A DNA stretch of 64,000 nt, from assembly GCA_030407315.1 (NCBI GenBank), contig JALQPE010001805.1, positions 62,001 to 126,000 on the forward strand. The letters are read 5' to 3'. A program made the position numbers and the translations under genes. The DNA comes from Asparagopsis taxiformis (taxonomy: Eukaryota > Rhodophyta > Florideophyceae > Bonnemaisoniales > Bonnemaisoniaceae). The stretch's first letter is position 1. Each line of letters starts with the position of its first letter. Below, one piece after another: positions 1-64,000 of the stretch. The notes beneath the pieces were generated by a model. The model was not told where the DNA came from. It worked only from the letters and a program-made list of their open reading frames with translations, and did not search any database.

Positions 1-503
1 TTAACGTCGGCGATACGGTCCCATTGAAAGCGGCGCGGATAATACTGTAACTGGCTTAGCTCCGGCCACGTTGGCAGCGTACGCAGCAGAAAGCGAAACG
101 CAGACGGATCTTCATAACGAGCGCGCGGCGTCGGGATGGGAGCATTTTGCGCGGCCGACGGAAGGGATACGGAGGAAGGAGCGGGTATGGAGCGGAGAGG
201 AACTCCGATAGAGGAATGACCGCCAGCCGCAGACGCCGGCGTACCCGTGACGTCCACGGTCTCGACGACGTTTGGTGTCGCATCGATGCTGTTCGCATCG
301 GAACCGCTCGCGACCGCCGGAACAGGCGCACTGATGGATGATGCCTGGGCTAAGGGAAGGGAGAACGGGCTCTCAGGACTTGCAGGCAAAGGAGTTGCGA
401 AGCGCGGAGCGGCAGTCGGCGTGTGTGTAGGCGTCGTCATTTCGTCGCCGGGAGCGATGCCGGCACGAAGCCAGCCAGGAAGAGATTCATCGTCGTGCGC
501 CAT
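1..503 (-). CDS. Gy-A antisense accessory ORF, N-terminal part (element X), cut by window edge
   Basis: The ATG is at 503 and the frame stays open to base 1. This is the inverse of the start of the ORF at 31,750, and the predicted proteins are the same over the shared part. The N-terminus (MAHDDESLPGWLRAG...) leads into a Pro/Ala/Ser-rich stretch of about 120 residues, then a more ordered region. The ORF runs away from the neighbouring LTR, opposite to the gag-pol direction inferred from the polypurine tract at 685-692. Its 190-bp leader (504-692) is rich in pyrimidines on the coding strand. Function unknown; not gag or pol of this element. Confidence 0.6.
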   Translation of the reverse strand, partial: MAHDDESLPGWLRAGIAPGDEMTTPTHTPTAAPRFATPLPASPESPFSLPLAQASSISAPVPAVASGSDANSIDATPNVVETVDVTGTPASAAGGHSSIGVPLRSIPAPSSVSLPSAAQNAPIPTPRARYEDPSAFRFLLRTLPTWPELSQLQYYPRRFQWDRIADV

Positions 504-684
504 CGCGACGAAGGAGCGGGCGACGATGGCGAAACGGAGAACGTGAGTAGAGGAGAGAGAACGTAAGAGGAAGGAAAGTGACAGCGAAGGAGAAGAACGA
601 GGAAAGAGAAAAGCAGACGCGAGAAGAAGCAACGGAAGGCATGCGTGAGAAAATGACGCGCGAGGACGCGCTGTGGAGTTAGTC

Positions 685-692
685 GGGGGGAG
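685..692 (+). other. polypurine tract of Gy-A element X
   Basis: GGGGGGAG lies directly against the TGTGG start of the LTR at 693. This is the usual plus-strand primer position at a 3' LTR, so it fixes the sense direction of element X as plus, with gag-pol expected to the left of the window. Confidence 0.7.
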
Positions 693-1495
693 TGTGGTAC
701 AATTTATTCGGTCGACACGCGCGCGCTCGTAACGACTGCGTCTGGCTGAGTCCGCATGCATCCGCGAATTAGTTAGTTAGTAAGCGAGCGTACGCGTAGC
801 GATTCTATTACGTGTCACGGCGCGCCTGCGCGAACGCGTGCGCGCGAGCGAACCTGCGAGCTTGGCGCCACGTGTAGCGCTTTTTACGAATTTCCCTTTC
901 ATTTCCCTTTTTGGGTTTTTTATGACGAAAGTCTTTTTCCCAAATATTTCCTTTTTTTTGCGTGCGAGCGAGCGGCCGCCGGCCGGCCGCGCAAGGACAG
1001 CCTGTCCTAGGTAGTTAGCTACTAATGGTTGTTCTGCTTCGCACCTTACCAATAAACAGCCAGCATCTTCGCAGCTACGAGTTAAGCGTTTAGCGAATCG
1101 CGAGGACCGATTGCGTTGACACGTTGCGTGCGGGTTGCTCACGATCGCCGACGTTCGCGTGCGCGCTGCGCATAAACCGATCGTCGAACCACGTCGCACC
1201 GTGATAGCGCGCGTTGCGTCGCACGCCACTAGGCCAGGGATTTACGACCCCTGTGTGGATCGCGTTGTGCTCGAGTTTACTCGGTGATCTCACCCTGAGA
1301 TCACGGCTTGCGCCGGCCCGCGAATCCCGTGTTGCGATCGTTCCCTACGCGTTCCGCCGTTGTACCACCCGTTCGCCAGCGCGACCGAGCGACGCGCGAA
1401 ACGAAAGTTCAACCAGCGCGTTACGGTTCACCTCGCCCTGACACGGCTGCAATTCTAGAACTCCCTTAGCGATCGCCACCCCGGCTGGTCCTACA
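693..1495 (+). repeat. Gy-A LTR (3' LTR of element X), 803 bp
   Basis: It starts TGTGGTAC and ends GGTCCTACA. It is the inverse of 30,757-31,560 with only a few differences that I could find (one A-run length, two or three substitutions). It abuts GTTAC (1496-1500), the target duplication of the insertion into Gy-C. ORFs inside it are by-products of its high GC content. Confidence 0.85.
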
Positions 1496-2451
1496 GTTAC
1501 CACCACAGCAAAATGGGTTACAGCGCCAGTATTGGTAGCGAAACCACCACCAGCGAATTTCAGACTTACTTTTGATTACAGGCCTGTTAATGCCGTCACA
1601 GTCGATATGAACTGGTCGATGCCTCGTATAGAATCTGGATTGAGTGATGTGGCTGGCAGTACATATTTTGCTACAGTTGACTTAGTAAGTGGCTATTGGC
1701 AGTTGCCATTATCGATTGAAAGTCAAGAACTTCTCAGTTTTACAACATCTAACAGGATTATCATGCCAACAAGATGTACACAAGGAGCAAAGAACGCTGG
1801 ACCAAACTTCCAATCTAAAATAGAGCCACTGTTTGCGAACATAAGACACGCTCTAAAGGCATGGTTGGATGATTTCGTATTGCATAGTCGAAGCGAAGAC
1901 GACCATCTACATGTCATCGAACAATTTTTATCGATCTGCCGCAAGGCGCGGTTGAAAATTTCAGTACGAAAGTCTAAGTTCTTTCTGCGCAGTGTACGAT
2001 GGTGTGGACGTATATTGGATGGAAATGGAATCACGTACGACCCAAGGAATCTCAGCGGGCTCACAGATATGCATTTACCACGTATGGCAAGTGAACTTTG
2101 TAATACATTCACTGCCTGCAATGGATGTCAACTAGCATACCTGATTTTGCACAGAGGATTGCGCCTCTTCGCCAAATATTAGAAGCTGCATATGACAGAG
2201 CGGGTGCTCGTACGAAAAGGAAAATGAAGTGTATTCCACTTGATTCTATTGGATGGAGCACCACACACAGCTCTGCTTTCATGGACTTGCAAGACGAGTT
2301 GAAAAAGCTAGCGAAATTAGCACACAAGGAGCCCGGGAAAGTCACCTGCATTTACACCGACACATCGGATGAATGTTGGCCTGCAGTAATCACACAAACC
2401 ACTTCAACAGATTTTACAAAAGAACTTGCCTCGCAAAAACACGATCCATAG
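1496..2451 (+). pseudogene. Gy-C reverse transcriptase, 3' piece of split element
   Basis: Ty3/gypsy RT. The block FRLTFDYRPVNAVTVD, then ATVDLVSGYWQLPL (first catalytic Asp) and WLDDFVL (LDD catalytic pair) are visible. The frame enters from base 1496 without a start codon, because the 5' part of the gene lies at 45,397-46,316 on the other strand: the frame at 45,397 ends ...GFGKV and continues here as TTAKWV. The frame shifts after about 2,120, and the C-terminal thumb is spread over two frames. AT-richer than the Gy-A and Gy-B DNA around it. Confidence 0.85.
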
Positions 2452-3509
2452 CATTCTTAGGCTCTGCATTCAAGCAAGCAGAGAAACTTCGGACAACGTT
2501 TGAAAAGGAAGCATATGCAATATATCAAGTATTCAAAAAGTTGGACTATCTGCTGCTTACAGAGCGAGAAACACATATCTACACAGATCATCGCAACTTG
2601 TTATTTGTGTTCAACCCACTGGCTCTAGATCCTGCACTCGGCCGTCATGTCATAAGCAAAGTACAAAGGTGGGGACTGTACTTGTCTCGGTTTTCATATG
2701 TTATTGAACATGTAGCTGGCGACAAAAACGTAATGGCGGACATAATGACAAGATGGATGAAGGGCTATCGAGGCAAACGTGCATCAGTAAGGAGAATTAC
2801 ACGCCTCCTTTCAGAGCAAGACGTTGTGCAATCACCATTGGAGGACGGTTTCAAGGCACCAGAAGGTGATTGGATAAGAAAATCGCAGATGGAACACAAA
2901 AACAGAGTGCCAAGCAACGTCATAATGGACAAGAATGACTTTTGGAAGGGCGACAGCAAAGTATGGATCCCAGAGCATGATTCAGAGCTGCAATTGAAGC
3001 TATTAGTCATAGCTCACTGCGGCAGAGCAGGGCACAGAGGAAAAGAAGCGACTCAAAGCATTTTGTGCGAAGGATACTATTGGGCAGGAATGAAGGATGA
3101 TTGTCACGAGTTCACTGCAGCTTGCCTGCATTGTATTACTGGAAATACAGGCCATAAGATTGCTCGTCCATTATCAACCACATTGCATGCGACGGCACCT
3201 AACGAATTTATTCCCTTTGATTACCTATACATGGGCCCGGGAATCGGAAACATGAAGTATATACTGGTAATACGCGATGACTTGTCAGGATATCTTTGGC
3301 TTACCCCTACACAGCGAGCGGATGCTCAGACTGCCGCCGCCGAAATATCTCGATGGATACGAGTGTTTACATTGATGTTATTCTGGGTAAGCTACCAGGG
3401 ATCTCATTTCCATAATGTGACAATGGAAAACCTAGCTAAGAGCCACAACATTAGTCATCGATTTACAGTGGCATATTCACCATGGGTTGACGGCACAGTT
3501 GAAAGCTGA
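2373..3509 (+). pseudogene. Gy-C RNase H and integrase
   Basis: RNase H: FEKEAYAIYQVFKKLDYLL and YTDHRNL. It is followed by an integrase with a zinc-binding HHCC domain (AHCGRAGHRG ... CLHC) and a catalytic core. The first core Asp is in FDYLYMGP. The position normally read as VSDQGSHF is WVSYQGSHF here, so the second catalytic Asp is Tyr. The core Glu (DGTVES) is followed at once by a stop at 3,507. These changes make the integrase inactive as it stands. It continues in another frame from 3,591. Confidence 0.85.
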
Positions 3510-3590
3510 ATGAAGCATGTGCAAGCCGCATACCGATGCTTACAATCAGAGATGATGTTAGGAACTCAAGACTAGCCTACGACTGTTGGT

Positions 3591-4373
3591 ATGATACAGA
3601 CAGTACTGAATGAGGCACCGCTGAGACGATTAGGCTTCAGGGCGGATGGCACGCATAGAACGCCATTGGAGGTAATGACAGGCATAAAACCTGCTCATTC
3701 AATGCTTTACACAAGCCAAATCGGCACAGCTGAGCACAGTCCACGGAAAATAGAAAAAGTCAGAGCAATGCAGCTCATGGAATGCGACAAACTTCAAACA
3801 GCTTTTGAGTTCATACACAAGGATGTCGCTACAAAGGTTTCTACAAACCGAGCACGGCAAATCAAGTATCATAATAACAAAACAAATGTAACTAAGGCCA
3901 ACTTTACTACCGGTGATTTCGTGCTGGTGCGACGCCCACAAGACAAAGGACATAAACAGTCCTTCCGATGGGTTGGGCCAAGACGTATCAAGGGAGTGGT
4001 TGGTGAGGTTTTTTATGATGTAGAGAATATTTTAACAAAGCATGTTGAGCGGGTGCACGCCGAACGACTCATACTGTATCGATCAGATCAAGACGGTAAG
4101 GAAATAAGCAAAGAGCTGCTTAATCATGCCAAACCCAGCGAGACCAAATATGAATTGATAGAGGAGCTGATGGGAATCAGTGGTTCAGAAAAGGATGGAA
4201 TATACATACAGGTGAAGTGGACGGGTCTGCCAGAAAAGCAGGATTGGACGTGGCAACCGATCAGAGAACTATACGAGGATGTCCCAGAAATGGTAATGGA
4301 CTTCTTAGATGGATGCAAAAAGTCAGTCGCAAAGCAGGCAAAGAAATTGTTGTCAGGATCTACATCAAAATGA
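3591..4373 (+). pseudogene. Gy-C integrase C-terminus with chromodomain
   Basis: This is the integrase C-terminal part: a GDFVLVRRPQDKG...FRWVGPRRI segment (GPY/F-like), then a chromodomain-like end (IYIQVKWTGLPEKQDWTWQP and an acidic/hydrophobic helix). It marks the element as a chromovirus. It is frame-shifted from the preceding ORF and stops 42 bp before the 3' LTR. The G-rich tract ATGGGGCGGTG just before 4416 is the likely polypurine tract. Confidence 0.8.
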
Positions 4374-4415
4374 CTGCATACATCTGAATCATATGGTGAT
4401 AGTCATGGGGCGGTG

Positions 4416-4663
4416 TGGAGATTGAAGATCCTAACACGAAATAATAACGGTGAAGAGAATGAAAGAATACAAGAGGTTTAAGAGGAGAGTGACGCGCAAT
4501 AATTTCATCACATGTTGCGATGGTAATTATTACAGGATAGGATACAAACATTAGATTGTGTTAGCAGAATAAAAGGCAGTACCACATTGCACTCTGCTGA
4601 GTGTGGTACAGGCAGATTTGGGAATAAGTTGTGTGTCAGCTTCGATTGTACTAACGGTCTATA
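4416..4663 (+). repeat. Gy-C 3' LTR, 248 bp
   Basis: It is the inverse of 47,220-47,467, both 248 bp, starting TGGAGATTGAAG and ending GGTCTATA. CGAGTC follows at 4664-4669, and its inverse GACTCG flanks the other LTR at 47,468-47,473, so both outer ends of one insertion are present. The end is TA rather than CA, so the exact boundary may be off by a base. Confidence 0.85.
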
Positions 4664-4669
4664 CGAGTC
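4664..4669. other. Gy-C target-site duplication, copy 1 (CGAGTC)
   Basis: CGAGTC directly after the 3' LTR. The matching copy lies outside the 5' LTR at 47,468-47,473 in the opposite orientation, as expected after the inversion of the left segment. It may be a 5-bp duplication (GAGTC) if the LTR is one base longer. Confidence 0.7.
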
Positions 4670-4999
4670 TGGAGAGCCGCGAGCACGACGATGGCTCGTC
4701 CGCGCCGCGAGTGATGTATATTCTCGTGCGACGTAGCACGACATCGCCGCGACGGGAGACTGCCATATCCCTACGTTCCCCTGTCGATCGGGGAAGCGAG
4801 TGGACGTTCATCACGGCACTCTGCGCCGCGTCCTGATTAATCTTTGTGAGACTAATGGTCTGTCTCTCTATACTTCGTCGCGAGTTCGTCGCCGTGCGGT
4901 CAAGTAGGAAATAACTACTGTAAGTAGTGGTGTAAAGTGTAAGTTATTCGTCAGAGCATAGATCTGGATGCAGCGCGTTAAAAGAAAGTTATTCGTTAG
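4670..4999 (-). repeat. probable 3' LTR remnant of Cop-2
   Basis: It lies just after the end of the Cop-2 pol remnant in the sense direction and has no ORF of note. By position it should be the Cop-2 3' LTR, into which Gy-C inserted. No second copy is in the window, so this cannot be confirmed. Confidence 0.35.
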
Positions 5000-5795
5000 T
5001 CGCCGCGCGCTGGAGGCAGATCTACGCGAAGGAGATGGGTTCTGTCGGTGAAATGGCTGGGTCTTAGAGCCTTGGTAAGGACATCCGCTGGGTTATCTGA
5101 TTAGGCAATTTTGGAGGGAGTTATAAATTTGTTGTGAACCTGCTCACGGAGCCAATGGTATCTGACGTCTATATGACGTGATGCTGGAGTCGGAAATTTA
5201 GATTTAGCTGTTACGATAGCAGCGGAATTATCAATGTGGAGCGGAATCGGTACGTTGTTGGTTTCACCGAGTTCGGATAGGAAATTGGATATGGATTGAA
5301 GAAGTACCGTAGCTTAGAAGCCAGCCACATATTCAGCCGCATGGGTGGATGTGACGACATGTCGTTGCCGGCGTGATTGCCATGAGACGGGTGAGCCGTT
5401 GTAAAATGATAGACCCTGAAGTGGAGCGGCGTGTGGTAGTGCAAGAAGCAAAATCAGAATCATAATAGGCAACTAACCCTGAGTTGAGGCCTCTGGGGTA
5501 TTTTATCCCAGTAGTCGCCGTGGATTTGAGATATCGTAGCACACGAATTGCAGCTTTCTAATTATGCATAGTGGGCTGGTGGGAGAAGCGACCTAGGAGT
5601 CCTACGATGAAGACAATATCAGGTCTGGTAGAATTGCATAGATAGCGAAGAGAACCAATGAGGCTTTTGTAATCATAACGCTTCGTATCCAGTTTGTTAC
5701 TGTGTTGATATTTGTCTGAAAATAATTCTGACGCAATGGGGGAGTTGGATGGTGTGGCATCTTGTTGACCGAAGCGGTAGAGAAGTGTGTCAACA
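5000..5795 (-). pseudogene. Cop-2 RT C-terminus and RNase H, 3' piece
   Basis: Minus-strand reading shows the classic copia sequence: YRFGQQDATPSNSPI, YDYKSLIGSLRYL, TRPDIVF, VLRYLKSTATTGIKY, AYYDSDFASCTTTRRSTSG (RNase H), HIDNSAAI and SRHIDVRYHWLREQV, then a short tail. In-frame stops and small frameshifts show that it is dead. The frame is interrupted at 5,796 by the 12-kb TIR element and resumes at 17,763. Removing the element and one TA restores an uninterrupted Gly-Tyr-Val-Asp-Thr junction. Confidence 0.85.
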
Positions 5796-5797
5796 TA

Positions 5798-5830
5798 CGT
5801 CTGTGTTTTCGGAAGTGGACGCGGACGTCC
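5798..5830 (+). repeat. left terminal inverted repeat of the 12-kb element
   Basis: 33 bp, 31 of which match the inverse of 17,728-17,760. Contains GGACGCGGACGTCC. Confidence 0.85.
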
Positions 5831-5927
5831 AGTCTCTCTAGTACGGGTCCTAGTCGGCCCCGAGATTTACTAGAACAAATGAACGTCCGCGTCCGAAAAA
5901 AAATAAAAATTTTTTGGATGCGGACGT

Positions 5928-6236
5928 CCACTTTCTCTAGTACGTTCGGCGGAATACTAGGACCCGACATCCACTTTCTCTAGTACGTTCGGCGGAATAC
6001 TAGGACCCGACATCCAATTTCTCTAGTACATTCAGCGGAATACTAGGACCCGACATCCAATTTCTCTAGTACATTCAGCGGGATCCTAGGACCCGACATC
6101 CACTTTCTCTAGTACGTTCGGCGGAATACTAGGACCCGACATCCACTTTCTCTAGTACGTTTGGCGGAGTACTAGGACCCGACATCCAGTTTTTCTAGTA
6201 CGTTTGGCCGGATACTAGGACCCGACATCCAGTATA
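5928..6236 (+). repeat. subterminal 43-bp tandem repeats, about seven copies
   Basis: The motif CTCTAGTACGTTCGGCGG followed by an ACTAGGACCCGACATCCA block recurs with a strict 43-bp period (CTCTAG at 5935, 5978, 6021, 6064, 6107, 6150, and a variant at 6193). Arrays next to TIRs commonly serve as transposase-binding regions in CACTA-like elements; that role here is inference. Confidence 0.85.
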
Positions 6237-6640
6237 CAATATATCAGCAAAAACCCGGAGGGAAGAAATTACAGCGGATGGTAAATTAAGGGCCCATATC
6301 GGACCGTATTTTATTCTCTCATTTACGAAACTGCTCGTATACAATACGTCTCTCTAGAATAGGAAATACATATCTGGTCAGAATAGGAAATAAATACCCG
6401 GTTAGAATAGGAAATACGTATCAAGCCAGGATACGGAATATGTATCCAGCTAGAATATGGAATACGTATCCAGCCAGAATACAAAATACCTGTCAGCATA
6501 CCGTCGATCACCCATCTCCCTCACTATCGCGTTCTCCCTACCATCCGAACGCCATGCACCACCATCCGCACATACTTCAAGAACCCTCACGACCTAGATT
6601 ACAAAAAATCTGCTCCTTCCCAATACCATCCCCGCTTTCC
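6237..6640. other. no gene seen; short TCCAGCCAGAATA-type repeats
   Basis: Bases 6,340-6,490 hold several degenerate copies of an approximately 28-bp unit around GAATAGGAAATACRTATC. Beyond that the sequence turns A+C-rich. No coding signal recognised. Confidence 0.4.
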
Positions 6641-8290
6641 TCGACACCACCCCAGCCCATTAAATCATCAAGACATGAAACACGAACATGGTCAGCAAAA
6701 TCTTACACGACTTGAAACCCACTCTTACTTCTATCGTATGCCTGAAAATATACACATACCAGAAACACCTCACAGCTTCATTCCCCATCTTCCTAGATCC
6801 CTTCTTCACTCTCCCTGAGTCCTGCCATTCCTGCTTCACCACTCCTGCATCACATACACAACATCAACCCCAACAGTCAGATTCAAAAGCAACGCTTACC
6901 ACGCCAGATATCTTAGAAAATCCCTTACTTACCTCTCATCCATCCTACACACAATACAAACCATGATCCAAAAACCTTGCAATGAATAATCAAAGTCAGC
7001 AGTCCATATCTTCGCAAAACAAGTCTTGGCGCTCAATGAAACTTACCTTCTGTCATCACCATTCCAGCATCACCTGCATAAAATCGAAATCAACCACAAC
7101 AGTCGGACTCAAAACCCACATGTCCCTCTCAGCATACTCTCAAAACTTCCGCACTTTCCTTCGCTCGACACAATACGCACCATGACTGGATAAGCTTCCA
7201 ATGAATAAATATCGCATTAACTGCAATAGTCAGATTCGAAACAAACACTTCTCTCGATGCATACCCTCAGAACTCACTTACTCTCGTTTCATTCTACACA
7301 CAATACATACCAAAAGTCGAAAATCTCACAACCAACAAATGAAGTCAACATTCCGCATCTTCGCACCACCGGACTGCGCGCTAAATGCAACTTACCTTCC
7401 GTCATCACCATTCCTGCATCACCTACAAAAAATCGAAATCAACAACAACAGTCGGACTGAAAACCCATGCTTCCCTCGCTGCATACCCTCAGAACTCACT
7501 TACCCTCGTTGTATCCTGCACACAATAGAAACCATAAGTCAAAAATTGTACAAAAAAATGTAGTCAGCATTCCATATCTTCGCGCAACTTAACTAGGCGC
7601 TCAATGTAACTTACCTTCCGTCATCACCATTCCAGAATCACCTACACAAAATCAACATCAACCACAGCAGTCAGACTCAAAACCCACATTCCACTCACTG
7701 CACCCCTCAAATGCTCACCTACCTCCTTTCCACCCTTCAGCAAATATGCACCATGACTCACTAAGCTCCCAATAAATAAATATTGCATAAAAGACGACAG
7801 TCACATTTAAAACAAACACTTCCCTCGCTTCATACCCTCAGGACGCACTTAACCTCTTCATCTCGTTGCATCATACAAACAATACAACCAATAATTCACA
7901 AATCGTGCAACGAAAAAATGTAGTCAGCATTCCATTTCATCGCGAAACCCGTCTTTCAGCTCAATGAAACTTACCTTACTTCATCACTATTCCTGCACCA
8001 CCTATACAACATCAAAATGAACCAGAACAGTCAGACTAAAAACCCATGCATCCCTTATTGCACACCCGCGAGACTCACTTACTTACCTGCCTCCCATGGT
8101 TCACAACATGCAAACCATGACTCACGAAGCTTCTAATGAATCAATATCGCATCAACGACAACAGTACGACTCAAAACACACGCTTCCCTCGCTGCATACT
8201 CTCCAAACTGGCATACTCACCGTCGTTCTATCCTCTACACCAAACAAAGGAAACACGACCAAAGAACCTCAGCCAGTGACGGCGGAGAAG
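6640..8290. repeat. A+C-rich degenerate tandem repeat zone
   Basis: Units of roughly 200-340 bp recur. They contain CTTACCTTCCGTCATCACC, then CATACCCTCAGAACTCACTT, then CACACAATACAAACCATGA, then AATGAATAAATATCGCAT, with much drift. Each unit keeps CTTACC, which on the minus strand reads GGTAAG like a splice donor. Short ORFs here are not convincing. Strongly depleted in G on this strand. Confidence 0.6.
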
Positions 8291-8782
8291 TGGAATTCCA
8301 CAGGTTAACCTGCGGCGTCGACTGGACAGCTTTCAACGTCAGCTTAAGTCCTGCTGTGCATACTCCATATCATCGCCGGTATTGAGATTAATAATGGCCC
8401 AAGCCATGGTCTCTGAACTCCCGAATGATGAGATCCGGATCGAGAACATCGGAATGGTATAATCATATATATCACAATCCATTTGCTTCCCTTAAATGAT
8501 CCCTGTAATATCCACTGTAAAGCACAAACTTATTCCATGAAGTTCGCAATTAATATAATTTTATTATTTCAAATGAATTAATTGAAAATCCATCTCCCAC
8601 GGCGGTCATTCATCCTTCCAAGCGCACGTTGCCAGCAAAATGTGTGACCTAGCGGTGATGATTGATCGCTCAGGCACATTCCACCATTGGGCTGCCAGAA
8701 GTGAGCACAAAACTGATACCCACAAAACCACGAGAACATTACAAACGAGGTCTCGAACGCACATTTGGAGTACAATATAAAT
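8291..8782. other. unassigned 0.5 kb inside the 12-kb element
   Basis: Not repeated elsewhere in the window and no recognisable ORF. Confidence 0.3.
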
Positions 8783-10950
8783 ACTATACAACAAACTCTA
8801 CTCGCTATCTCAGACGACGCGGCTCACAAGTGGCGTAGTCCCAATTTTCCGTAACGCCTTTCCTGATGCTTAAAAGTAAAAAACACGTCAAAACGTATAT
8901 CAGAAATGAGTGCGAGAGTTTTCTGCACAGGAGATGCTGAGCCACCAAATTGATTTTTCGGAAATTTTAGAATTTCTGGGCTGGCCAGCAATGCAATCGA
9001 GCTGGACATCCACCGGACGTCCATTTCAGGTTGATCGTGAGAGAGTAGGGCGGGACCATGATGAAACAAGGACCAAGACCTGTCCCTGACGTGTTGAGCC
9101 TGAAATCGACCCTTCGTAAGACGCGATTTTGGCTTACAGTTAGTGCTTACAGAAGCCAGTGATGACCCCGGTCGGGGCAGCAGCCGGTTCCTGGGGCCGT
9201 TGTGGCCAAATTAGACACCTTGATTTGAATTGAAATTTGGGCTATTCTCAAAAACATGCACATGTGAACATGTTTTTGAGATGGGGGTCTGCCGTACGGC
9301 ACAATCGACCCGCCCAAATCGATGATTTTTCACAATTTTTTTCTGCCCGAAATTTTAGAATTTCTGGGCTGGCCAGCAGTGCAATCGAGCTGGACATCCA
9401 CAGGACGTCCATTTCAGGTTGGTCGTGTGCTGCCCACATCCATGCATTGCAGCAACTAAGCAGGCGGGCTCACTACTCATACAAAGTGCACGGAATATGA
9501 GTAACGTGATGTGTGAGTGTTGTTTGTCGTGAGGATGTAAGGTGGGACCATGATGAAACAGGGAAAAAGATGTCTCCCTAGCATAACTTGGGCTTGAAGC
9601 CTGGAATCGACCCTTCGTGAGATGTGGCTTTGCTTACAGTTGGTGCTTACAGAAGCCAGTGACGGCCCCGGCCGGGGCAGCAGCCGGTTCCTGGGGCCGT
9701 TGTGGCCAAATTAGACACCTTGATTTGAATTGAAATTTGGGCTATTCTCAAAAACATGCACATGTGAACATGTTTTTGAGATGGGGGTGTGCCGTACGGC
9801 ACTTTCGACCGCCCAAATCGATATAATTTTGCAATTTTTTTCTGACTGAAATTTTAGAATTTCTGGGCTCGCCAGCAATGCAATTGAGCTGGACATTCAC
9901 CGGACGTCCATTTCAGGTTGGTCGAGTATTGCACATGGATACAGTTTTGCAGCTATTTCTCAGCCCAACATTTTAGAATTTCAGGGCTGACCAGCAATGT
10001 AACCGAGCCGGACTTCCACTGGACGTCCATTTCAAGTTAGGCTAGTGCTGCACATTTGCTCGCATCGCAGCAACTAAGCAAGTGTTGACAGCACCGAGAT
10101 GCCATGCAGACAAGGGGGAATCGGCTGCAAACGGCTTCCCTGGTCGGCGGCTGGATGTCTGGATGTGAATGGCTGCAAGCATGGAAATCTTGCTACCGCA
10201 CAGCGCATACACACTGCAGCAGCACATCACTGACGCATGCGAAAGTTGGGTGCTGCAGTGCGTGGTTGTTTGTGTGTTTGTGTGTTTGTGTGTGTATGAC
10301 GAACCTTGTGGTATCCCTAGGCGTGCACTGGTTCAAAAAGTTTGGACTGCCCCATCGGTCGTACTTTGGCGCATTTACATGCATCGGAGAACGACCAAGG
10401 AGGTAGAGCAGCAATCGCTGTTGGCTGAGCGTCCAAACTGGAGGGCTTGGGGCAATGGTTCTATAGCAGTCATTTATAGGACGCCCACCGTTGATGACTG
10501 AGATCCACGGTGGGTTTAGTATTCATGGTGTTGTCCTGCATTGGCGGACGTCGAAGACGAGTACTTCCAGTGAGCGTCCAAGGTGAACAGCTCAGCAGAG
10601 GATTATGATGTGGATGTGAAGGCATGGATGAGGCCAGCAGGAACGTTTCTGCAAGATGGGCGTGAGTGGGTAAGTGAGCGGGGAGGGGCCGCTCGGGGCG
10701 CTTGGTAGCTTCTGGGGCCGTTGTGGCCAAATTAGAATCAAGCCTATGTCCGGCGGACGTCCTGAATTGCTTTATTTTTTGGGCTATTCTCAAAAACATG
10801 CACATGTGAACATGTTTTTGAGATGGGGGTGTGCCGTACGGCACTTTCGACCGCCCAAATCGATGTATTTTTGCATTTTTTTTCTGACTGAAATTTTAGA
10901 ATTTCTGGGCTCGCCAGCAATGCAATTGCGCTGGTCATTCACCGGACGTC
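8783..10950 (+). repeat. left arm of internal palindrome
   Basis: It pairs with 13,575-16,316 inverted. Coordinate sums are about 25,099 in the outer part, 24,601 in the middle and 24,525 in the inner part. The first step (498) equals one extra repeat unit in the right arm; the second (76) is a longer GTGTTTGT-type run there. The arm is built of units of about 0.5 kb, each carrying a TGGACGTCC...GATGTCC pair, GCCGTACGGC, and a 12-bp-stem hairpin (9247-9280, 9747-9780, 10,789-10,822). Confidence 0.85.
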
Positions 10951-13574
10951 CATTTCCATTTCAGATCTACTGGTTGCACTAGGCCTGAAAGTGTTTCTGG
11001 ATAGGGCCGAATAACGACCTGGGCAGCACGCACTGCGTAAGATGATCTGTGTGATGCAGACTGCAAGGATTTCTATGGTGATTCTGGCTGGGGAATGTGG
11101 TAAGCTTGATTGTTGCGTGGCTTTGTATCTCCTTGCCTGCCATTTTGCTTGGATATTTACACGAGCGATCAAACCGAAGACGCCGACTCGGCACAACTAC
11201 CAACTCTCCTAGCTTCGAGTCAGCGCCATCTAATTGCAACTTGTGACACTCAAGACGAATACGTTGTGCTGATCTCTGCAATGAAAATTGAGTTAGTGCT
11301 GCAGTTCTTTTGGTCGATGCCAATATGCAGGGATACTGTTTACACCTTTTGGGAGTCAAGAAGTTCTCAGATTGCAAATCAAATCAGATCATGGTAGAAT
11401 ATCTGACTTTTCTCTCTTCCCTTCACCACATCTGCATCCGGAGCTGAGCCAAGCTGAGCTGGAGGGAACCCGGCCGCTGACCCCTGTCATTCTCATAAAA
11501 ATCTTTAATGCAATACTATTCGTGTATGGTAATGTAAGTGCTAATGAAAATGTATACAAGTCTAGAATAAACGTTGCAGTGGTTCTTTGTAGCTATCGAT
11601 ACTTGCTAAAAATCTGTAGCTTTTGCTTCTCGCATGGACGAGTTGCAGTCTTTGTGTTTGTTTCATTTCTGCCACAAACGAGAGGCAATCAGGGTCTGTG
11701 TGCACATAGAGAATGATTTAATATATGCGCTCATTGCCGTCGTAGATACTTTTAACAATGGCCAGTACGTTTCTCTCGGCCGCCGCCGGGTACGGTCGGA
11801 CTGAAAGATCGGGGAGATGTGTGGAGAGTAGTGTTTGGATAGAGACGAACGTTGTGATGGATGGAATGGTGATGATTTCATGCTGAAGCGATGGGAGATG
11901 GATGGATATGGTTGAATGAAATCTAGTATTCCGAAGGAGGCCTTTTCTCGAGGAAGAGGCATTATATTCTCACAAAGCATGTAGATACTGGTTTCCAGTT
12001 TGGTATGCTATTGTAGCTCAATTCACATCTTATCTACACGTACGTATGGAGAGAGATCCAAGTGTGCGTGGCACAAGTCCAACGGTGAAACAACGCAGTA
12101 TGAAACTACCACAGATAAGGCGGCGTACAAAATCCTCGACTCAAGGCAGCTCTCAGGCTTTCGTGAGCACCGACTTCGTTCCACCAAGATGTTGCGGAAA
12201 TATGTGCTGGTCTAACTTGATACGACCATTGGACAGTTTTGCTCTCTAAGCAATGAGCGAAAAATCAATGATTGCGCGTGTCGTCGGTACGGTCTTGTAA
12301 TGTTGGCTCAACCAATAACATCTAACGTTGAGTTATCCACCCTCCGCCGTGTCGTGTCGTAAATTTGCACAGAAAATTTGTTTCAAATCTTTGCTCCAAT
12401 TATCAGCTCAAATACGGCATTGATCTCCAGCTTCATCTGGACAGAAACACCGATCGCTCGATGTCTGTCTCAGATAAACCGCAGTCAAACGCCATGCGGA
12501 AAGTTTCATCGCTTCCCGTTGCGACTGAATCTGCAAACGCCACACAAAAATTTGCCCTTTCCGCGTCCGGAACGAACGCCGACTACATGTCGTCAGGTTC
12601 CTGATCGACTGGATCGATGGAGCTTGCTCTGCAGGAGAGCAGGACAGGCGGTTTGTTATGCCTGGACAATTTCCATACCGATCTCCCTTCTTGAGTGCAA
12701 AATTACGAGTCTAGAAATTGACCTGCATCGGCTGCTGTATCACATCTGTGCTAAGGATTGATGATACCCGTACCGCTGAGAAATTGCAGCTCTGGTAACG
12801 TGGGGATGATGTGCTGAACACGCAGAACGCTGATCCATAACGGGACTGCTTCATAGGCATAGTACGGAATGTATTGAGACAGCCCAAGCGAATTCAGGAG
12901 GGAGCACCAGGGCAGTGCGCGGTGACTCAGCAGATACCAGTGGTGAGTGGTCTAAATGGGGCTACACACGAGTTTGTCAATGAACAGTCTAGTTTAGTTT
13001 GGAAATGTGTCGGATGGATGGTATGTTGTAAATGTCGACAGATTTGAGGAAGCGATAGAAGCAATCAGCACCGTGTAGTTGCATCAAGGCTTTAGTGGCC
13101 ATTGCTAGAGAACTTTCTCCAATGCCCTTATTGCAGGATGGGCAGAAAACCCGGCCGGTTTCGAGATTGAAGAATTCATTGCGCAGATTGAATGAATGCA
13201 ATTGACGGAGAATGCAGAAGTATACAATGGTATCGTTTTGCAGGGTGACGTAGGGGAAACATGTTGGGCTTGTTGGAAATGCTGAGAGCGATGATGAGAT
13301 CCAGTCGTTTCCGTCGTAGATGGCAGTGCTTATTTTCTGCACGGCTAGCTTGTCTGCTGGGCGACTGGGCGGTATTGGCGTACGATGAAGCGGGACTGGT
13401 GGTGTTTAAATGACATTTTTTGTTTGAAGATGGATGTATGTGTGCGACTAGAATGTAGTAAGAGCATGAAAATGTTTATGTTTGATGGGCGTCGCATGTT
13501 GGGGGACTTTATGTCGTGTGGGGCAATAATGTATCAGGTATTTGAAGCAGACAGCAATCGCTTGAGCGCATATA
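10951..13574. other. core between the palindrome arms
   Basis: 2.6 kb of unique sequence, the expected place for a transposase. Many short ORFs on both strands (up to about 130 codons) but none has a domain I recognise. Introns could hide a gene. The best single candidate is the ORF at 12,989-13,403. Confidence 0.4.
12989..13403 (-). CDS. hypothetical ORF in core of the 12-kb element, possible exon
   Basis: Open for about 138 codons on the minus strand without a clear ATG near its start. Composition is protein-like rather than repetitive, with aromatic residues and a single CPSC motif (ETGRVFCPSCNKGIG) that might be half of a zinc ribbon. There are no homologues in the window. It could be a terminal exon of a transposase or chance; I cannot assign it. 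Confidence 0.25.
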
Positions 13575-16316
13575 GACGTCCGGTGAATGACCAGCGCAAT
13601 TGCATTGCTGGCGAGCCCAGAAATTCTAAAATTTCAGTCAGAAAAAAAATGCAAAAATACATCGATTTGGGCGGTCGAAAGTGCCGTACGGCACACCCCC
13701 ATCTCAAAAACATGTTCACATGTGCATGTTTTTGAGAATAGCCCAAAAAATAAAGCAATTCAGGACGTCTGCCGGACATAGGCTTGATTCTAATTTGGCC
13801 ACAACGGCCCCAGAAGCTACCAAGCGCCCCGAGCGGCCCCTCCCCGCTCACTTACCCACTCACGCCCATCTTGCAGAAACGTTCCTGCTGGCCTCATCCA
13901 TGCCTTCACATCCACATCATAATCCTCTGCTGAGCTGTTCACCTTGGACGCTCACTGGAAGTACTCGTCTTCGACGTCCGCCAATGCAGGACAACACCAT
14001 GAATACTAAACCCACCGTGGATCTCAGTCATCAACGGTGGGCGTCCTATAAATGACTGCTATAGAACCATTGCCCCAAGCCCTCCAGTTTGGACGCTCAG
14101 CCAACAGTGATTGCTGCTCTACCTCCTTGGTCGTTCTCCGATGCATGTAAATGCGCCAAAGTACGACCGATGGGGCAGTCCAAACTTTTTGTACCAGTGC
14201 ACGCCTAGGGATACCACAAGGTTCGTCATACACACACAAAGACACAAAGACACAAACACACAAACACACAAACACACAAACACACAAACACACAAACACA
14301 AACACACAACACACAAACACACAAACACACAAACAACACGCACTGCAGCACCCAACTTTCGCATGCGTCAGTGATGTGCTGCTGCAGTGTGTATGCGCTG
14401 TGCGGTAGCAAGATTTCCATGCTTGCAGCCATTCACATCCAGACATCCAGCCGCCGACCAGGGAAGCCGTTTGCAGCCGATTCTCCCTTGTCTGCATGGC
14501 ATCTCGGTGCTGTCAACACTTGCTTAGTTGCTGCGATGCGAGCAAATGTGCAGCACTAGCCTAACTTGAAATGGACGTCCAGTAGAAGTCCGGCTCGGTT
14601 ACATTGCTGGTCAGCCCTGAAATTCTAAAATGTTGGGCTGAGAAATAGCTGCAAAACTGTATCCATGTGCAATACTCGACCAACCTGAAATGGACGTCCG
14701 GTGAATGTCCAGCTCAATTGCATTGCTGGCGAGCCCAGAAATTCTAAAATTTCAGTCAGAAAAAAATTGCAAAATTATATCGATTTGGGCGGTCGAAAGT
14801 GCCGTACGGCACACCCCCATCTCAAAAACATGTTCACATGTGCATGTTTTTGAGAATAGCCCAAATTTCAATTCAAATCAAGGTGTCTAATTTGGCCACA
14901 ACGGCCCCAGGAACCGGCTGCTGCCCCGGCCGGGGCCGTCACTGGCTTCTGTAAGCACCAACTGTAAGCAAAGCCACATCTCACGAAGGGTCGATTCCAG
15001 GCTCAGGCTCAATACGCCAGGGCGAAGTTTTGGTCCTTGTTTCGACATGCTCCCACCCCACTTTCTCACGACAAACACTGCTCATCCATCATGCTGCACA
15101 TGCTACGTGCACTTCGTATGAGCAGTGGGCCCGCCTGCGTGGTTGCTGTAATGCGTAGATGTGAGCAGCATACGAACAACCCAGAATGGACGTCTGGTGG
15201 ATGTCCGGCTCAATTGCATTGCTGGCGAGCCCAGAAATTCTAAAATTTCGGGCAGAAAAAAATTGTGAAAAATCATCGATTTGGGCGGGTCGATTGTGCC
15301 GTACGGCAGACCCCCATCTCAAAAACATGTTCACATGTGCATGTTTTTGAGAATAGCCCAAATTTCAATTCAAATCAAGGTGTCTAATTTGGCCACAACG
15401 GCCCCAGGAACCGGCTGCCGCCCCGACCGGGGCCGTCACTGGCTTCGGTAAGCACTAACTGTAAGCCAAAATCGCGTCTTACGAAGGGTCGATTCCAGGC
15501 TTCAAGCCCAAGTTATGCTAGGGAGACATCTTTTTCCCTGTTTCATCATGGTCCCACCTTACATCCTCACGACAAACAACACTCACACATCACGTTACTC
15601 ATATTCCGTGCACTTTGTATGAGTAGTGAGCCCGCCTGCTTAGTTGCTGCAATGCATGGATGTGGGCAGCACACGACCAACCTGAAATGGACGTCCGGTG
15701 GATGTCCGGCTCAATTGCATTGCTGGCGAGCCCAGAAATTCTAAAATTTCGGGCAGAAAAAAATTGTGAAAAATCATCGATTTGGGCGGGTCGATTGTGC
15801 CGTACGGCAGACCCCCATCTCAAAAACATGTTCACATGTGCATGTTTTTGAGAATAGCCCAAATTTCAATTCAAATCAAGGTGTCTAATTTGGCCACAAC
15901 GGCCCCAGGAACCGGCTGCCGCCCCGACCGGGGTCATCACTGGCTTCTGTAAGCACCAACTGTAAGCCAAAATCGCGTCTTACGAAGGGTCGATTTCAGG
16001 CTCAACACGTCAGGGACAGGTCTTGGTCCTTGTTTCATCATGGTCCCGCCCTACTCTCTCACGATCAACCTGAAATGGACGTCCGGTGGATGTCCAGCTC
16101 GATTGCATTGCTGGCCAGCCCAGAAATTCTAAAATTTCCGAAAAATCAATTTGGTGGCCCAGCATCTCCTGTGCCGAAAATTCCCGCGCTCACTTGTGAT
16201 ATACGTCTAGACGTGTTTCGCACTTGTACGCATCAGGGAAGGCGTCACGGAAGGTTGAGACTACGCTACTTGTGTACCGCGTCGTCTGAAATAGCGAGTA
16301 GTGTTTGTTGTATAGT
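13575..16316 (-). repeat. right arm of internal palindrome
   Basis: Inverse of the left arm, with one more 0.5-kb unit (GGACGTCC-type starts near 14,692, 15,187, 15,688 and 16,075). It has four hairpin copies (13,703-13,736; 14,821-14,854; 15,318-15,351; 15,819-15,852). Identity to the left arm is very high near the core (a shared 124-codon ORF translates identically at 10,470-10,844 and 13,681-14,055) and clearly lower at the outer end. Confidence 0.85.
14234..14338. repeat. CACAAA microsatellite in right arm
   Basis: Repeated CACAAA/CACACAAA of about 100 bp. The matching place in the left arm (10,262-10,298) has only about 35 bp of GTGTTTGT, so this array has changed length since the arms were last homogenised. 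ORFs across it rich in Cys/Val or His/Thr are artefacts. Confidence 0.9.
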
Positions 16317-17454
16317 TGTGGAGTATGCGTCTGGTGGTTTGTAAAGCTTGCAGAACGGGATAGGGATGTGGGTGGCTCCATTTTATGAATACATGAATAC
16401 AAATATTCAGGGTTGACGAAGCGGAAAGGCATACGCTCATACATGTATGAGTTTGCATAGTGGAGAAAATATTTACATCGAAATTTACATGGAAGAGATG
16501 GAGGTTTTAAGGATGAGGTATGAGAGGAAGAAAATTCTTCTGTGGTATGAGGATGTGTTCTGTGGGGGGTGGATGGAATCTTGGGATGGGATGGTACAGG
16601 GGGAAGTGGAAATGTACGGAGTGCGGGTTTAGATTGGAGTGTGATTCGGAGAGGAGTGCCGACAAGCATATTATGGGGATTGGGGAGACGCTGCGGGGTG
16701 TTGGGGTAGTGAGGGCGGAGGAGGTGTTTAGGTGGGACCGTAGGAGGGTGCGGTTGAAGGCCCCGAGAGGAGGGGGTTTTAGGAAAGTGAGGAGAAAGAG
16801 GTGGGAAGGGGGGTGGCGTCTGTTCTGGCTGTGGTGAGTGGGGATGTGATGGGGAAGAAGAGGGTTATTGTATTTGGGGAGGGAGGGGAGTGGGAGGATG
16901 GGTGCGAAGTGGGGGGTTGATATGTGTTTCAGAGCGGGGAGGTTTCTGGGGAGACGGCGGGGGAGCGGGAGCGTGGGCCGGTGGTGGTGGTGGTGGTGTA
17001 TACGGTATCGAAGATGCGGATGGCGTGGGGGCATGGAGCAGGTGAGGGAGGGAGGGGTGGAGCAGGTCGAAGAGTAAGCTGCAGGGGAAGTTTGTGGAGA
17101 GGGCGAAGGAGAGGGGTTGAAGGTAGAGGAGAGAGGGTATTGAAGAACAATACGTTGCAAAGGTGATGGGGGAGAGCATGGTCGAGGGGATAGGGGATGT
17201 TTTTCCCTATTCTGAGGTAGTATGAGGACTGGTTATAAGAAATCTGTACGGTAGAGCAGAAAAGTAGGTATGGAATGGAGGTGTGCACCGTGGAAGCGGG
17301 GATAGGTAGCTGAAAATGCGTTCTAGAGTGGTATTGGGGGTGTTTGAGGTACAGTACGGGGGAGGTGAGCACCAAATGGAAGGGGGTGTGAGCGAGAGGA
17401 TGAAAAAATTAAAGACAAAATTGGAGTCGACCGACAAGGAAAAATAGAGTGGTC
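16317..17454. other. G+T-rich zone, no convincing gene
   Basis: Strong G-over-C and T excess on the plus strand, mirroring the A+C-rich zone on the left side. A plus-strand frame holds KCTECGFRLECDSERSADKH (about 16,605-16,665), which resembles one zinc-finger half, but frames break often. The long minus-strand frames (to 217 codons) are Pro/His-rich products of the skew. Confidence 0.35.
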
Positions 17455-17727
17455 GCCGTGATGGATGCGGACATCCATGTCGAGCAAGGCGGCAGAAATT
17501 TCTGGGGTCGAAATTTTTGAATTTCTGAACCGGCGCCCGTCCTAGGTTGACATAGACATGGCGGAAGTCCATCCCGAGGGGGACATCCGTGGTACTAGAA
17601 ACAATGAATGTCGTCCTAGTAATACTAGACGTACTAGACCGCATGGACGTCCGGATCTAGGCGGACATCCAAAAATACTGGAGAACATGGACGTCCGCCT
17701 AGTAATACTAGGTGTACTAGAGGTTGT
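17455..17727. repeat. right subterminal region of the 12-kb element
   Basis: Contains GGACGTCC or GGACATCC boxes at about 17,470, 17,586, 17,643, 17,660 and 17,689, and repeated CTAGTAATACTAG/GTACTAGA motifs. It differs in detail from the 43-bp array at the other end. Confidence 0.6.
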
Positions 17728-17760
17728 GGACGTCCGCGTCCATTTCCGAGAACACAGACG
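17728..17760 (-). repeat. right terminal inverted repeat of the 12-kb element
   Basis: Inverse of 5798-5830 with two mismatches; followed by TA at 17,761-17,762. Confidence 0.85.
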
Positions 17761-17762
17761 TA

Positions 17763-18200
17763 GCCCGGTTGTGATATTGAGATCCCACATGTGGTATGAG
17801 TAACTTTCCAACCTAGATTATGTTCCACCTTGTCCAGATATTTCAATTGGTATTTTTCTCGGAGACAGGTTTTGACCTTCTTGGTGAGCGCGGAATTGTT
17901 CGTGACAACTAGAAAATCATCTACTGTGATGGCCAAGAGTACGAATTGTTTCGGGTCAGATTTGCAGCGTAAGATGAAGGAGCATGTGTAGGAGGCAAGG
18001 CGTGAGAATTGAGAGATAGTTAGGAAGTCTGCAAGGCCTTCTGTAAAAATTTTGCATGCCTGCTTGCTCCCGTACATGTTGCCTGTTAGTTTGGCAACAT
18101 GGTGTAGGTATTTGAACGTTCCATTGAATCTTTGGGTTGGTGTAGAAAAATGTTTCGATCTTCCGTGAAGAGCTCATGGAGGAACACTGATTCGAGGTCC
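17763..18200 (-). pseudogene. Cop-2 reverse transcriptase, catalytic part
   Basis: Minus-strand frame with SFLHEL-type text, then YGSKQACKIFTEGLADFL, KQFVLLAITVDDFLVV (the RT catalytic box, TVDD in place of the usual YVDD), KYQLKYLDKVEHNLGW and SISQPGYV at the break with the 12-kb element. Upstream it is interrupted by a solo LTR at 18,206. Part of the oldest element in the stack. Confidence 0.85.
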
Positions 18201-18205
18201 CAGTG

Positions 18206-19004
18206 TGTAGGTACAGCCGGAATGGCGATCGCTAAGGGAGTTCTAGAATTGCTAGCCGTGTCAGGGCGAGGTGAACCGGATCGTGCTGATGAACTTGCGT
18301 TTCGCGCGTCGCTCGGTCGCGGTGGCGGCCGGGTGGTACAACGGCGGAACGCGCAGGGATCGATCGCAACACGGGATTCGCCGTCCAGCGCAAGCCGTGA
18401 TCTCAGGGGGAGGTCATCGAGTAAACTCGAGCACAACGTGATGCACACAGAGGTCGTAAATCCCTGGCCTAGTGGTGTGCTACGCAATGCGCAGTATCGC
18501 GGTGCAAAGCGGTGCGACGATCGGTTTACGCGGCGCGCGCGCACGTACGTCGGCGATCGTGAGCAATCCGCACGCAACGTCGTAACGCAATCGGTCCTCG
18601 CGATGCGCTAAACGCTTATCTCGTAGCTGCGAAAGTGCTGACTGTTTATTGGTAAGTTGCGAAGCAGGACAACCATTAGTAGCTAACTACTCAGGACAGG
18701 TTTTCCTTGCGCGGCCGGCCGGCGGCCATGCGCTCGCACGCAAAAAAGGGAAATATTTGGGGAAAAGACTTTCGTCATAAAAAACCCAAAAAGGGGAATA
18801 AAGGGAAATTGGTAGAAATAGCTACACGTGGCGCCGGATCCGCGGTTTCGTGGCAACGTTCGCACGCACGCGCTCGCATCGACGCTCCGTGACACGTAAT
18901 CGCAACGCTACGCGTACGCTCGCTTACTAAGGCGGATGCACGCGAATTCAACTCGACGCAGTCACCGCGAACGCGCGCACGTGGACGAAATAAATTGCGC
19001 CACA
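18206..19004 (-). mobile_element. solo LTR of the Gy-A family, 799 bp, CAGTG duplication
   Basis: TGTAGG...GCCACA on the plus strand. It resembles the LTR at 43,848-44,656 over its whole length, including the U3-end subtype. Exact 5-bp duplications CAGTG lie at 18,201-18,205 and 19,005-19,009, inside the Cop-2 RT frame. It results from LTR-LTR recombination of a full element. Orientation is given in the gag-pol sense. Confidence 0.9.
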
Positions 19005-19009
19005 CAGTG

Positions 19010-19486
19010 GTATGTTTGGAAGTTGTTGGCTGCTGCTATGGCAAGGGCTGTGTGGATTGCGTCACGACTGGCTACTGGAATTGCCAAGTCGTTGGGATCA
19101 AAATGTAAGCCAGATATTTGTAGGTCTCCACGTATCGTGCAGCGAACTTTACGTGTTGTGGGACAGCCGTCACTATCTTTTTTTAGTTTCATGACAGTTT
19201 GTACGGGTAGTAGTTTGATACCGGGAGATATGTCTGAGGAGGGGACGTAGGTAAGTACGCCTCGGGATTCAAGGCTATCAAGCTCTGCATTCCATGCAGT
19301 TTCCCAAGCAGAGGCATCTGGAGCTCTGCGTGCCTGTTTGATGTTTTTTGGTTCCGTGTAGGAGTCATTTTGTACATTGTTTGATGCTGTGGCACTTGTG
19401 TGGGTGGTGAAGACTGGGTCATGTTCAGGGTCGTATGCAGAAAAATCAGAAGCTCTACATCGTGAGACTTGATTGGTGTTGGGGTC
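19010..19486 (-). pseudogene. Cop-2 pol, linker and start of reverse transcriptase
   Basis: The minus strand reads YDIFDPNTNQVSRCRASDF, then APDASAWETAWNAELDSL, VLTYVPSS and TVMKLKKDSDG, then a decayed RDAIHTALAIAAANNF block. This is the copia integrase-RT linker and first RT motif. It is broken on one side by LTR-S and on the other by the Gy-A solo LTR. Confidence 0.8.
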
Positions 19487-19491
19487 AAAGA

Positions 19492-20182
19492 TGTCATACC
19501 GCCTGGCAGTCCTCTCAATCTGAGCCGTGTCGCTTCCCTATTGGGTACCCACTTAAGGGATGTGCCAATCACAAGGCACTAGCACTAGCCAACTGGGCGT
19601 GTTTCCTGTAATTGGGACTAGCGCAAGGCTGTAAATACCCTACTCGGGCCTACCGGCCCCGGCCAAGACCCCACAAGGGGCAAATTTCTAACTTAAGCTG
19701 ATCAGCTGTACATTACAATGTAAGCCTAACTGGCAATAACCTCGCGGGTAGGCGAGTGCCGTTAACTGGGCTCTAGTTGGTCAATAACTGGATATTTATT
19801 CCTAACTACTAAACCTAGCTTACAGTAGACTTAGTATAAATACGCCGCTGGAATAGCCAGTAGGCTCGGTTTCTAGAGAAACGTAAACTCAAGTGGAATT
19901 ACGACCCACTGGAAGAGTGTTCGCATACCTATTGTTCAACCCTCTCCGGGAAAACCTTAGGGTTAGCCAACAGCTCGACGGATTACGTCACTTTCTCCAT
20001 TAATACGCACCTTGCGTGAGCGCTATAATCGCACAACCCCCTCCGGGTAGCGATACTTTCTCTCAGACGAGACTACCTGCTGGGTACGTTATAAGGTTCA
20101 TCTGCTCTACCACCTCTTCTGCCGAGGCTCGGGACACCTGTCGGGTGGTTTGCCGCTCTAGCAGATTTTCTACCTGCTACAA
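19492..20182 (+). mobile_element. LTR-S solo LTR, copy 1, 691 bp, AAAGA duplication
   Basis: TGTCATACCGCCTGGC...ACCTGCTACA, flanked by AAAGA at 19,487-19,491 and 20,183-20,187. A diverged copy sits inverted at 41,597-42,280 with its own duplication. A TATAAATA box near 19,836 is conserved (TATAAAA) in the other copy, so the plus strand is the likely sense. No internal part of this family is in the window. Confidence 0.9.
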
Positions 20183-20187
20183 AAGAT

Positions 20188-21437
20188 ATGGTAATGACGA
20201 TGGCCTGTCCGGCCTATGTAGTGCACTAGTCTGGCGCGTGGTGCAAGTTTGTGTTGAGGGGCAGTGATGAGGATATGACAAGTTGTTCCAAACGGGAGTA
20301 AGTCGGAAATGTCTGGAGTGGTTCGATAGAAGAGAGCGGCAGGGAGTTGTCCGTGTGCGTTGTGGGGTGTATGATTATATGTGTCCGCAGCAGCGAGGGT
20401 GGAAAAGTCCCAAAGCGTGGCAAGTCCAGAAACAAGGAGTGTGGTACGTGCTGTATCCATGATGGTTCTATTTACCCGTTCCGCTAGAGAATTTTCTTGG
20501 GGAGTATGCGGTATTGTGGGGTGGGTTTGGATATGATGACTGGAGTAAAATTGTTGACGGAGGTTTGTGTGATACTCCATAGCATTGTCAGAGGTGAGGT
20601 GTGTAATTCGGTGTGGATTATGAGTTTCGGTGGAGATGATATGGTGTGTTAGGAGGTGGCCGACCATGAATTTGGACTCCATACAGTTGATTGTTAAATA
20701 ACGGCTGCCTTCATCCAGAAATGTTATGAAGTATCGATTTCTGGTGCTAGATGTGGTGGGCATCGGTCCACAGACATCAGTATGTAGATGCGTACCTATC
20801 GGTGCAGTGCGTTTGCGTCTGCTTCTTCGTGTGCGAAATGGTGCAGCATGTTGTTTGCCAGCTGCGCAGCCAGAGCATGAGAATTCAGCAGGTGGGGTTC
20901 TTAAGAGAGTAGAAGGCATGTGAGGAACTAGTGCGTTTTTCGCCATGTAATGTATCTTGCTGGGGTGTATGTGATTTAGTTTTATGTGCCATTTGTGATA
21001 ATCTTTGATCGTGGATGGCAGGTCAGGTTTATCACGTTTGTAGTTGCGTGCGCGTACTAATGGCTTAGTGAGTGGCAGTTTTTTATGATAGATTTTTCGT
21101 GTGGTGATCGTGTGAGTAAGTGTTGACTTCTGCGGTTTGTGTAGCGGTTTGTTAGGAACACGGGGTGTTTGTGCAGGTCGGGTGTTTGTTGATGACAGTT
21201 TGCGTTCAGTTCGTTTGAAGCGAGATGAAATTGCATGGGCAGCGTTGTTGTGAGGTAGGGTGTGTTTGGAAGAGTTGCGTCGATTATGTTTGGTATTTTT
21301 GAAACAAGAAGGGATGCGTGGCATGTGCAGTCGGTAAAGTCCGTCGGAGGATACGTGCGCAGTATGGATAACTTCATCCGCAAGAGGTGGGTGAGATGGG
21401 TGTTTTATGTAGGCCTTATCGTTCGGGAATAGTACGT
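20188..21437 (-). pseudogene. Cop-2 integrase
   Basis: It contains a zinc-binding domain (WHIKLNHIHPSKIHYM ... CSGCAAGKQ) and core motifs HTDVCGPM, LTSDNAMEY and QENSLAERVNRT, in one frame of about 400 codons. The catalytic D, D, E are present. The frame is still open at 21,437 (VLFPNDKAY near the break), where Gy-B begins. The rest of Cop-2 (gag, protease) should lie beyond Gy-B, which the inversion places left of this window. Confidence 0.85.
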
Positions 21438-22099
21438 TGTGGAACGATAGTTCGTTAGACGAAGTAGCTGGTACGAGCTAGTGGACTCGCTGTCCTTACG
21501 AAACGAAACGAACAGTGCCACCCGCTGGTGTTTGACAGTATGTTAGGTAGAAAGGTAGAAGGTAGAGTGGTTAGCGAGTAGACACGAGCGTCACGACGCA
21601 ACAATCCAGGCGAGGATTACGTTAACGAACGAGGTGGTACGTCACCGGAGGCGCTCTCAACCAAGCCCGTAGGCACTACACGCGATCAGCCTCACGTGTG
21701 GCAATGGGTAGGGAGTACGCAGCTCGACGGAGACGAAGCCTCGTTAGGCGAAAACGTAAACGTAGAAGTCCGTCGTAGACTAGAGCACGTTGCCCCATCG
21801 TTAATTGTCCCCTTTCCCTTCCGGCACGATGCCAATACCTATTTAGCCACGATGGCATCGCTTTACAGTGTAAACACTGCTCGTAACGTCCCCGAATGGG
21901 AAAGGACCTTGTGGGTCGCACGCAGGGACCCGTTGGTCCGTAGGCCGTTGCCAGTATGTTCGTTGCACACGTGTGCCGGTTGCGCGCGCGCATGCGCCAG
22001 CAATGTTCGTGCATTGCTGTCGCCGGTCGTGTCCGCCGAAATTCGAATTCCGCGGAAATCGAAAATATTTGCAATTTCGGAATTGCCACGTATACTACA
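21438..22099 (-). repeat. Gy-B 3' LTR, about 662 bp
   Basis: Plus-strand TGTGGAACG...TATACTACA, placed by the abrupt end of the Cop-2 frame at 21,437 (TACGT, 21,433-21,437, likely target duplication) and by the C-rich tract at 22,100-22,115. Only one copy is in the window, so both boundaries are inferred. It is unrelated to the Gy-A LTR. Confidence 0.6.
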
Positions 22100-22115
22100 C
22101 AGCCCCACCCCCACA
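22100..22115 (-). other. probable Gy-B polypurine tract
   Basis: Plus strand CAGCCCCACCCCCACA, i.e. a purine-rich GTGGGGGTGGGG tract on the minus strand, directly before the LTR in the gag-pol direction. Confidence 0.55.
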
Positions 22116-22689
22116 CGTGGACGTCCCGGCCACGCGAGGCCCGTCAGGACGCGTCTGAGACACGGGGCCTTGGCGCCTTTTCGGGTACAACTGCGGACGT
22201 GGCAGTTGTCCCGAAAAATCTCGCTTAAACGTACGCGGCCCGGTTGGCTGATCGGTTGGCCAGCGCGTGCGCTCCGGCTCTTTCGTAATCATCGAGGCCC
22301 GCCCGTTGGCATCGTTCGTCAATGCCTCGCTTAGGCGTTTCCCTGCAACGAACTTCGTTGAATGCAGTGTCCAATTCCACCACGCGGGTGTGCTTCAATT
22401 CAGCGCGATACGAGCGCAGGCCGCGGCCCTTTCGTGAATCTGCCAGCGGGCATTACGACAACGGTCGTCCGAAGGTTATTTAAGCCGCGGCTTAACGTGA
22501 TAGCGATCGTCGCTCACCCTTCCTCTCACCATCGTCATCCAGGCCGTTGCCTTTCGTTCTCCCTTACCTTTTTCCCCCGCTGGGTACTACTACCTCCGTT
22601 CCTTTCGTTCTCTTGTTCCGTTTCGCCCGCGTGGCTCTCGTTCTCGTGCTCGTTGCACTGTTCGTCTTCGTTGCGTACGAACTGACCAC
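22116..22689. promoter_or_regulatory. leader and possible promoter of the Gy-B antisense ORF
   Basis: No gene. It holds a TATTTAAG box at about 22,478 and then a long pyrimidine-rich stretch up to the ATG at 22,690. The same kind of leader precedes the Gy-A antisense ORF. Confidence 0.35.
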
Positions 22690-24915
22690 GATGGTCACTA
22701 CGCGTAGCACCGATACCCACACTCCGCGGCCCGCCGGCTCTGCTGGAGGTGGAGCGAGGAACCCTTCGCAGGGCGCTCCCTCCCTCGTCGGGGCCGGTGC
22801 GCCGCCAGCGACGGAAGCGTCCGTCGCGCCCGCCCCATCCGTCAGGGCGGGTCAAGCCGTTGCTTCGCAGGCCGTCGCCTCTTCGTCTCGCCCGATGGCT
22901 CCGTCTCACCTGGTGGCTTCCGTGACGCCTGCCGAGGCTGCTAGGGCCGATGCCCCACGTGATGATGACGCAACGGCGTCCGACTCGGGGAATTCGTCAC
23001 CCGTCATTCCGGATGCCGCGGCCCCGTCGATGGGTGTAGCCGCGATGGCAGCGGCCGCTCTTTCACGTCTTGCTGGGGCGGCGGCCCGCACGGGCGTGCC
23101 TCGTCGTGACGGCTCGCCTCGTTCCCGCCAGGATCCCTCGCCGGAGAGTGGTGACCCCGCTGGGACAGTCGGTACCGCTTCGCGTGGCGTTGCGGCGCTT
23201 AACGTAGGCGTCCTGACCCACGCGTGGGCTGCGTTGCCTCGCGTGGCTATCACGGATGACGATCTCGCCACGTTGGCCAAAGATCGTCTAGACGCCCGCG
23301 CGGTTGTCGACTATATGCGTTCCGCCGAGGATACGTGGGGGTGTGAAGCCGGGCGTCGTTTCGCCGTCGGGCCGCCGGGATCGGAACGTTACCAGATCCC
23401 GGCGTCGATACGTTGCGACCGCTCGTGGTTGCGTGACGTCAACGACGCGATCTACGTGGATCGTATGGACGCGTTCCTGTGGAAGGGAAAGCCCGAGGAA
23501 CCGCCGTTCATCTCGGTGGCGTCCGTATTCGTGTGTCCGCGGACACTTTCCGAGAGGCAACGAGCCGAATGGAAGACTGCCCTTTCGATGAGCGTCATCT
23601 CCAAGAGCGTGGTGTCGTACGACGACCATTTCGCGCTCCGTCACGTGAACGCGGACGATTACCGCGTGTCGCACGCGTCGGCTCCGTGGGTCGTCCCGAG
23701 CGAGCTCTACTTCCCGCCGTTGCCGGAAGTGGTCGAGGAGTTCCCGTACCCCCGTGGGTCGTCCACGTTGCTACCACGCGTGGTGCACTATTTTACCGAT
23801 GCCGTGAAGGACGCGCCTGCCCCCGTGAAGGAACGTTTCCTCATGGCCGTGGATATCGAACACGCAGCGATGCTCGCGTGCTCGCTGTTCGTGGAAAGTC
23901 GTGTGTTCGGGCGCGCGTGCCTGCTGCCGGAGTCCACGTTGGACTTCCTGGCCGACTACGAATTGCTTCGTGGAATTCCGGTCGAAGGCTCCGACATGTT
24001 CGTTTCCGTTACCGGCGTGGTGGCAGAGACTCGCGGCGCCCTCGCGTTGGGGCCGGAGTATCGCGTCGTGCGCCCGGATTACGCGACCGGGGACAACCAA
24101 GAGTTCGTCCAGGTACGCAGCGACGGCGCGTACGTACCGCGGGACGCTCCCCGAGCCGAACGCCGGCGTGGCAATCGTTCTGGCTATTGGCGGCCTCGGT
24201 GGCGGCAATCGGCCTCGCGGGTCACGTTCTGGCCGTCGTGGCCATCAAGATGAAGCGCCGCGTGCGCCGGATCCTCGTGAGATTGTGCCTCGCGAGGCCA
24301 CGGAAGGGGGCGACGTTGCCCGTGTAGGTCGTCCGGAGGCGGCCACGCTGGCCGAAGGTATGCCTCGCTTCGTGAGCTTGGACGAGCGCATCTCCGATGA
24401 GGATGCCCGTCGGCTTCTCGGTACGTCGATGGCCGCTCCGCCTCGTGCGGACGGTTGGGTTATTCGTTCCCTTATTACGTCCGTGGCTCGCGCAGCCGAA
24501 GACTTCAGAGCCCAGACGTTGGACCTGACTGCCCGCTAGGCGACGGAGCGCGCGATTTCGGAACGTCTCGCTGCGGCGACTCGTGGTTACGCACCAGCCG
24601 TTGGTGGTCGTAACGATCCCTATGGATACGCAAGTGGCGGCGGCTACGGAAACCCCGTTGGGTATGGCCACGCGGCGGCGTACCTGCCACGCGACCCCGC
24701 TTCGGCGCGCCCTTCGGATTCACGCAGTCACGGGACTGCGGACCCTTACGCTGGGGATCCCGCGTCGCGTCGCGAGCGAGCCCCCGTGGTCACGCAGACC
24801 GTCGATCCGTACGCGCCGGGCTTCGTTTAGCCCAGTCGCAGCCGCAGCCACGATAGCCGCGGCGAAGGCCCTGGTCCGTATGACCCTGCGGGCAAGCGTT
24901 CGCGTCGCTACTAGG
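22690..24915 (+). pseudogene. Gy-B antisense accessory ORF
   Basis: It starts MVTTRSTDTHTPRP, with about 200 Pro/Ala/Ser-rich residues, then an ordered domain (about 200-480) containing ITDDDLATLAKDRLDARAVV and LPRVVHYFTDAVKD...MLACSLF, then an Arg/Gly-rich part and a Tyr/Gly-rich tail (NDPYGYASGGGYG) ending KRSRRY. Two blocks match the Gy-A antisense protein (ITD...LNAQTVWD and LPCVFHY...PVETR...MVACAW), so the two are probably homologous. It is convergent with Gy-B pol. This copy has one frameshift near 24,170 and TAG codons at about 24,538 and 24,829. An alternative view is a separate gag-like gene, but Gy-A has its own gag on the other strand. Confidence 0.7.
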
Positions 24916-27054
24916 TCGTTCCTAGGTTAGTTCGTAGGCCTCGTAGGCTTTAGCATCGTGTTGCTTCGTAAACTTTCGTTTGTTTCTTTGCGAAATCGCA
25001 TGGCTCCGTTGAGCTTCGTAATTCGTACTGGCAGGTCGTCTGCGTTGGGGGAGGGGTGAGCGTTAAGCCCCTCCCCACAATTTTTTGTTGTGGCGTCTAC
25101 CCCGTTGGGTTTCGTAGAGCTTTCGCAGCTCGTCCTTCGCGTTCGCGACGGCGCGTGCCCGTTGGCAGGTTCGTGGAATTCGTGACTATTCGGCGAAGCG
25201 GCGGCTTTTCACTGCGAGTGGTACGTTATCCTCGATCGTTGAGCCCGTTGGCGTGCGTATCATTTAGTAACTAACTCGGAAATCGTTTCCGCCGTCGCTC
25301 CTCGTGCGATTAACCCCGTCGGGTGCCGAATTTCGTTGAGCGTACGAGCTCCTTGGCGCGTAGCACGTCGGTGCCAAATTTAATTTGCTCCGATGAGCAG
25401 GGCGAGAAAATTCGTCGAACATCAGACCGCTCGCGCGTGAGTCGGTTTGAAGTTCTATGCCGTGGCGTGTACTCTGCTATTCGTCGCGTTTCGTTGCGAT
25501 CCCGTTGATAACGTCGTTGCCGGCGGGCTTGGCTTTTCGAATAGCCGTCGACGTCATTAGCGCCGTCGCGCTGGTCGTTTCTGCGGCTTCACGTTAGCCG
25601 GAGGCGCAATCGTTGCGCTGGTTCGCTTCGCGCGGCGGCGTCAGTTCGCCGCGGCGTCCGCGGAGCGTTTCGTTAGCTCGTCCGTTATGTGGTGCGACGT
25701 GCACCTGGGCATACGTAATGATCGCCCTCTACGCCGTTGTGTAATTTCGTTTATTCGCCTTGCGAACCCGACGGGGACGCGATTGACGAAGTCGTTTCGC
25801 ATGCCCGCGGGCGTTTTAGGCTGTTACGTGAGCCAGTTTTTCGTCCGCTCGTTGCCTTCAGCTGTGCCGTTTACGTTGGCTACCAGCTTGTACGCCGTCG
25901 CGTATTCGTATTTCGTTTCGCGGGGTCGACCCGTTAAGGTACGTCGTTATCGTTACCGACGTCCGCGTACGAGCTCGTATCCTGGCCGACGTGGCCGGTA
26001 GCGCACGCGCCTTCGAATGCGAACGAGGTTGAAGCTTCGTTAGCTTACTCGTTTGCGACGCGGGCGTGCGCGTTTTATTCTACGTGACCGTACGTGATCA
26101 GACCCTTTTGGGATCGTTCATGCGTTTCGGCTAGCCCGCGGGCTTTTCATTTTCGCGTGCCGATCGTTATGCCCGCGTGGCAGGACACCGTTGTGTCGTT
26201 TCGTGGTTGCCGTACGTGGTTACCGTGTTCGGCGTCGTGCCTTGAGGTGGCGATAGCGGTTCGCCGTCCGTTGTTGCAGCCTCGTTGGCTCGTTCGTTTC
26301 GCACGCTTTTCCCCCGCGCTTCGTGCGCTGAGACCCGTTGGTCTAGTTCGTCAGCTAACATATAGCTTCGTTCCGCTTCGTGCGTGAAGTTTCGTAATGA
26401 GGCCGTTGCCATCTTCGTTGGGGACGCGTCCGTCCTACGTGGTTTCTCCGCCTTCCGGCGTTACGTTGCCGTTAGCTCGCGAGCTGTTGGCGTTGACCTC
26501 GTTGGTCGCTGCGACTCGTTGTCAGCGGTTGTCCACGGGGACGTACGATGGCTCACACGACATGCCAAAATTACGAAATTTTCGGGGCACGCGTGCCCCG
26601 AGATTTGGCCAGATTAGCGCACTGTAGTCGGCCCGATTTTTCGTACCGTGCGTCCATGGCCCGCTGGCCCTATCATAATTTTTCGCGCAAAAAATCTGAC
26701 GTGTTGTCCGTCCGTGGCCCGTGGTGTCGTCACCTTTGCCCGTGGGACAGACAACACTGTCGAGCCAGTCGTGGCTCTTCACATCGTGTGAATCGTCCGC
26801 GCGTGGACTCGTCGTCCTATTTTTCGTTGGCGCTCGTGCCTCCACCAACGTATGGTGTCGAAAAAGAAAAGAGCGACGGCTCTAGCACGCATCACCCCCC
26901 CCCCCCAACGCAAGGGTGGACGTCCCGGCCACTCGTTGTGCCGTCGCTTCTCGTTCGTGCGGCTCGTCGCCTTCGTTTGTTGCATCGTGCGACGTCGCGT
27001 ACGCGTGCGCTTAACCCGACGCTCGTGTGCGTTTTCGGGGGCCGTCGTGACCTT
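24916..27054. other. Gy-B spacer between antisense ORF and pol
   Basis: 2.1 kb, GC-rich, with many CGTTG/CCGTTGG words and no convincing ORF. At 26,895-26,906 there is a run of 12 C, followed at 26,916-26,932 by a 17-nt word also found after the polypurine tract at 22,117-22,133. Confidence 0.6.
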
Positions 27055-28347
27055 TCACGTTGTTGCTCGTCGCACGCGTGCGAAGTATCGAGAGACGCTC
27101 TCTTCAGATACGTTCCGGCGGGGCTCCCACGTAGGGTTACGATACCCGACCCACTTCACGAGGAAGTCTAGGGTGCCGTCATCGTTTACGCGATGGTTGA
27201 GTAGTTCGTGTACTACATACGCCGTACCGTCGCGGTTCTTGTCGAGGTCTGCCTCGGTGGCATCGTATGGCTCCGGCGGGGGCGCGTTCGCCGGCGTTGG
27301 CGCGTACGCAATGCGGTCCGAGTTGACACTTTCAACTACGTCTCCTCGTTGGATGACGAACGTTCGTACGTCGTTACGTAGTACGCGGAACGGTCCCAAC
27401 GCGTGGTTGCCGAGCTTCGTGCCCTTCGTAGTCCCGTCCGTCGGGTCGATGAATACGTATTCTCCCACGCGGATGTTTCGATTCGAGACACGGACTCGCT
27501 TGTCGAAATCTCGTTTATAACGTGCCTGCGCGGCCTTCAGCGTTCGATACGCGTTGTCCATCGTTGTGGCGAGCTCACGAACGTAAGTGGCTCGCCCTCC
27601 CCCGTCGGGTAGTTCGCGGTTCGTTACCGACGTGTGTAGCGCCAACGGTGGCGGTGGATTCGTGAGAATCAAATCGAAGGGCGTTGTGCCCGTGCTCGAA
27701 TGCACATGCGTGTTGTACGCAAACTTTAACGCCGATGCGTATCGATCCCAGTCGTTCTGGTTTTCGTTCACGTAATTATGAATCATCGCCAGGATCGTCC
27801 TGTTGTAGCGCTCCACCTGCCCGTTCGTTTGGGGGTGGTACGTCGACGTAAAGACGTTCGTCACGCCGATTTCGTTGCAGACGCGCTGGAAAAACTTAGC
27901 AGCGAACTGCTTTCCGTTATCGCTTATGAGCGTCCGTGGGGGTCCATACGAGAAGACCCACGCGTTGACGAACGCGCTCGCCACGTTGGCGGAATCGATA
28001 TTTCGTAGAGGTACGACTCTGGTTAGCTTCGTAAAGCGGTCCGTTATAACGAGGATAAATCGGTTACCACGCGTGGTCTTCGTCAGCGGACCTATTATGT
28101 CGATACATAGGTCTCGCAGCTGCTCCGTAGCCGGAAATAACCGTAACGGGTTCGTCCGTTTGCGAAGCTTCACGCGGTTCTTCGCACATCCAACGCAGTT
28201 TCGTACCGTTGCGTGGATTTCGGCGGCCATCGCCGGCCAATAGTACGTCCTCCGTAGGGTATAGTACATACGCGTTTGTCCGGGATGTCCAGCGAGGACG
28301 TGGTGGTGCGTTAACTCCAGCAGCCGCGGCCGTAACGAAGCCGGCAC
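27055..28347 (-). CDS. Gy-B integrase with chromodomain
   Basis: 430 codons. The zinc-binding HHCC domain (HHVLAGHPGQTRM ... CVGCAKNR) is followed by core motifs IDIIGPL, LISDNGKQF and HPQTNGQVERYNRT with all three catalytic acidic residues, then RYKRDFDKRVRV...IRVGEYVFID, then a C-terminal chromodomain (AYVVHELLNHR ... LDFLVKWVGYRNPTWEP). All key residues are present. A chromodomain integrase usually directs insertion to modified histones. In the intact element it would be cleaved from a Pol polyprotein; here a frameshift separates it from RT. Confidence 0.9.
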   Translation of the reverse strand: MPASLRPRLLELTHHHVLAGHPGQTRMYYTLRRTYYWPAMAAEIHATVRNCVGCAKNRVKLRKRTNPLRLFPATEQLRDLCIDIIGPLTKTTRGNRFILVITDRFTKLTRVVPLRNIDSANVASAFVNAWVFSYGPPRTLISDNGKQFAAKFFQRVCNEIGVTNVFTSTYHPQTNGQVERYNRTILAMIHNYVNENQNDWDRYASALKFAYNTHVHSSTGTTPFDLILTNPPPPLALHTSVTNRELPDGGGRATYVRELATTMDNAYRTLKAAQARYKRDFDKRVRVSNRNIRVGEYVFIDPTDGTTKGTKLGNHALGPFRVLRNDVRTFVIQRGDVVESVNSDRIAYAPTPANAPPPEPYDATEADLDKNRDGTAYVVHELLNHRVNDDGTLDFLVKWVGYRNPTWEPRRNVSEESVSRYFARVRRATT

Positions 28348-28440
28348 AACGATTTGTGTACGTTCCTCGTCGTGAGGGTTCCGGCGTCGGAGTAAGCCGT
28401 CGTGGCCTTCGAAGAATGCAGCGTCCTGCGTCTCGGACTG

Positions 28441-30105
28441 TCATGTCAGTCTCGTTTGACAGAACGCGTCCTCGCGTTGAGCTTCGATAAGCTCGTCCCT
28501 CGTAATGGGAAGCTGAACGTCAGCTGGTGGCACGCGTGCCGAATCGTCTTCAGCAGCGCGCTGTTCGTCGAGGAAATCCGGTTCCTCGTCAAGGACGTCA
28601 TCGAGCGACGCGTCGCGGTTGAACTCGCGTTCATCGTGGCCAGCCGTCGTGGCTGGTGTTCGTTCGTCACGAATCGTGTTCGACGGGTCGTCGTGACCCC
28701 TGGCATTCATTGCCTGCTTTCGTGTGGACGTCGTTCGTCCTTGCCCACTTTGTGTGGGTTGTCGCCGACTGCGAGTCGTCACGAGGACTGCGTCCCCGTA
28801 CGATGGTACGTCATCGTCGACGGGTCGACCGTCGTCATACGTAGATATCACGCGTGATAAAGCGTCAGGTACCTGTTGCACGCGCCCAGGCCTGTACGTA
28901 ACCTCAAAATCGAATTCGGCAACGCGGAGCCTCCATCGTAGTAGTCGTCCGGACGCGTCCGTCAACGTCATCAGCCAACGCAAGGCTTCGTGGTCCGTAC
29001 GTACGGTAAATCGTTGACCCTCTACGTAGGGTCGGAGCGACGTTATCGCCCAAACGACGGAGTAGCACTCGCGCTCCGTTGCCGAATAACCGCGTTCGGT
29101 TTCGTTAAGGGTCTTCGACCAGTACCCAATCGGCACCCATTCGTTGGGCTTGTCTTCGTTTTGCTGCTGGAGCAACGTAGCTCCCAGCTGATACGCCGAC
29201 GCGTCGGTATCGATCATAAACGGACGCCCCGCCTTCGGAAGGTGTAATACTGGTGGCGAAACCAGTATTGTCTTTAACGTCTCGAACGCGTTCGTTTGCG
29301 CGTTAGTTGGATTCGTCCAATCGGGGGAAGCGTCCTTCTTCAACATCGTGTTGAGTGGCCGAGCGATCTCGGCATACGCCTTTACGAAGCGGCGGTGAAC
29401 GTTGGCCGCGCCCAAAAACGATCGACATTGCGTCTTATCCCGCGGGAACGTAGCCGTACGAAAGGTTTCCTTGTTCCGTGCTGCGACGTGCAGCTTCCCT
29501 GGGGTAATCACGTGCCCCAGGTAGTCAACTCGTGGTTGAAAGAACGAGCACTTCGCGAGCTTTAACGTTACCCCTGCTGCGCGTAGCAGGGAAAGTACCT
29601 GGTCAACGTGACTCAGGTGAGACTCGAGGTCTTTCGAAAAGACAATTACGTCGTCTAAGTAGACCAGGCACGATTGCCAACGTACTCCGGAGAGGATTAT
29701 GTCCAACGTCCGCTGAAACGTAGCGGGGGCATTTCGTAGCCCGAATGGCATTCGCACATAGCGATACGTTCCCATGAAAGACGTAAACGTTGTCTCATCA
29801 CGGTCCTCGGCGGAGACGGGCACTTGCCAGTAACCGGCGTTACAATCGAGTGTCGTAAAGATGGCTGCGTCTCCAAGCGAATCGAGGCAATCTTCCATAC
29901 GAGGAAGCGGGTACGAATCAGCGATCGTTTTCGCGTTCAAACGTCTGTAATCGACACAGAAACGTAGGGATCCGTCCTTCTTCGGCACCAACACGATTGG
30001 TGACGCCCATTCGCTGGACGCGGGTTCGATAACCCCTTCGTTGAGCATCTTCGTGATTTGCTCCTCGGCTATCGTGCGTAGAGCCGGACCCTGACGATAG
30101 GGCAT
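28441..30105 (-). CDS. Gy-B reverse transcriptase and RNase H
   Basis: 554 codons. RT: FCVDYRRLNAKT, FTTLDCNAGYWQVPV (first Asp), FGLRNAPATFQR, LVYLDDVIVFS (YLDD), LGHVITPGKL. RNase H: PFMIDTDASAYQLGA, ERGYSATERECYSVVWA, TVRTDHEALRW and PDALSRV. The catalytic residues are in place. The C-terminal 100 residues are an acidic linker to integrase. Frameshifts lie on both sides (30,105-30,184 and 28,347-28,441). Confidence 0.9.
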   Translation of the reverse strand: MPYRQGPALRTIAEEQITKMLNEGVIEPASSEWASPIVLVPKKDGSLRFCVDYRRLNAKTIADSYPLPRMEDCLDSLGDAAIFTTLDCNAGYWQVPVSAEDRDETTFTSFMGTYRYVRMPFGLRNAPATFQRTLDIILSGVRWQSCLVYLDDVIVFSKDLESHLSHVDQVLSLLRAAGVTLKLAKCSFFQPRVDYLGHVITPGKLHVAARNKETFRTATFPRDKTQCRSFLGAANVHRRFVKAYAEIARPLNTMLKKDASPDWTNPTNAQTNAFETLKTILVSPPVLHLPKAGRPFMIDTDASAYQLGATLLQQQNEDKPNEWVPIGYWSKTLNETERGYSATERECYSVVWAITSLRPYVEGQRFTVRTDHEALRWLMTLTDASGRLLRWRLRVAEFDFEVTYRPGRVQQVPDALSRVISTYDDGRPVDDDVPSYGDAVLVTTRSRRQPTQSGQGRTTSTRKQAMNARGHDDPSNTIRDERTPATTAGHDEREFNRDASLDDVLDEEPDFLDEQRAAEDDSARVPPADVQLPITRDELIEAQREDAFCQTRLT

Positions 30106-30183
30106 TGAACGTATGGGCCGCGTGCCCGGTTCGAGATCGATTCGATGCTCCGTAGCATTGATTTCGCCCAGGCGTCTGCTCGT

Positions 30184-30756
30184 TCACATTGACGAATGTG
30201 TGCCTAGCATCTCGTGGATGCGCTTTCGTAAATCCTCGTCGTCGAGGTGCGACAAATCGATTGTCGACTGCCAATTCGTGACGGGGTCGTTCCCCTTTTC
30301 GTTGACCAACGGGTCTGGCGTTTCGTCGCCCAACCCGTTCGTATTCGTCCGCGTCGTCGCGTCGACTAGCGGTAGGTTCAAAACCTTCGCGAGGGCTTCG
30401 CCGCCCTCACGCTTGAGTGGGACGATTCCCAACGGGGAGCGTACCGCGTACGCAATCGTCGTGCCCTTCGGCAATTCGCGGTCCTTCTTCGTGAAGTTCG
30501 ACACGATAATAGAGAATGTCTCTCTCGGTCCTACGTCGACCACTCCGTTGGCTATGCGTAGCCCATGCCGAAACTGTACCGACGCTTTCGGTTCGAGGAA
30601 CACGAGTCCTGTTGCGTCCGTCGTCACGTTGACGTTCCGTTGCGACATCGCTGGTACACGCGTGTACTTCGTCAGGCGAACCGAGAACGTTCGGCTCGGC
30701 CGATTCGAGGCCGCGTTACGCTCGCGGCGTTTCGGGTGTTCCACGTTTGGATTCGT
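30184..30756 (-). pseudogene. Gy-B pol N-terminal part, truncated by the Gy-A LTR
   Basis: The frame is open up to the LTR at 30,757 and ends at 30,184. It corresponds to the linker between protease and RT (RELPKGTTIAYAV, HEMLGTHSS before the expected IEL-type motif). The protease active site (DTG) lies further upstream and is not here. TTCGT at 30,752-30,756 (ACGAA in sense) is the expected target duplication of the Gy-A copy that cut it. Confidence 0.7.
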
Positions 30757-31560
30757 TGTAGGACCAGCCGGGGTGGCGATCGCTAAGGGAGTTCTAGAAT
30801 TGCAGCCGTGTCAGGGCGAGGTGAACCGTAACGCGCTGGTTGAACTTTCGTTTCGCGCGTCGCTCGGTCGCGCTGGCGAACGGGTGGTACAACGGCGGAA
30901 CGCGTAGGGAACGATCGCAACACGGGATTCGCGGGCCGGCGCAAGCCGTGATCTCAGGGTGAGATCACCGAGTAAACTCGAGCACAACGCGATCCACACA
31001 GGGGTCGTAAATCCCTGGCTTAGTGGCGTGCGACGCAACGCGCGCTATCACGGTGCGACGTGGTTCGACGATCGGTTTATGCGCAGCGCGCACGCGAACG
31101 TCGGCGATCGTGAGCAACCCGCACGCAACGTTTCAACGCAATCGGTCCTCGCGATTCGCTAAACGCTTAACTCGTAGCTGCGAAGATGCTGGCTGTTTAT
31201 TGGTAAGGTGCGAAGCAGAACAACCATTAGTAGCTAACTACCTAGGACAGGCTGTCCTTGCGCGGCCGGCCGGCGGCCGCTCGCTCGCACGCAAAAAAAA
31301 AGGAAATATTTGGGAAAAAGACTTTCGTCATAAAAAACCCAAAAAGGGAAATGAAAGGGAAATTCGTAAAAAGCGCTACACGTGGCGCCAAGCTCGCAGG
31401 TTCGCTCGCGCGCACGCGTTCGCGCAGGCGCGCCGTGACACGTAATAGAATCGCTACGCGTACGCTCGCTTATTAACTAACTAATTCGCGGATGCATGCG
31501 GACTCAGCCAGACGCAGTCGTTACGAGCGCGCGCGTGTCGACCGAATAAATTGTACCACA
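30757..31560 (-). repeat. Gy-A 3' LTR, 804 bp
   Basis: Plus strand TGTAGGACCAGCC...ATTGTACCACA. It is nearly identical in inverse to 693-1495, and to 43,848-44,656 over its first two thirds, but with a different U3-end subtype from the latter. The polypurine tract at 31,561-31,568 shows that this is a 3' LTR for the minus-strand gag-pol. Confidence 0.85.
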
Positions 31561-31568
31561 CTCCCCCC
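31561..31568 (-). other. Gy-A polypurine tract
   Basis: CTCCCCCC on the plus strand (GGGGGGAG in sense), directly next to the LTR. It agrees with gag-pol on the minus strand. Confidence 0.7.
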
Positions 31569-31749
31569 GACTAACTCCACAGCGCGTCCTCGCGCGTCAT
31601 TTTCTCACGCATGCCTTCCGTTGCTTCTTCTCGCGTCTGCTTTTCTCTTTCCTCGTTCTTCTCCTTCGCTGTCACTTTCCTTCCTCTTACGTTCTCTCTC
31701 CTCTACTCACGTTCTCCGTTTCGCCATCGTCGCCCGCTCCTTCGTCGCG

Positions 31750-34545
31750 ATGGCGCACGACGATGAATCTCTTCCTGGCTGGCTTCGTGCCGGCATCGCT
31801 CCCGGCGACGAAATGACGACGCCTACACACACGCCGACTGCCGCTCCGCGCTTCGCAACTCCTTTGCCTGCAAGTCCTGAGAGCCCGTTCTCCCTTCCCT
31901 TAGCCCAGGCATCATCCATCAGTGCGCCTGTTCCGGCGGTCGCGAGCGGTTCCGATGCGAACAGCATCGATGCGACACCAAACGTCGTCGAGACCGTGGA
32001 CGTCACGGGTACGCCGGCGTCTGCGGCTGGCGGTCATTCCTCTATCGGAGTTCCTCTCCGCTCCATACCCGCTCCTTCCTCCGTATCCCTTCCGTCGGCC
32101 GCGCAAAATGCTCCCATCCCGACGCCGCGCGCTCGTTATGAAGATCCGTCTGCGTTTCGCTTTCTGCTGCGTACGCTGCCAACGTGGCCGGAGCTAAGCC
32201 AGTTACAGTATTATCCGCGCCGCTTTCAATGGGACCGTATCACCGACGTTAATCGCTACGCCGTCCTGCCCGGTCATCTCAACGCGCAAACGGTATGGGA
32301 CGCGCGACGTGAATCGGCGTTGTGCGATTTGGCCGTACCCGCGAACTTGCCATGCGACGCCTATTCCCTCGAAGACGCTGCTGACGAACGGCTCGTACGC
32401 CACTTGGCGAGGCTCCGTACAATGCGTCGCGACGAATTCGCGCATCTCGATCCGTGGGCGGCAGCACCAAGCGCTGGCTTCTTATTAGACGGGGGCGTCC
32501 CGTGGAACGACGTGGAACACGAGGGGCGACGAGCGAGCCTTGGTTTCTTGACGCGAGTATGCGCCCCGAGGCGCGTCGTGAATTACGCTTGCGTCGCACG
32601 TTCGGATACTTCGTCACACACCGCGACGTCGAGTTCCGTGAATTCCCTGAAGATCGTATCGGCGCTTTCTTCCCTCGTTACGACGCGCGCGACTGGCCTG
32701 AAGCACTCGAATCCTTGTCGGTCCCTTTGCCTTGCGTCTTCCATTACGCGCCGTCTGTCCTCCTTGGTCTTAACGTTCCTGTCGAAACGCGCTCGTACTT
32801 CTGGGCCGTTGCCTTAAGCGAATGGGTCGTAATGGTAGCCTGTGCGTGGCTCCATGTCGCTTACGTCGAGCGTCGCATAGTGCGCCTAAGCGATAAACTT
32901 ATCGCGGGGATCGAGCGCGTCGGCGGTCTTACGCAGCGGTTCGTATTCTACGGCACATTTGGAAAGTCTTCTATCGGAATATCGCGCTTGCGCATGGGAC
33001 GAAACGCCCGTCTTCGACGTCGCGCCGGGTATCGATTTCAACGAAGGCGGCCAATGGTTGCCGTGGAACGCGGAACGCGGCAGTGTGGATTGGGCGCACG
33101 GTTCGCTCGGTGTCCACCGTAACACAGAGATTCCGCACCTTCTGTTAAAATCGCCGCGAAACCCGTCGCGCAGCGCGTTCGCGCATTTAGAAGCCAATGA
33201 CGTCGTGACCGTCGATGCCGTATTGTCCGCGTTATCAACCAACGAGCTACATGTGATGCGTGCGACCAACTCGCGAGAGTACGCGCAATACCTCGGCATG
33301 GCGGCGTTGCTTGCCGTAGAGCGTCGGCGCTTTCGAGACGGTCGGTATTCGCTATTTTCGGATCCACCTCGAGCTCCGATCGACGTTACTCAGCTCGACG
33401 CAGCGCTGCGGGCGGAATACGTCAAGGTATACAACGAACTGCAGGAACTGAAGAAGGCCACTCAGGGTCAACGTACTGCGGCGGCGTCGGGCGAGGCGAG
33501 CGCTAGTGGGGCCGCGGCGAGTGCTGCAGCCAACGTAGTTTCAGCCATGGTTGACGACGCAATAGCAAGTGCGGCCGCGGTCGCTGAGGGCGTGGCATCG
33601 AATGCACCAGATACGGCTGAACTGCGAACTCGACTGGCTGAGGCCGAACGAGTCCACGAAGAAGCGTTGTCGCGCGTGACGTCCATTACGAAAGCTCGCG
33701 AGGACGCCTTAGTCCGCCTCGACGAAGCGAATCAGGCGCGCGACGCCGCGCACAAGACGCGAGACGAGGCTCTGTCGCTTTTGCAAGGGGCTAGGGAGGC
33801 GCTTACAAAGACCGAGGTCCGCGAGGTGGCGTTAAAACGAAAGGTCGACGAAGATGCGGTGCGTATCGAACGCATGCAGAAAGACATCAGTATGATGATG
33901 GGTCGGGCGGGCGCGCACAGGAGAAGCGAAGAAGACCATCGCGCTAAGGTGACGGAGCTTCAAGCTCGCTGCGACGCGGCTTCTGTGGCGCGCGAAACGG
34001 CGGAACGGGCGCTTGTTGAAGTCGAAACTAACCTTGGGGCTGAGAGGGAACGAGCGGCTAGTCGCCTTGCCGCGGTGCGTGGCGAGTACCAAGCGTGCGA
34101 GCGGGAGACCGTACGACAAGTCCAAGATACTATCGAGCGCGCGCACCGTTTGGGTACGGCGTTAAATAACGTCGTAGGTTACCTGCAGCGGTCCCCCGCG
34201 GGGTCGGTTGACGAACAAGAGTCGGCCGGCGAAACACAGTCTGTAAGTGGGCTGCGCGCGGAAGCATCGGTGCGTGGCGCCTCCGAGGGCGTTGGCGTGG
34301 GGCGCGGCGGCGCTCGCCCTACGACGCGCTCGCGTGCGGCGGCAGCTTCGGCGGGTCGGGCAAGCATTCCTCCACTTCGAATTGGCGTACATGATGGGCG
34401 CGTCGTTCGGGTGTTGAATTCCGAGCGGCGACGCGGTCACCAGGCAGATACGGCTTCAAGCCGTGCTCGTTCGCGCGGTACTGCGGGTAGTTCGTCGAGC
34501 CGTCGCACGCGTCGGGACGGCGACACGCGCGCACCACAGTCTTAG
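31750..34545 (+). pseudogene. Gy-A antisense accessory ORF
   Basis: Starts at ATG 31,750 after a pyrimidine-rich leader. Pro/Ala/Ser-rich N-terminus (about 130 residues), ordered domain with ITDVNRYAVLPGHLNAQTVW and LPCVFHYAPSVLLGLNVPV, then a long Ala/Glu/Arg-rich coiled coil (heptad-like LAEAERVHEEALSRV...ARDAAHKTRDEALSLL, about 33,600-34,150), and a basic Ser/Arg tail ending DGDTRAPQS. The frame leaves register near 32,530 and returns near 32,955, so this copy has two compensating shifts; the part from 32,959 to 34,545 is open throughout. It converges on Gy-A pol. No similarity to env, gag or pol that I can see. Confidence 0.7.
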
Positions 34546-36336
34546 TTCTTGTTCCGTCTTGTCGCCTGCTTCGCTGCACCTCCTTAGAATAAACTTGTCT
34601 TGCTTTGTGTTCGCCTTTCGTTCCTTTACCCTTGGCGCTTTCCTCGAATCGCGAATCATTCGCGCGGCGGCGCGGCCGAAGCATCGTTGCGTGCGGCTTG
34701 TGAGCTACCAACGTCACGGTAAGGGCGCGCGTGCCGTGGCTTGAAACCGTACTTGCCAGATGTCTGCGTCGCCGTTCGGGGGACACATGTACGACGCGCC
34801 TATTGTACGCGTGCGGAGGCGGTGCGCGTGAGACCGCGGGCGGTCTCCTGCAGCGGCAGCGTAGCGCTCATGCGTTTTGGCAAGGAAGGTTGGTGAAAGG
34901 GAAGAATCGCAACGTGCATTTTTCGTCCGATGAGAAGGGGTGAGGGACAAAGGAGGGAGTGCGGTAAGGCTGTGAGGGGAAGTTCGTCGCCGTTCGCTCG
35001 CGCCGTCAGCTCGCCGTGCGTGGTTCCCTTCGTCGCTCGCTAGTTTCGTCGCCTATTCGCTTTGCACTACAGCGCTCGTCGCTTCGCTAGGCGGATTCGT
35101 CGTGCGCTTCTTGTGGCTAGCGCGGGTCGGCGGGGTTCTACTTGGGGGTTTATGCGGGGGCTACGTTTTTAGTAGCATGCCTCCGTCTTTCGTCTTCGTC
35201 CTTCCGTTAGAGGGGGAGGCATGCACGTAGGTAGCACTTCATTCCCAGTAGAGACCCGCGTCCTTCCAGGGGCTGGCGTCCTTCCACCAAGTCCATACGT
35301 TCCGCTGCCAAGCCGGGCGTGTGATCGGCCAATCGGGTGACGACAGCGAGGTACAACTCGTCACGGCGCGAGGGTTCAGCTTGGCGGCGGCGCGATACAG
35401 GTGTCCCATTCCATGGTGCCTTTCTGAGGGGCAGTTTCCGTGGGACGGCCGAATTGCTAGCTAGCCGGGCCAGCCCGCCTTCGCGATGCCAGCGTCGCTC
35501 CCCTTTTTTCGCGCGAAAATACGTCGCTGGTTCCAGCGCATTCCGCGGTCCCAGAGGTGGTCGAAAGCCAGATAAGCAGCGCTTCATTGCGCAAGGCCAG
35601 ACCCTTCTCGAACTTCGGGAGGCCTGCATTGACTTGCGCGTGCGACGATATTGCGTGGGCGACGACGTGGCGGCTCGTGGCGCGAATGCGGCGAAAAATA
35701 ACCGGGCGCGGACGACGAGTATTGCGTGGCGAAACGAAAACAAAAATAACCGGGCGCGATAACGACGAATCTTGCGTGGCGCAACGAAAGCAAAAACTTT
35801 CGTGGCGCGATAAATGGCGGTCCAAACGTAAGCGGGGGGGTGCCATAAATGCGCGCCAAAGGCGTTTACGCGGCAGGCGTTGACAGCGCTCGTGGGGCGA
35901 CTCAGACGCGTGTACGAATACAAATGTAGACGGCCGTCAATTCGAGCGCGGTAGTTCGCGTGTCCCGCGACGCGTGGCGCTGGCATTCAGTGCCTAAGTT
36001 AAGCTTAGGGCGACCCATTGTACAGATGCGCGCGTGTCATTCTAATAAACGTCGCGCTGTGAGCGACACCGATTCATCCTGCACAGCGGGGGTATAGAGT
36101 ATGCAGCGGCGATTGCCAGTTATGCGGGGCGCAGCGGCATCCGCTTGGCGTCTCGCTTATTCCTCCGGCGCGTTGCCACGTTTTTGGTTCGTGATGCGTG
36201 GCCCCGCGTGCGCGTAGGAGTGCGTTTGGTTGCGTCATCACTTTTGCCGTGGTTCACCTGTCAGCAGCAGCTCTTACGGAACCCGCGGTTGGCGATGATG
36301 TGTCGGTGCGCGCCTCTGGTCAAGCCATGTCGGGCG
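34546..36336. other. Gy-A spacer between antisense ORF and pol
   Basis: 1.8 kb with no convincing gene. A 10-bp inverted repeat GCATGCCTCC (35,175-35,184; 35,215-35,224) has a 30-nt loop. Two imperfect direct copies of a unit of about 58 bp (AATAACCGGGCGCG...TTGCGTGGCG) lie at 35,695-35,812. It occupies the same position as the Gy-B spacer. Confidence 0.6.
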
Positions 36337-38058
36337 TCAATTGCGTGGCGCACGGGATTGCATCCTGCGGCTCTTGAGTCGTGTGCTCGCGCGGCTGGGC
36401 GACGTGGTTCGCTGCGCGTTGTCGCGCTTCTCCCTGCGGGCGGGTACCTTCGGCGGGTTCTTTCGGCGGTTGTGCGGCGTTGCGGGCTGGTTCGCGATAT
36501 CGTGCGCGGGGGCCTTAGGCGTACGTCGGTTCAGGTCTTTACGGAAACGTGCGACCAACGGCGCTGGCAGCGAGCCCTCGGGCTCCCACGTATCTTCGCG
36601 CGGCGAATATCCTTTCTATCTTACGCGAAAGACGGATGCGCCAGCGTCGTCGATGCCTTCGGCCGTTAGTTTGTGGATCATAAATTCGCGCGTCCCGTAC
36701 CCAGACTCTGGGTTGACCTTGCGCGTGTTCTCGAGGTCGCGTTCGTCTCGCCGCGTCGCGTCGTCGGCGTTCTCCGCGTCGTTGGTATCTTCCTCGCCGC
36801 CGGGCGAATCAGGCGCGCTTGTCGCGTTACGCGGCGCGAAGCGGATACGATCGGAGCTAACGAGTTCGGGTACGCCGTCTATTACGATTTCGTAAGTATG
36901 GCCATGACAACCTATTACCGGGAAAGGGCCAGAGACGGGGTAATCCAGCTTCGATGCACGCGTCTCTTCACTTCGCTGCGCTTGCGTCGTCGCTCCCGCG
37001 CGGGTATCCAAGTACACTTGGTCACCCACCTTAATATCCTTATTCACCGCGCGTACGCTGCGGTCGAAGTCCCGTTTATATCGCGCTTGCGCCTTCTTCA
37101 ACGCGCTTGCCGCGCGCGCGTAGGCGTCTGATAGCCGCGCTAGGAATTCCATACGAAGGAATGGCGTACTGCGAATCGTGTCCACTTGTTCCGTACCCAG
37201 CGACACAGGGTAGCGCGTGAGCGTAAGCTCGAACGGCGACGTATTCGTCGAGCGGTGTATCGCACGTTTGTAGGCGTACGCTAGCGCATCCAAATGCTCA
37301 TCCCAGTCCTTTCGCTCTTCGTCGACCTAATGGCGCAGCGTCGCGACGATGGTACGATTCATTCGCTCGACTTGTCCGTTCGATTGCGGATGATACGTCG
37401 TCGTGAATATGTTTCGCGTTCCCATAAGCGCGCACGTTTCCTGAAATAACTTCGAGCGAAACTGCGGTCCGTTGTCAGAAAGCAGCGTGCGCGGCGATCC
37501 GTATAGAAAGACCCAGTCTCTGCAAAAGGCCTTCGCGACGGCGAGCGCAGATACGCGTCCGAGCGCGATGAGTCGGCAAAGCTTGCTATAGCGATCGGCG
37601 ATTACGAGTACGAAGCGGCGTTGGCGCGGAGTCTCGGGTAGCGGACCCAGAATATCGATAGCGACGTCTTCGAGCGGGCGCGTTGCGGGAAAGAGCTTCA
37701 GGGCGTTCGTGTGGCGATATTGCGTAACGCGGTTACGTGCGCACGCGTCGCACTGTCTCACTGTAGTGTAGACGTCTACGCTCATCATCGGCCAGTAGTA
37801 TGCACGTCGAATTGCGTCGTACATGCGTCGCGCGCCCGGGTGTCCTGCAGTCACCGCGTAGTGGTTAGCTCGCAGAATACGCCCCTTAATCGCTTCGGGA
37901 ACGACTATCTGCGTGGCGTTGTCGAGCGGAGCGGTCCTCATGAGAATCCCATCGGAGGATAGGTGAAAACGCGATTGCGGCGCGGTTTCGACATCGCGCT
38001 TCGCGTTTTGGCAGAATTCGTCCGTCGCTTGCTCGCGAATCCACTCGTCAGTGGACAC
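36337..38058 (-). pseudogene. Gy-A integrase with chromodomain, two in-frame stops
   Basis: HHCC domain (HYAVTAGHPGARRM ... CDACARNR), core motifs IDILGPL, LLSDNGPQF and HPQSNGQVERMNR, then RYKRDFDRSVRAV...IKVGDQVYLD and a chromodomain (REFMIHKLTAEG ... DTWEPEGSLPAPLV). TAG codons interrupt it at 37,327-37,329 and 36,616-36,618; the frame is the same on all sides. A frameshift separates it from RT-RNase H at 38,058-38,097. The D, D, E triad is present. Confidence 0.85.
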
Positions 38059-38096
38059 GGGCGGTTCGATGCACGACCGAGTTGCCAGTAGTCAGT

Positions 38097-40565
38097 CTAG
38101 ACTCGGGTAGTATTCTGCGTAGTCGCATAGTAGCGCGGTATGGTTCGCGCATAAGCGTCCGCATGCGGTTCAACGATGTTCGCGGCGTCGAAGCAGGGTA
38201 TCTCGTCCGGTATTTCCGTCTCGTCACCGCTTCGCGTGGCCATTCGCGAGAGCGCGTCGGCGATAACATGGCGTTTACCCTTTTTATATTCGACGTCGAA
38301 CTCGAACTCGGCGAGTCGCAATCGCCAGCGCGCGAGTCGTCCTTCCGCAGAGGTCATGTTTAGAATCCAGCGCAGCGAATTGTGGTCCGTGCGAACCGTG
38401 AACTTCCGTCCTTCCAGATACGCGCGTAATAGTAACACTGCCCATACCACCGCGAGGCATTCGCGTTCCGTCGTCGAATAATTTCGCTCTGCGTCGTTAA
38501 GCGTGCGCGACCAGTATCCGACTGGATGTAATGTGTCTTCGTCTGCGTCTAGCTGTAGTAACGCGCATCCGATTTGGCCTTGCGACGCGTCAGTGTCGAG
38601 CACATACGGGTGCCCTTCGCGCGGTAGACGGAGGATAGGCGGAGATATCATCGCTTGTCGCAATGATTCGAACGCGCGCGTTTGCTCTGGCGTCGGCGCG
38701 GGTAGGTTATCTCCTTGGTCCTTCTTCAGCAGCTGCGTAAGCGGCGCTGCTACGAACGCGAATTTTTCAACGAATCGGCGGTATACGTTACAAGTTCCCA
38801 GAAAGCTGCGCAGCTGCGTTTTCGTCGTCGGATACGTCGCATCGCACAGCGCGTCGCATTTCGTCGTCGGTACGGATAGCTTCCCCGGCGAAATAGTATG
38901 TCCCAGGTAGTCCACCGAGCGTTTGAAAAACTCGGTCTTCGCGAATTTAAGCGAAACGCCAGCGCGTCCGAGGATTCCCAGTATCTCGTCGACGTGATGC
39001 ACGTGCGCATTCACGTCGGCGGAGAAGATGATTACGTCATCCAAGTAGACAAGGCAATGCTGCCATTTCACGTTCGCGAGCAAGATATCGAGCGCGCGCT
39101 GAAACGTCGCGGGCGCGTTCGATAGTCCAAAGGGCATACGGCGGACGCGATACGTACCAACATGCGACGTAAACGTAGTCTTATCGCGGTCGGCGTGCGC
39201 TACCGGGATTTGCCAGTATCCCGAATTGCAATCCAGCGTAGTGAAAACCGTCGCGTTACCGAGCGAGTCGACGCAATCGTCCATGCGCGGAATCGGATAC
39301 GCGTCCTTGACGGTGGCGGCGTTTAAGCGGCGGTAGTCGATGCAGAAGCGGGAACTCCCGTCCTTCTTAGTCACGACTACGACCGGGCTCGCCCATTCCG
39401 ATGTAGCAGGTTCGATCACTCCGGCGCGGAGCATCTTATCCACTTGCGTACGGATAATTTCGCGCGACGCGTGTCCGGCGCGGTACGGCGGTTGGTTGAC
39501 GGGGGTCGCCCCCGGAACCAGTTCGATGCGGTGTTCTGTCGCGTGGATGGCTCCGAGTGTGCCATTCCACATTCGCTCGTGCTTTCGCAGCATCTCGATA
39601 ATTCGCGCGTGTAGGTCGTCGTCTACTCGCTCATCGCGTAGCGTCGCGCGTAGTAGATCTTCCCAATGCGCCGTCGCATTCGCAATTCCGTCGGCTTCGC
39701 GCGGGTCCGGCGGGTTCGTCGCGTCGCGTGGCGTCGCATCGTCGGGCGGTCGGTCTTGCGGAGTCGGCGCCTCTTGCGCCACTTGTAGGCAACCTACGGG
39801 GTTGGGCACTGCGGAGCCCACCTTCATGCCTTTGGGCAATACCTGTAGGCGGGTGCCGGCGTTGTGCACATGCACACTGAAGGGCACGTTCCTTTTAACC
39901 AGCGTTTCACCGTTGGCTAGACGAAGCAACTTCTGCCCGTAGAGGTCGGTCGCGGGTATCGTGATGCAGCGTCCGTCAGCGCCCGTGGTGACTTCGATAG
40001 CTCGCGTCGCGTGCGGCGGAATCGATGTGCGGCGCGCAACGCGGATTGGTGCGAAATCTGTTGGTCGGGTAGTCTTGGGGGTCGGTGCGCGGCGCGGTTT
40101 CGTCGGCGTGCGTGGGAGCATCGGGACGTGGTCTCCATAGCGGGTTCGCAACGCGCGCTGCGGCCCAGTATAGATCATCCGAACCACACGGTCGATGAAG
40201 TCTGCTCCCAGAATGCAAGGGACGGATAAGCGCGGCATCACCAGGAAAGTTTGAAGGTGCGCGCGGGCACCTAGAAGAACGCTAAGTCGCAACGACGCGT
40301 TCGGCGCGAGGCGTCGTCCATTCGTGTCGATAATCGCGCAGCGCAGCGTCGGCGGCGTAGCGTGGCGCTTCCAATCAGCGCCTAATACGTTCTCGCGAAT
40401 GAGGCTCGGGCCCGCGCCAGTATCAAGCACAGCGGTCACCGCGGTGGCCGTACTTAGATTATATCCGACGCGTACCTCGAGTTTGTAGTTCGCGGTAGGG
40501 GTCTGAAACAGGACCACTGTTTCGGGTGGTAACGGAGGCGGTCTTTCGCGCGGCGGTTGCGTCAT
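38097..40565 (-). CDS. Gy-A protease, reverse transcriptase and RNase H
   Basis: 822 codons. The protease is near the N-terminus (AVLDTGAGPSL at about residue 46, then CILGADFIDR). A linker contains HATEHRIELVPG. RT: FCIDYRRLNAATV, FTTLDCNSGYWQIPV, FGLSNAPATFQR, LVYLDDVIIFS, LGHTISPGKL. RNase H: PYVLDTDASQGQIGC, ERNYSTTERECLAVVWA, TVRTDHNSLRW, ADALSRM. All catalytic residues are present. It lies in the -1 frame relative to gag, whose stop is at 40,610, so frameshifting could join them. It ends early against integrase. Confidence 0.9.
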   Translation of the reverse strand: MTQPPRERPPPLPPETVVLFQTPTANYKLEVRVGYNLSTATAVTAVLDTGAGPSLIRENVLGADWKRHATPPTLRCAIIDTNGRRLAPNASLRLSVLLGARAHLQTFLVMPRLSVPCILGADFIDRVVRMIYTGPQRALRTRYGDHVPMLPRTPTKPRRAPTPKTTRPTDFAPIRVARRTSIPPHATRAIEVTTGADGRCITIPATDLYGQKLLRLANGETLVKRNVPFSVHVHNAGTRLQVLPKGMKVGSAVPNPVGCLQVAQEAPTPQDRPPDDATPRDATNPPDPREADGIANATAHWEDLLRATLRDERVDDDLHARIIEMLRKHERMWNGTLGAIHATEHRIELVPGATPVNQPPYRAGHASREIIRTQVDKMLRAGVIEPATSEWASPVVVVTKKDGSSRFCIDYRRLNAATVKDAYPIPRMDDCVDSLGNATVFTTLDCNSGYWQIPVAHADRDKTTFTSHVGTYRVRRMPFGLSNAPATFQRALDILLANVKWQHCLVYLDDVIIFSADVNAHVHHVDEILGILGRAGVSLKFAKTEFFKRSVDYLGHTISPGKLSVPTTKCDALCDATYPTTKTQLRSFLGTCNVYRRFVEKFAFVAAPLTQLLKKDQGDNLPAPTPEQTRAFESLRQAMISPPILRLPREGHPYVLDTDASQGQIGCALLQLDADEDTLHPVGYWSRTLNDAERNYSTTERECLAVVWAVLLLRAYLEGRKFTVRTDHNSLRWILNMTSAEGRLARWRLRLAEFEFDVEYKKGKRHVIADALSRMATRSGDETEIPDEIPCFDAANIVEPHADAYARTIPRYYATTQNTTRV

Positions 40566-40609
40566 CGCGCGCGGCGTGTCCGTTGAGTGGAGAGGAGTCG
40601 GCCCACCCG

Positions 40610-43269
40610 CTACGACTCCTCGTAGGCGTTTCCCGGGTCTTCTGCGAAGCGAACCGAGTGGGGCGTGAGCTGCTCGCCGTCGTGCGCGTCATCTTCGCGC
40701 GTGCGTTCGCTTTCGCGCCCGCGTGCGTCATCGTCCGCGGAAACTTCGAAAACCTGAACGTTGCGCTGCAGGTTCAGTTCTTCGGGCGTTAGGCGCGCGT
40801 GGCTATGCATCTCGCGAATCGCGGCCTGTTGCTCGGATGAGAGCAGCGGGCAGCTTACCATGGGGTGCCCAAACTTCCGGCATATCAGACAGCGGAACGC
40901 CGCTGTGCGAGACGTGTCGGCCGGTGCCGTCTGCCTCACGATAGGCGGTGGGTAAGTTGCGCGCGGTATGTGCGCCGTGTACGGTCCCGCGCGTTCGCGT
41001 TCTCGGTCGTCGTTATGCGCAAAGCGTCGCGAGCGGTCGGCGGGCGAAGCGTCGCGAGAGCGTGGCGTGCGATAATTCGACGAAGGGGTGCCAAGCGAGG
41101 TTGGACTTCGCATGGGGCTCGGGGTTGAGAACTTCCGTTCGCGCGGAGCGTGCGGCGTCGCGGCGGAGGTTGAGACGTTTAGCGATGAGGAGCCTGATGG
41201 CGGGGTGTGCCCCACGGTCAGCGCCTGCAGCGTCGGTGTCTCGTCCTCTTCCACGTAGAGCGCAGGAGTTCGCCGTAATAGCGGTCGCGCGCTCGTCGTC
41301 TGCGTCATCGCTCGGTGCGTGTCCCCGTGGCTCTGCGCCATAGAGACTAGCTCTCGAAAGGTGTATCGACGCGGGTCGCGAGACAGCGCATCCCGCACGA
41401 GGTGTTGCGCATAGGGTCGTAGACCGTCGACGAAAATAGAAACAAGCCCTCGCTCGTTAAACGCATCGCCGCAGCGCAGCGCGCGGCGTCGTAGTCTCAT
41501 AGCGAATTGCGTTTCGGTTTCCTTCGGGTCTTGCGTTTGTTGCGCCACGTCACGATACGCTTGCGCGACGTCGCCTTCGCGCGCATAGGTTAGCAGTGTA
41601 GCAGGTAGAAAATCCGCTAGAGCGGCAAACCACCCGACAGGTGTCCCGAGCCTTGGTAGAGGAAAGTGGTAGAGCAGATGAACCTTATAGTATACCCAGC
41701 GCGTAGTCTCGTATGAGAGAAGGGGATCGCTACAGGGAAAGGGTTAGGCGAATAGGAATGCTCACGCTAGGTGCGTATAGATGGAGCGAGTGACGTAATC
41801 CGTCGAGCTGTTAGCTAACCCTAAGGTTGTCCCTGAGAGGGTTAAACACTAGGTATGCAAACACTGTTCCAATGGGTCGTAATTCCACTTGAGTTTACGT
41901 TACTCTAGAAACCGTGCCTACTGGCTATTCCAGTGGCAGTTTTATACTAAGTCTACTGTAAGCTAGGGTTAGTGGTTAGGAATAAATATCCAGTTAGTGA
42001 CCAATCAGAACCCAATTACTGGCGCTCGCCTACCCGCGAGGTCATTGCCAATAGGTTTACATTGTAATGTATGGGTGATTAGCCTAAGTTAAAATTTGCC
42101 CCTTGTGAGGTCTTGGCCGGGGCCGATAGGCCCGAGTGGGGTATTTGCAGCCTTGCGCTTGTCCCAATTACAGGAAACACGCCCAGTTGGCTGGTGCCTT
42201 GTGATTGGCACATCCCTTAAGTGGGTACCAAATAGGGAAGCGACACGCTCAGATTGGGAGGACCGCCAGGCGGTACGACAAGCAGGAGCCACTGAACGGC
42301 TTCCGCGTAGCACGTAATCGAATCGACGCCCGCGCGCGCTCCTCGGAACGTTCGTCCCACGTACGTTTGGAACGTGTCGCGCGCCTCGTCGGCGAGGAAA
42401 TACTTGAGAATCGGCAACGCTGCGCCTTCGGATACGCCGGTGTCGTCGCATGCGCTCTTGAAATACTTCAGGAACGATAGCACGGCGATTCCGTCAGCGC
42501 CCGTGAAATTCTCTCCTTGCATCGAATGGCGCACCATTTTCGCGGTGTTAGCCAATTCGCTCGCAATTGCTCGGTTAAACGCGCGGTCCGTATTACGCAA
42601 GCGGTACGTGCGATACGAAAGCGCGCGCGTGAACAGCTCGTTCAACGGCTGGATCTCTACCAGCCCGGGATGCGCGGGTCCATTGTCGCTATCCGAATGC
42701 GGGTGGTCGTCGAATGACAGGTCCTGGCGCGCCAGTTCCAGCCATCCTTCGGGGTCCGCGTTGCGCGCGTAGTTCGTGGGGGTCGCGCGCGTTGCGGTTC
42801 GCGTTCGGTTTTCGCGCGCAGCGACGTTCGCGCGCTCAATATTGTGCTCCTCGCGGGAGTCCATCGTAGTGACGATTAGGTTGTGGACTTGCGCCCTCAT
42901 CTGAGCCGTCAATCCACGTGATTGGCCCTTGATAGCGCGGTCCACCGCAGCTCGTACTTCAGCCTGGAGCATGCATTGGAACGTAGGGTCGTCCACTACT
43001 TGTCGAACCAAGCTCGGAAGCGTTGCGGACGGCGTAGCGTGCACGTCGGTAACGCGGAACTCGGCCTCGCGCTTCGTTGCGGCGCCATCGTCGGACGTTT
43101 GCGCGTCGTCGTCAATGCTCGCGAGCGCTTGCGTCGGTAGCGGCGGCCACGGGGAAGCGGTAGGGTCAGGGATATGTGAAGCGACCAGTGCGTCGACTGC
43201 GTGCGTTTGCGACGCGACTGGCGGCGGTTCGGTCGGCGCGTTCGATCGCTCGGGCGCGGATGGATCCAT
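40610..43269 (-). pseudogene. Gy-A gag, interrupted by a solo LTR
   Basis: Starts MDPSAPERSNAPTEPPPV at 43,269; helical capsid-like region (LELARQDLSFDD ... MARTFQTYVGR-type text, AVQWLLL), interrupted at 42,285/41,592 by LTR-S. Skipping the LTR and one CTGCT rejoins the frame (AVQWLLLTYAREGDVAQAY). The C-terminal part has a capsid helix region (FAMRLRRRALRCGDAFNERGL) and one zinc knuckle, CLICRKFGHPMVSC (C-x2-C-x4-H-x4-C), as in nucleocapsid. Without the insertion this gag would be intact. Confidence 0.85.
41597..42280 (-). mobile_element. LTR-S solo LTR, copy 2, 684 bp, CTGCT duplication
   Basis: In sense it starts TGTCGTACCGCCTGGCGG and ends ACCTGCTACA. It is flanked by AGCAG (sense CTGCT) at 41,592-41,596 and 42,281-42,285. 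Clearly diverged from copy 1 but collinear, with the TATA box kept. Confidence 0.9.
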
Positions 43270-43847
43270 CGGCGCGGTTGCGTTCGATCGTCGCCTAGGG
43301 AAAAGGGAAAAAGGGATGATGGGGAAGGAGAAAGGGGAATTCGGCGCGCGTCAAAATCTCGCGTCGGCGCGTCGAAAAATTGGCAAGTAAAAAGGGAAGC
43401 GCTTCCCGAAAATTGTCTGCGTATCGGGCGCGCGTAGTAAGGGTGAGGGGGACGAGTTCGCTCGCAGGAGGGCTTCTTCCTCGCTCGGAACGCGCAAAGA
43501 CGGGTCTCGATCGTCCGCGAACCCAGTATTTTCGGCACCGCCGAACCCGCGTTAGGGTTGCGAACTAGCGCGCGCACGCGCTGCGTCTTCGATCGCGTCG
43601 TTCCGCGCGGCGAATCGTCGTAGTAGAGATAGGGTAGTTATACAAACCAGAGAGGCTATAGCACCGCTTCCGGGATAGCGATACGCGCGCACGCGTCAAT
43701 CGCCCTCGCTGTCGCGCACGACGAACGGAGAATGGGGAAATTAGAGTAAGCGATAGGTTTTGGCGTCCCGTGTTTTCCCCAAGCGGAGTTTCTGTGCTTC
43801 GCTGAGTTCACACGTCGGTTCGCGCAATTCTAGGTCGAGAGACCAGT
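43270..43847 (-). promoter_or_regulatory. Gy-A leader with probable primer-binding site
   Basis: In the sense direction the LTR end CTACA is followed by AC and then TGGTCTCTCGACCTAG. TGG two bases after the LTR is the usual start of a tRNA 3'-end primer-binding site; I do not identify the tRNA. The remaining 0.55 kb up to the gag ATG shows no ORF. Confidence 0.5.
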
Positions 43848-44656
43848 TGTAGGACCAGCCGGGGTGGCGATCGCTAAGGGAGTTCTAGAATTGCAGCCGT
43901 GTCAGGGCGAGGTGAACCGTAACGCGCTGGTTGAACTTGCGTTTCGCGCGTCGCTCGGTCGCGCTGGCGAACGGGTGGTACAACGGCGGAACGCGTAGGG
44001 AACGATCGCAACACGGGATTCGCGGGCCGGCGCAAGCCGTGATCTCAGGGTGAGATCACCGAGTAAACTCGAGCACAACGCGATCCACACAGGGGTCGTA
44101 AATCCCTGGCCTAGTGGCGTGCGACGCAACGCGCGCTATCGCGGTGCGACGCGGTTCGACGATCGGTTTATGCGCAGCGCGCATGCGAACGTCGGCGATC
44201 GTGAGCAACCCGCACGCAATGTTTCAACGCAATCGGTCCTCGCGATTCGCTAAACGCTTAACTCGTAGCTGCAAAGATGCTGGCTGTTTATTGGTAAGGT
44301 GCGAAGCAGAACAACCATTAGTAGCTAACTACCTAGGACAGGTTGTCCTTGCGCGGCCGGCCGGCGGCCGCTCGCTCGCACGCAAAAAAAAGGAAATATT
44401 TGGGAAAAAGACTTTCGTCATAAAAAACCCAAAAAGGGAAATGAAAGGGAAATTCGTAAAAAGCGCTACACGTGGCGCCGGGCTCGCGGTTTCGTGGCAA
44501 CCTACGCGCGCACGCGCTCGCATCGACGCTCCGTGACACGTAATCAAAACGCCACGCGTACGCTCGCTTACTAACTAACTAAGATAGATGCACGCGAATT
44601 CATCCCGACGCAATCGCAGCGAACGCGCGCGCGTCGACGAAATAGATTGCGTTACA
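43848..44656 (-). repeat. Gy-A 5' LTR, 809 bp
   Basis: Plus strand TGTAGGACC...GCGTTACA. The first 600 bp are nearly identical to 30,757-31,360, while the last 200 bp match the subtype of the solo LTR at 18,206-19,004. The 5-bp flanks (CCAGT / CGTTG) do not match, so it is not a simple insertion in place. Confidence 0.8.
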
Positions 44657-45123
44657 CGTTGCATCCCGGCGGTTTCCTTTTTACATATTTCAAAATTGTG
44701 TACAACTAGCGGGTGCGCGAGCGAGCGTGGTATGCGCCACGTGTAGGGAGACTGATAACTGTAAACGTATTTTAATACCATCGCGGCTGCCGGCGTAGAC
44801 CTTCCAGTTGGATACCCCGGAACGGCCCATTCGGGCCCGACACGCTATTAAAAGTAGTGACCAATCTCCAATGAGTAAAGAGCAAATTACCACTCTAGTG
44901 CTACGATCCAGGTCAAATCTAGAGGCGAAGCACTGTTTCCACACCCGTGTCAATCGATCCGTCTTGGAAAGCGTTCCGTTGCGTACCGACAGTGTCGGTG
45001 CGTCACGTACCTTGGTCACCGGGTTTCCACGAAGCGCCAACACGACTCCTGCACATGTGAGGCTGATCAAGGTTACAAGTGTCGCTCAAGCGTGATTATC
45101 TGTAGCAGACACAATCTGTGTGT
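44657..45123. other. orphan segment between two Gy-A LTR pieces
   Basis: 467 bp with no match elsewhere in the window. One minus-strand ORF of 126 codons (44,690-45,070) has no recognisable domain. It separates a complete LTR from a 273-bp LTR fragment. Confidence 0.4.
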
Positions 45124-45396
45124 CGCGCGCACGCAGAAAAAAGGAAATATATGGGAAAAAGACTTTCGTCATAAAAAACCCAAAAAGGGAAAATAAAGGG
45201 AAATTCGCAAAAGGCGCTACACGTGGCGCCAAGCTCGCAGGTTCGCTCGCGCGCACGCGTTCGCGCAGGCGCGCCGTGACACGTAATCGAATCGCTACGC
45301 GTACGCTCGCTTACTAACTAATTCGCGGATGCATGCGGACTCAGCCAGACGCAGTCGTTACGAGCGCGCGTGTTTCGACCGAATAAATTGTACCAC
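45124..45396 (-). repeat. Gy-A LTR fragment (U3 end), 273 bp
   Basis: It matches the last third of 30,757-31,560 up to TTGTACCACA and then abuts GTAAC (45,397-45,401). This is the second copy of the GTTAC duplication seen at 1496-1500, so it is the outer 5' end of the Gy-A insertion in Gy-C. Confidence 0.8.
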
Positions 45397-46316
45397 AGTA
45401 ACCTTTCCAAAACCATACTGTATCACCCGATCTACGTAGTTTTCCATGAACTTCCTTCCTTCCATCGAGAAACTACGTGGTTTTGCAGCCACTGGCTTCG
45501 CGTCTGGTCTTATTTCCACTTTCATTGGCTCTACATCGGCTGGGGGTCATTTCCAAGCCTCACTCTCATTACATCTCGGTAAGTTTCGAACATTTGTTTC
45601 AATTTAATAGCTCCTGTTACTGTGATGCCATTTTCACTTGCTTCTTTCATGCATTCTGCAATGCAATTGTGGACTTCATCATCGTTATCGAGACCGAGAT
45701 CTAACCAATCTTCTTCTTCGAAATCTGTATCGCACTGTACGCCTTTGTCACTGTGATATATGCCGTCACTAATGATCCTTGCAATAATCCCCTCTGGATA
45801 CTCTGAATATGCATTGGCTGATGACATATCCACTGAGTTACCCAACCTGTCGACTGCCGCTGCCAATAACTCTTTGGTATTGATTCCTAGGAGTTCTAGA
45901 GTTGGTCGGCCCAAAATCGGCTCTGACATAGACGTGGTTGACACATGCCATGTCATGTTACGCAGCTCTAGATAGTACCCGTGACGGATGTATAATTCAA
46001 TATTCATGGTTGCAATTTTGTCACAGGTGATATGTATGTTATTTCCTTGCCGATCAGTTGTGGCTGCCAAGCCAAAATTGCGAGGTGTGTCAAATTGCAC
46101 AACTTTCACCTCCCCATTCTTCTTTTGTACCTCCTTCAGGACTTCAGGGGGTATTATATTAAGATCGGATCCCCCGTCTGCACAGATAATACTGTCTACA
46201 CAATTCGCGAAAGACGCTTTGACAATTGTGCTTTTTTCATCACTAGATTCCGATTTCTTGACAAGTTTAGCTTGCTCTTTTTGGTATTGGTTGCGACTTT
46301 TGTTCACCTCTCTCAA
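45397..46316 (-). pseudogene. Gy-C protease and pol start, 5' piece of split element
   Basis: Minus-strand frame with a retropepsin-like segment (SIICADGGSDLNIIPP, active-site position DGG instead of DTG/DSG; LGRPTLELLGI). A one-base shift near 45,540 leads to a VEPMKVEIRPDAKP block that precedes RT in this group. The frame runs to 45,397, where it is cut by the Gy-A insertion, and continues at 1496. Confidence 0.8.
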
Positions 46317-46325
46317 TAGCCTTTT

Positions 46326-47122
46326 TTATTCAGCTTTTGATGTTATTTCGCACTCTGTTAGCACGTAATGCCTCAAACCTTTGCTGGCGCAAGATTTGTT
46401 TAAACATAATGGCCTTTTGTTCGATCCTCCCTTGTTATTCCTTCTGTAGTGTGGTTCACTGCCTTGTTTGCCAACATGGTTGTCATTGTTTCGAAACTTT
46501 CCACGTACCGTAGCTTGTCTAGAAACGTCTTTGTACTTTTCGAACGCCTTTGCTTCCTCGCACAATAGCTATATGTATCCAACCAGGTCTGACTGTATTG
46601 TTTCATGGTATTCCAAAGTCTTCTGCATTACTTCTTTAAACTCACTGGGTATAGGTGGTCCTGAAGCAACTTGATGGTGTTTTTGGGGCTTACTTCCTTG
46701 AAGTTTTCGTATCTCACAGCCTCCAATCTTCCGAAGAATTCATTACAGTATTCCATGATCCGTGCTTCCGGATCTGCTATAGACATTGGCATCCTTAATG
46801 ATGCAATTGCGCGCTCAATTATAGCATGGTCAAAAGTTGTATCCTCTCTATCAACCAAACTTCTCACCCATTTCTCAATGTGGGCTCCTGTAAGCTGCCC
46901 AAATGTCTTCCCCGGTGCAATTTCTTTGAATCTCCCCAAGAAGTGCATTCTACGCAGCATGCCTGTGTCGACTGACACTTTGTAGGTTGCCTTTGTGAGA
47001 GAAGGAACCTCCTTTTTCTTTTCGGCAACATCGATCTCATATCTCTCTCTTTCTTTTAAGAACTGAGCAACCTTGACAGGGTCAACACTTCTTAATACGG
47101 GATGCGCTATTGCGCTGAACAC
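46326..47122 (-). pseudogene. Gy-C gag
   Basis: Two ORFs in different frames: a capsid-like part (VAQFLKERERYEIDVAEKK ... GQLTGAHIEKWVRSLV ... ARIMEYCNEFFGRLE) and a C-terminal part with a cysteine/histidine cluster (CLNKSCASKGLRHYVLTEC), which resembles the zinc finger of this gypsy group. No ATG is visible between the LTR and the first ORF, so the start is lost or non-canonical. Broken by a frameshift at about 46,600. Confidence 0.7.
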
Positions 47123-47219
47123 CGTACTGCTTGAACCTGTTTCGCTTTGACAAGCTTCGGAATTTGCGTCGTCTGCCCTTTCGACTGATTCCCAACTTCT
47201 CCTGCAGGATAGAAATTTC

Positions 47220-47467
47220 TATAGACCGTTAGTACAATCGAAGCTGACACACAGCTTATTCCCAAATCTGCCTGTACCACACTCAGCAGAGTGCAATGTG
47301 GTACTGCCTTTTATACTGCTAACACAATCTAATGTTTGTATCCTATCCTGTAATAATTACCATCGCAACATGTGATGAAATTATTACGCGTCACTCTCCT
47401 CTTAAACCTCTTGTATTCTTTCATTCTCTTCACCGTTATTATTTCGTGTTAGGATCTTCAATCTCCA
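47220..47467 (-). repeat. Gy-C 5' LTR, 248 bp
   Basis: Inverse of 4416-4663, same length. Its outer flank is GACTCG (47,468-47,473), the inverse of CGAGTC at 4664-4669. Confidence 0.85.
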
Positions 47468-47667
47468 GACTCGCCACGCGGTCAACACTCGCACTGCCAC
47501 AATACTCCAACAACTTGTTCACAAAGTCATGCAAACAAACCGCCGTCACGTCATCCACGATGACACGTGTACAGGCGCGTGTGCGGCGCACTTTAGCGCG
47601 GAGTACAGCTGTTCAACGTGTGCACGTGTCAAAATAACATACTTTACATAATCAACGCGCGTCTGTT

Positions 47668-49617
47668 CTAATCGAGTTCAATGACTTCGTATCCGTCATG
47701 TCCGTGTGGTCGTCCGTCTTCCGTTGCCTCCGGAGTGCTCTTTTTCCAGACATCAGCTGCGTGTGCCTTGCCTGCAGCGCTGTTTTCATTTGCTGCGCCC
47801 GCCTGTGCCGCATTGTCCTCCCCGGGTCGCGCCGTCTTCGGCTTGGGATCGACTTTCTTCACGGGCGTGGCATCGGGCTTCATCGTTGTAGGTTTGGTAG
47901 GCGTGTTTGGCTTCAGGGGAGGTTTATTTACTTTTGCTGGAGCGATTTTCCGCGCTTGAATCGGTGCTTTCGGGCCTCTCGAATCCTCCTTGGCCACCTT
48001 CTTGATCGTTAGCTTTGTCTGTTTCAACGCCGGCCGATTTACAGACTTGACCATCTTGGTGATTTTAGTTACCTTGTTGGCCGATTTTGGCGCCCCCGAT
48101 GCTTGTCCTTCCGCTACAGGGGCGGGTGACGGCGTGCCGCCATTTGATGCCCCCTTTGCATTGGCGACTGCCGCGCGTTTCGCAGCGACAACAGCCGCCT
48201 GTTCTTCCTTCTTTCGCTTGCGCTCTAGCCGGTCTGCTTCGCGTTTTTGCCTGTCCTTTGCGTGTCGCTCCTCTTCGATCCGTCGGAACGCGTCGGTGAT
48301 GTCCTGTTCCGACACTGTGTACGCTGTGAAAGCCACTTTTTTCAGATTGCTCACCCATATTGGCACCAATTTCTTGATGTTTTTCGGACGCGATGCGAGC
48401 TGATTCTTCGCCAGTTGTAGATCGTACCTTGCTCTATACCACGCAAACATCTTTTCGTCCAATGCCCTCGTCCAGACCACTTGCCCATTTACAGCTTGTG
48501 GTTGCTGTGCCGCCATGTCCCTAGATAATTCAAGCTCCAGCTTTTCAACCCGCTCTTTTGCATCCTTCTCCCGTCCATTCCAGTGCAGCGCATGCCCTAG
48601 TGTTTCCAGGTTTGCACGCTTTGTTCGTAGAAACCGGCTCAATTTCAACCATACCTCATCTGCCAGCGAAATGATCCGTTTGTCCTTGGCAATGTCTGAG
48701 AATAACCGCCCCACATTCTCTTTAATTGCGCTTTTAAATACCATGTGTAGTTGTTCCTGTAGTTTCGGGTCGTTCAGTTTTGGCTTCTTATCGCCAAACA
48801 GCTCGTGGCACAATTTGGACAGTTTGATAATTTCCGCCTGGACGGATACGGGAACGACCTTAGTCGGTTTTGTCACAGCGACCCGAACAGGAGGCTGTGT
48901 GGCATCGCCCGTTTTTTTCTTCACAGTATTCACGCCCGGTTGCACGCCATTCGGAGCTGTTTTCTTCACAACGCCTGCCTGAGAGTTTTTCGCGATCGGC
49001 GTAGAAGGCTGTCCAGCTTGTTCTGTCGGCAGGGGTGCACCTGTGGCCGGTGTTGAACCAGGACGCGGCTGGAGTGAAATGTGGTTCACAGACTCGTTAC
49101 CGAGCTTTGAGGGAGGACTCTGTACAGGCTTCAATTTCGACTTGGCCGGTAAATCGCCCCTATTGATGAAGAATCGTCCAAACGCATGATACTGTTGTGA
49201 CGCATTCATAACAGCTTCCCGACCGGGGACCTGATTTCCATCTGAATCCGAATCGGAAAGCGGCTTGTCCGGCACAAAATCTCCATCGGCATTCTCATCG
49301 TACGGCTCACCATCGCTCATCTCCACAGGCGTGAGCGCGTCCTCCGGCGCGTCTTCCAGCTCGCCGTCGTCTATGAAGTCATCGTCGTAGTCGTAGTCGT
49401 CGAGTGCGCTGCGTCTCCCGGGTGGATCAGGCTCCGCTGCTTGCACGCCGCTATTCGGTGTAGCACCCGCAGCGGCTGCATTTGGGCCGTCTTCCATGCC
49501 GGCCAAGTCGGCATCATCTGTGGGCTTTTCGGGCGGCGAGAGAAGCTTCAAAAGCTCTCGCACGTTCAATTGGTTTCCACCCGATGGGTTTAGTCGAATG
49601 TTCAGTCCGACCTGCAT
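47668..49617 (-). CDS. UBN: ubinuclein/HPC2-like subunit of the HIRA histone chaperone complex
   Basis: 649 codons without introns. Residues 73-88 (DDYDYDDDFIDDGELE) and 143-155 (YHAFGRFFINRGD) form the HPC2-related domain that in ubinuclein/Hpc2 proteins binds HIRA. Residues about 258-450 form a helical middle region (VQAEIIKLSKLCHELFG ... EVWLKLSRFL ... FAWYRARYDLQLAKNQL) as in the ubinuclein middle domain. A basic coiled coil follows (445-485), then a Lys/Pro/Ala-rich tail. The expected role is nuclear: replication-independent deposition of histone H3.3-H4. Head to head with the SEC20-like gene. The transposon stack begins within about 200 bp of its stop. Family call from motifs only. Confidence 0.75.
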   Translation of the reverse strand: MQVGLNIRLNPSGGNQLNVRELLKLLSPPEKPTDDADLAGMEDGPNAAAAGATPNSGVQAAEPDPPGRRSALDDYDYDDDFIDDGELEDAPEDALTPVEMSDGEPYDENADGDFVPDKPLSDSDSDGNQVPGREAVMNASQQYHAFGRFFINRGDLPAKSKLKPVQSPPSKLGNESVNHISLQPRPGSTPATGAPLPTEQAGQPSTPIAKNSQAGVVKKTAPNGVQPGVNTVKKKTGDATQPPVRVAVTKPTKVVPVSVQAEIIKLSKLCHELFGDKKPKLNDPKLQEQLHMVFKSAIKENVGRLFSDIAKDKRIISLADEVWLKLSRFLRTKRANLETLGHALHWNGREKDAKERVEKLELELSRDMAAQQPQAVNGQVVWTRALDEKMFAWYRARYDLQLAKNQLASRPKNIKKLVPIWVSNLKKVAFTAYTVSEQDITDAFRRIEEERHAKDRQKREADRLERKRKKEEQAAVVAAKRAAVANAKGASNGGTPSPAPVAEGQASGAPKSANKVTKITKMVKSVNRPALKQTKLTIKKVAKEDSRGPKAPIQARKIAPAKVNKPPLKPNTPTKPTTMKPDATPVKKVDPKPKTARPGEDNAAQAGAANENSAAGKAHAADVWKKSTPEATEDGRPHGHDGYEVIELD

Positions 49618-49916
49618 CTCGGGCGCGCAGAGGCGCCGGGGGACTGGGTGTCGACTACAGCTTGTGAGCGGAAATTTTTGATGACGATTGTGCTGGCAGA
49701 ATTGTGGCTGACATATGGTGAGCAGTTGACGACTTTGGTCATTGTGAACGCGCCGGAGTTGTAACCGTCGCTACCAGTGCTATCAGATGTCTTGAAATGG
49801 AAAAACCGAGAAAATGAACATCAGTGCCAATATAATTGCGCATTCAAATTTACTCATACACGTTTACTCGCTCCTCCAACTTTGCCCAACTCCTGTCGCT
49901 GCTCCTCTCTTCCACA
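49618..49916. promoter_or_regulatory. shared intergenic region of two divergent host genes
   Basis: About 300 bp separate the two start codons, so promoters must overlap or be shared. CCAATATAAT at about 49,830 combines a CCAAT word and a TATA-like word on the plus strand, 85 bp before the chosen SEC20 ATG. Confidence 0.5.
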
Positions 49917-50612
49917 ATGGAGCCGTCATGTCCGGAATCAATCGCATTGAAAGCTGCCCTTGATCAGCTCAACTCGCTAATCGAAGCAAACAATGCTACT
50001 GTCCGTGAAGCGCGCATAGTATCCCGGGCTGCTGATGATCTGGAGATCACAGCGCTCGAGTCCTCTCCGAGCACGAAGCGGGCGCTGTTGCAAACCGTCA
50101 CTTCCGCACGCGCAGCCGTCCAAATCGCGCGCAAACAAGCGCATGAAAATGCCTCACAACGCACCGCGACCGAAAGAGCAGAATTGTTTGCAGAGGCAGC
50201 GCCCATCGATCGCAATGCCGCTGAAGTAGCGCGTGAAATTAACGAAAGTTTGCGCAGAACAACCGCAATTGTGGGAGAGGAGATTGCCCGATCGCAAGCT
50301 GCAGGACAAGTCGTGGATGCTAGCAGTCGTCGATTGCGACAGACTAAAACGCAACACGGAAAGTTTGGCGACTCGGTGGCATCTGGAGCTGGCACACTTG
50401 CTGATTTGAAGCGATCTCAAATCATGGCAAATGTTGTCGTTGCATTGTGCTTTTTTGCTTTCTTCGCGGCTGCTAGCGTCGTCACGTATCGTCGCATCTC
50501 GCATTCTGGTACCGCGCGGTTTCTGGTGCGTCCTGCCGGGAGCATTATTTTCGCACCGGTAAGGGGAGCCGTGAATGTCGTTGGCTACTTTGTTAAAGGT
50601 GTCCACAACTAG
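49917..50612 (+). CDS. SEC20: Sec20-like Qb-SNARE
   Basis: 231 codons from the ATG at 49,917 (context ACAATGG), which I prefer to an in-frame ATG 27 codons upstream because that extension looks like leader. The N-terminal half is helical. Residues about 108-168 (NESLRRTTAIVGEEIARS ... DASSRRLRQT) form the Sec20/BNIP1 SNARE-like helix, followed by a single membrane segment (about 170-191) and a 40-residue lumenal tail. Sec20 proteins act in Golgi-to-ER retrograde traffic as part of the ER t-SNARE. No introns. Its stop is 96 bp before the Cop-1 LTR. Confidence 0.7.
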   Translation: MEPSCPESIALKAALDQLNSLIEANNATVREARIVSRAADDLEITALESSPSTKRALLQTVTSARAAVQIARKQAHENASQRTATERAELFAEAAPIDRNAAEVAREINESLRRTTAIVGEEIARSQAAGQVVDASSRRLRQTKTQHGKFGDSVASGAGTLADLKRSQIMANVVVALCFFAFFAAASVVTYRRISHSGTARFLVRPAGSIIFAPVRGAVNVVGYFVKGVHN

Positions 50613-50708
50613 CGAAAGACTTTCAAAATCTAGGAACTTATTTCGAAAAATCTTTAAATTAACCTATTCAAATTAATTTATTGGGTTCTAGTGTCTATCG
50701 GACAAGTG
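50613..50708. other. SEC20 3' flank and Cop-1 target site
   Basis: AT-rich 96 bp that must hold the 3' end of SEC20. AAGTG at 50,704-50,708 is the expected 5-bp target duplication of the Cop-1 array; its partner would lie beyond the right edge. Confidence 0.5.
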
Positions 50709-51191
50709 TGTCGTGAGCCTTAGTGTTTTCCGAAATTATTTGAAAGTTCCAATGATTGTTGATAGATTTCGTTCTGGTGTTGCAATGTTAATTCCAGAGT
50801 GGGCGAGTATGGTTGAGAGAGGTCGGGCAATTTGGTGTTTCTTGGGTGAAACAAATGATAACCGGTCAGAGCCTCGCGTTCGCGAATATGTCTGATCGAG
50901 GCAAACGCGGTCGCGTGTGATTTGCCAGTAGAATTGAGCTTGTGCTCCTTTTATTGTGTTGCTGGGTGTGCTTGTTGTGTGTTTTCTATCTCCGAGTTGG
51001 CTCTACCTGGAGTTCTTTATATGCTCTATCTGCCTTCACTCTACACCACAAACCTCCACCCTTGCCGACACTTAGACGTTTAGAAATGATCTCTGCCATG
51101 AAGTCTGAGCAATTTGTTGTAGCGAGTATTAGTCCAGAAAATTTCATTACAGTAGCTTGTACTGTTTACAGTGGCTTGAAGATTTCTGACA
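50709..51191 (-). repeat. Cop-1 LTR 1, 483 bp (3' LTR of unit A)
   Basis: TGTCGTGAGCC...TTTCTGACA: short inverted ends TGTC/GACA. In sense it is preceded by the purine-rich GAAAAAAGAATTGGGAA. It matches 61,551-62,033 at the places compared and differs slightly from 56,846-57,327. Confidence 0.85.
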
Positions 51192-51243
51192 TTCCCAATT
51201 CTTTTTTCGCTCAACAAATCTTCGTAAATAATTTTCTCAATAT

Positions 51244-54200
51244 CTAATGGGTTCTATCTACCCATTGTTCAATTGGGTGATCCAATTTTCCTAGCTTTAA
51301 TATGTTTTCAAGTGTCCTGCACTTTGAAATTTTTGTAAGGGCATCAGCGGGATTGAATTCACTCCGAATAAAGCATATCTTTTCCATTTCCCTGGACGAA
51401 TATGCATTTCGGACTACTTTCAGGTCTATCATTAAACGTTTCTCAGCAGTTGCTGTTGCTTTAGAGATCACGTCAAATAGGGATAAACTGTCAGTAAGCA
51501 TAATGATCGGAATAGTCAGTCCCAGTATGCGTTCGAGATCATATTTCAGCGCATAACTGAAGTCGAAGGCGTCAGCAAACGCCATTGTTTCGCTTCCAAG
51601 TACTGATCTAGACACCCGTTTGGATTTACGTGAAGTCCAATACAGCGGTTGGCATCGATTTGTATCGTCTGCTAAGAAGACGATGAATCCGATCTGCGAC
51701 GATCCGTCATAATTGCTTCCATAGGATGCATCTGAATATACTTGAAGTCTCAAGTCCTTTCTTTCTAGTTTCGGATAACGCAAAGGAAGGTTCCTAAGTT
51801 TACATAGATGAGTTAGGACAGCGTTCAAGGATTTGATGTGATCCTTCCTTTTTTCGTTGAAATTTTCTTCTGTAACTTGTGTAGCTAAAGCTACAGCACA
51901 AGTGATGTCCGGTCTGGTATGTGTTGTCCACGCAAGTTGGGCTCGGAGTGATCTGTATTCTTGAAATGAAGCTTCCTCACTAATCTTAGTAAGTTTGTGG
52001 ATATAGGTACTTTGGTGAATCTGTTTTTCGTCTCTACTAGACTTGATTTCGACGCCGGCAAATTGAACGGTATCCCATTCTCGTTCTCGGCATTGAAATA
52101 TTTTCTCAGTCGCTTTCGAAGATTCTGAAAATGATTCATCACCTGTTTGAAGTAAGTCGTCCACATAAGTTACGCATAATCCATGGAGACTATTATTGCG
52201 AAGCTTATAGAAGAAGGCTTCATCTCCAATTGTTTTTTTCATACCCAAGACGTTGGTAAGGTGGTCAGAGATAGTTCTTCCCCAATAGTCACCACTATCG
52301 GGAAGTCCATATAGGGGTTTTCGTAATTTAAGTAGTTCTCCATCATGGAGTTTAAATTCTCGAGAAGGCTTGACGTAAATTTCCCGTTTCAGATTTTCGG
52401 AGCTCTGCAGGTAGGCTTGAGTAACATCTATGGAAAATATTCGGAATCCATATATCGCTGATATTCCGACAAGTATTTTGACAGAAGATTGTTTAGCAGT
52501 AGAGGTATCGTGGACGAGTGACGTCTTCATGCGGTCCCGATAGCCCTGTACAACATAACGTGCTTTACGTCTTTGTTTATCAGTTCCAACGTCTTTGATA
52601 GTGAGTACGAATCTTCCTCCAAGGATATTAGCTCCCTCTTGAACGGATGATTTGGGGACAATTTCCCATGTTCCGCGTTCAATGAGTCCTTGGATCTCTT
52701 CTCTTTTTGCGTCATCGAATTCAGACTCTCGAGGGTCTCCATGTTTGATGATTTCTGTAATTTGGATAGAATGCTCTTGGGAACCGCTTTCTGGGGATAG
52801 TCGAAATGGCTTTAGCATTTGGTATAAAACGCTGAGAGAGTCAGGTCTTTTCTCCTCAGTCCCTTCGTCTCTCAAGTATGGTTTTATCTGCTGAGAGCTG
52901 AACGTGCCTTCATAGGTTCGTTCTGGATTTTGTATAGTAATCATCTTTCCGTCAATGAATACTACTCGATAGGGTCCAACCCATTCCTTTTCTTTCTCGC
53001 GGTAGACAAGTACTTCATCGTCGATCGAGTAAAAACGATCAGATGCAGAAGGTATGTTTTTTGTGAGAGCGGTAATGATTCTCCTTTTGGCAATGATAGT
53101 GTTCATTTCGCGTTGAGCCATGGCTAATACTTCCATCCGTTCGGATTGAGCTGGAAGTTGACTGCTGATGACAGGAAACCTGGGAATAATCCCGAAAACT
53201 AATAGGGATGGAACTAGTCCGTTTTCTCCCATTGTATCATTCATTGCTTTTAAGGTGAGTCGAAGCGCTGTCTGTTGGTTTGTGCCGGTCGCATCTTTTC
53301 GTATTTTTCGGTAAATTCGACGAAGTGGGTCATGGAGTCGCTCCCCGATTCCAAGCGAGTTGTGAGCTTCGATTCCGGAGATTCGCAGCTGGATTCCGTT
53401 CTCATTGGTAAGCTCTTTCCACTTAGGGGAAGTAAAAATTGACCCGTAGTCAGTTCTTAGTCTATTGGGGTAGCCAGTATACAACGTACACCAGCATTCC
53501 AGGAATGCTAGCCAGACTCCATATGCAGTCTGTCCATATTCAGATCCATTCGAATCAAGGAAGGTGGCTGAAGAAAACCTTGTTGCAGTGTCCACTACGT
53601 GCAAGATTGCGTTTCCGTCTATGAGCATGAGGTCCATTGAGAGCTCTTCTCCGAACACGAGATCTTTTTCGGACGGTAGTGTCACTTTGAATCGCATCGG
53701 GGCTTGAGAGATTCTTTGACATGTGTCACAATTTTCGGAAACTCTTCGGAGCATATTCGTAGTTTCTTCAGTACATTCACTGGGTCGGGCGCGCTTGATT
53801 AGGTTCAAGAGCTTCTCATCTGGAGGATGTTGAAAACCTCTATGCAGTTTGATGAGCTCATTCTTAGTGAAGAGATTGTTATGTATTAGACTCCACTCTA
53901 GGTAGACATGCCCATATTTTCGACACAATGGTATTTCCCATCCCATGTGAGGGCACCTAAGAACATTGTTGACAGTGTCAACTGTCATCTTAAAGTTGTC
54001 CAGGACATCGAGTCCGATCAACAGGGGTACATCGGCACGTACAACGTCCACATTTAGGGGAATAAAACTTCCATTTGGTGAAGGTATCCTAATTTCGATA
54101 AAGCCAAGTGATTGTTGTAAGTCTTCTCCGAAGCGGTAAAAGTTTCCATTTTTTCGTGGTTTAAATTTGACACCTGTGAATCGACAATACGCGAGAGCTT

Positions 54201-54438
54201 GGGGTTTGCCTATGACAGTACGTTGAGCTCCGGTGTCTATGCAGGCTCCATTCCATTTGGTCCTGTCGTTAGGTTTAGATGAAAAAATGTTTGGAGCAAA
54301 GACCTTTCCATGGAAGGTAGGCGAGGTATTTTGCTCGTTTGGGGTTTCAATATCACACCAGATTTTCTGGAGAGCAGTGTCGTCTGTGCGCCGTTTGTGG
54401 CGAAAACGAAGGTGAGTACTGTCTCCACTTAAAAATCC
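51244..54438 (-). CDS. Cop-1 unit A pro-pol (protease, integrase, RT, RNase H)
   Basis: 1,064 codons in the -1 frame relative to gag, open from GGA at 54,438. Protease: CIDTGAQRTVIG near 54,230. Then, counting from codon 130 as residue 1, integrase HHCC (H70, H75, C108, C111) and core D140, D201, E237 with 35 residues between the last two. RT: FSIDVTQAYLQS and YVDDLL (about 629). RNase H: VYSDASYGSNYDGS, SETMAFADA and PADALTK. Domain order PR-IN-RT-RH is that of Ty1/copia. No stop or frameshift, so this unit could be active. It ends 52 bp before the LTR. Confidence 0.92.
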   Translation of the reverse strand, partial: GFLSGDSTHLRFRHKRRTDDTALQKIWCDIETPNEQNTSPTFHGKVFAPNIFSSKPNDRTKWNGACIDTGAQRTVIGKPQALAYCRFTGVKFKPRKNGNFYRFGEDLQQSLGFIEIRIPSPNGSFIPLNVDVVRADVPLLIGLDVLDNFKMTVDTVNNVLRCPHMGWEIPLCRKYGHVYLEWSLIHNNLFTKNELIKLHRGFQHPPDEKLLNLIKRARPSECTEETTNMLRRVSENCDTCQRISQAPMRFKVTLPSEKDLVFGEELSMDLMLIDGNAILHVVDTATRFSSATFLDSNGSEYGQTAYGVWLAFLECWCTLYTGYPNRLRTDYGSIFTSPKWKELTNENGIQLRISGIEAHNSLGIGERLHDPLRRIYRKIRKDATGTNQQTALRLTLKAMNDTMGENGLVPSLLVFGIIPRFPVISSQLPAQSERMEVLAMAQREMNTIIAKRRIITALTKNIPSASDRFYSIDDEVLVYREKEKEWVGPYRVVFIDGKMITIQNPERTYEGTFSSQQIKPYLRDEGTEEKRPDSLSVLYQMLKPFRLSPESGSQEHSIQITEIIKHGDPRESEFDDAKREEIQGLIERGTWEIVPKSSVQEGANILGGRFVLTIKDVGTDKQRRKARYVVQGYRDRMKTSLVHDTSTAKQSSVKILVGISAIYGFRIFSIDVTQAYLQSSENLKREIYVKPSREFKLHDGELLKLRKPLYGLPDSGDYWGRTISDHLTNVLGMKKTIGDEAFFYKLRNNSLHGLCVTYVDDLLQTGDESFSESSKATEKIFQCREREWDTVQFAGVEIKSSRDEKQIHQSTYIHKLTKISEEASFQEYRSLRAQLAWTTHTRPDITCAVALATQVTEENFNEKRKDHIKSLNAVLTHLCKLRNLPLRYPKLERKDLRLQVYSDASYGSNYDGSSQIGFIVFLADDTNRCQPLYWTSRKSKRVSRSVLGSETMAFADAFDFSYALKYDLERILGLTIPIIMLTDSLSLFDVISKATATAEKRLMIDLKVVRNAYSSREMEKICFIRSEFNPADALTKISKCRTLENILKLGKLDHPIEQWVDRTH

Positions 54439-54441
54439 TCA
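54429..54441 (-). promoter_or_regulatory. probable -1 ribosomal frameshift site, Cop-1 gag/pro-pol
   Basis: In sense the sequence is TGAGGATTTTTAAG. Frame 0 (gag) reads GAT TTT TAA. The -1 frame has a TGA only nine bases before that stop and is then open through protease to the end of pol. Any shift must therefore occur in the GATTTTT window. Slippage of a UUU codon in front of the stop fits. Repeated unchanged in unit B (59,134-59,146). Confidence 0.65.
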
Positions 54442-55910
54442 GGGTCAACAGAATCTGGCTCGAAATTGTAGAAGTTTGTCTGCTCATCATTATTCGACTC
54501 TTCTTCGCTGGTTGATTCGTTGTTCTCTGTAGCGAAGAAGGCGTTAAATCTCTCATCGTCCTGATTTCTAAACAAAGCTTCTTCTGTTTGGATTGAGAGC
54601 TCAAAGAGAATCTGTTTTGTGCGGTTTGGGTTCTTCGAGATCATCCCGGCGACGTTTTGTACGATGTTTGGTCGTTGATCGCAGTCTTTGATGAAGTGAT
54701 CCTTACTGCCGCAGTTGTGACAGGTTCGAGGGTTCCCGAAACGATCAATACCATTTCTTCCAGCAGAATTGTTCATCCCAGAAGTATTTAGGGGCTTATT
54801 TGGAATAGAGGACTTAGATCTAGGCTTTCGAGGTCTGCCATATGTTCCTTGTCCTTGGTAGTGTATCCCAGAAGTTTGTTCTCGGAATTGGCTGTGGTTG
54901 TCACGGCGTCGAGCTTCCGTTTCTTCCTGTTCTTGTAACCAAGCTGCATCCAGTGCTGTATAGAGTTGTTGAAAGTCCCAAGGGGGGTTTGATGATTGGG
55001 AGGATGCTAGAGCATTTCGTGCCCAGCTGGCACCGACGACGGCTTTATACAGATAGTCGACTTTGTCTTCTTCTGACCTGTGTGTCATTGGTCCTTGAGG
55101 AGAGTACCGTGTGATAGTTTCGCGGAGTTCTTCCAAGCCTTCGGCTATGGAGCAGTTTCGGCTCTTGATGATGCTGTTGAGTCGCAAACTCTGCAGGTAT
55201 TTTCGTACCCTGTTTTGCCTAGTGATGTTATTAAACTCTTCTTGCATCATCTGACAAGCGGATGCGAAGTCGTCGACAATGACGAGTACCTTGGTTCGGT
55301 AGAACCTTTTTGCTTCCCCATCGAAGATGTGGTGGAAGAATAGGAACTTCTCACCGTGGTCTAAACCGTACTCGTTGGCTACTTCGAGATAGTTGTTTAT
55401 GTGCTCGGTGATACTTTCACCTAACTTCCCGCTGAATTTTTCGGTGCTCTTAAATCGAATAGCCATGTTGTGGGCTAGGTTTCGAGAGGGACCGTCCGCA
55501 ATGTAACTATTTTGGGTCTCGTTTCCTTGCGAGCTCTGCGAGGGGGGTCGATGGTGAAGACTCTCGATGTTAGCAAGAGCACTCTCTTGATCTTGTCTTT
55601 GGTCGTATAGAGTGGCTGGTAGACCGTATACGACTCTATTGCTTTTAGGATGCTGTCGGTATTGAAATCCCATCGAGACCAAGTAGTCACGCAAGATGCG
55701 ATGGAGTGTGTGGGGACCACTTAACGCTTCATGGCTGTACAGGACTTCAGGTGGTAAGTCCTGTCGTAAGTCCTGGATAGCGTCCTCGCTTGAGGGTTGT
55801 GGTTGAGCTAGAATGACGACACTCATGGATGACTTAATGGCATTATGGGCTGACGAGATTGGGTTGTAGTCTATCAGGGTAGACTTGATCTTGTCTTGTG
55901 ACGGAGCCAT
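54429..55910 (-). CDS. Cop-1 unit A gag
   Basis: 493 codons. Capsid-like helices in the middle (FKSTEKFSGKLGESITEHIN ... FLFFHHIFDGEAKRFYRT ... MMQEEFNNITRQNRVRKYLQ), a basic stretch, then one zinc knuckle CHNCGSKDHFIKDC (residues 397-410) and an acidic Asn/Glu-rich tail. It stops at TAA 54,431-54,429, inside a five-U run where the -1 pol frame opens. The translation is the same in unit B. Confidence 0.92.
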   Translation of the reverse strand: MAPSQDKIKSTLIDYNPISSAHNAIKSSMSVVILAQPQPSSEDAIQDLRQDLPPEVLYSHEALSGPHTLHRILRDYLVSMGFQYRQHPKSNRVVYGLPATLYDQRQDQESALANIESLHHRPPSQSSQGNETQNSYIADGPSRNLAHNMAIRFKSTEKFSGKLGESITEHINNYLEVANEYGLDHGEKFLFFHHIFDGEAKRFYRTKVLVIVDDFASACQMMQEEFNNITRQNRVRKYLQSLRLNSIIKSRNCSIAEGLEELRETITRYSPQGPMTHRSEEDKVDYLYKAVVGASWARNALASSQSSNPPWDFQQLYTALDAAWLQEQEETEARRRDNHSQFREQTSGIHYQGQGTYGRPRKPRSKSSIPNKPLNTSGMNNSAGRNGIDRFGNPRTCHNCGSKDHFIKDCDQRPNIVQNVAGMISKNPNRTKQILFELSIQTEEALFRNQDDERFNAFFATENNESTSEEESNNDEQTNFYNFEPDSVDPEDF

Positions 55911-56007
55911 GATAGTGTATCACTACAGTGTAACAGTACTTCAAGTTTGTTGAACCAATGTTTGGGGAGATAATCTAGAATTAGTGGCTTTCTAGAGAGA
56001 TCAAATT

Positions 56008-56589
56008 TTATTGGTCCAACTTCTCTAGGTACTTGGCGTTACGAGATTCGCGTTCCTTCTGCTGATGTCCACGCGAAAATTTGTGCGTTTCTGCGTCGTT
56101 GAGGCTCTTGAACTGTAAGTTGCACAGTGAGCAGGGGTAGTAATTGTTTTTCTTGGCTTCAATTGCTGCAATTACTCGTTTATGCTTGGCACCGTTTTGG
56201 TGGATACGTAGTTGGTAAGCTGAGGACAGCTGTATCTCACACGTAGCACAGATGTGTTGCGCTTTTGGTTTCTGTTTTTTTGTGATTTTTGAAGTTGCTA
56301 CGCGGAGTGTATTTACAGAGGCAGCCAGTGGCATCAACTGTAATTCGCGTCGGTTTGGATGCTTAGTAGGGGGCTTTGTTCGGGCTATGGGGTCCGAATT
56401 TGGCGGGTGGTCCGCGAGGTGGGCCCAGTCCTGCGATAGAACGGGCGTTGATGGCCTTGCCCGCTCGGGGGCCGGCTGGTCCTGTTCCGCGGTCCGAAGG
56501 GCCGCGTAATGCCGTTGCACGGCTTCCTCTCTTTCCTGTACGACGCGCGGGTCGTTCGAAGTCCGTTTCGCTCTTGCCACTGATTGCAA
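56008..56589 (-). CDS. Cop-1 unit A accessory ORF with two C2H2 zinc fingers
   Basis: 193 codons between the 5' LTR and gag. Finger 1 is CATCEIQLSSAYQLRIHQ followed by KH; finger 2 is CSLCNLQFKSLNDAETHK followed by GH. Both have C-x2-C-x12-H-x5-H spacing, the U1C/JAZ type often linked to double-stranded RNA or RNP binding. The N-terminus is Ala/Arg/Pro-rich. Intact and unchanged in translation in unit B, so probably under constraint. Copia elements do not usually carry such an ORF before gag. Role unknown; RNA packaging or a captured host gene are possibilities. Confidence 0.75.
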   Translation of the reverse strand: MQSVARAKRTSNDPRVVQEREEAVQRHYAALRTAEQDQPAPERARPSTPVLSQDWAHLADHPPNSDPIARTKPPTKHPNRRELQLMPLAASVNTLRVATSKITKKQKPKAQHICATCEIQLSSAYQLRIHQNGAKHKRVIAAIEAKKNNYYPCSLCNLQFKSLNDAETHKFSRGHQQKERESRNAKYLEKLDQ

Positions 56590-56845
56590 AGTCAGTTTCT
56601 GAATAATCGGTCAAATTTCCAAATAACAAGTGTTCACTTACTATTTGGTGAACTGTAATATTGGTTATCCAATCAGATCAGAGATCCGCAGAGTATTTCA
56701 CACAAATGTAAACGAGAAAGTCGTAGTACACTTATCGTGGAATGCTACTGATTACGGTACCACCAAAGAGGAGTAGGTTGTATTTTCCAGAGGTCAGTTG
56801 AGTGATGCGGATTCCAGAGTCAACAAGACCACGCTTAGTCTAGAC
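56590..56845 (-). promoter_or_regulatory. Cop-1 unit A untranslated leader
   Basis: 256 bp between LTR 2 and the zinc-finger ORF; no ORF. In sense the LTR is followed by GTCTAGACTAAGCGTGG. There is no TGG at the junction, so priming may use another part of a tRNA. Confidence 0.5.
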
Positions 56846-57327
56846 TGTCGTGAGCCTTAGTGTTTTCCGAATTATTTGAAAGTTCCAATGATTGTTGATA
56901 GATTTCGTTCTGGTGTTGCAATGTTAATTCCAGAGTGGGCGAGTATGGTTGAGAGAGGTCGGGCAATTTGGTGTTTCTTGGGTGAAACAAATGATAACCG
57001 GTCAGAGCCTCGCGTTCGCGAATATGTCTGATCGAGGCAAACGCGGTCGCGTGTGATTTGCCAGTAGAATTGAGCTTGTGCTCCTTTTATTGTGTTGCTG
57101 GGTGTGCTTGTTGTGTGTTTTCTATCTCCGAGTTGGCTCTACCTGGAGTTCTTTATATGCTCTATCTGCCTTCACTCTACACCACAAACCTCCACCCTTG
57201 CCGACACTTAGACGTTTAGAAATGATCTCTGCCATGAAGTCTGAGCAATTTGTTGTAGCGAGTATTAGTCCAGAAAATTTCATTACAGTAGCTTGTACTG
57301 TTTACAGTGGCTTGAAGATTTCTGACA
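56846..57327 (-). repeat. Cop-1 LTR 2 (5' LTR of A, 3' LTR of B)
   Basis: 482 bp, one base shorter than the others (CCGAATTATT against CCGAAATTATT). It is shared by two adjacent units. Confidence 0.85.
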
Positions 57328-57380
57328 TTCCCAATTCTTTTTTTTCGCTCAACAAATCTTCGTAAATAATTTTCTCAATA

Positions 57381-59143
57381 TCTAATGGGTTCTATCTACC
57401 CATTGTTCAATTGGGTGATCCAATTTTCCTAGCTTTAATATGTTTTCAAGTGTCCTGCACTTTTGAAATTTTTGTAAGGGCATCAGCGGGGATTGAATTC
57501 ACTCCGAATAAAGCATATCTTTTCCATTTCCCTGGACGAATATGCATTTCGGACTACTTTCAGGTCTATCATTAAACGTTTTCTCAGCAGTTGCTGTTGC
57601 TTTAGAGATCACGTCAAATAGGGATAAACTGTCAGTAAGCATAATGATCGGAATAGTCAGTCCCAGTATGCGTTCGAGATCATATTTCAGCGCATAACTG
57701 AAGTCGAAGGCGTCAGCAAACGCCATTGTTTCGCTTCCAAGTACTGATCTAGACACCCGTTTGGATTTACGTGAAGTCCAATACAGCGGTTGGCATCGAT
57801 TTGTATCGTCTGCTAAGAAGACGATGATCCGATCTGCGACGATCCGTCATAATTGCTTCCATAGGATGCATCTGAATATACTTGAAGTCTCAAGTCCTTT
57901 CTTTCTAGTTTCGGATAACGCAAAGGAAGGTTCCTAAGTTTACATAGATGAGTTAGGACAGCGTTCAAGGATTTGATGTGATCCTTCCTTTTTTCGTTGA
58001 AATTTTCTTCTGTAACTTGTGTAGCTAAAGCTACAGCACAAGTGATGTCCGGTCTGGTATGTGTTGTCCACGCAAGTTGGGCTCGGAGTGATCTGTATTC
58101 TTGCGATGAAGCTTCCTCCTAATCTTAGTAAGTTTGTGGATATAGGTACTTTGGTGAAGTCTGTTTTTCGTCTCTAGTAGACTTAGATATTCGACGCCGG
58201 CAAATTGAACGGTATCCCATTCTCGTTCTCGGCATTGAAATATTCTCAGTCCATTTCGAAGATTCTGAAAATGTTGAAGAAAACCTTGTTGCAGTGTCCA
58301 CTACGTGCAAGATTGCGTTTCCGTCTATGAGCATGAGGTCCATTGAGAGCTCTTCTCCGAACACGAGATCTTTTTCGGACGGTAGTGTCACTTTGAATCG
58401 CATCGGGGCTTGAGAGATTCTTTGACATGTGTCACAATTTTCGGAAACTCTTCGGAGCATATTCGTAGTTTCTTCAGTACATTCACTGGGTCGGGCGCGC
58501 TTGATTAGGTTCAAGAGCTTCTCATCTGGAGGATGTTGAAAACCTCTATGCAGTTTGATGAGCTCATTCTTAGTGAAGAGATTGTTATGTATTAGACTCC
58601 ACTCTAGGTAGACATGCCCATATTTTCGACACAATGGTATTTCCCATCCCATGTGAGGGCACCTAAGAACATTGTTGACAGTGTCAACTGTCATCTTAAA
58701 GTTGTCCAGGACATCGAGTCCGATCAACAGGGGTACATCGGCACGTACAACGTCCACATTTAGGGGAATAAAACTTCCATTTGGTGAAGGTATCCTAATT
58801 TCGATAAAGCCAAGTGATTGTTGTAAGTCTTCTCCGAAGCGGTAAAAGTTTCCATTTTTTCGTGGTTTAAATTTGTCACCTGTGAATCGACAATACGCGA
58901 GAGCTTGGGGTTTGCCTATGACAGTACGTTGAGCTCCGGTGTCTATGCAGGCTCCATTCCATTTGGTCCTGTCGTTAGGTTTAGATGAAAAATGTTTGGA
59001 GCAAAGACCTTTCCATGGAAGGTAGGCGAGGTATTTTGCTCGTTTGGGGTTTCAATATCACACCAGATTTTCTGGAGAGCAGTGTCGTCTGTGCGCCGTT
59101 TGTGGCGAAAACGAAGGTGAGTACTGTCTCCACTTAAAAATCC
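57381..59143 (-). pseudogene. Cop-1 unit B pol, deleted and frameshifted
   Basis: Same order as unit A but about 1.43 kb is missing: the sequence jumps at about 58,261 from the RT YVDD region to the integrase HHCC region (A positions about 52,130 to 53,566). Several one-base changes in runs (C-T-T-T-T-G, GCGGGG, CGTTTTCTC) break the left part, and the protease has lost one T (58,987-58,991). Not functional. Confidence 0.9.
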
Positions 59144-60615
59144 TCAGGGTCAACAGAATCTGGCTCGAAATTGTAGAAGTTTGTCTGCTCATCATTATTC
59201 GACTCTTCTTCGCTGGTTGATTCGTTGTTCTCTGTAGCGAAGAAGGCGTTAAATCTCTCATCGTCCTGATTTCTAAACAAAGCTTCTTCTGTTTGGATTG
59301 AGAGCTCAAAGAGAATCTGTTTTGTGCGGTTTGGGTTCTTCGAGATCATCCCGGCGACGTTTTGTACGATGTTTGGTCGTTGATCGCAGTCTTTGATGAA
59401 GTGATCCTTACTGCCGCAGTTGTGACAGGTTCGAGGGTTCCCGAAACGATCAATACCATTTCTTCCAGCAGAATTGTTCATCCCAGAAGTATTTAGGGGC
59501 TTATTTGGAATAGAGGACTTAGATCTAGGCTTTCGAGGTCTGCCATATGTTCCTTGTCCTTGGTAGTGTATCCCAGAAGTTTGTTCTCGGAATTGGCTGT
59601 GGTTGTCACGGCGTCGAGCTTCCGTTTCTTCCTGTTCTTGTAACCAAGCTGCATCCAGTGCTGTATAGAGTTGTTGAAAGTCCCAAGGGGGGTTTGATGA
59701 TTGGGAGGATGCTAGAGCATTTCGTGCCCAGCTGGCACCGACGACGGCTTTATACAGATAGTCGACTTTGTCTTCTTCTGACCTGTGTGTCATTGGTCCT
59801 TGAGGAGAGTACCGTGTGATAGTTTCGCGGAGTTCTTCCAAGCCTTCGGCTATGGAGCAGTTTCGGCTCTTGATGATGCTGTTGAGTCGCAAACTCTGCA
59901 GGTATTTTCGTACCCTGTTTTGCCTAGTGATGTTATTAAACTCTTCTTGCATCATCTGACAAGCGGATGCGAAGTCGTCGACAATGACGAGTACCTTGGT
60001 TCGGTAGAACCTTTTTGCTTCCCCATCGAAGATGTGGTGGAAGAATAGGAACTTCTCACCGTGGTCTAAACCGTACTCGTTGGCTACTTCGAGATAGTTG
60101 TTTATGTGCTCGGTGATACTTTCACCTAACTTCCCGCTGAATTTTTCGGTGCTCTTAAATCGAATAGCCATGTTGTGGGCTAGGTTTCGAGAGGGACCGT
60201 CCGCAATGTAACTATTTTGGGTCTCGTTTCCTTGCGAGCTCTGCGAGGGGGGTCGATGGTGAAGACTCTCGATGTTAGCAAGAGCACTCTCTTGATCTTG
60301 TCTTTGGTCGTATAGAGTGGCTGGTAGACCGTATACGACTCTATTGCTTTTAGGATGCTGTCGGTATTGAAATCCCATCGAGACCAAGTAGTCACGCAAG
60401 ATGCGATGGAGTGTGTGGGGACCACTTAACGCTTCATGGCTGTACAGGACTTCAGGTGGTAAGTCCTGTCGTAAGTCCTGGATAGCGTCCTCGCTTGAGG
60501 GTTGTGGTTGAGCTAGAATGACGACACTCATGGATGACTTAATGGCATTATGGGCTGACGAGATTGGGTTGTAGTCTATCAGGGTAGACTTGATCTTGTC
60601 TTGTGACGGAGCCAT
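59134..60615 (-). CDS. Cop-1 unit B gag
   Basis: 493 codons, same translation as unit A gag, with the same zinc knuckle and end. It could supply Gag in trans even though this unit's pol is broken. Confidence 0.9.
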   Translation of the reverse strand: MAPSQDKIKSTLIDYNPISSAHNAIKSSMSVVILAQPQPSSEDAIQDLRQDLPPEVLYSHEALSGPHTLHRILRDYLVSMGFQYRQHPKSNRVVYGLPATLYDQRQDQESALANIESLHHRPPSQSSQGNETQNSYIADGPSRNLAHNMAIRFKSTEKFSGKLGESITEHINNYLEVANEYGLDHGEKFLFFHHIFDGEAKRFYRTKVLVIVDDFASACQMMQEEFNNITRQNRVRKYLQSLRLNSIIKSRNCSIAEGLEELRETITRYSPQGPMTHRSEEDKVDYLYKAVVGASWARNALASSQSSNPPWDFQQLYTALDAAWLQEQEETEARRRDNHSQFREQTSGIHYQGQGTYGRPRKPRSKSSIPNKPLNTSGMNNSAGRNGIDRFGNPRTCHNCGSKDHFIKDCDQRPNIVQNVAGMISKNPNRTKQILFELSIQTEEALFRNQDDERFNAFFATENNESTSEEESNNDEQTNFYNFEPDSVDPEDF

Positions 60616-60712
60616 GATAGTGTATCACTACAGTGTAACAGTACTTCAAGTTTGTTGAACCAATGTTTGGGGAGATAATCTAGAATTAGTGGCTTTCTAG
60701 AGAGATCAAATT

Positions 60713-61294
60713 TTATTGGTCCAACTTCTCTAGGTACTTGGCGTTACGAGATTCGCGTTCCTTCTGCTGATGTCCACGCGAAAATTTGTGCGTTTCTGCG
60801 TCGTTGAGGCTCTTGAACTGTAAGTTGCACAGTGAGCAGGGGTAGTAATTGTTTTTCTTGGCTTCAATTGCTGCAATTACTCGTTTATGCTTGGCACCGT
60901 TTTGGTGGATACGTAGTTGGTAAGCTGAGGACAGCTGTATCTCACACGTAGCACAGATGTGTTGCGCTTTTGGTTTCTGTTTTTTTGTGATTTTTGAAGT
61001 TGCTACGCGGAGTGTATTTACAGAGGCAGCCAGTGGCATCAACTGTAATTCGCGTCGGTTTGGATGCTTAGTAGGGGGCTTTGTTCGGGCTATGGGGTCC
61101 GAATTTGGCGGGTGGTCCGCGAGGTGGGCCCAGTCCTGCGATAGAACGGGCGTTGATGGCCTTGCCCGCTCGGGGGCCGGCTGGTCCTGTTCCGCGGTCC
61201 GAAGGGCCGCGTAATGCCGTTGCACGGCTTCCTCTCTTTCCTGTACGACGCGCGGGTCGTTCGAAGTCCGTTTCGCTCTTGCCACTGATTGCAA
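60713..61294 (-). CDS. Cop-1 unit B accessory two-zinc-finger ORF
   Basis: 193 codons, same translation as 56,008-56,589, including both C2H2 fingers. It lies 97 bp upstream of gag in sense, after a 256-bp leader (61,295-61,550). Confidence 0.75.
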   Translation of the reverse strand: MQSVARAKRTSNDPRVVQEREEAVQRHYAALRTAEQDQPAPERARPSTPVLSQDWAHLADHPPNSDPIARTKPPTKHPNRRELQLMPLAASVNTLRVATSKITKKQKPKAQHICATCEIQLSSAYQLRIHQNGAKHKRVIAAIEAKKNNYYPCSLCNLQFKSLNDAETHKFSRGHQQKERESRNAKYLEKLDQ

Positions 61295-61550
61295 AGTCAG
61301 TTTCTGAATAATCGGTCAAATTTCCAAATAACAAGTGTTCACTTACTATTTGGTGAACTGTAATATTGGTTATCCAATCAGATCAGAGATCCGCAGAGTA
61401 TTTCACACAAATGTAAACGAGAAAGTCGTAGTACACTTATCGTGGAATGCTACTGATTACGGTACCACCAAAGAGGAGTAGGTTGTATTTTCCAGAGGTC
61501 AGTTGAGTGATGCGGATTCCAGAGTCAACAAGACCACGCTTAGTCTAGAC

Positions 61551-62033
61551 TGTCGTGAGCCTTAGTGTTTTCCGAAATTATTTGAAAGTTCCAATGATTG
61601 TTGATAGATTTCGTTCTGGTGTTGCAATGTTAATTCCAGAGTGGGCGAGTATGGTTGAGAGAGGTCGGGCAATTTGGTGTTTCTTGGGTGAAACAAATGA
61701 TAACCGGTCAGAGCCTCGCGTTCGCGAATATGTCTGATCGAGGCAAACGCGGTCGCGTGTGATTTGCCAGTAGAATTGAGCTTGTGCTCCTTTTATTGTG
61801 TTGCTGGGTGTGCTTGTTGTGTGTTTTCTATCTCCGAGTTGGCTCTACCTGGAGTTCTTTATATGCTCTATCTGCCTTCACTCTACACCACAAACCTCCA
61901 CCCTTGCCGACACTTAGACGTTTAGAAATGATCTCTGCCATGAAGTCTGAGCAATTTGTTGTAGCGAGTATTAGTCCAGAAAATTTCATTACAGTAGCTT
62001 GTACTGTTTACAGTGGCTTGAAGATTTCTGACA
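61551..62033 (-). repeat. Cop-1 LTR 3 (5' LTR of B, 3' LTR of C)
   Basis: 483 bp, same length as LTR 1 and matching it where compared, including the two places where LTR 2 and its flank differ. Confidence 0.85.
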
Positions 62034-62085
62034 TTCCCAATTCTTTTTTCGCTCAACAAATCTTCGTAAATAATTTTCTCAATAT

Positions 62086-64000
62086 CTAATGGGTTCTATC
62101 TACCCATTGTTCAATTGGGTGATCCAATTTTCCTAGCTTTAATATGTTTTCAAGTGTCCTGCACTTTGAAATTTTTGTAAGGGCATCAGCGGGATTGAAT
62201 TCACTCCGAATAAAGCATATCTTTTCCATTTCCCTGGACGAATATGCATTTCGGACTACTTTCAGGTCTATCATTAAACGTTTCTCAGCAGTTGCTGTTG
62301 CTTTAGAGATCACGTCAAATAGGGATAAACTGTCAGTAAGCATAATGATCGGAATAGTCAGTCCCAGTATGCGTTCGAGATCATATTTCAGCGCATAACT
62401 GAAGTCGAAGGCGTCAGCAAACGCCATTGTTTCGCTTCCAAGTACTGATCTAGACACCCGTTTGGATTTACGTGAAGTCCAATACAGCGGTTGGCATCGA
62501 TTTGTATCGTCTGCTAAGAAGACGATGAATCCGATCTGCGACGATCCGTCATAATTGCTTCCATAGGATGCATCTGAATATACTTGAAGTCTCAAGTCCT
62601 TTCTTTCTAGTTTCGGATAACGCAAAGGAAGGTTCCTAAGTTTACATAGATGAGTTAGGACAGCGTTCAAGGATTTGATGTGATCCTTCCTTTTTTCGTT
62701 GAAATTTTCTTCTGTAACTTGTGTAGCTAAAGCTACAGCACAAGTGATGTCCGGTCTGGTATGTGTTGTCCACGCAAGTTGGGCTCGGAGTGATCTGTAT
62801 TCTTGAAATGAAGCTTCCTCACTAATCTTAGTAAGTTTGTGGATATAGGTACTTTGGTGAATCTGTTTTTCGTCTCTACTAGACTTGATTTCGACGCCGG
62901 CAAATTGAACGGTATCCCATTCTCGTTCTCGGCATTGAAATATTTTCTCAGTCGCTTTCGAAGATTCTGAAAATGATTCATCACCTGTTTGAAGTAAGTC
63001 GTCCACATAAGTTACGCATAATCCATGGAGACTATTATTGCGAAGCTTATAGAAGAAGGCTTCATCTCCAATTGTTTTTTTCATACCCAAGACGTTGGTA
63101 AGGTGGTCAGAGATAGTTCTTCCCCAATAGTCACCACTATCGGGAAGTCCATATAGGGGTTTTCGTAATTTAAGTAGTTCTCCATCATGGAGTTTAAATT
63201 CTCGAGAAGGCTTGACGTAAATTTCCCGTTTCAGATTTTCGGAGCTCTGCAGGTAGGCTTGAGTAACATCTATGGAAAATATTCGGAATCCATATATCGC
63301 TGATATTCCGACAAGTATTTTGACAGAAGATTGTTTAGCAGTAGAGGTATCGTGGACGAGTGACGTCTTCATGCGGTCCCGATAGCCCTGTACAACATAA
63401 CGTGCTTTACGTCTTTGTTTATCAGTTCCAACGTCTTTGATAGTGAGTACGAATCTTCCTCCAAGGATATTAGCTCCCTCTTGAACGGATGATTTGGGGA
63501 CAATTTCCCATGTTCCGCGTTCAATGAGTCCTTGGATCTCTTCTCTTTTTGCGTCATCGAATTCAGACTCTCGAGGGTCTCCATGTTTGATGATTTCTGT
63601 AATTTGGATAGAATGCTCTTGGGAACCGCTTTCTGGGGATAGTCGAAATGGCTTTAGCATTTGGTATAAAACGCTGAGAGAGTCAGGTCTTTTCTCCTCA
63701 GTCCCTTCGTCTCTCAAGTATGGTTTTATCTGCTGAGAGCTGAACGTGCCTTCATAGGTTCGTTCTGGATTTTGTATAGTAATCATCTTTCCGTCAATGA
63801 ATACTACTCGATAGGGTCCAACCCATTCCTTTTCTTTCTCGCGGTAGACAAGTACTTCATCGTCGATCGAGTAAAAACGATCAGATGCAGAAGGTATGTT
63901 TTTTGTGAGAGCGGTAATGATTCTCCTTTTGGCAATGATAGTGTTCATTTCGCGTTGAGCCATGGCTAATACTTCCATCCGTTCGGATTGAGCTGGAAGT
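62086..64000 (-). CDS. Cop-1 unit C pol, C-terminal part, cut by window edge
   Basis: Open from the right edge to 62,086 and collinear with unit A from within the integrase C-terminus through RT (YVDDLL) and RNase H. No lesion seen in this part. The N-terminal domains, gag and 5' LTR should lie to the right of the window. Confidence 0.9.
   Translation of the reverse strand, partial: LPAQSERMEVLAMAQREMNTIIAKRRIITALTKNIPSASDRFYSIDDEVLVYREKEKEWVGPYRVVFIDGKMITIQNPERTYEGTFSSQQIKPYLRDEGTEEKRPDSLSVLYQMLKPFRLSPESGSQEHSIQITEIIKHGDPRESEFDDAKREEIQGLIERGTWEIVPKSSVQEGANILGGRFVLTIKDVGTDKQRRKARYVVQGYRDRMKTSLVHDTSTAKQSSVKILVGISAIYGFRIFSIDVTQAYLQSSENLKREIYVKPSREFKLHDGELLKLRKPLYGLPDSGDYWGRTISDHLTNVLGMKKTIGDEAFFYKLRNNSLHGLCVTYVDDLLQTGDESFSESSKATEKIFQCREREWDTVQFAGVEIKSSRDEKQIHQSTYIHKLTKISEEASFQEYRSLRAQLAWTTHTRPDITCAVALATQVTEENFNEKRKDHIKSLNAVLTHLCKLRNLPLRYPKLERKDLRLQVYSDASYGSNYDGSSQIGFIVFLADDTNRCQPLYWTSRKSKRVSRSVLGSETMAFADAFDFSYALKYDLERILGLTIPIIMLTDSLSLFDVISKATATAEKRLMIDLKVVRNAYSSREMEKICFIRSEFNPADALTKISKCRTLENILKLGKLDHPIEQWVDRTH

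What the first reader, a model, noticed from the sequence alone, without database searches (positions are those of the whole stretch)
22690..34545. A conserved antisense gene in two different chromovirus families
Seen: in Gy-B (22,690-24,915) and Gy-A (31,750-34,545, and again at 1-503) a long ORF runs opposite to gag-pol, between pol and the 3' LTR, with about 2 kb of non-coding spacer before pol. LTRs and polypurine tracts fix the sense strand. The LTRs are unrelated, yet the antisense proteins share layout (Pro/Ala/Ser-rich start, ordered middle, low-complexity or coiled-coil end) and two motif blocks (ITD-x-L-x-A-x-V-x-D; LP-x-V-x-HY ... PV-x-x-R ... M-x-AC). Known: some plant Tat/Ogre elements carry antisense ORFs near the 3' LTR. 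Inference: an old accessory protein, perhaps a structural or regulatory partner made from its own promoter.
Basis: partly seen in the sequence, partly recalled or inferred. Interest (0 to 1): 0.88.

Follow-up and report, generated by a model that had tools for sequence, protein, structure and literature searches.

The report
Antisense accessory gene in Ty3/gypsy retrotransposons
Two families of jumping genes each carry, on the strand opposite their normal genes, an extra protein gene that selection has kept intact, and one family also has many copies that have cleanly lost it, so it probably helps from a distance rather than being needed in every copy.

Summary
Both Ty3/gypsy families carry a long ORF opposite to gag-pol between pol and the 3' LTR. 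The window copies are broken; naturally open copies encode 934 aa (Gy-A) and 742 aa (Gy-B). Selection is clear: dN/dS 0.03-0.06 between Gy-A subfamilies with saturated synonymous sites, 0.11-0.27 among Gy-B cores. Among the best-scoring hits the core is open in 118 of 118 (Gy-B) and 87 of 96 (Gy-A). Every paired pol is in opposite orientation (37 of 37; 45 of 45). A TATA-like box lies about 205-215 bp upstream.

So the gene is dispensable in cis.

Shared ancestry of the two proteins is plausible, not proven: it beats 200 shuffles, but one unrelated pair scores nearly as high. AlphaFold failed; Pfam and PDB gave only weak, sub-threshold hits. Best reading: a trans-acting, probably nuclear accessory factor resembling plant Tat/Retand antisense ORFs by analogy, not sequence. 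Host unidentified; red alga is a weak guess.

The parts
21438..22101 (-). Gy-B 3' LTR (about 660 bp; sense TGTGTAGTATACG...GTTCCACA)
   Evidence: flanks beyond the end differ between copies; 22 genomic places have a base other than the tract's C before the start
22102..22116 (-). Gy-B polypurine tract (sense GTGTGGGGGTGGGGC)
   Evidence: same tract in 22 of 30 fetched copies, variants in 4, start word not found in 4
22477..22484 (+). TATA-like box TATTTAAG of the antisense gene, Gy-B
   Evidence: at -213 to -215 in 27 of 27 copies with a recognisable start (30 fetched); promoter role inferred
22691..24253 (+). Gy-B antisense ORF, window copy open for 520 codons then frameshifted; related sequence to about 24.9 kb; open copies elsewhere 742 aa
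27055..28440 (-). Gy-B integrase with chromodomain
   Evidence: Integrase_H2C2, rve, Chromo
28441..30183 (-). Gy-B reverse transcriptase / RNase H
   Evidence: RVT_1, RT_RNaseH
30757..31560 (-). Gy-A 3' LTR (sense TGTGGTAC...CCTACA)
31545..31552 (+). TATA-like AATAAATT of the antisense gene, inside the edge of the Gy-A LTR
   Evidence: at -204/-205 in 5 of 5 open copies; promoter role inferred
31750..34545 (+). Gy-A antisense ORF, window copy broken into three frames; open copies elsewhere 934 aa (low-complexity start, core, coiled-coil-like part, basic tail)
36616..38091 (-). Gy-A integrase; chromodomain-like end interrupted by a stop in this copy
   Evidence: chromodomain-like by eye
38097..40688 (-). 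Gy-A protease / reverse transcriptase / RNase H
43848..44651 (-). Gy-A 5' LTR (about 93.6% identical to the 3' LTR)
1..776 (-). N-terminal part of the antisense ORF of a second, inverted Gy-A copy

Best explanation
Each family carries a genuine accessory gene on the antisense strand between pol and the 3' LTR. Shown: it encodes a long protein held by strong purifying selection; it sits in fixed orientation to pol; Gy-B also exists as an amplified form without it. [quoted passage not shown] Copies that lose it spread by using protein made by other copies.
For: dN/dS 0.027-0.064 between Gy-A subfamilies, 0.11-0.27 among five Gy-B cores, 0.14 and 0.245 within families with other forward frames above 1.5. 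Open core in 118 of 118 scored Gy-B hits and 87 of 96 scored Gy-A hits. Opposite orientation to integrase in 37 of 37 and 45 of 45 pairs. Conserved TATA-like box. Deletion form with one junction in 4 of 4 fetched copies and 40 of 41 listed hits; 8 of the 9 that pair with a listed integrase lie in the longest (1533-codon) pol frame.
Against: No RNA or protein data. No fold: AlphaFold mean pLDDT 29.3 and 32.7. The amplified deletion form equally fits a gene that is dispensable altogether in that lineage. The nuclear role rests on basic clusters and analogy; Gy-B shows no heptad-like stretch by my simple test, Gy-A only three short ones. One reverse frame also shows a low ratio (0.19 and 0.33) because its third positions coincide, though it holds 17-21 stops per copy in the 11 copies printed. 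The hit lists are capped and favour well-preserved copies.
Confidence: 0.55

Rival explanations
1. The gene acts in cis or mainly as antisense RNA (double-stranded RNA or silencing control); the protein is secondary.
For: Antisense transcription itself has been proposed as regulatory in plant elements (PMC7264820, parts 1 and 2 of 3 read).
Against: Selection acts on the protein reading: synonymous sites saturate while amino acids hold; an RNA-only function would not do that. The deletion form spreads without it.
Confidence: 0.12
2. The gene benefits the element only marginally or restrains it (for example copy-number control), so losing it is advantageous to the copy that loses it.
For: The deletion removes the putative promoter and the whole ORF up to its stop codon, and the derivative amplified to at least 40 places.
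Against: 37 of 92 integrase hits pair with a listed ORF, and 6 of 10 sampled from the other 55 carry it (4 open, 2 broken or partial); selection is strong.
Confidence: 0.2
3. The two proteins are unrelated genes, acquired twice from host or virus; the shared motifs are chance. (Not exclusive of the best explanation.)
For: A-B profile score 31.6 is close to an unrelated pair at 29.2, and the window's single Gy-B frame scores only 22.9 against the Gy-A profile; models gave no fold to compare.
Against: Same slot, orientation and layout; local alignment score reached by 4 of 1000 shuffles, profile score by 0 of 200; the two best non-self hits of the Gy-B profile among 44 window frames are Gy-A antisense pieces (30.8, 24.8; best unrelated 24.2).
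Confidence: 0.4
4. Non-coding artefact: a long antisense frame kept open by GC-rich composition.
For: GC-rich region; the window holds many spurious frames.
Against: The other five frames hold 5-29 stops in the 11 open copies printed; dN/dS is far below 1 only in this frame and its mirrored-third-position frame.
Confidence: 0.02

Closest known systems
Plant aORF-3R of Tat/Retand, Grande, RIRE2, PvRetro13
   Same: [quoted passage not shown] own upstream promoter and nuclear product reported for Grande gene23; an SMC-like domain in some (PMC7264820, parts 1-2; PMC11963269, passages). The Gy-A coil gives weak SMC hits too, far below the curated cut-off.
   Different: Retand is described as non-chromovirus and restricted to flowering plants; its proteins carry TRP28 (PF04195), not found here. 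The passages of PMC11963269 mention non-autonomous elements and two clusters without a TRP28 ORF; whether any is an amplified ORF-only deletion like this one I did not see.
Boty of Botrytis cinerea / Sclerotinia sclerotiorum (aORF-3R)
   Same: Antisense ORF near the 3' LTR outside plants (named in PMC7264820).
   Different: No sequence compared here, and whether Boty has a chromodomain was not checked.
Antisense genes of HTLV-type retroviruses
   Same: Antisense protein gene, promoter in the 3' LTR, nuclear product (cited in PMC7264820 and in passages of PMC11963269).
   Different: No sequence relation looked for; analogy only.
Chromoviruses (chromodomain Ty3/gypsy)
   Same: Gy-B integrase ends in a Pfam chromodomain; Gy-A has a matching but stop-interrupted end.
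   Different: Extra antisense 3' gene; from memory, extra ORFs in plant chromoviruses were reported rare and 5' (Steinbauerova et al.; paper not held).

Membership tests
Plant-type antisense aORF-3R | ORF antisense to gag-pol between pol and 3' LTR | tested here: met
   37 of 37 and 45 of 45 pairs opposite
Plant-type antisense aORF-3R | Present in most copies of the family | tested here: inconclusive
   capped lists; Gy-B: 37 of 92 integrase hits paired, 6 of 10 sampled others carry it, 10 of 92 known deletion form; Gy-A: 45 of 149 paired
Plant-type antisense aORF-3R | TRP28 (PF04195) domain, as in Retand | tested here: not met
   no PF04195 hit, (E up to 5; HMMER filters drop most above 0.1; E up to 1)
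Plant-type antisense aORF-3R | Own antisense promoter, transcription shown | not testable with these tools
   only a conserved TATA-like box
Plant-type antisense aORF-3R | Nuclear localisation of the protein | not testable with these tools
   basic clusters only
Chromovirus | Chromodomain at integrase C-terminus (Gy-B) | tested here: met
   Pfam Chromo E 7.6e-8
Chromovirus | Chromodomain at integrase C-terminus (Gy-A) | tested here: inconclusive
   no Pfam Chromo hit in the open piece; recognisable sequence continues past a stop, judged by eye
One antisense protein family shared by Gy-A and Gy-B | Significant profile similarity | tested here: inconclusive
One antisense protein family shared by Gy-A and Gy-B | Shared predicted fold | tested here: inconclusive
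   both models below pLDDT 50 throughout; no fold search run

The most novel reading that the evidence does not exclude
An ancient antisense accessory gene shared by two Ty3/gypsy families (one with a proven chromodomain) probably outside flowering plants, acting in trans. Its old, amino-acid-conserved alleles are exchanged between elements with nearly identical pol, and deletion derivatives live off it as satellites within the same family.
Probability: 0.4. Interest if true: 0.75.

Novelty: new variant of a known kind. Interest (0 to 1): 0.6.

Why it matters
The review I read (PMC7264820) calls the functions of antisense genes of LTR retrotransposons unknown. Here selection is measured directly, and nature supplies the comparison: one family with and without the gene, in one genome, with similar pol. 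That makes 'does it act in trans, and for what?' testable. It also suggests that such genes arose, or persisted, beyond flowering-plant Tat elements.

Tried and rejected
Viral contigs: no relatives. Protein database: the Gy-A core found only P0001, the Gy-B core none (8000 candidates scored each). P0001 is 198 of 199 residues identical to a copy in this genome, so it is not an independent species' homologue as I first took it. Pfam and NCBIfam gave only sub-threshold hits (for example DUF3138 E 0.0045 on a low-complexity piece, SMC E 0.0005 on the coil); PDB three hits at E 0.04-0.09 for Gy-A and none for Gy-B. The Gy-B LTR start was first guessed wrongly twice (TGAGCG: 1 place; after the GGGAAAGGGGA tract: 0 places); the third guess held (22 places). 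Splicing as origin of the deletion was considered and rejected by eye: no GT..AG at the junction, a microhomology of about 4 bases instead. To look for ORF-less Gy-A copies I fetched 2 of 104 unpaired sites: one lies in gag-like sequence (by eye) and is uninformative, the other carries a fourth Gy-A subfamily. So ORF loss was not established for Gy-A; the scoring cap can explain the 104 of 149 unpaired hits.

Limits: genome counts come from capped scoring (best 40 to 149 of 403 to 4800 candidates). Samples lean toward copies like the queries, and open copies were chosen for the dN/dS sets. dS above 1 is saturated, so those ratios are rough. The gag and 5' ends of deletion-form copies were not read. 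The host was not identified.
Full report
What is there. The window (bases 62001-126000 of contig C1683 of a 141.5 Mb, 3156-contig assembly) holds two Ty3/gypsy families in minus orientation. Gy-A runs from its 5' LTR (43848-44651) through frames in gag position (no Pfam hit), PR-RT-RNaseH (38097-40688) and integrase (36616-38091) to its 3' LTR (30757-31560). Gy-B has no 5' end in the window: RT 28441-30183, integrase with chromodomain 27055-28440, 3' LTR 21438-22101. On the plus strand, between pol and the 3' LTR, lie ATG 22691 (Gy-B) and ATG 31750 (Gy-A).

The ORFs are longer than the window shows. Of 30 fetched Gy-B loci, 20 have one open frame: 17 of 742 aa, one of 749, two of 733. Of 20 fetched Gy-A loci, 5 have 932-934 aa by my rule (start MAHDD, at least 850 aa); a sixth (L054) has an open 1011-codon frame with an altered start. 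The window copies are among the broken ones.

Selection. Among the 5 open Gy-A copies pooled dN/dS is 0.142; among the 20 open Gy-B copies 0.245, lowest in codons 301-400 (0.038) and highest in the C-terminal tail (0.55). The other forward frames give 1.6-2.8, and one reverse frame whose third positions coincide gives 0.19 and 0.33. That reverse frame has 17-21 stops per copy in the 11 copies printed. A protein search listed Gy-A hits in groups at about 97-100, 87-89 and 86-87% identity; 87 of 96 scored hits have no stop in the 440-residue core. For 12 core sequences (9 newly fetched plus 3), pairs from different subfamilies have dN 0.04-0.12, dS 1.15-3.2, ratio 0.027-0.064. For Gy-B, 118 of 118 scored hits have no stop across the 341-residue core (1029 candidates). 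A codon-shifted pattern found more distant Gy-B copies (10 hits, 0 in the reversed control). Two of the four fetched (L069, L070) are open, two are broken. The ten pairs among window, L010, L020, L069 and L070 give ratios of 0.11-0.27.

Position. Of 92 scored Gy-B integrase hits, 37 have a listed antisense core within 8 kb on the 3' side, all 37 on the opposite strand at 2.6-3.3 kb. For Gy-A, 45 of 149 integrase hits pair with a listed core (lists), all 45 opposite, at 3.3-4.4 kb.

Copies without the gene. Ten of the 55 unpaired Gy-B sites were fetched at the expected place: 4 carry an open core, 2 a broken or partial core, 4 none. In one of the four, read through to the integrase side, the sequence jumps from just after the ORF's stop codon to a point 225 bp short of the LTR, removing ORF, leader and TATA-like box while keeping polypurine tract and a 661 bp LTR. 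All four share the same junction. A search with a stretch across it lists 41 matches, 40 of them spanning the junction at 96-100% identity; 1963 candidates, 40 scored. Nine pair with a listed integrase in the same orientation, and 8 of these 9 lie in a 1533-codon open pol frame; with the one fetched copy not in that list, 10 of 92 integrase hits are known deletion forms. Hence the gene is not needed in cis for amplification. Supply in trans is the simplest reading that keeps the selection result; loss of need is the rival.

Mosaic history. In one Gy-A element of another subfamily, RT (397 aa) differs from the window's by dS 0.22 and the first 118 integrase residues by 0.50, while its antisense core differs from open copies of the window's subfamily by dS 1.9-2.1. 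In one Gy-B element integrase (412 aa) dS is 0.066 and antisense core dS 0.57. Old antisense alleles therefore sit on younger pol genes, as template switching would give. This rests on one element per family.

Are the two proteins related? BLASTP gives 58 residues at 31-34%, E 0.023 to 1.2 in the 40 rows printed (2 of 5 queries). Smith-Waterman reaches 63 against a shuffle mean of 38.1; 4 of 1000 shuffles reach it, 2 of 1000 block shuffles (P0001: score 56, 19 and 12 of 1000). HHalign: P 0.0038 with near-identical copies; with the enlarged alignments P 0.0018, probability 14.9%, over 52 columns; 0 of 200 column shuffles reach its score (best 25.2 against 31.6), reversed 17.3. Against all 44 window frames of 180 codons or more, the Gy-B profile's two best non-self hits are Gy-A antisense pieces (30.8 and 24.8; best unrelated 24.2). 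But the Gy-A profile's best non-self hit is the Gy-A integrase zinc-finger region (29.2), above the window's single Gy-B frame (22.9). So: plausible, about 60%, not proven. The pols are 57% (RT, 464 columns) and 53% (integrase, 214 columns) identical.

What it may do. Layout: P/A/G/S-rich start, core, in Gy-A a coiled-coil-like stretch (weak SMC hits at residues 570-810) and basic clusters near both C-termini. TATTTAAG stands 213-215 bp before the ATG in 27 of 27 Gy-B copies with a recognisable start (30 fetched); AATAAATT 204-205 bp before it in 5 of 5 open Gy-A copies, within the LTR edge; my start word scored none of the 20 Gy-A copies in the wider count, so only the 5 are counted. Nuclear, trans-acting help is inference.

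Literature. [quoted passage not shown] function unknown, Grande gene23 nuclear with its own promoter. PMC11963269 (passages, including parts of its abstract) finds antisense ORFs in all Retand clusters, 97% with TRP28. PMC6317226 was searched for five terms on extra or antisense ORFs, no occurrence. Searches (listings only) showed no title or abstract start on antisense genes in chromoviruses outside plants; that is absence from those listings only.

Host. Unknown.

Noticed in passing
1-1495, 1496-4663, 30757-47475: A second Gy-A copy has its 5' LTR piece at 45123-45397 and its 3' LTR at about 693-1495, each bordered by GTTAC (by eye); a third gypsy element is split with parts at 1442-4373 (+) and 45531-47218 (-) and matching stretches 4409-4663 / 47220-47475 (98%). 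This looks like an inversion between Gy-A copies.
   Followed up: partly
18200-19010: Solo Gy-A-type LTR bordered by CAGTG on both sides (by eye), beside copia-like sequence.
   Followed up: partly
50709-64000: Copia-like element repeated in tandem with a period of about 4.7 kb at 99.6-100% identity; either a real array sharing ends or an assembly effect.
   Followed up: no
8783-10953 and 13572-16316: Large inverted repeat (pieces about 84-100% alike) with internal repeated copies; origin unknown.
   Followed up: no
5880-6274: Array of a 43 bp tandem repeat.
   Followed up: no
47668-49770: 700-codon open frame with a sub-threshold HPC2/ubinuclein (HUN) hit (E 0.8); possibly a host gene.
   Followed up: partly
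Gy-A antisense core residues 163-189 and integrase 37330-38091: The antisense core and the element's own integrase zinc-finger region align in 27 columns (HHalign P 0.0024). Probably chance, but it sets the noise level for the A-B match.
   Followed up: partly
L089: A fourth Gy-A antisense subfamily; the metagenome protein P0001 is 198 of 199 identical to it, so that contig comes from this species or a very close one.
   Followed up: yes
L010 4066-4776: Direct repeat of about 365 bp (84% alike) in the spacer between the antisense ORF and pol of Gy-B.
   Followed up: no
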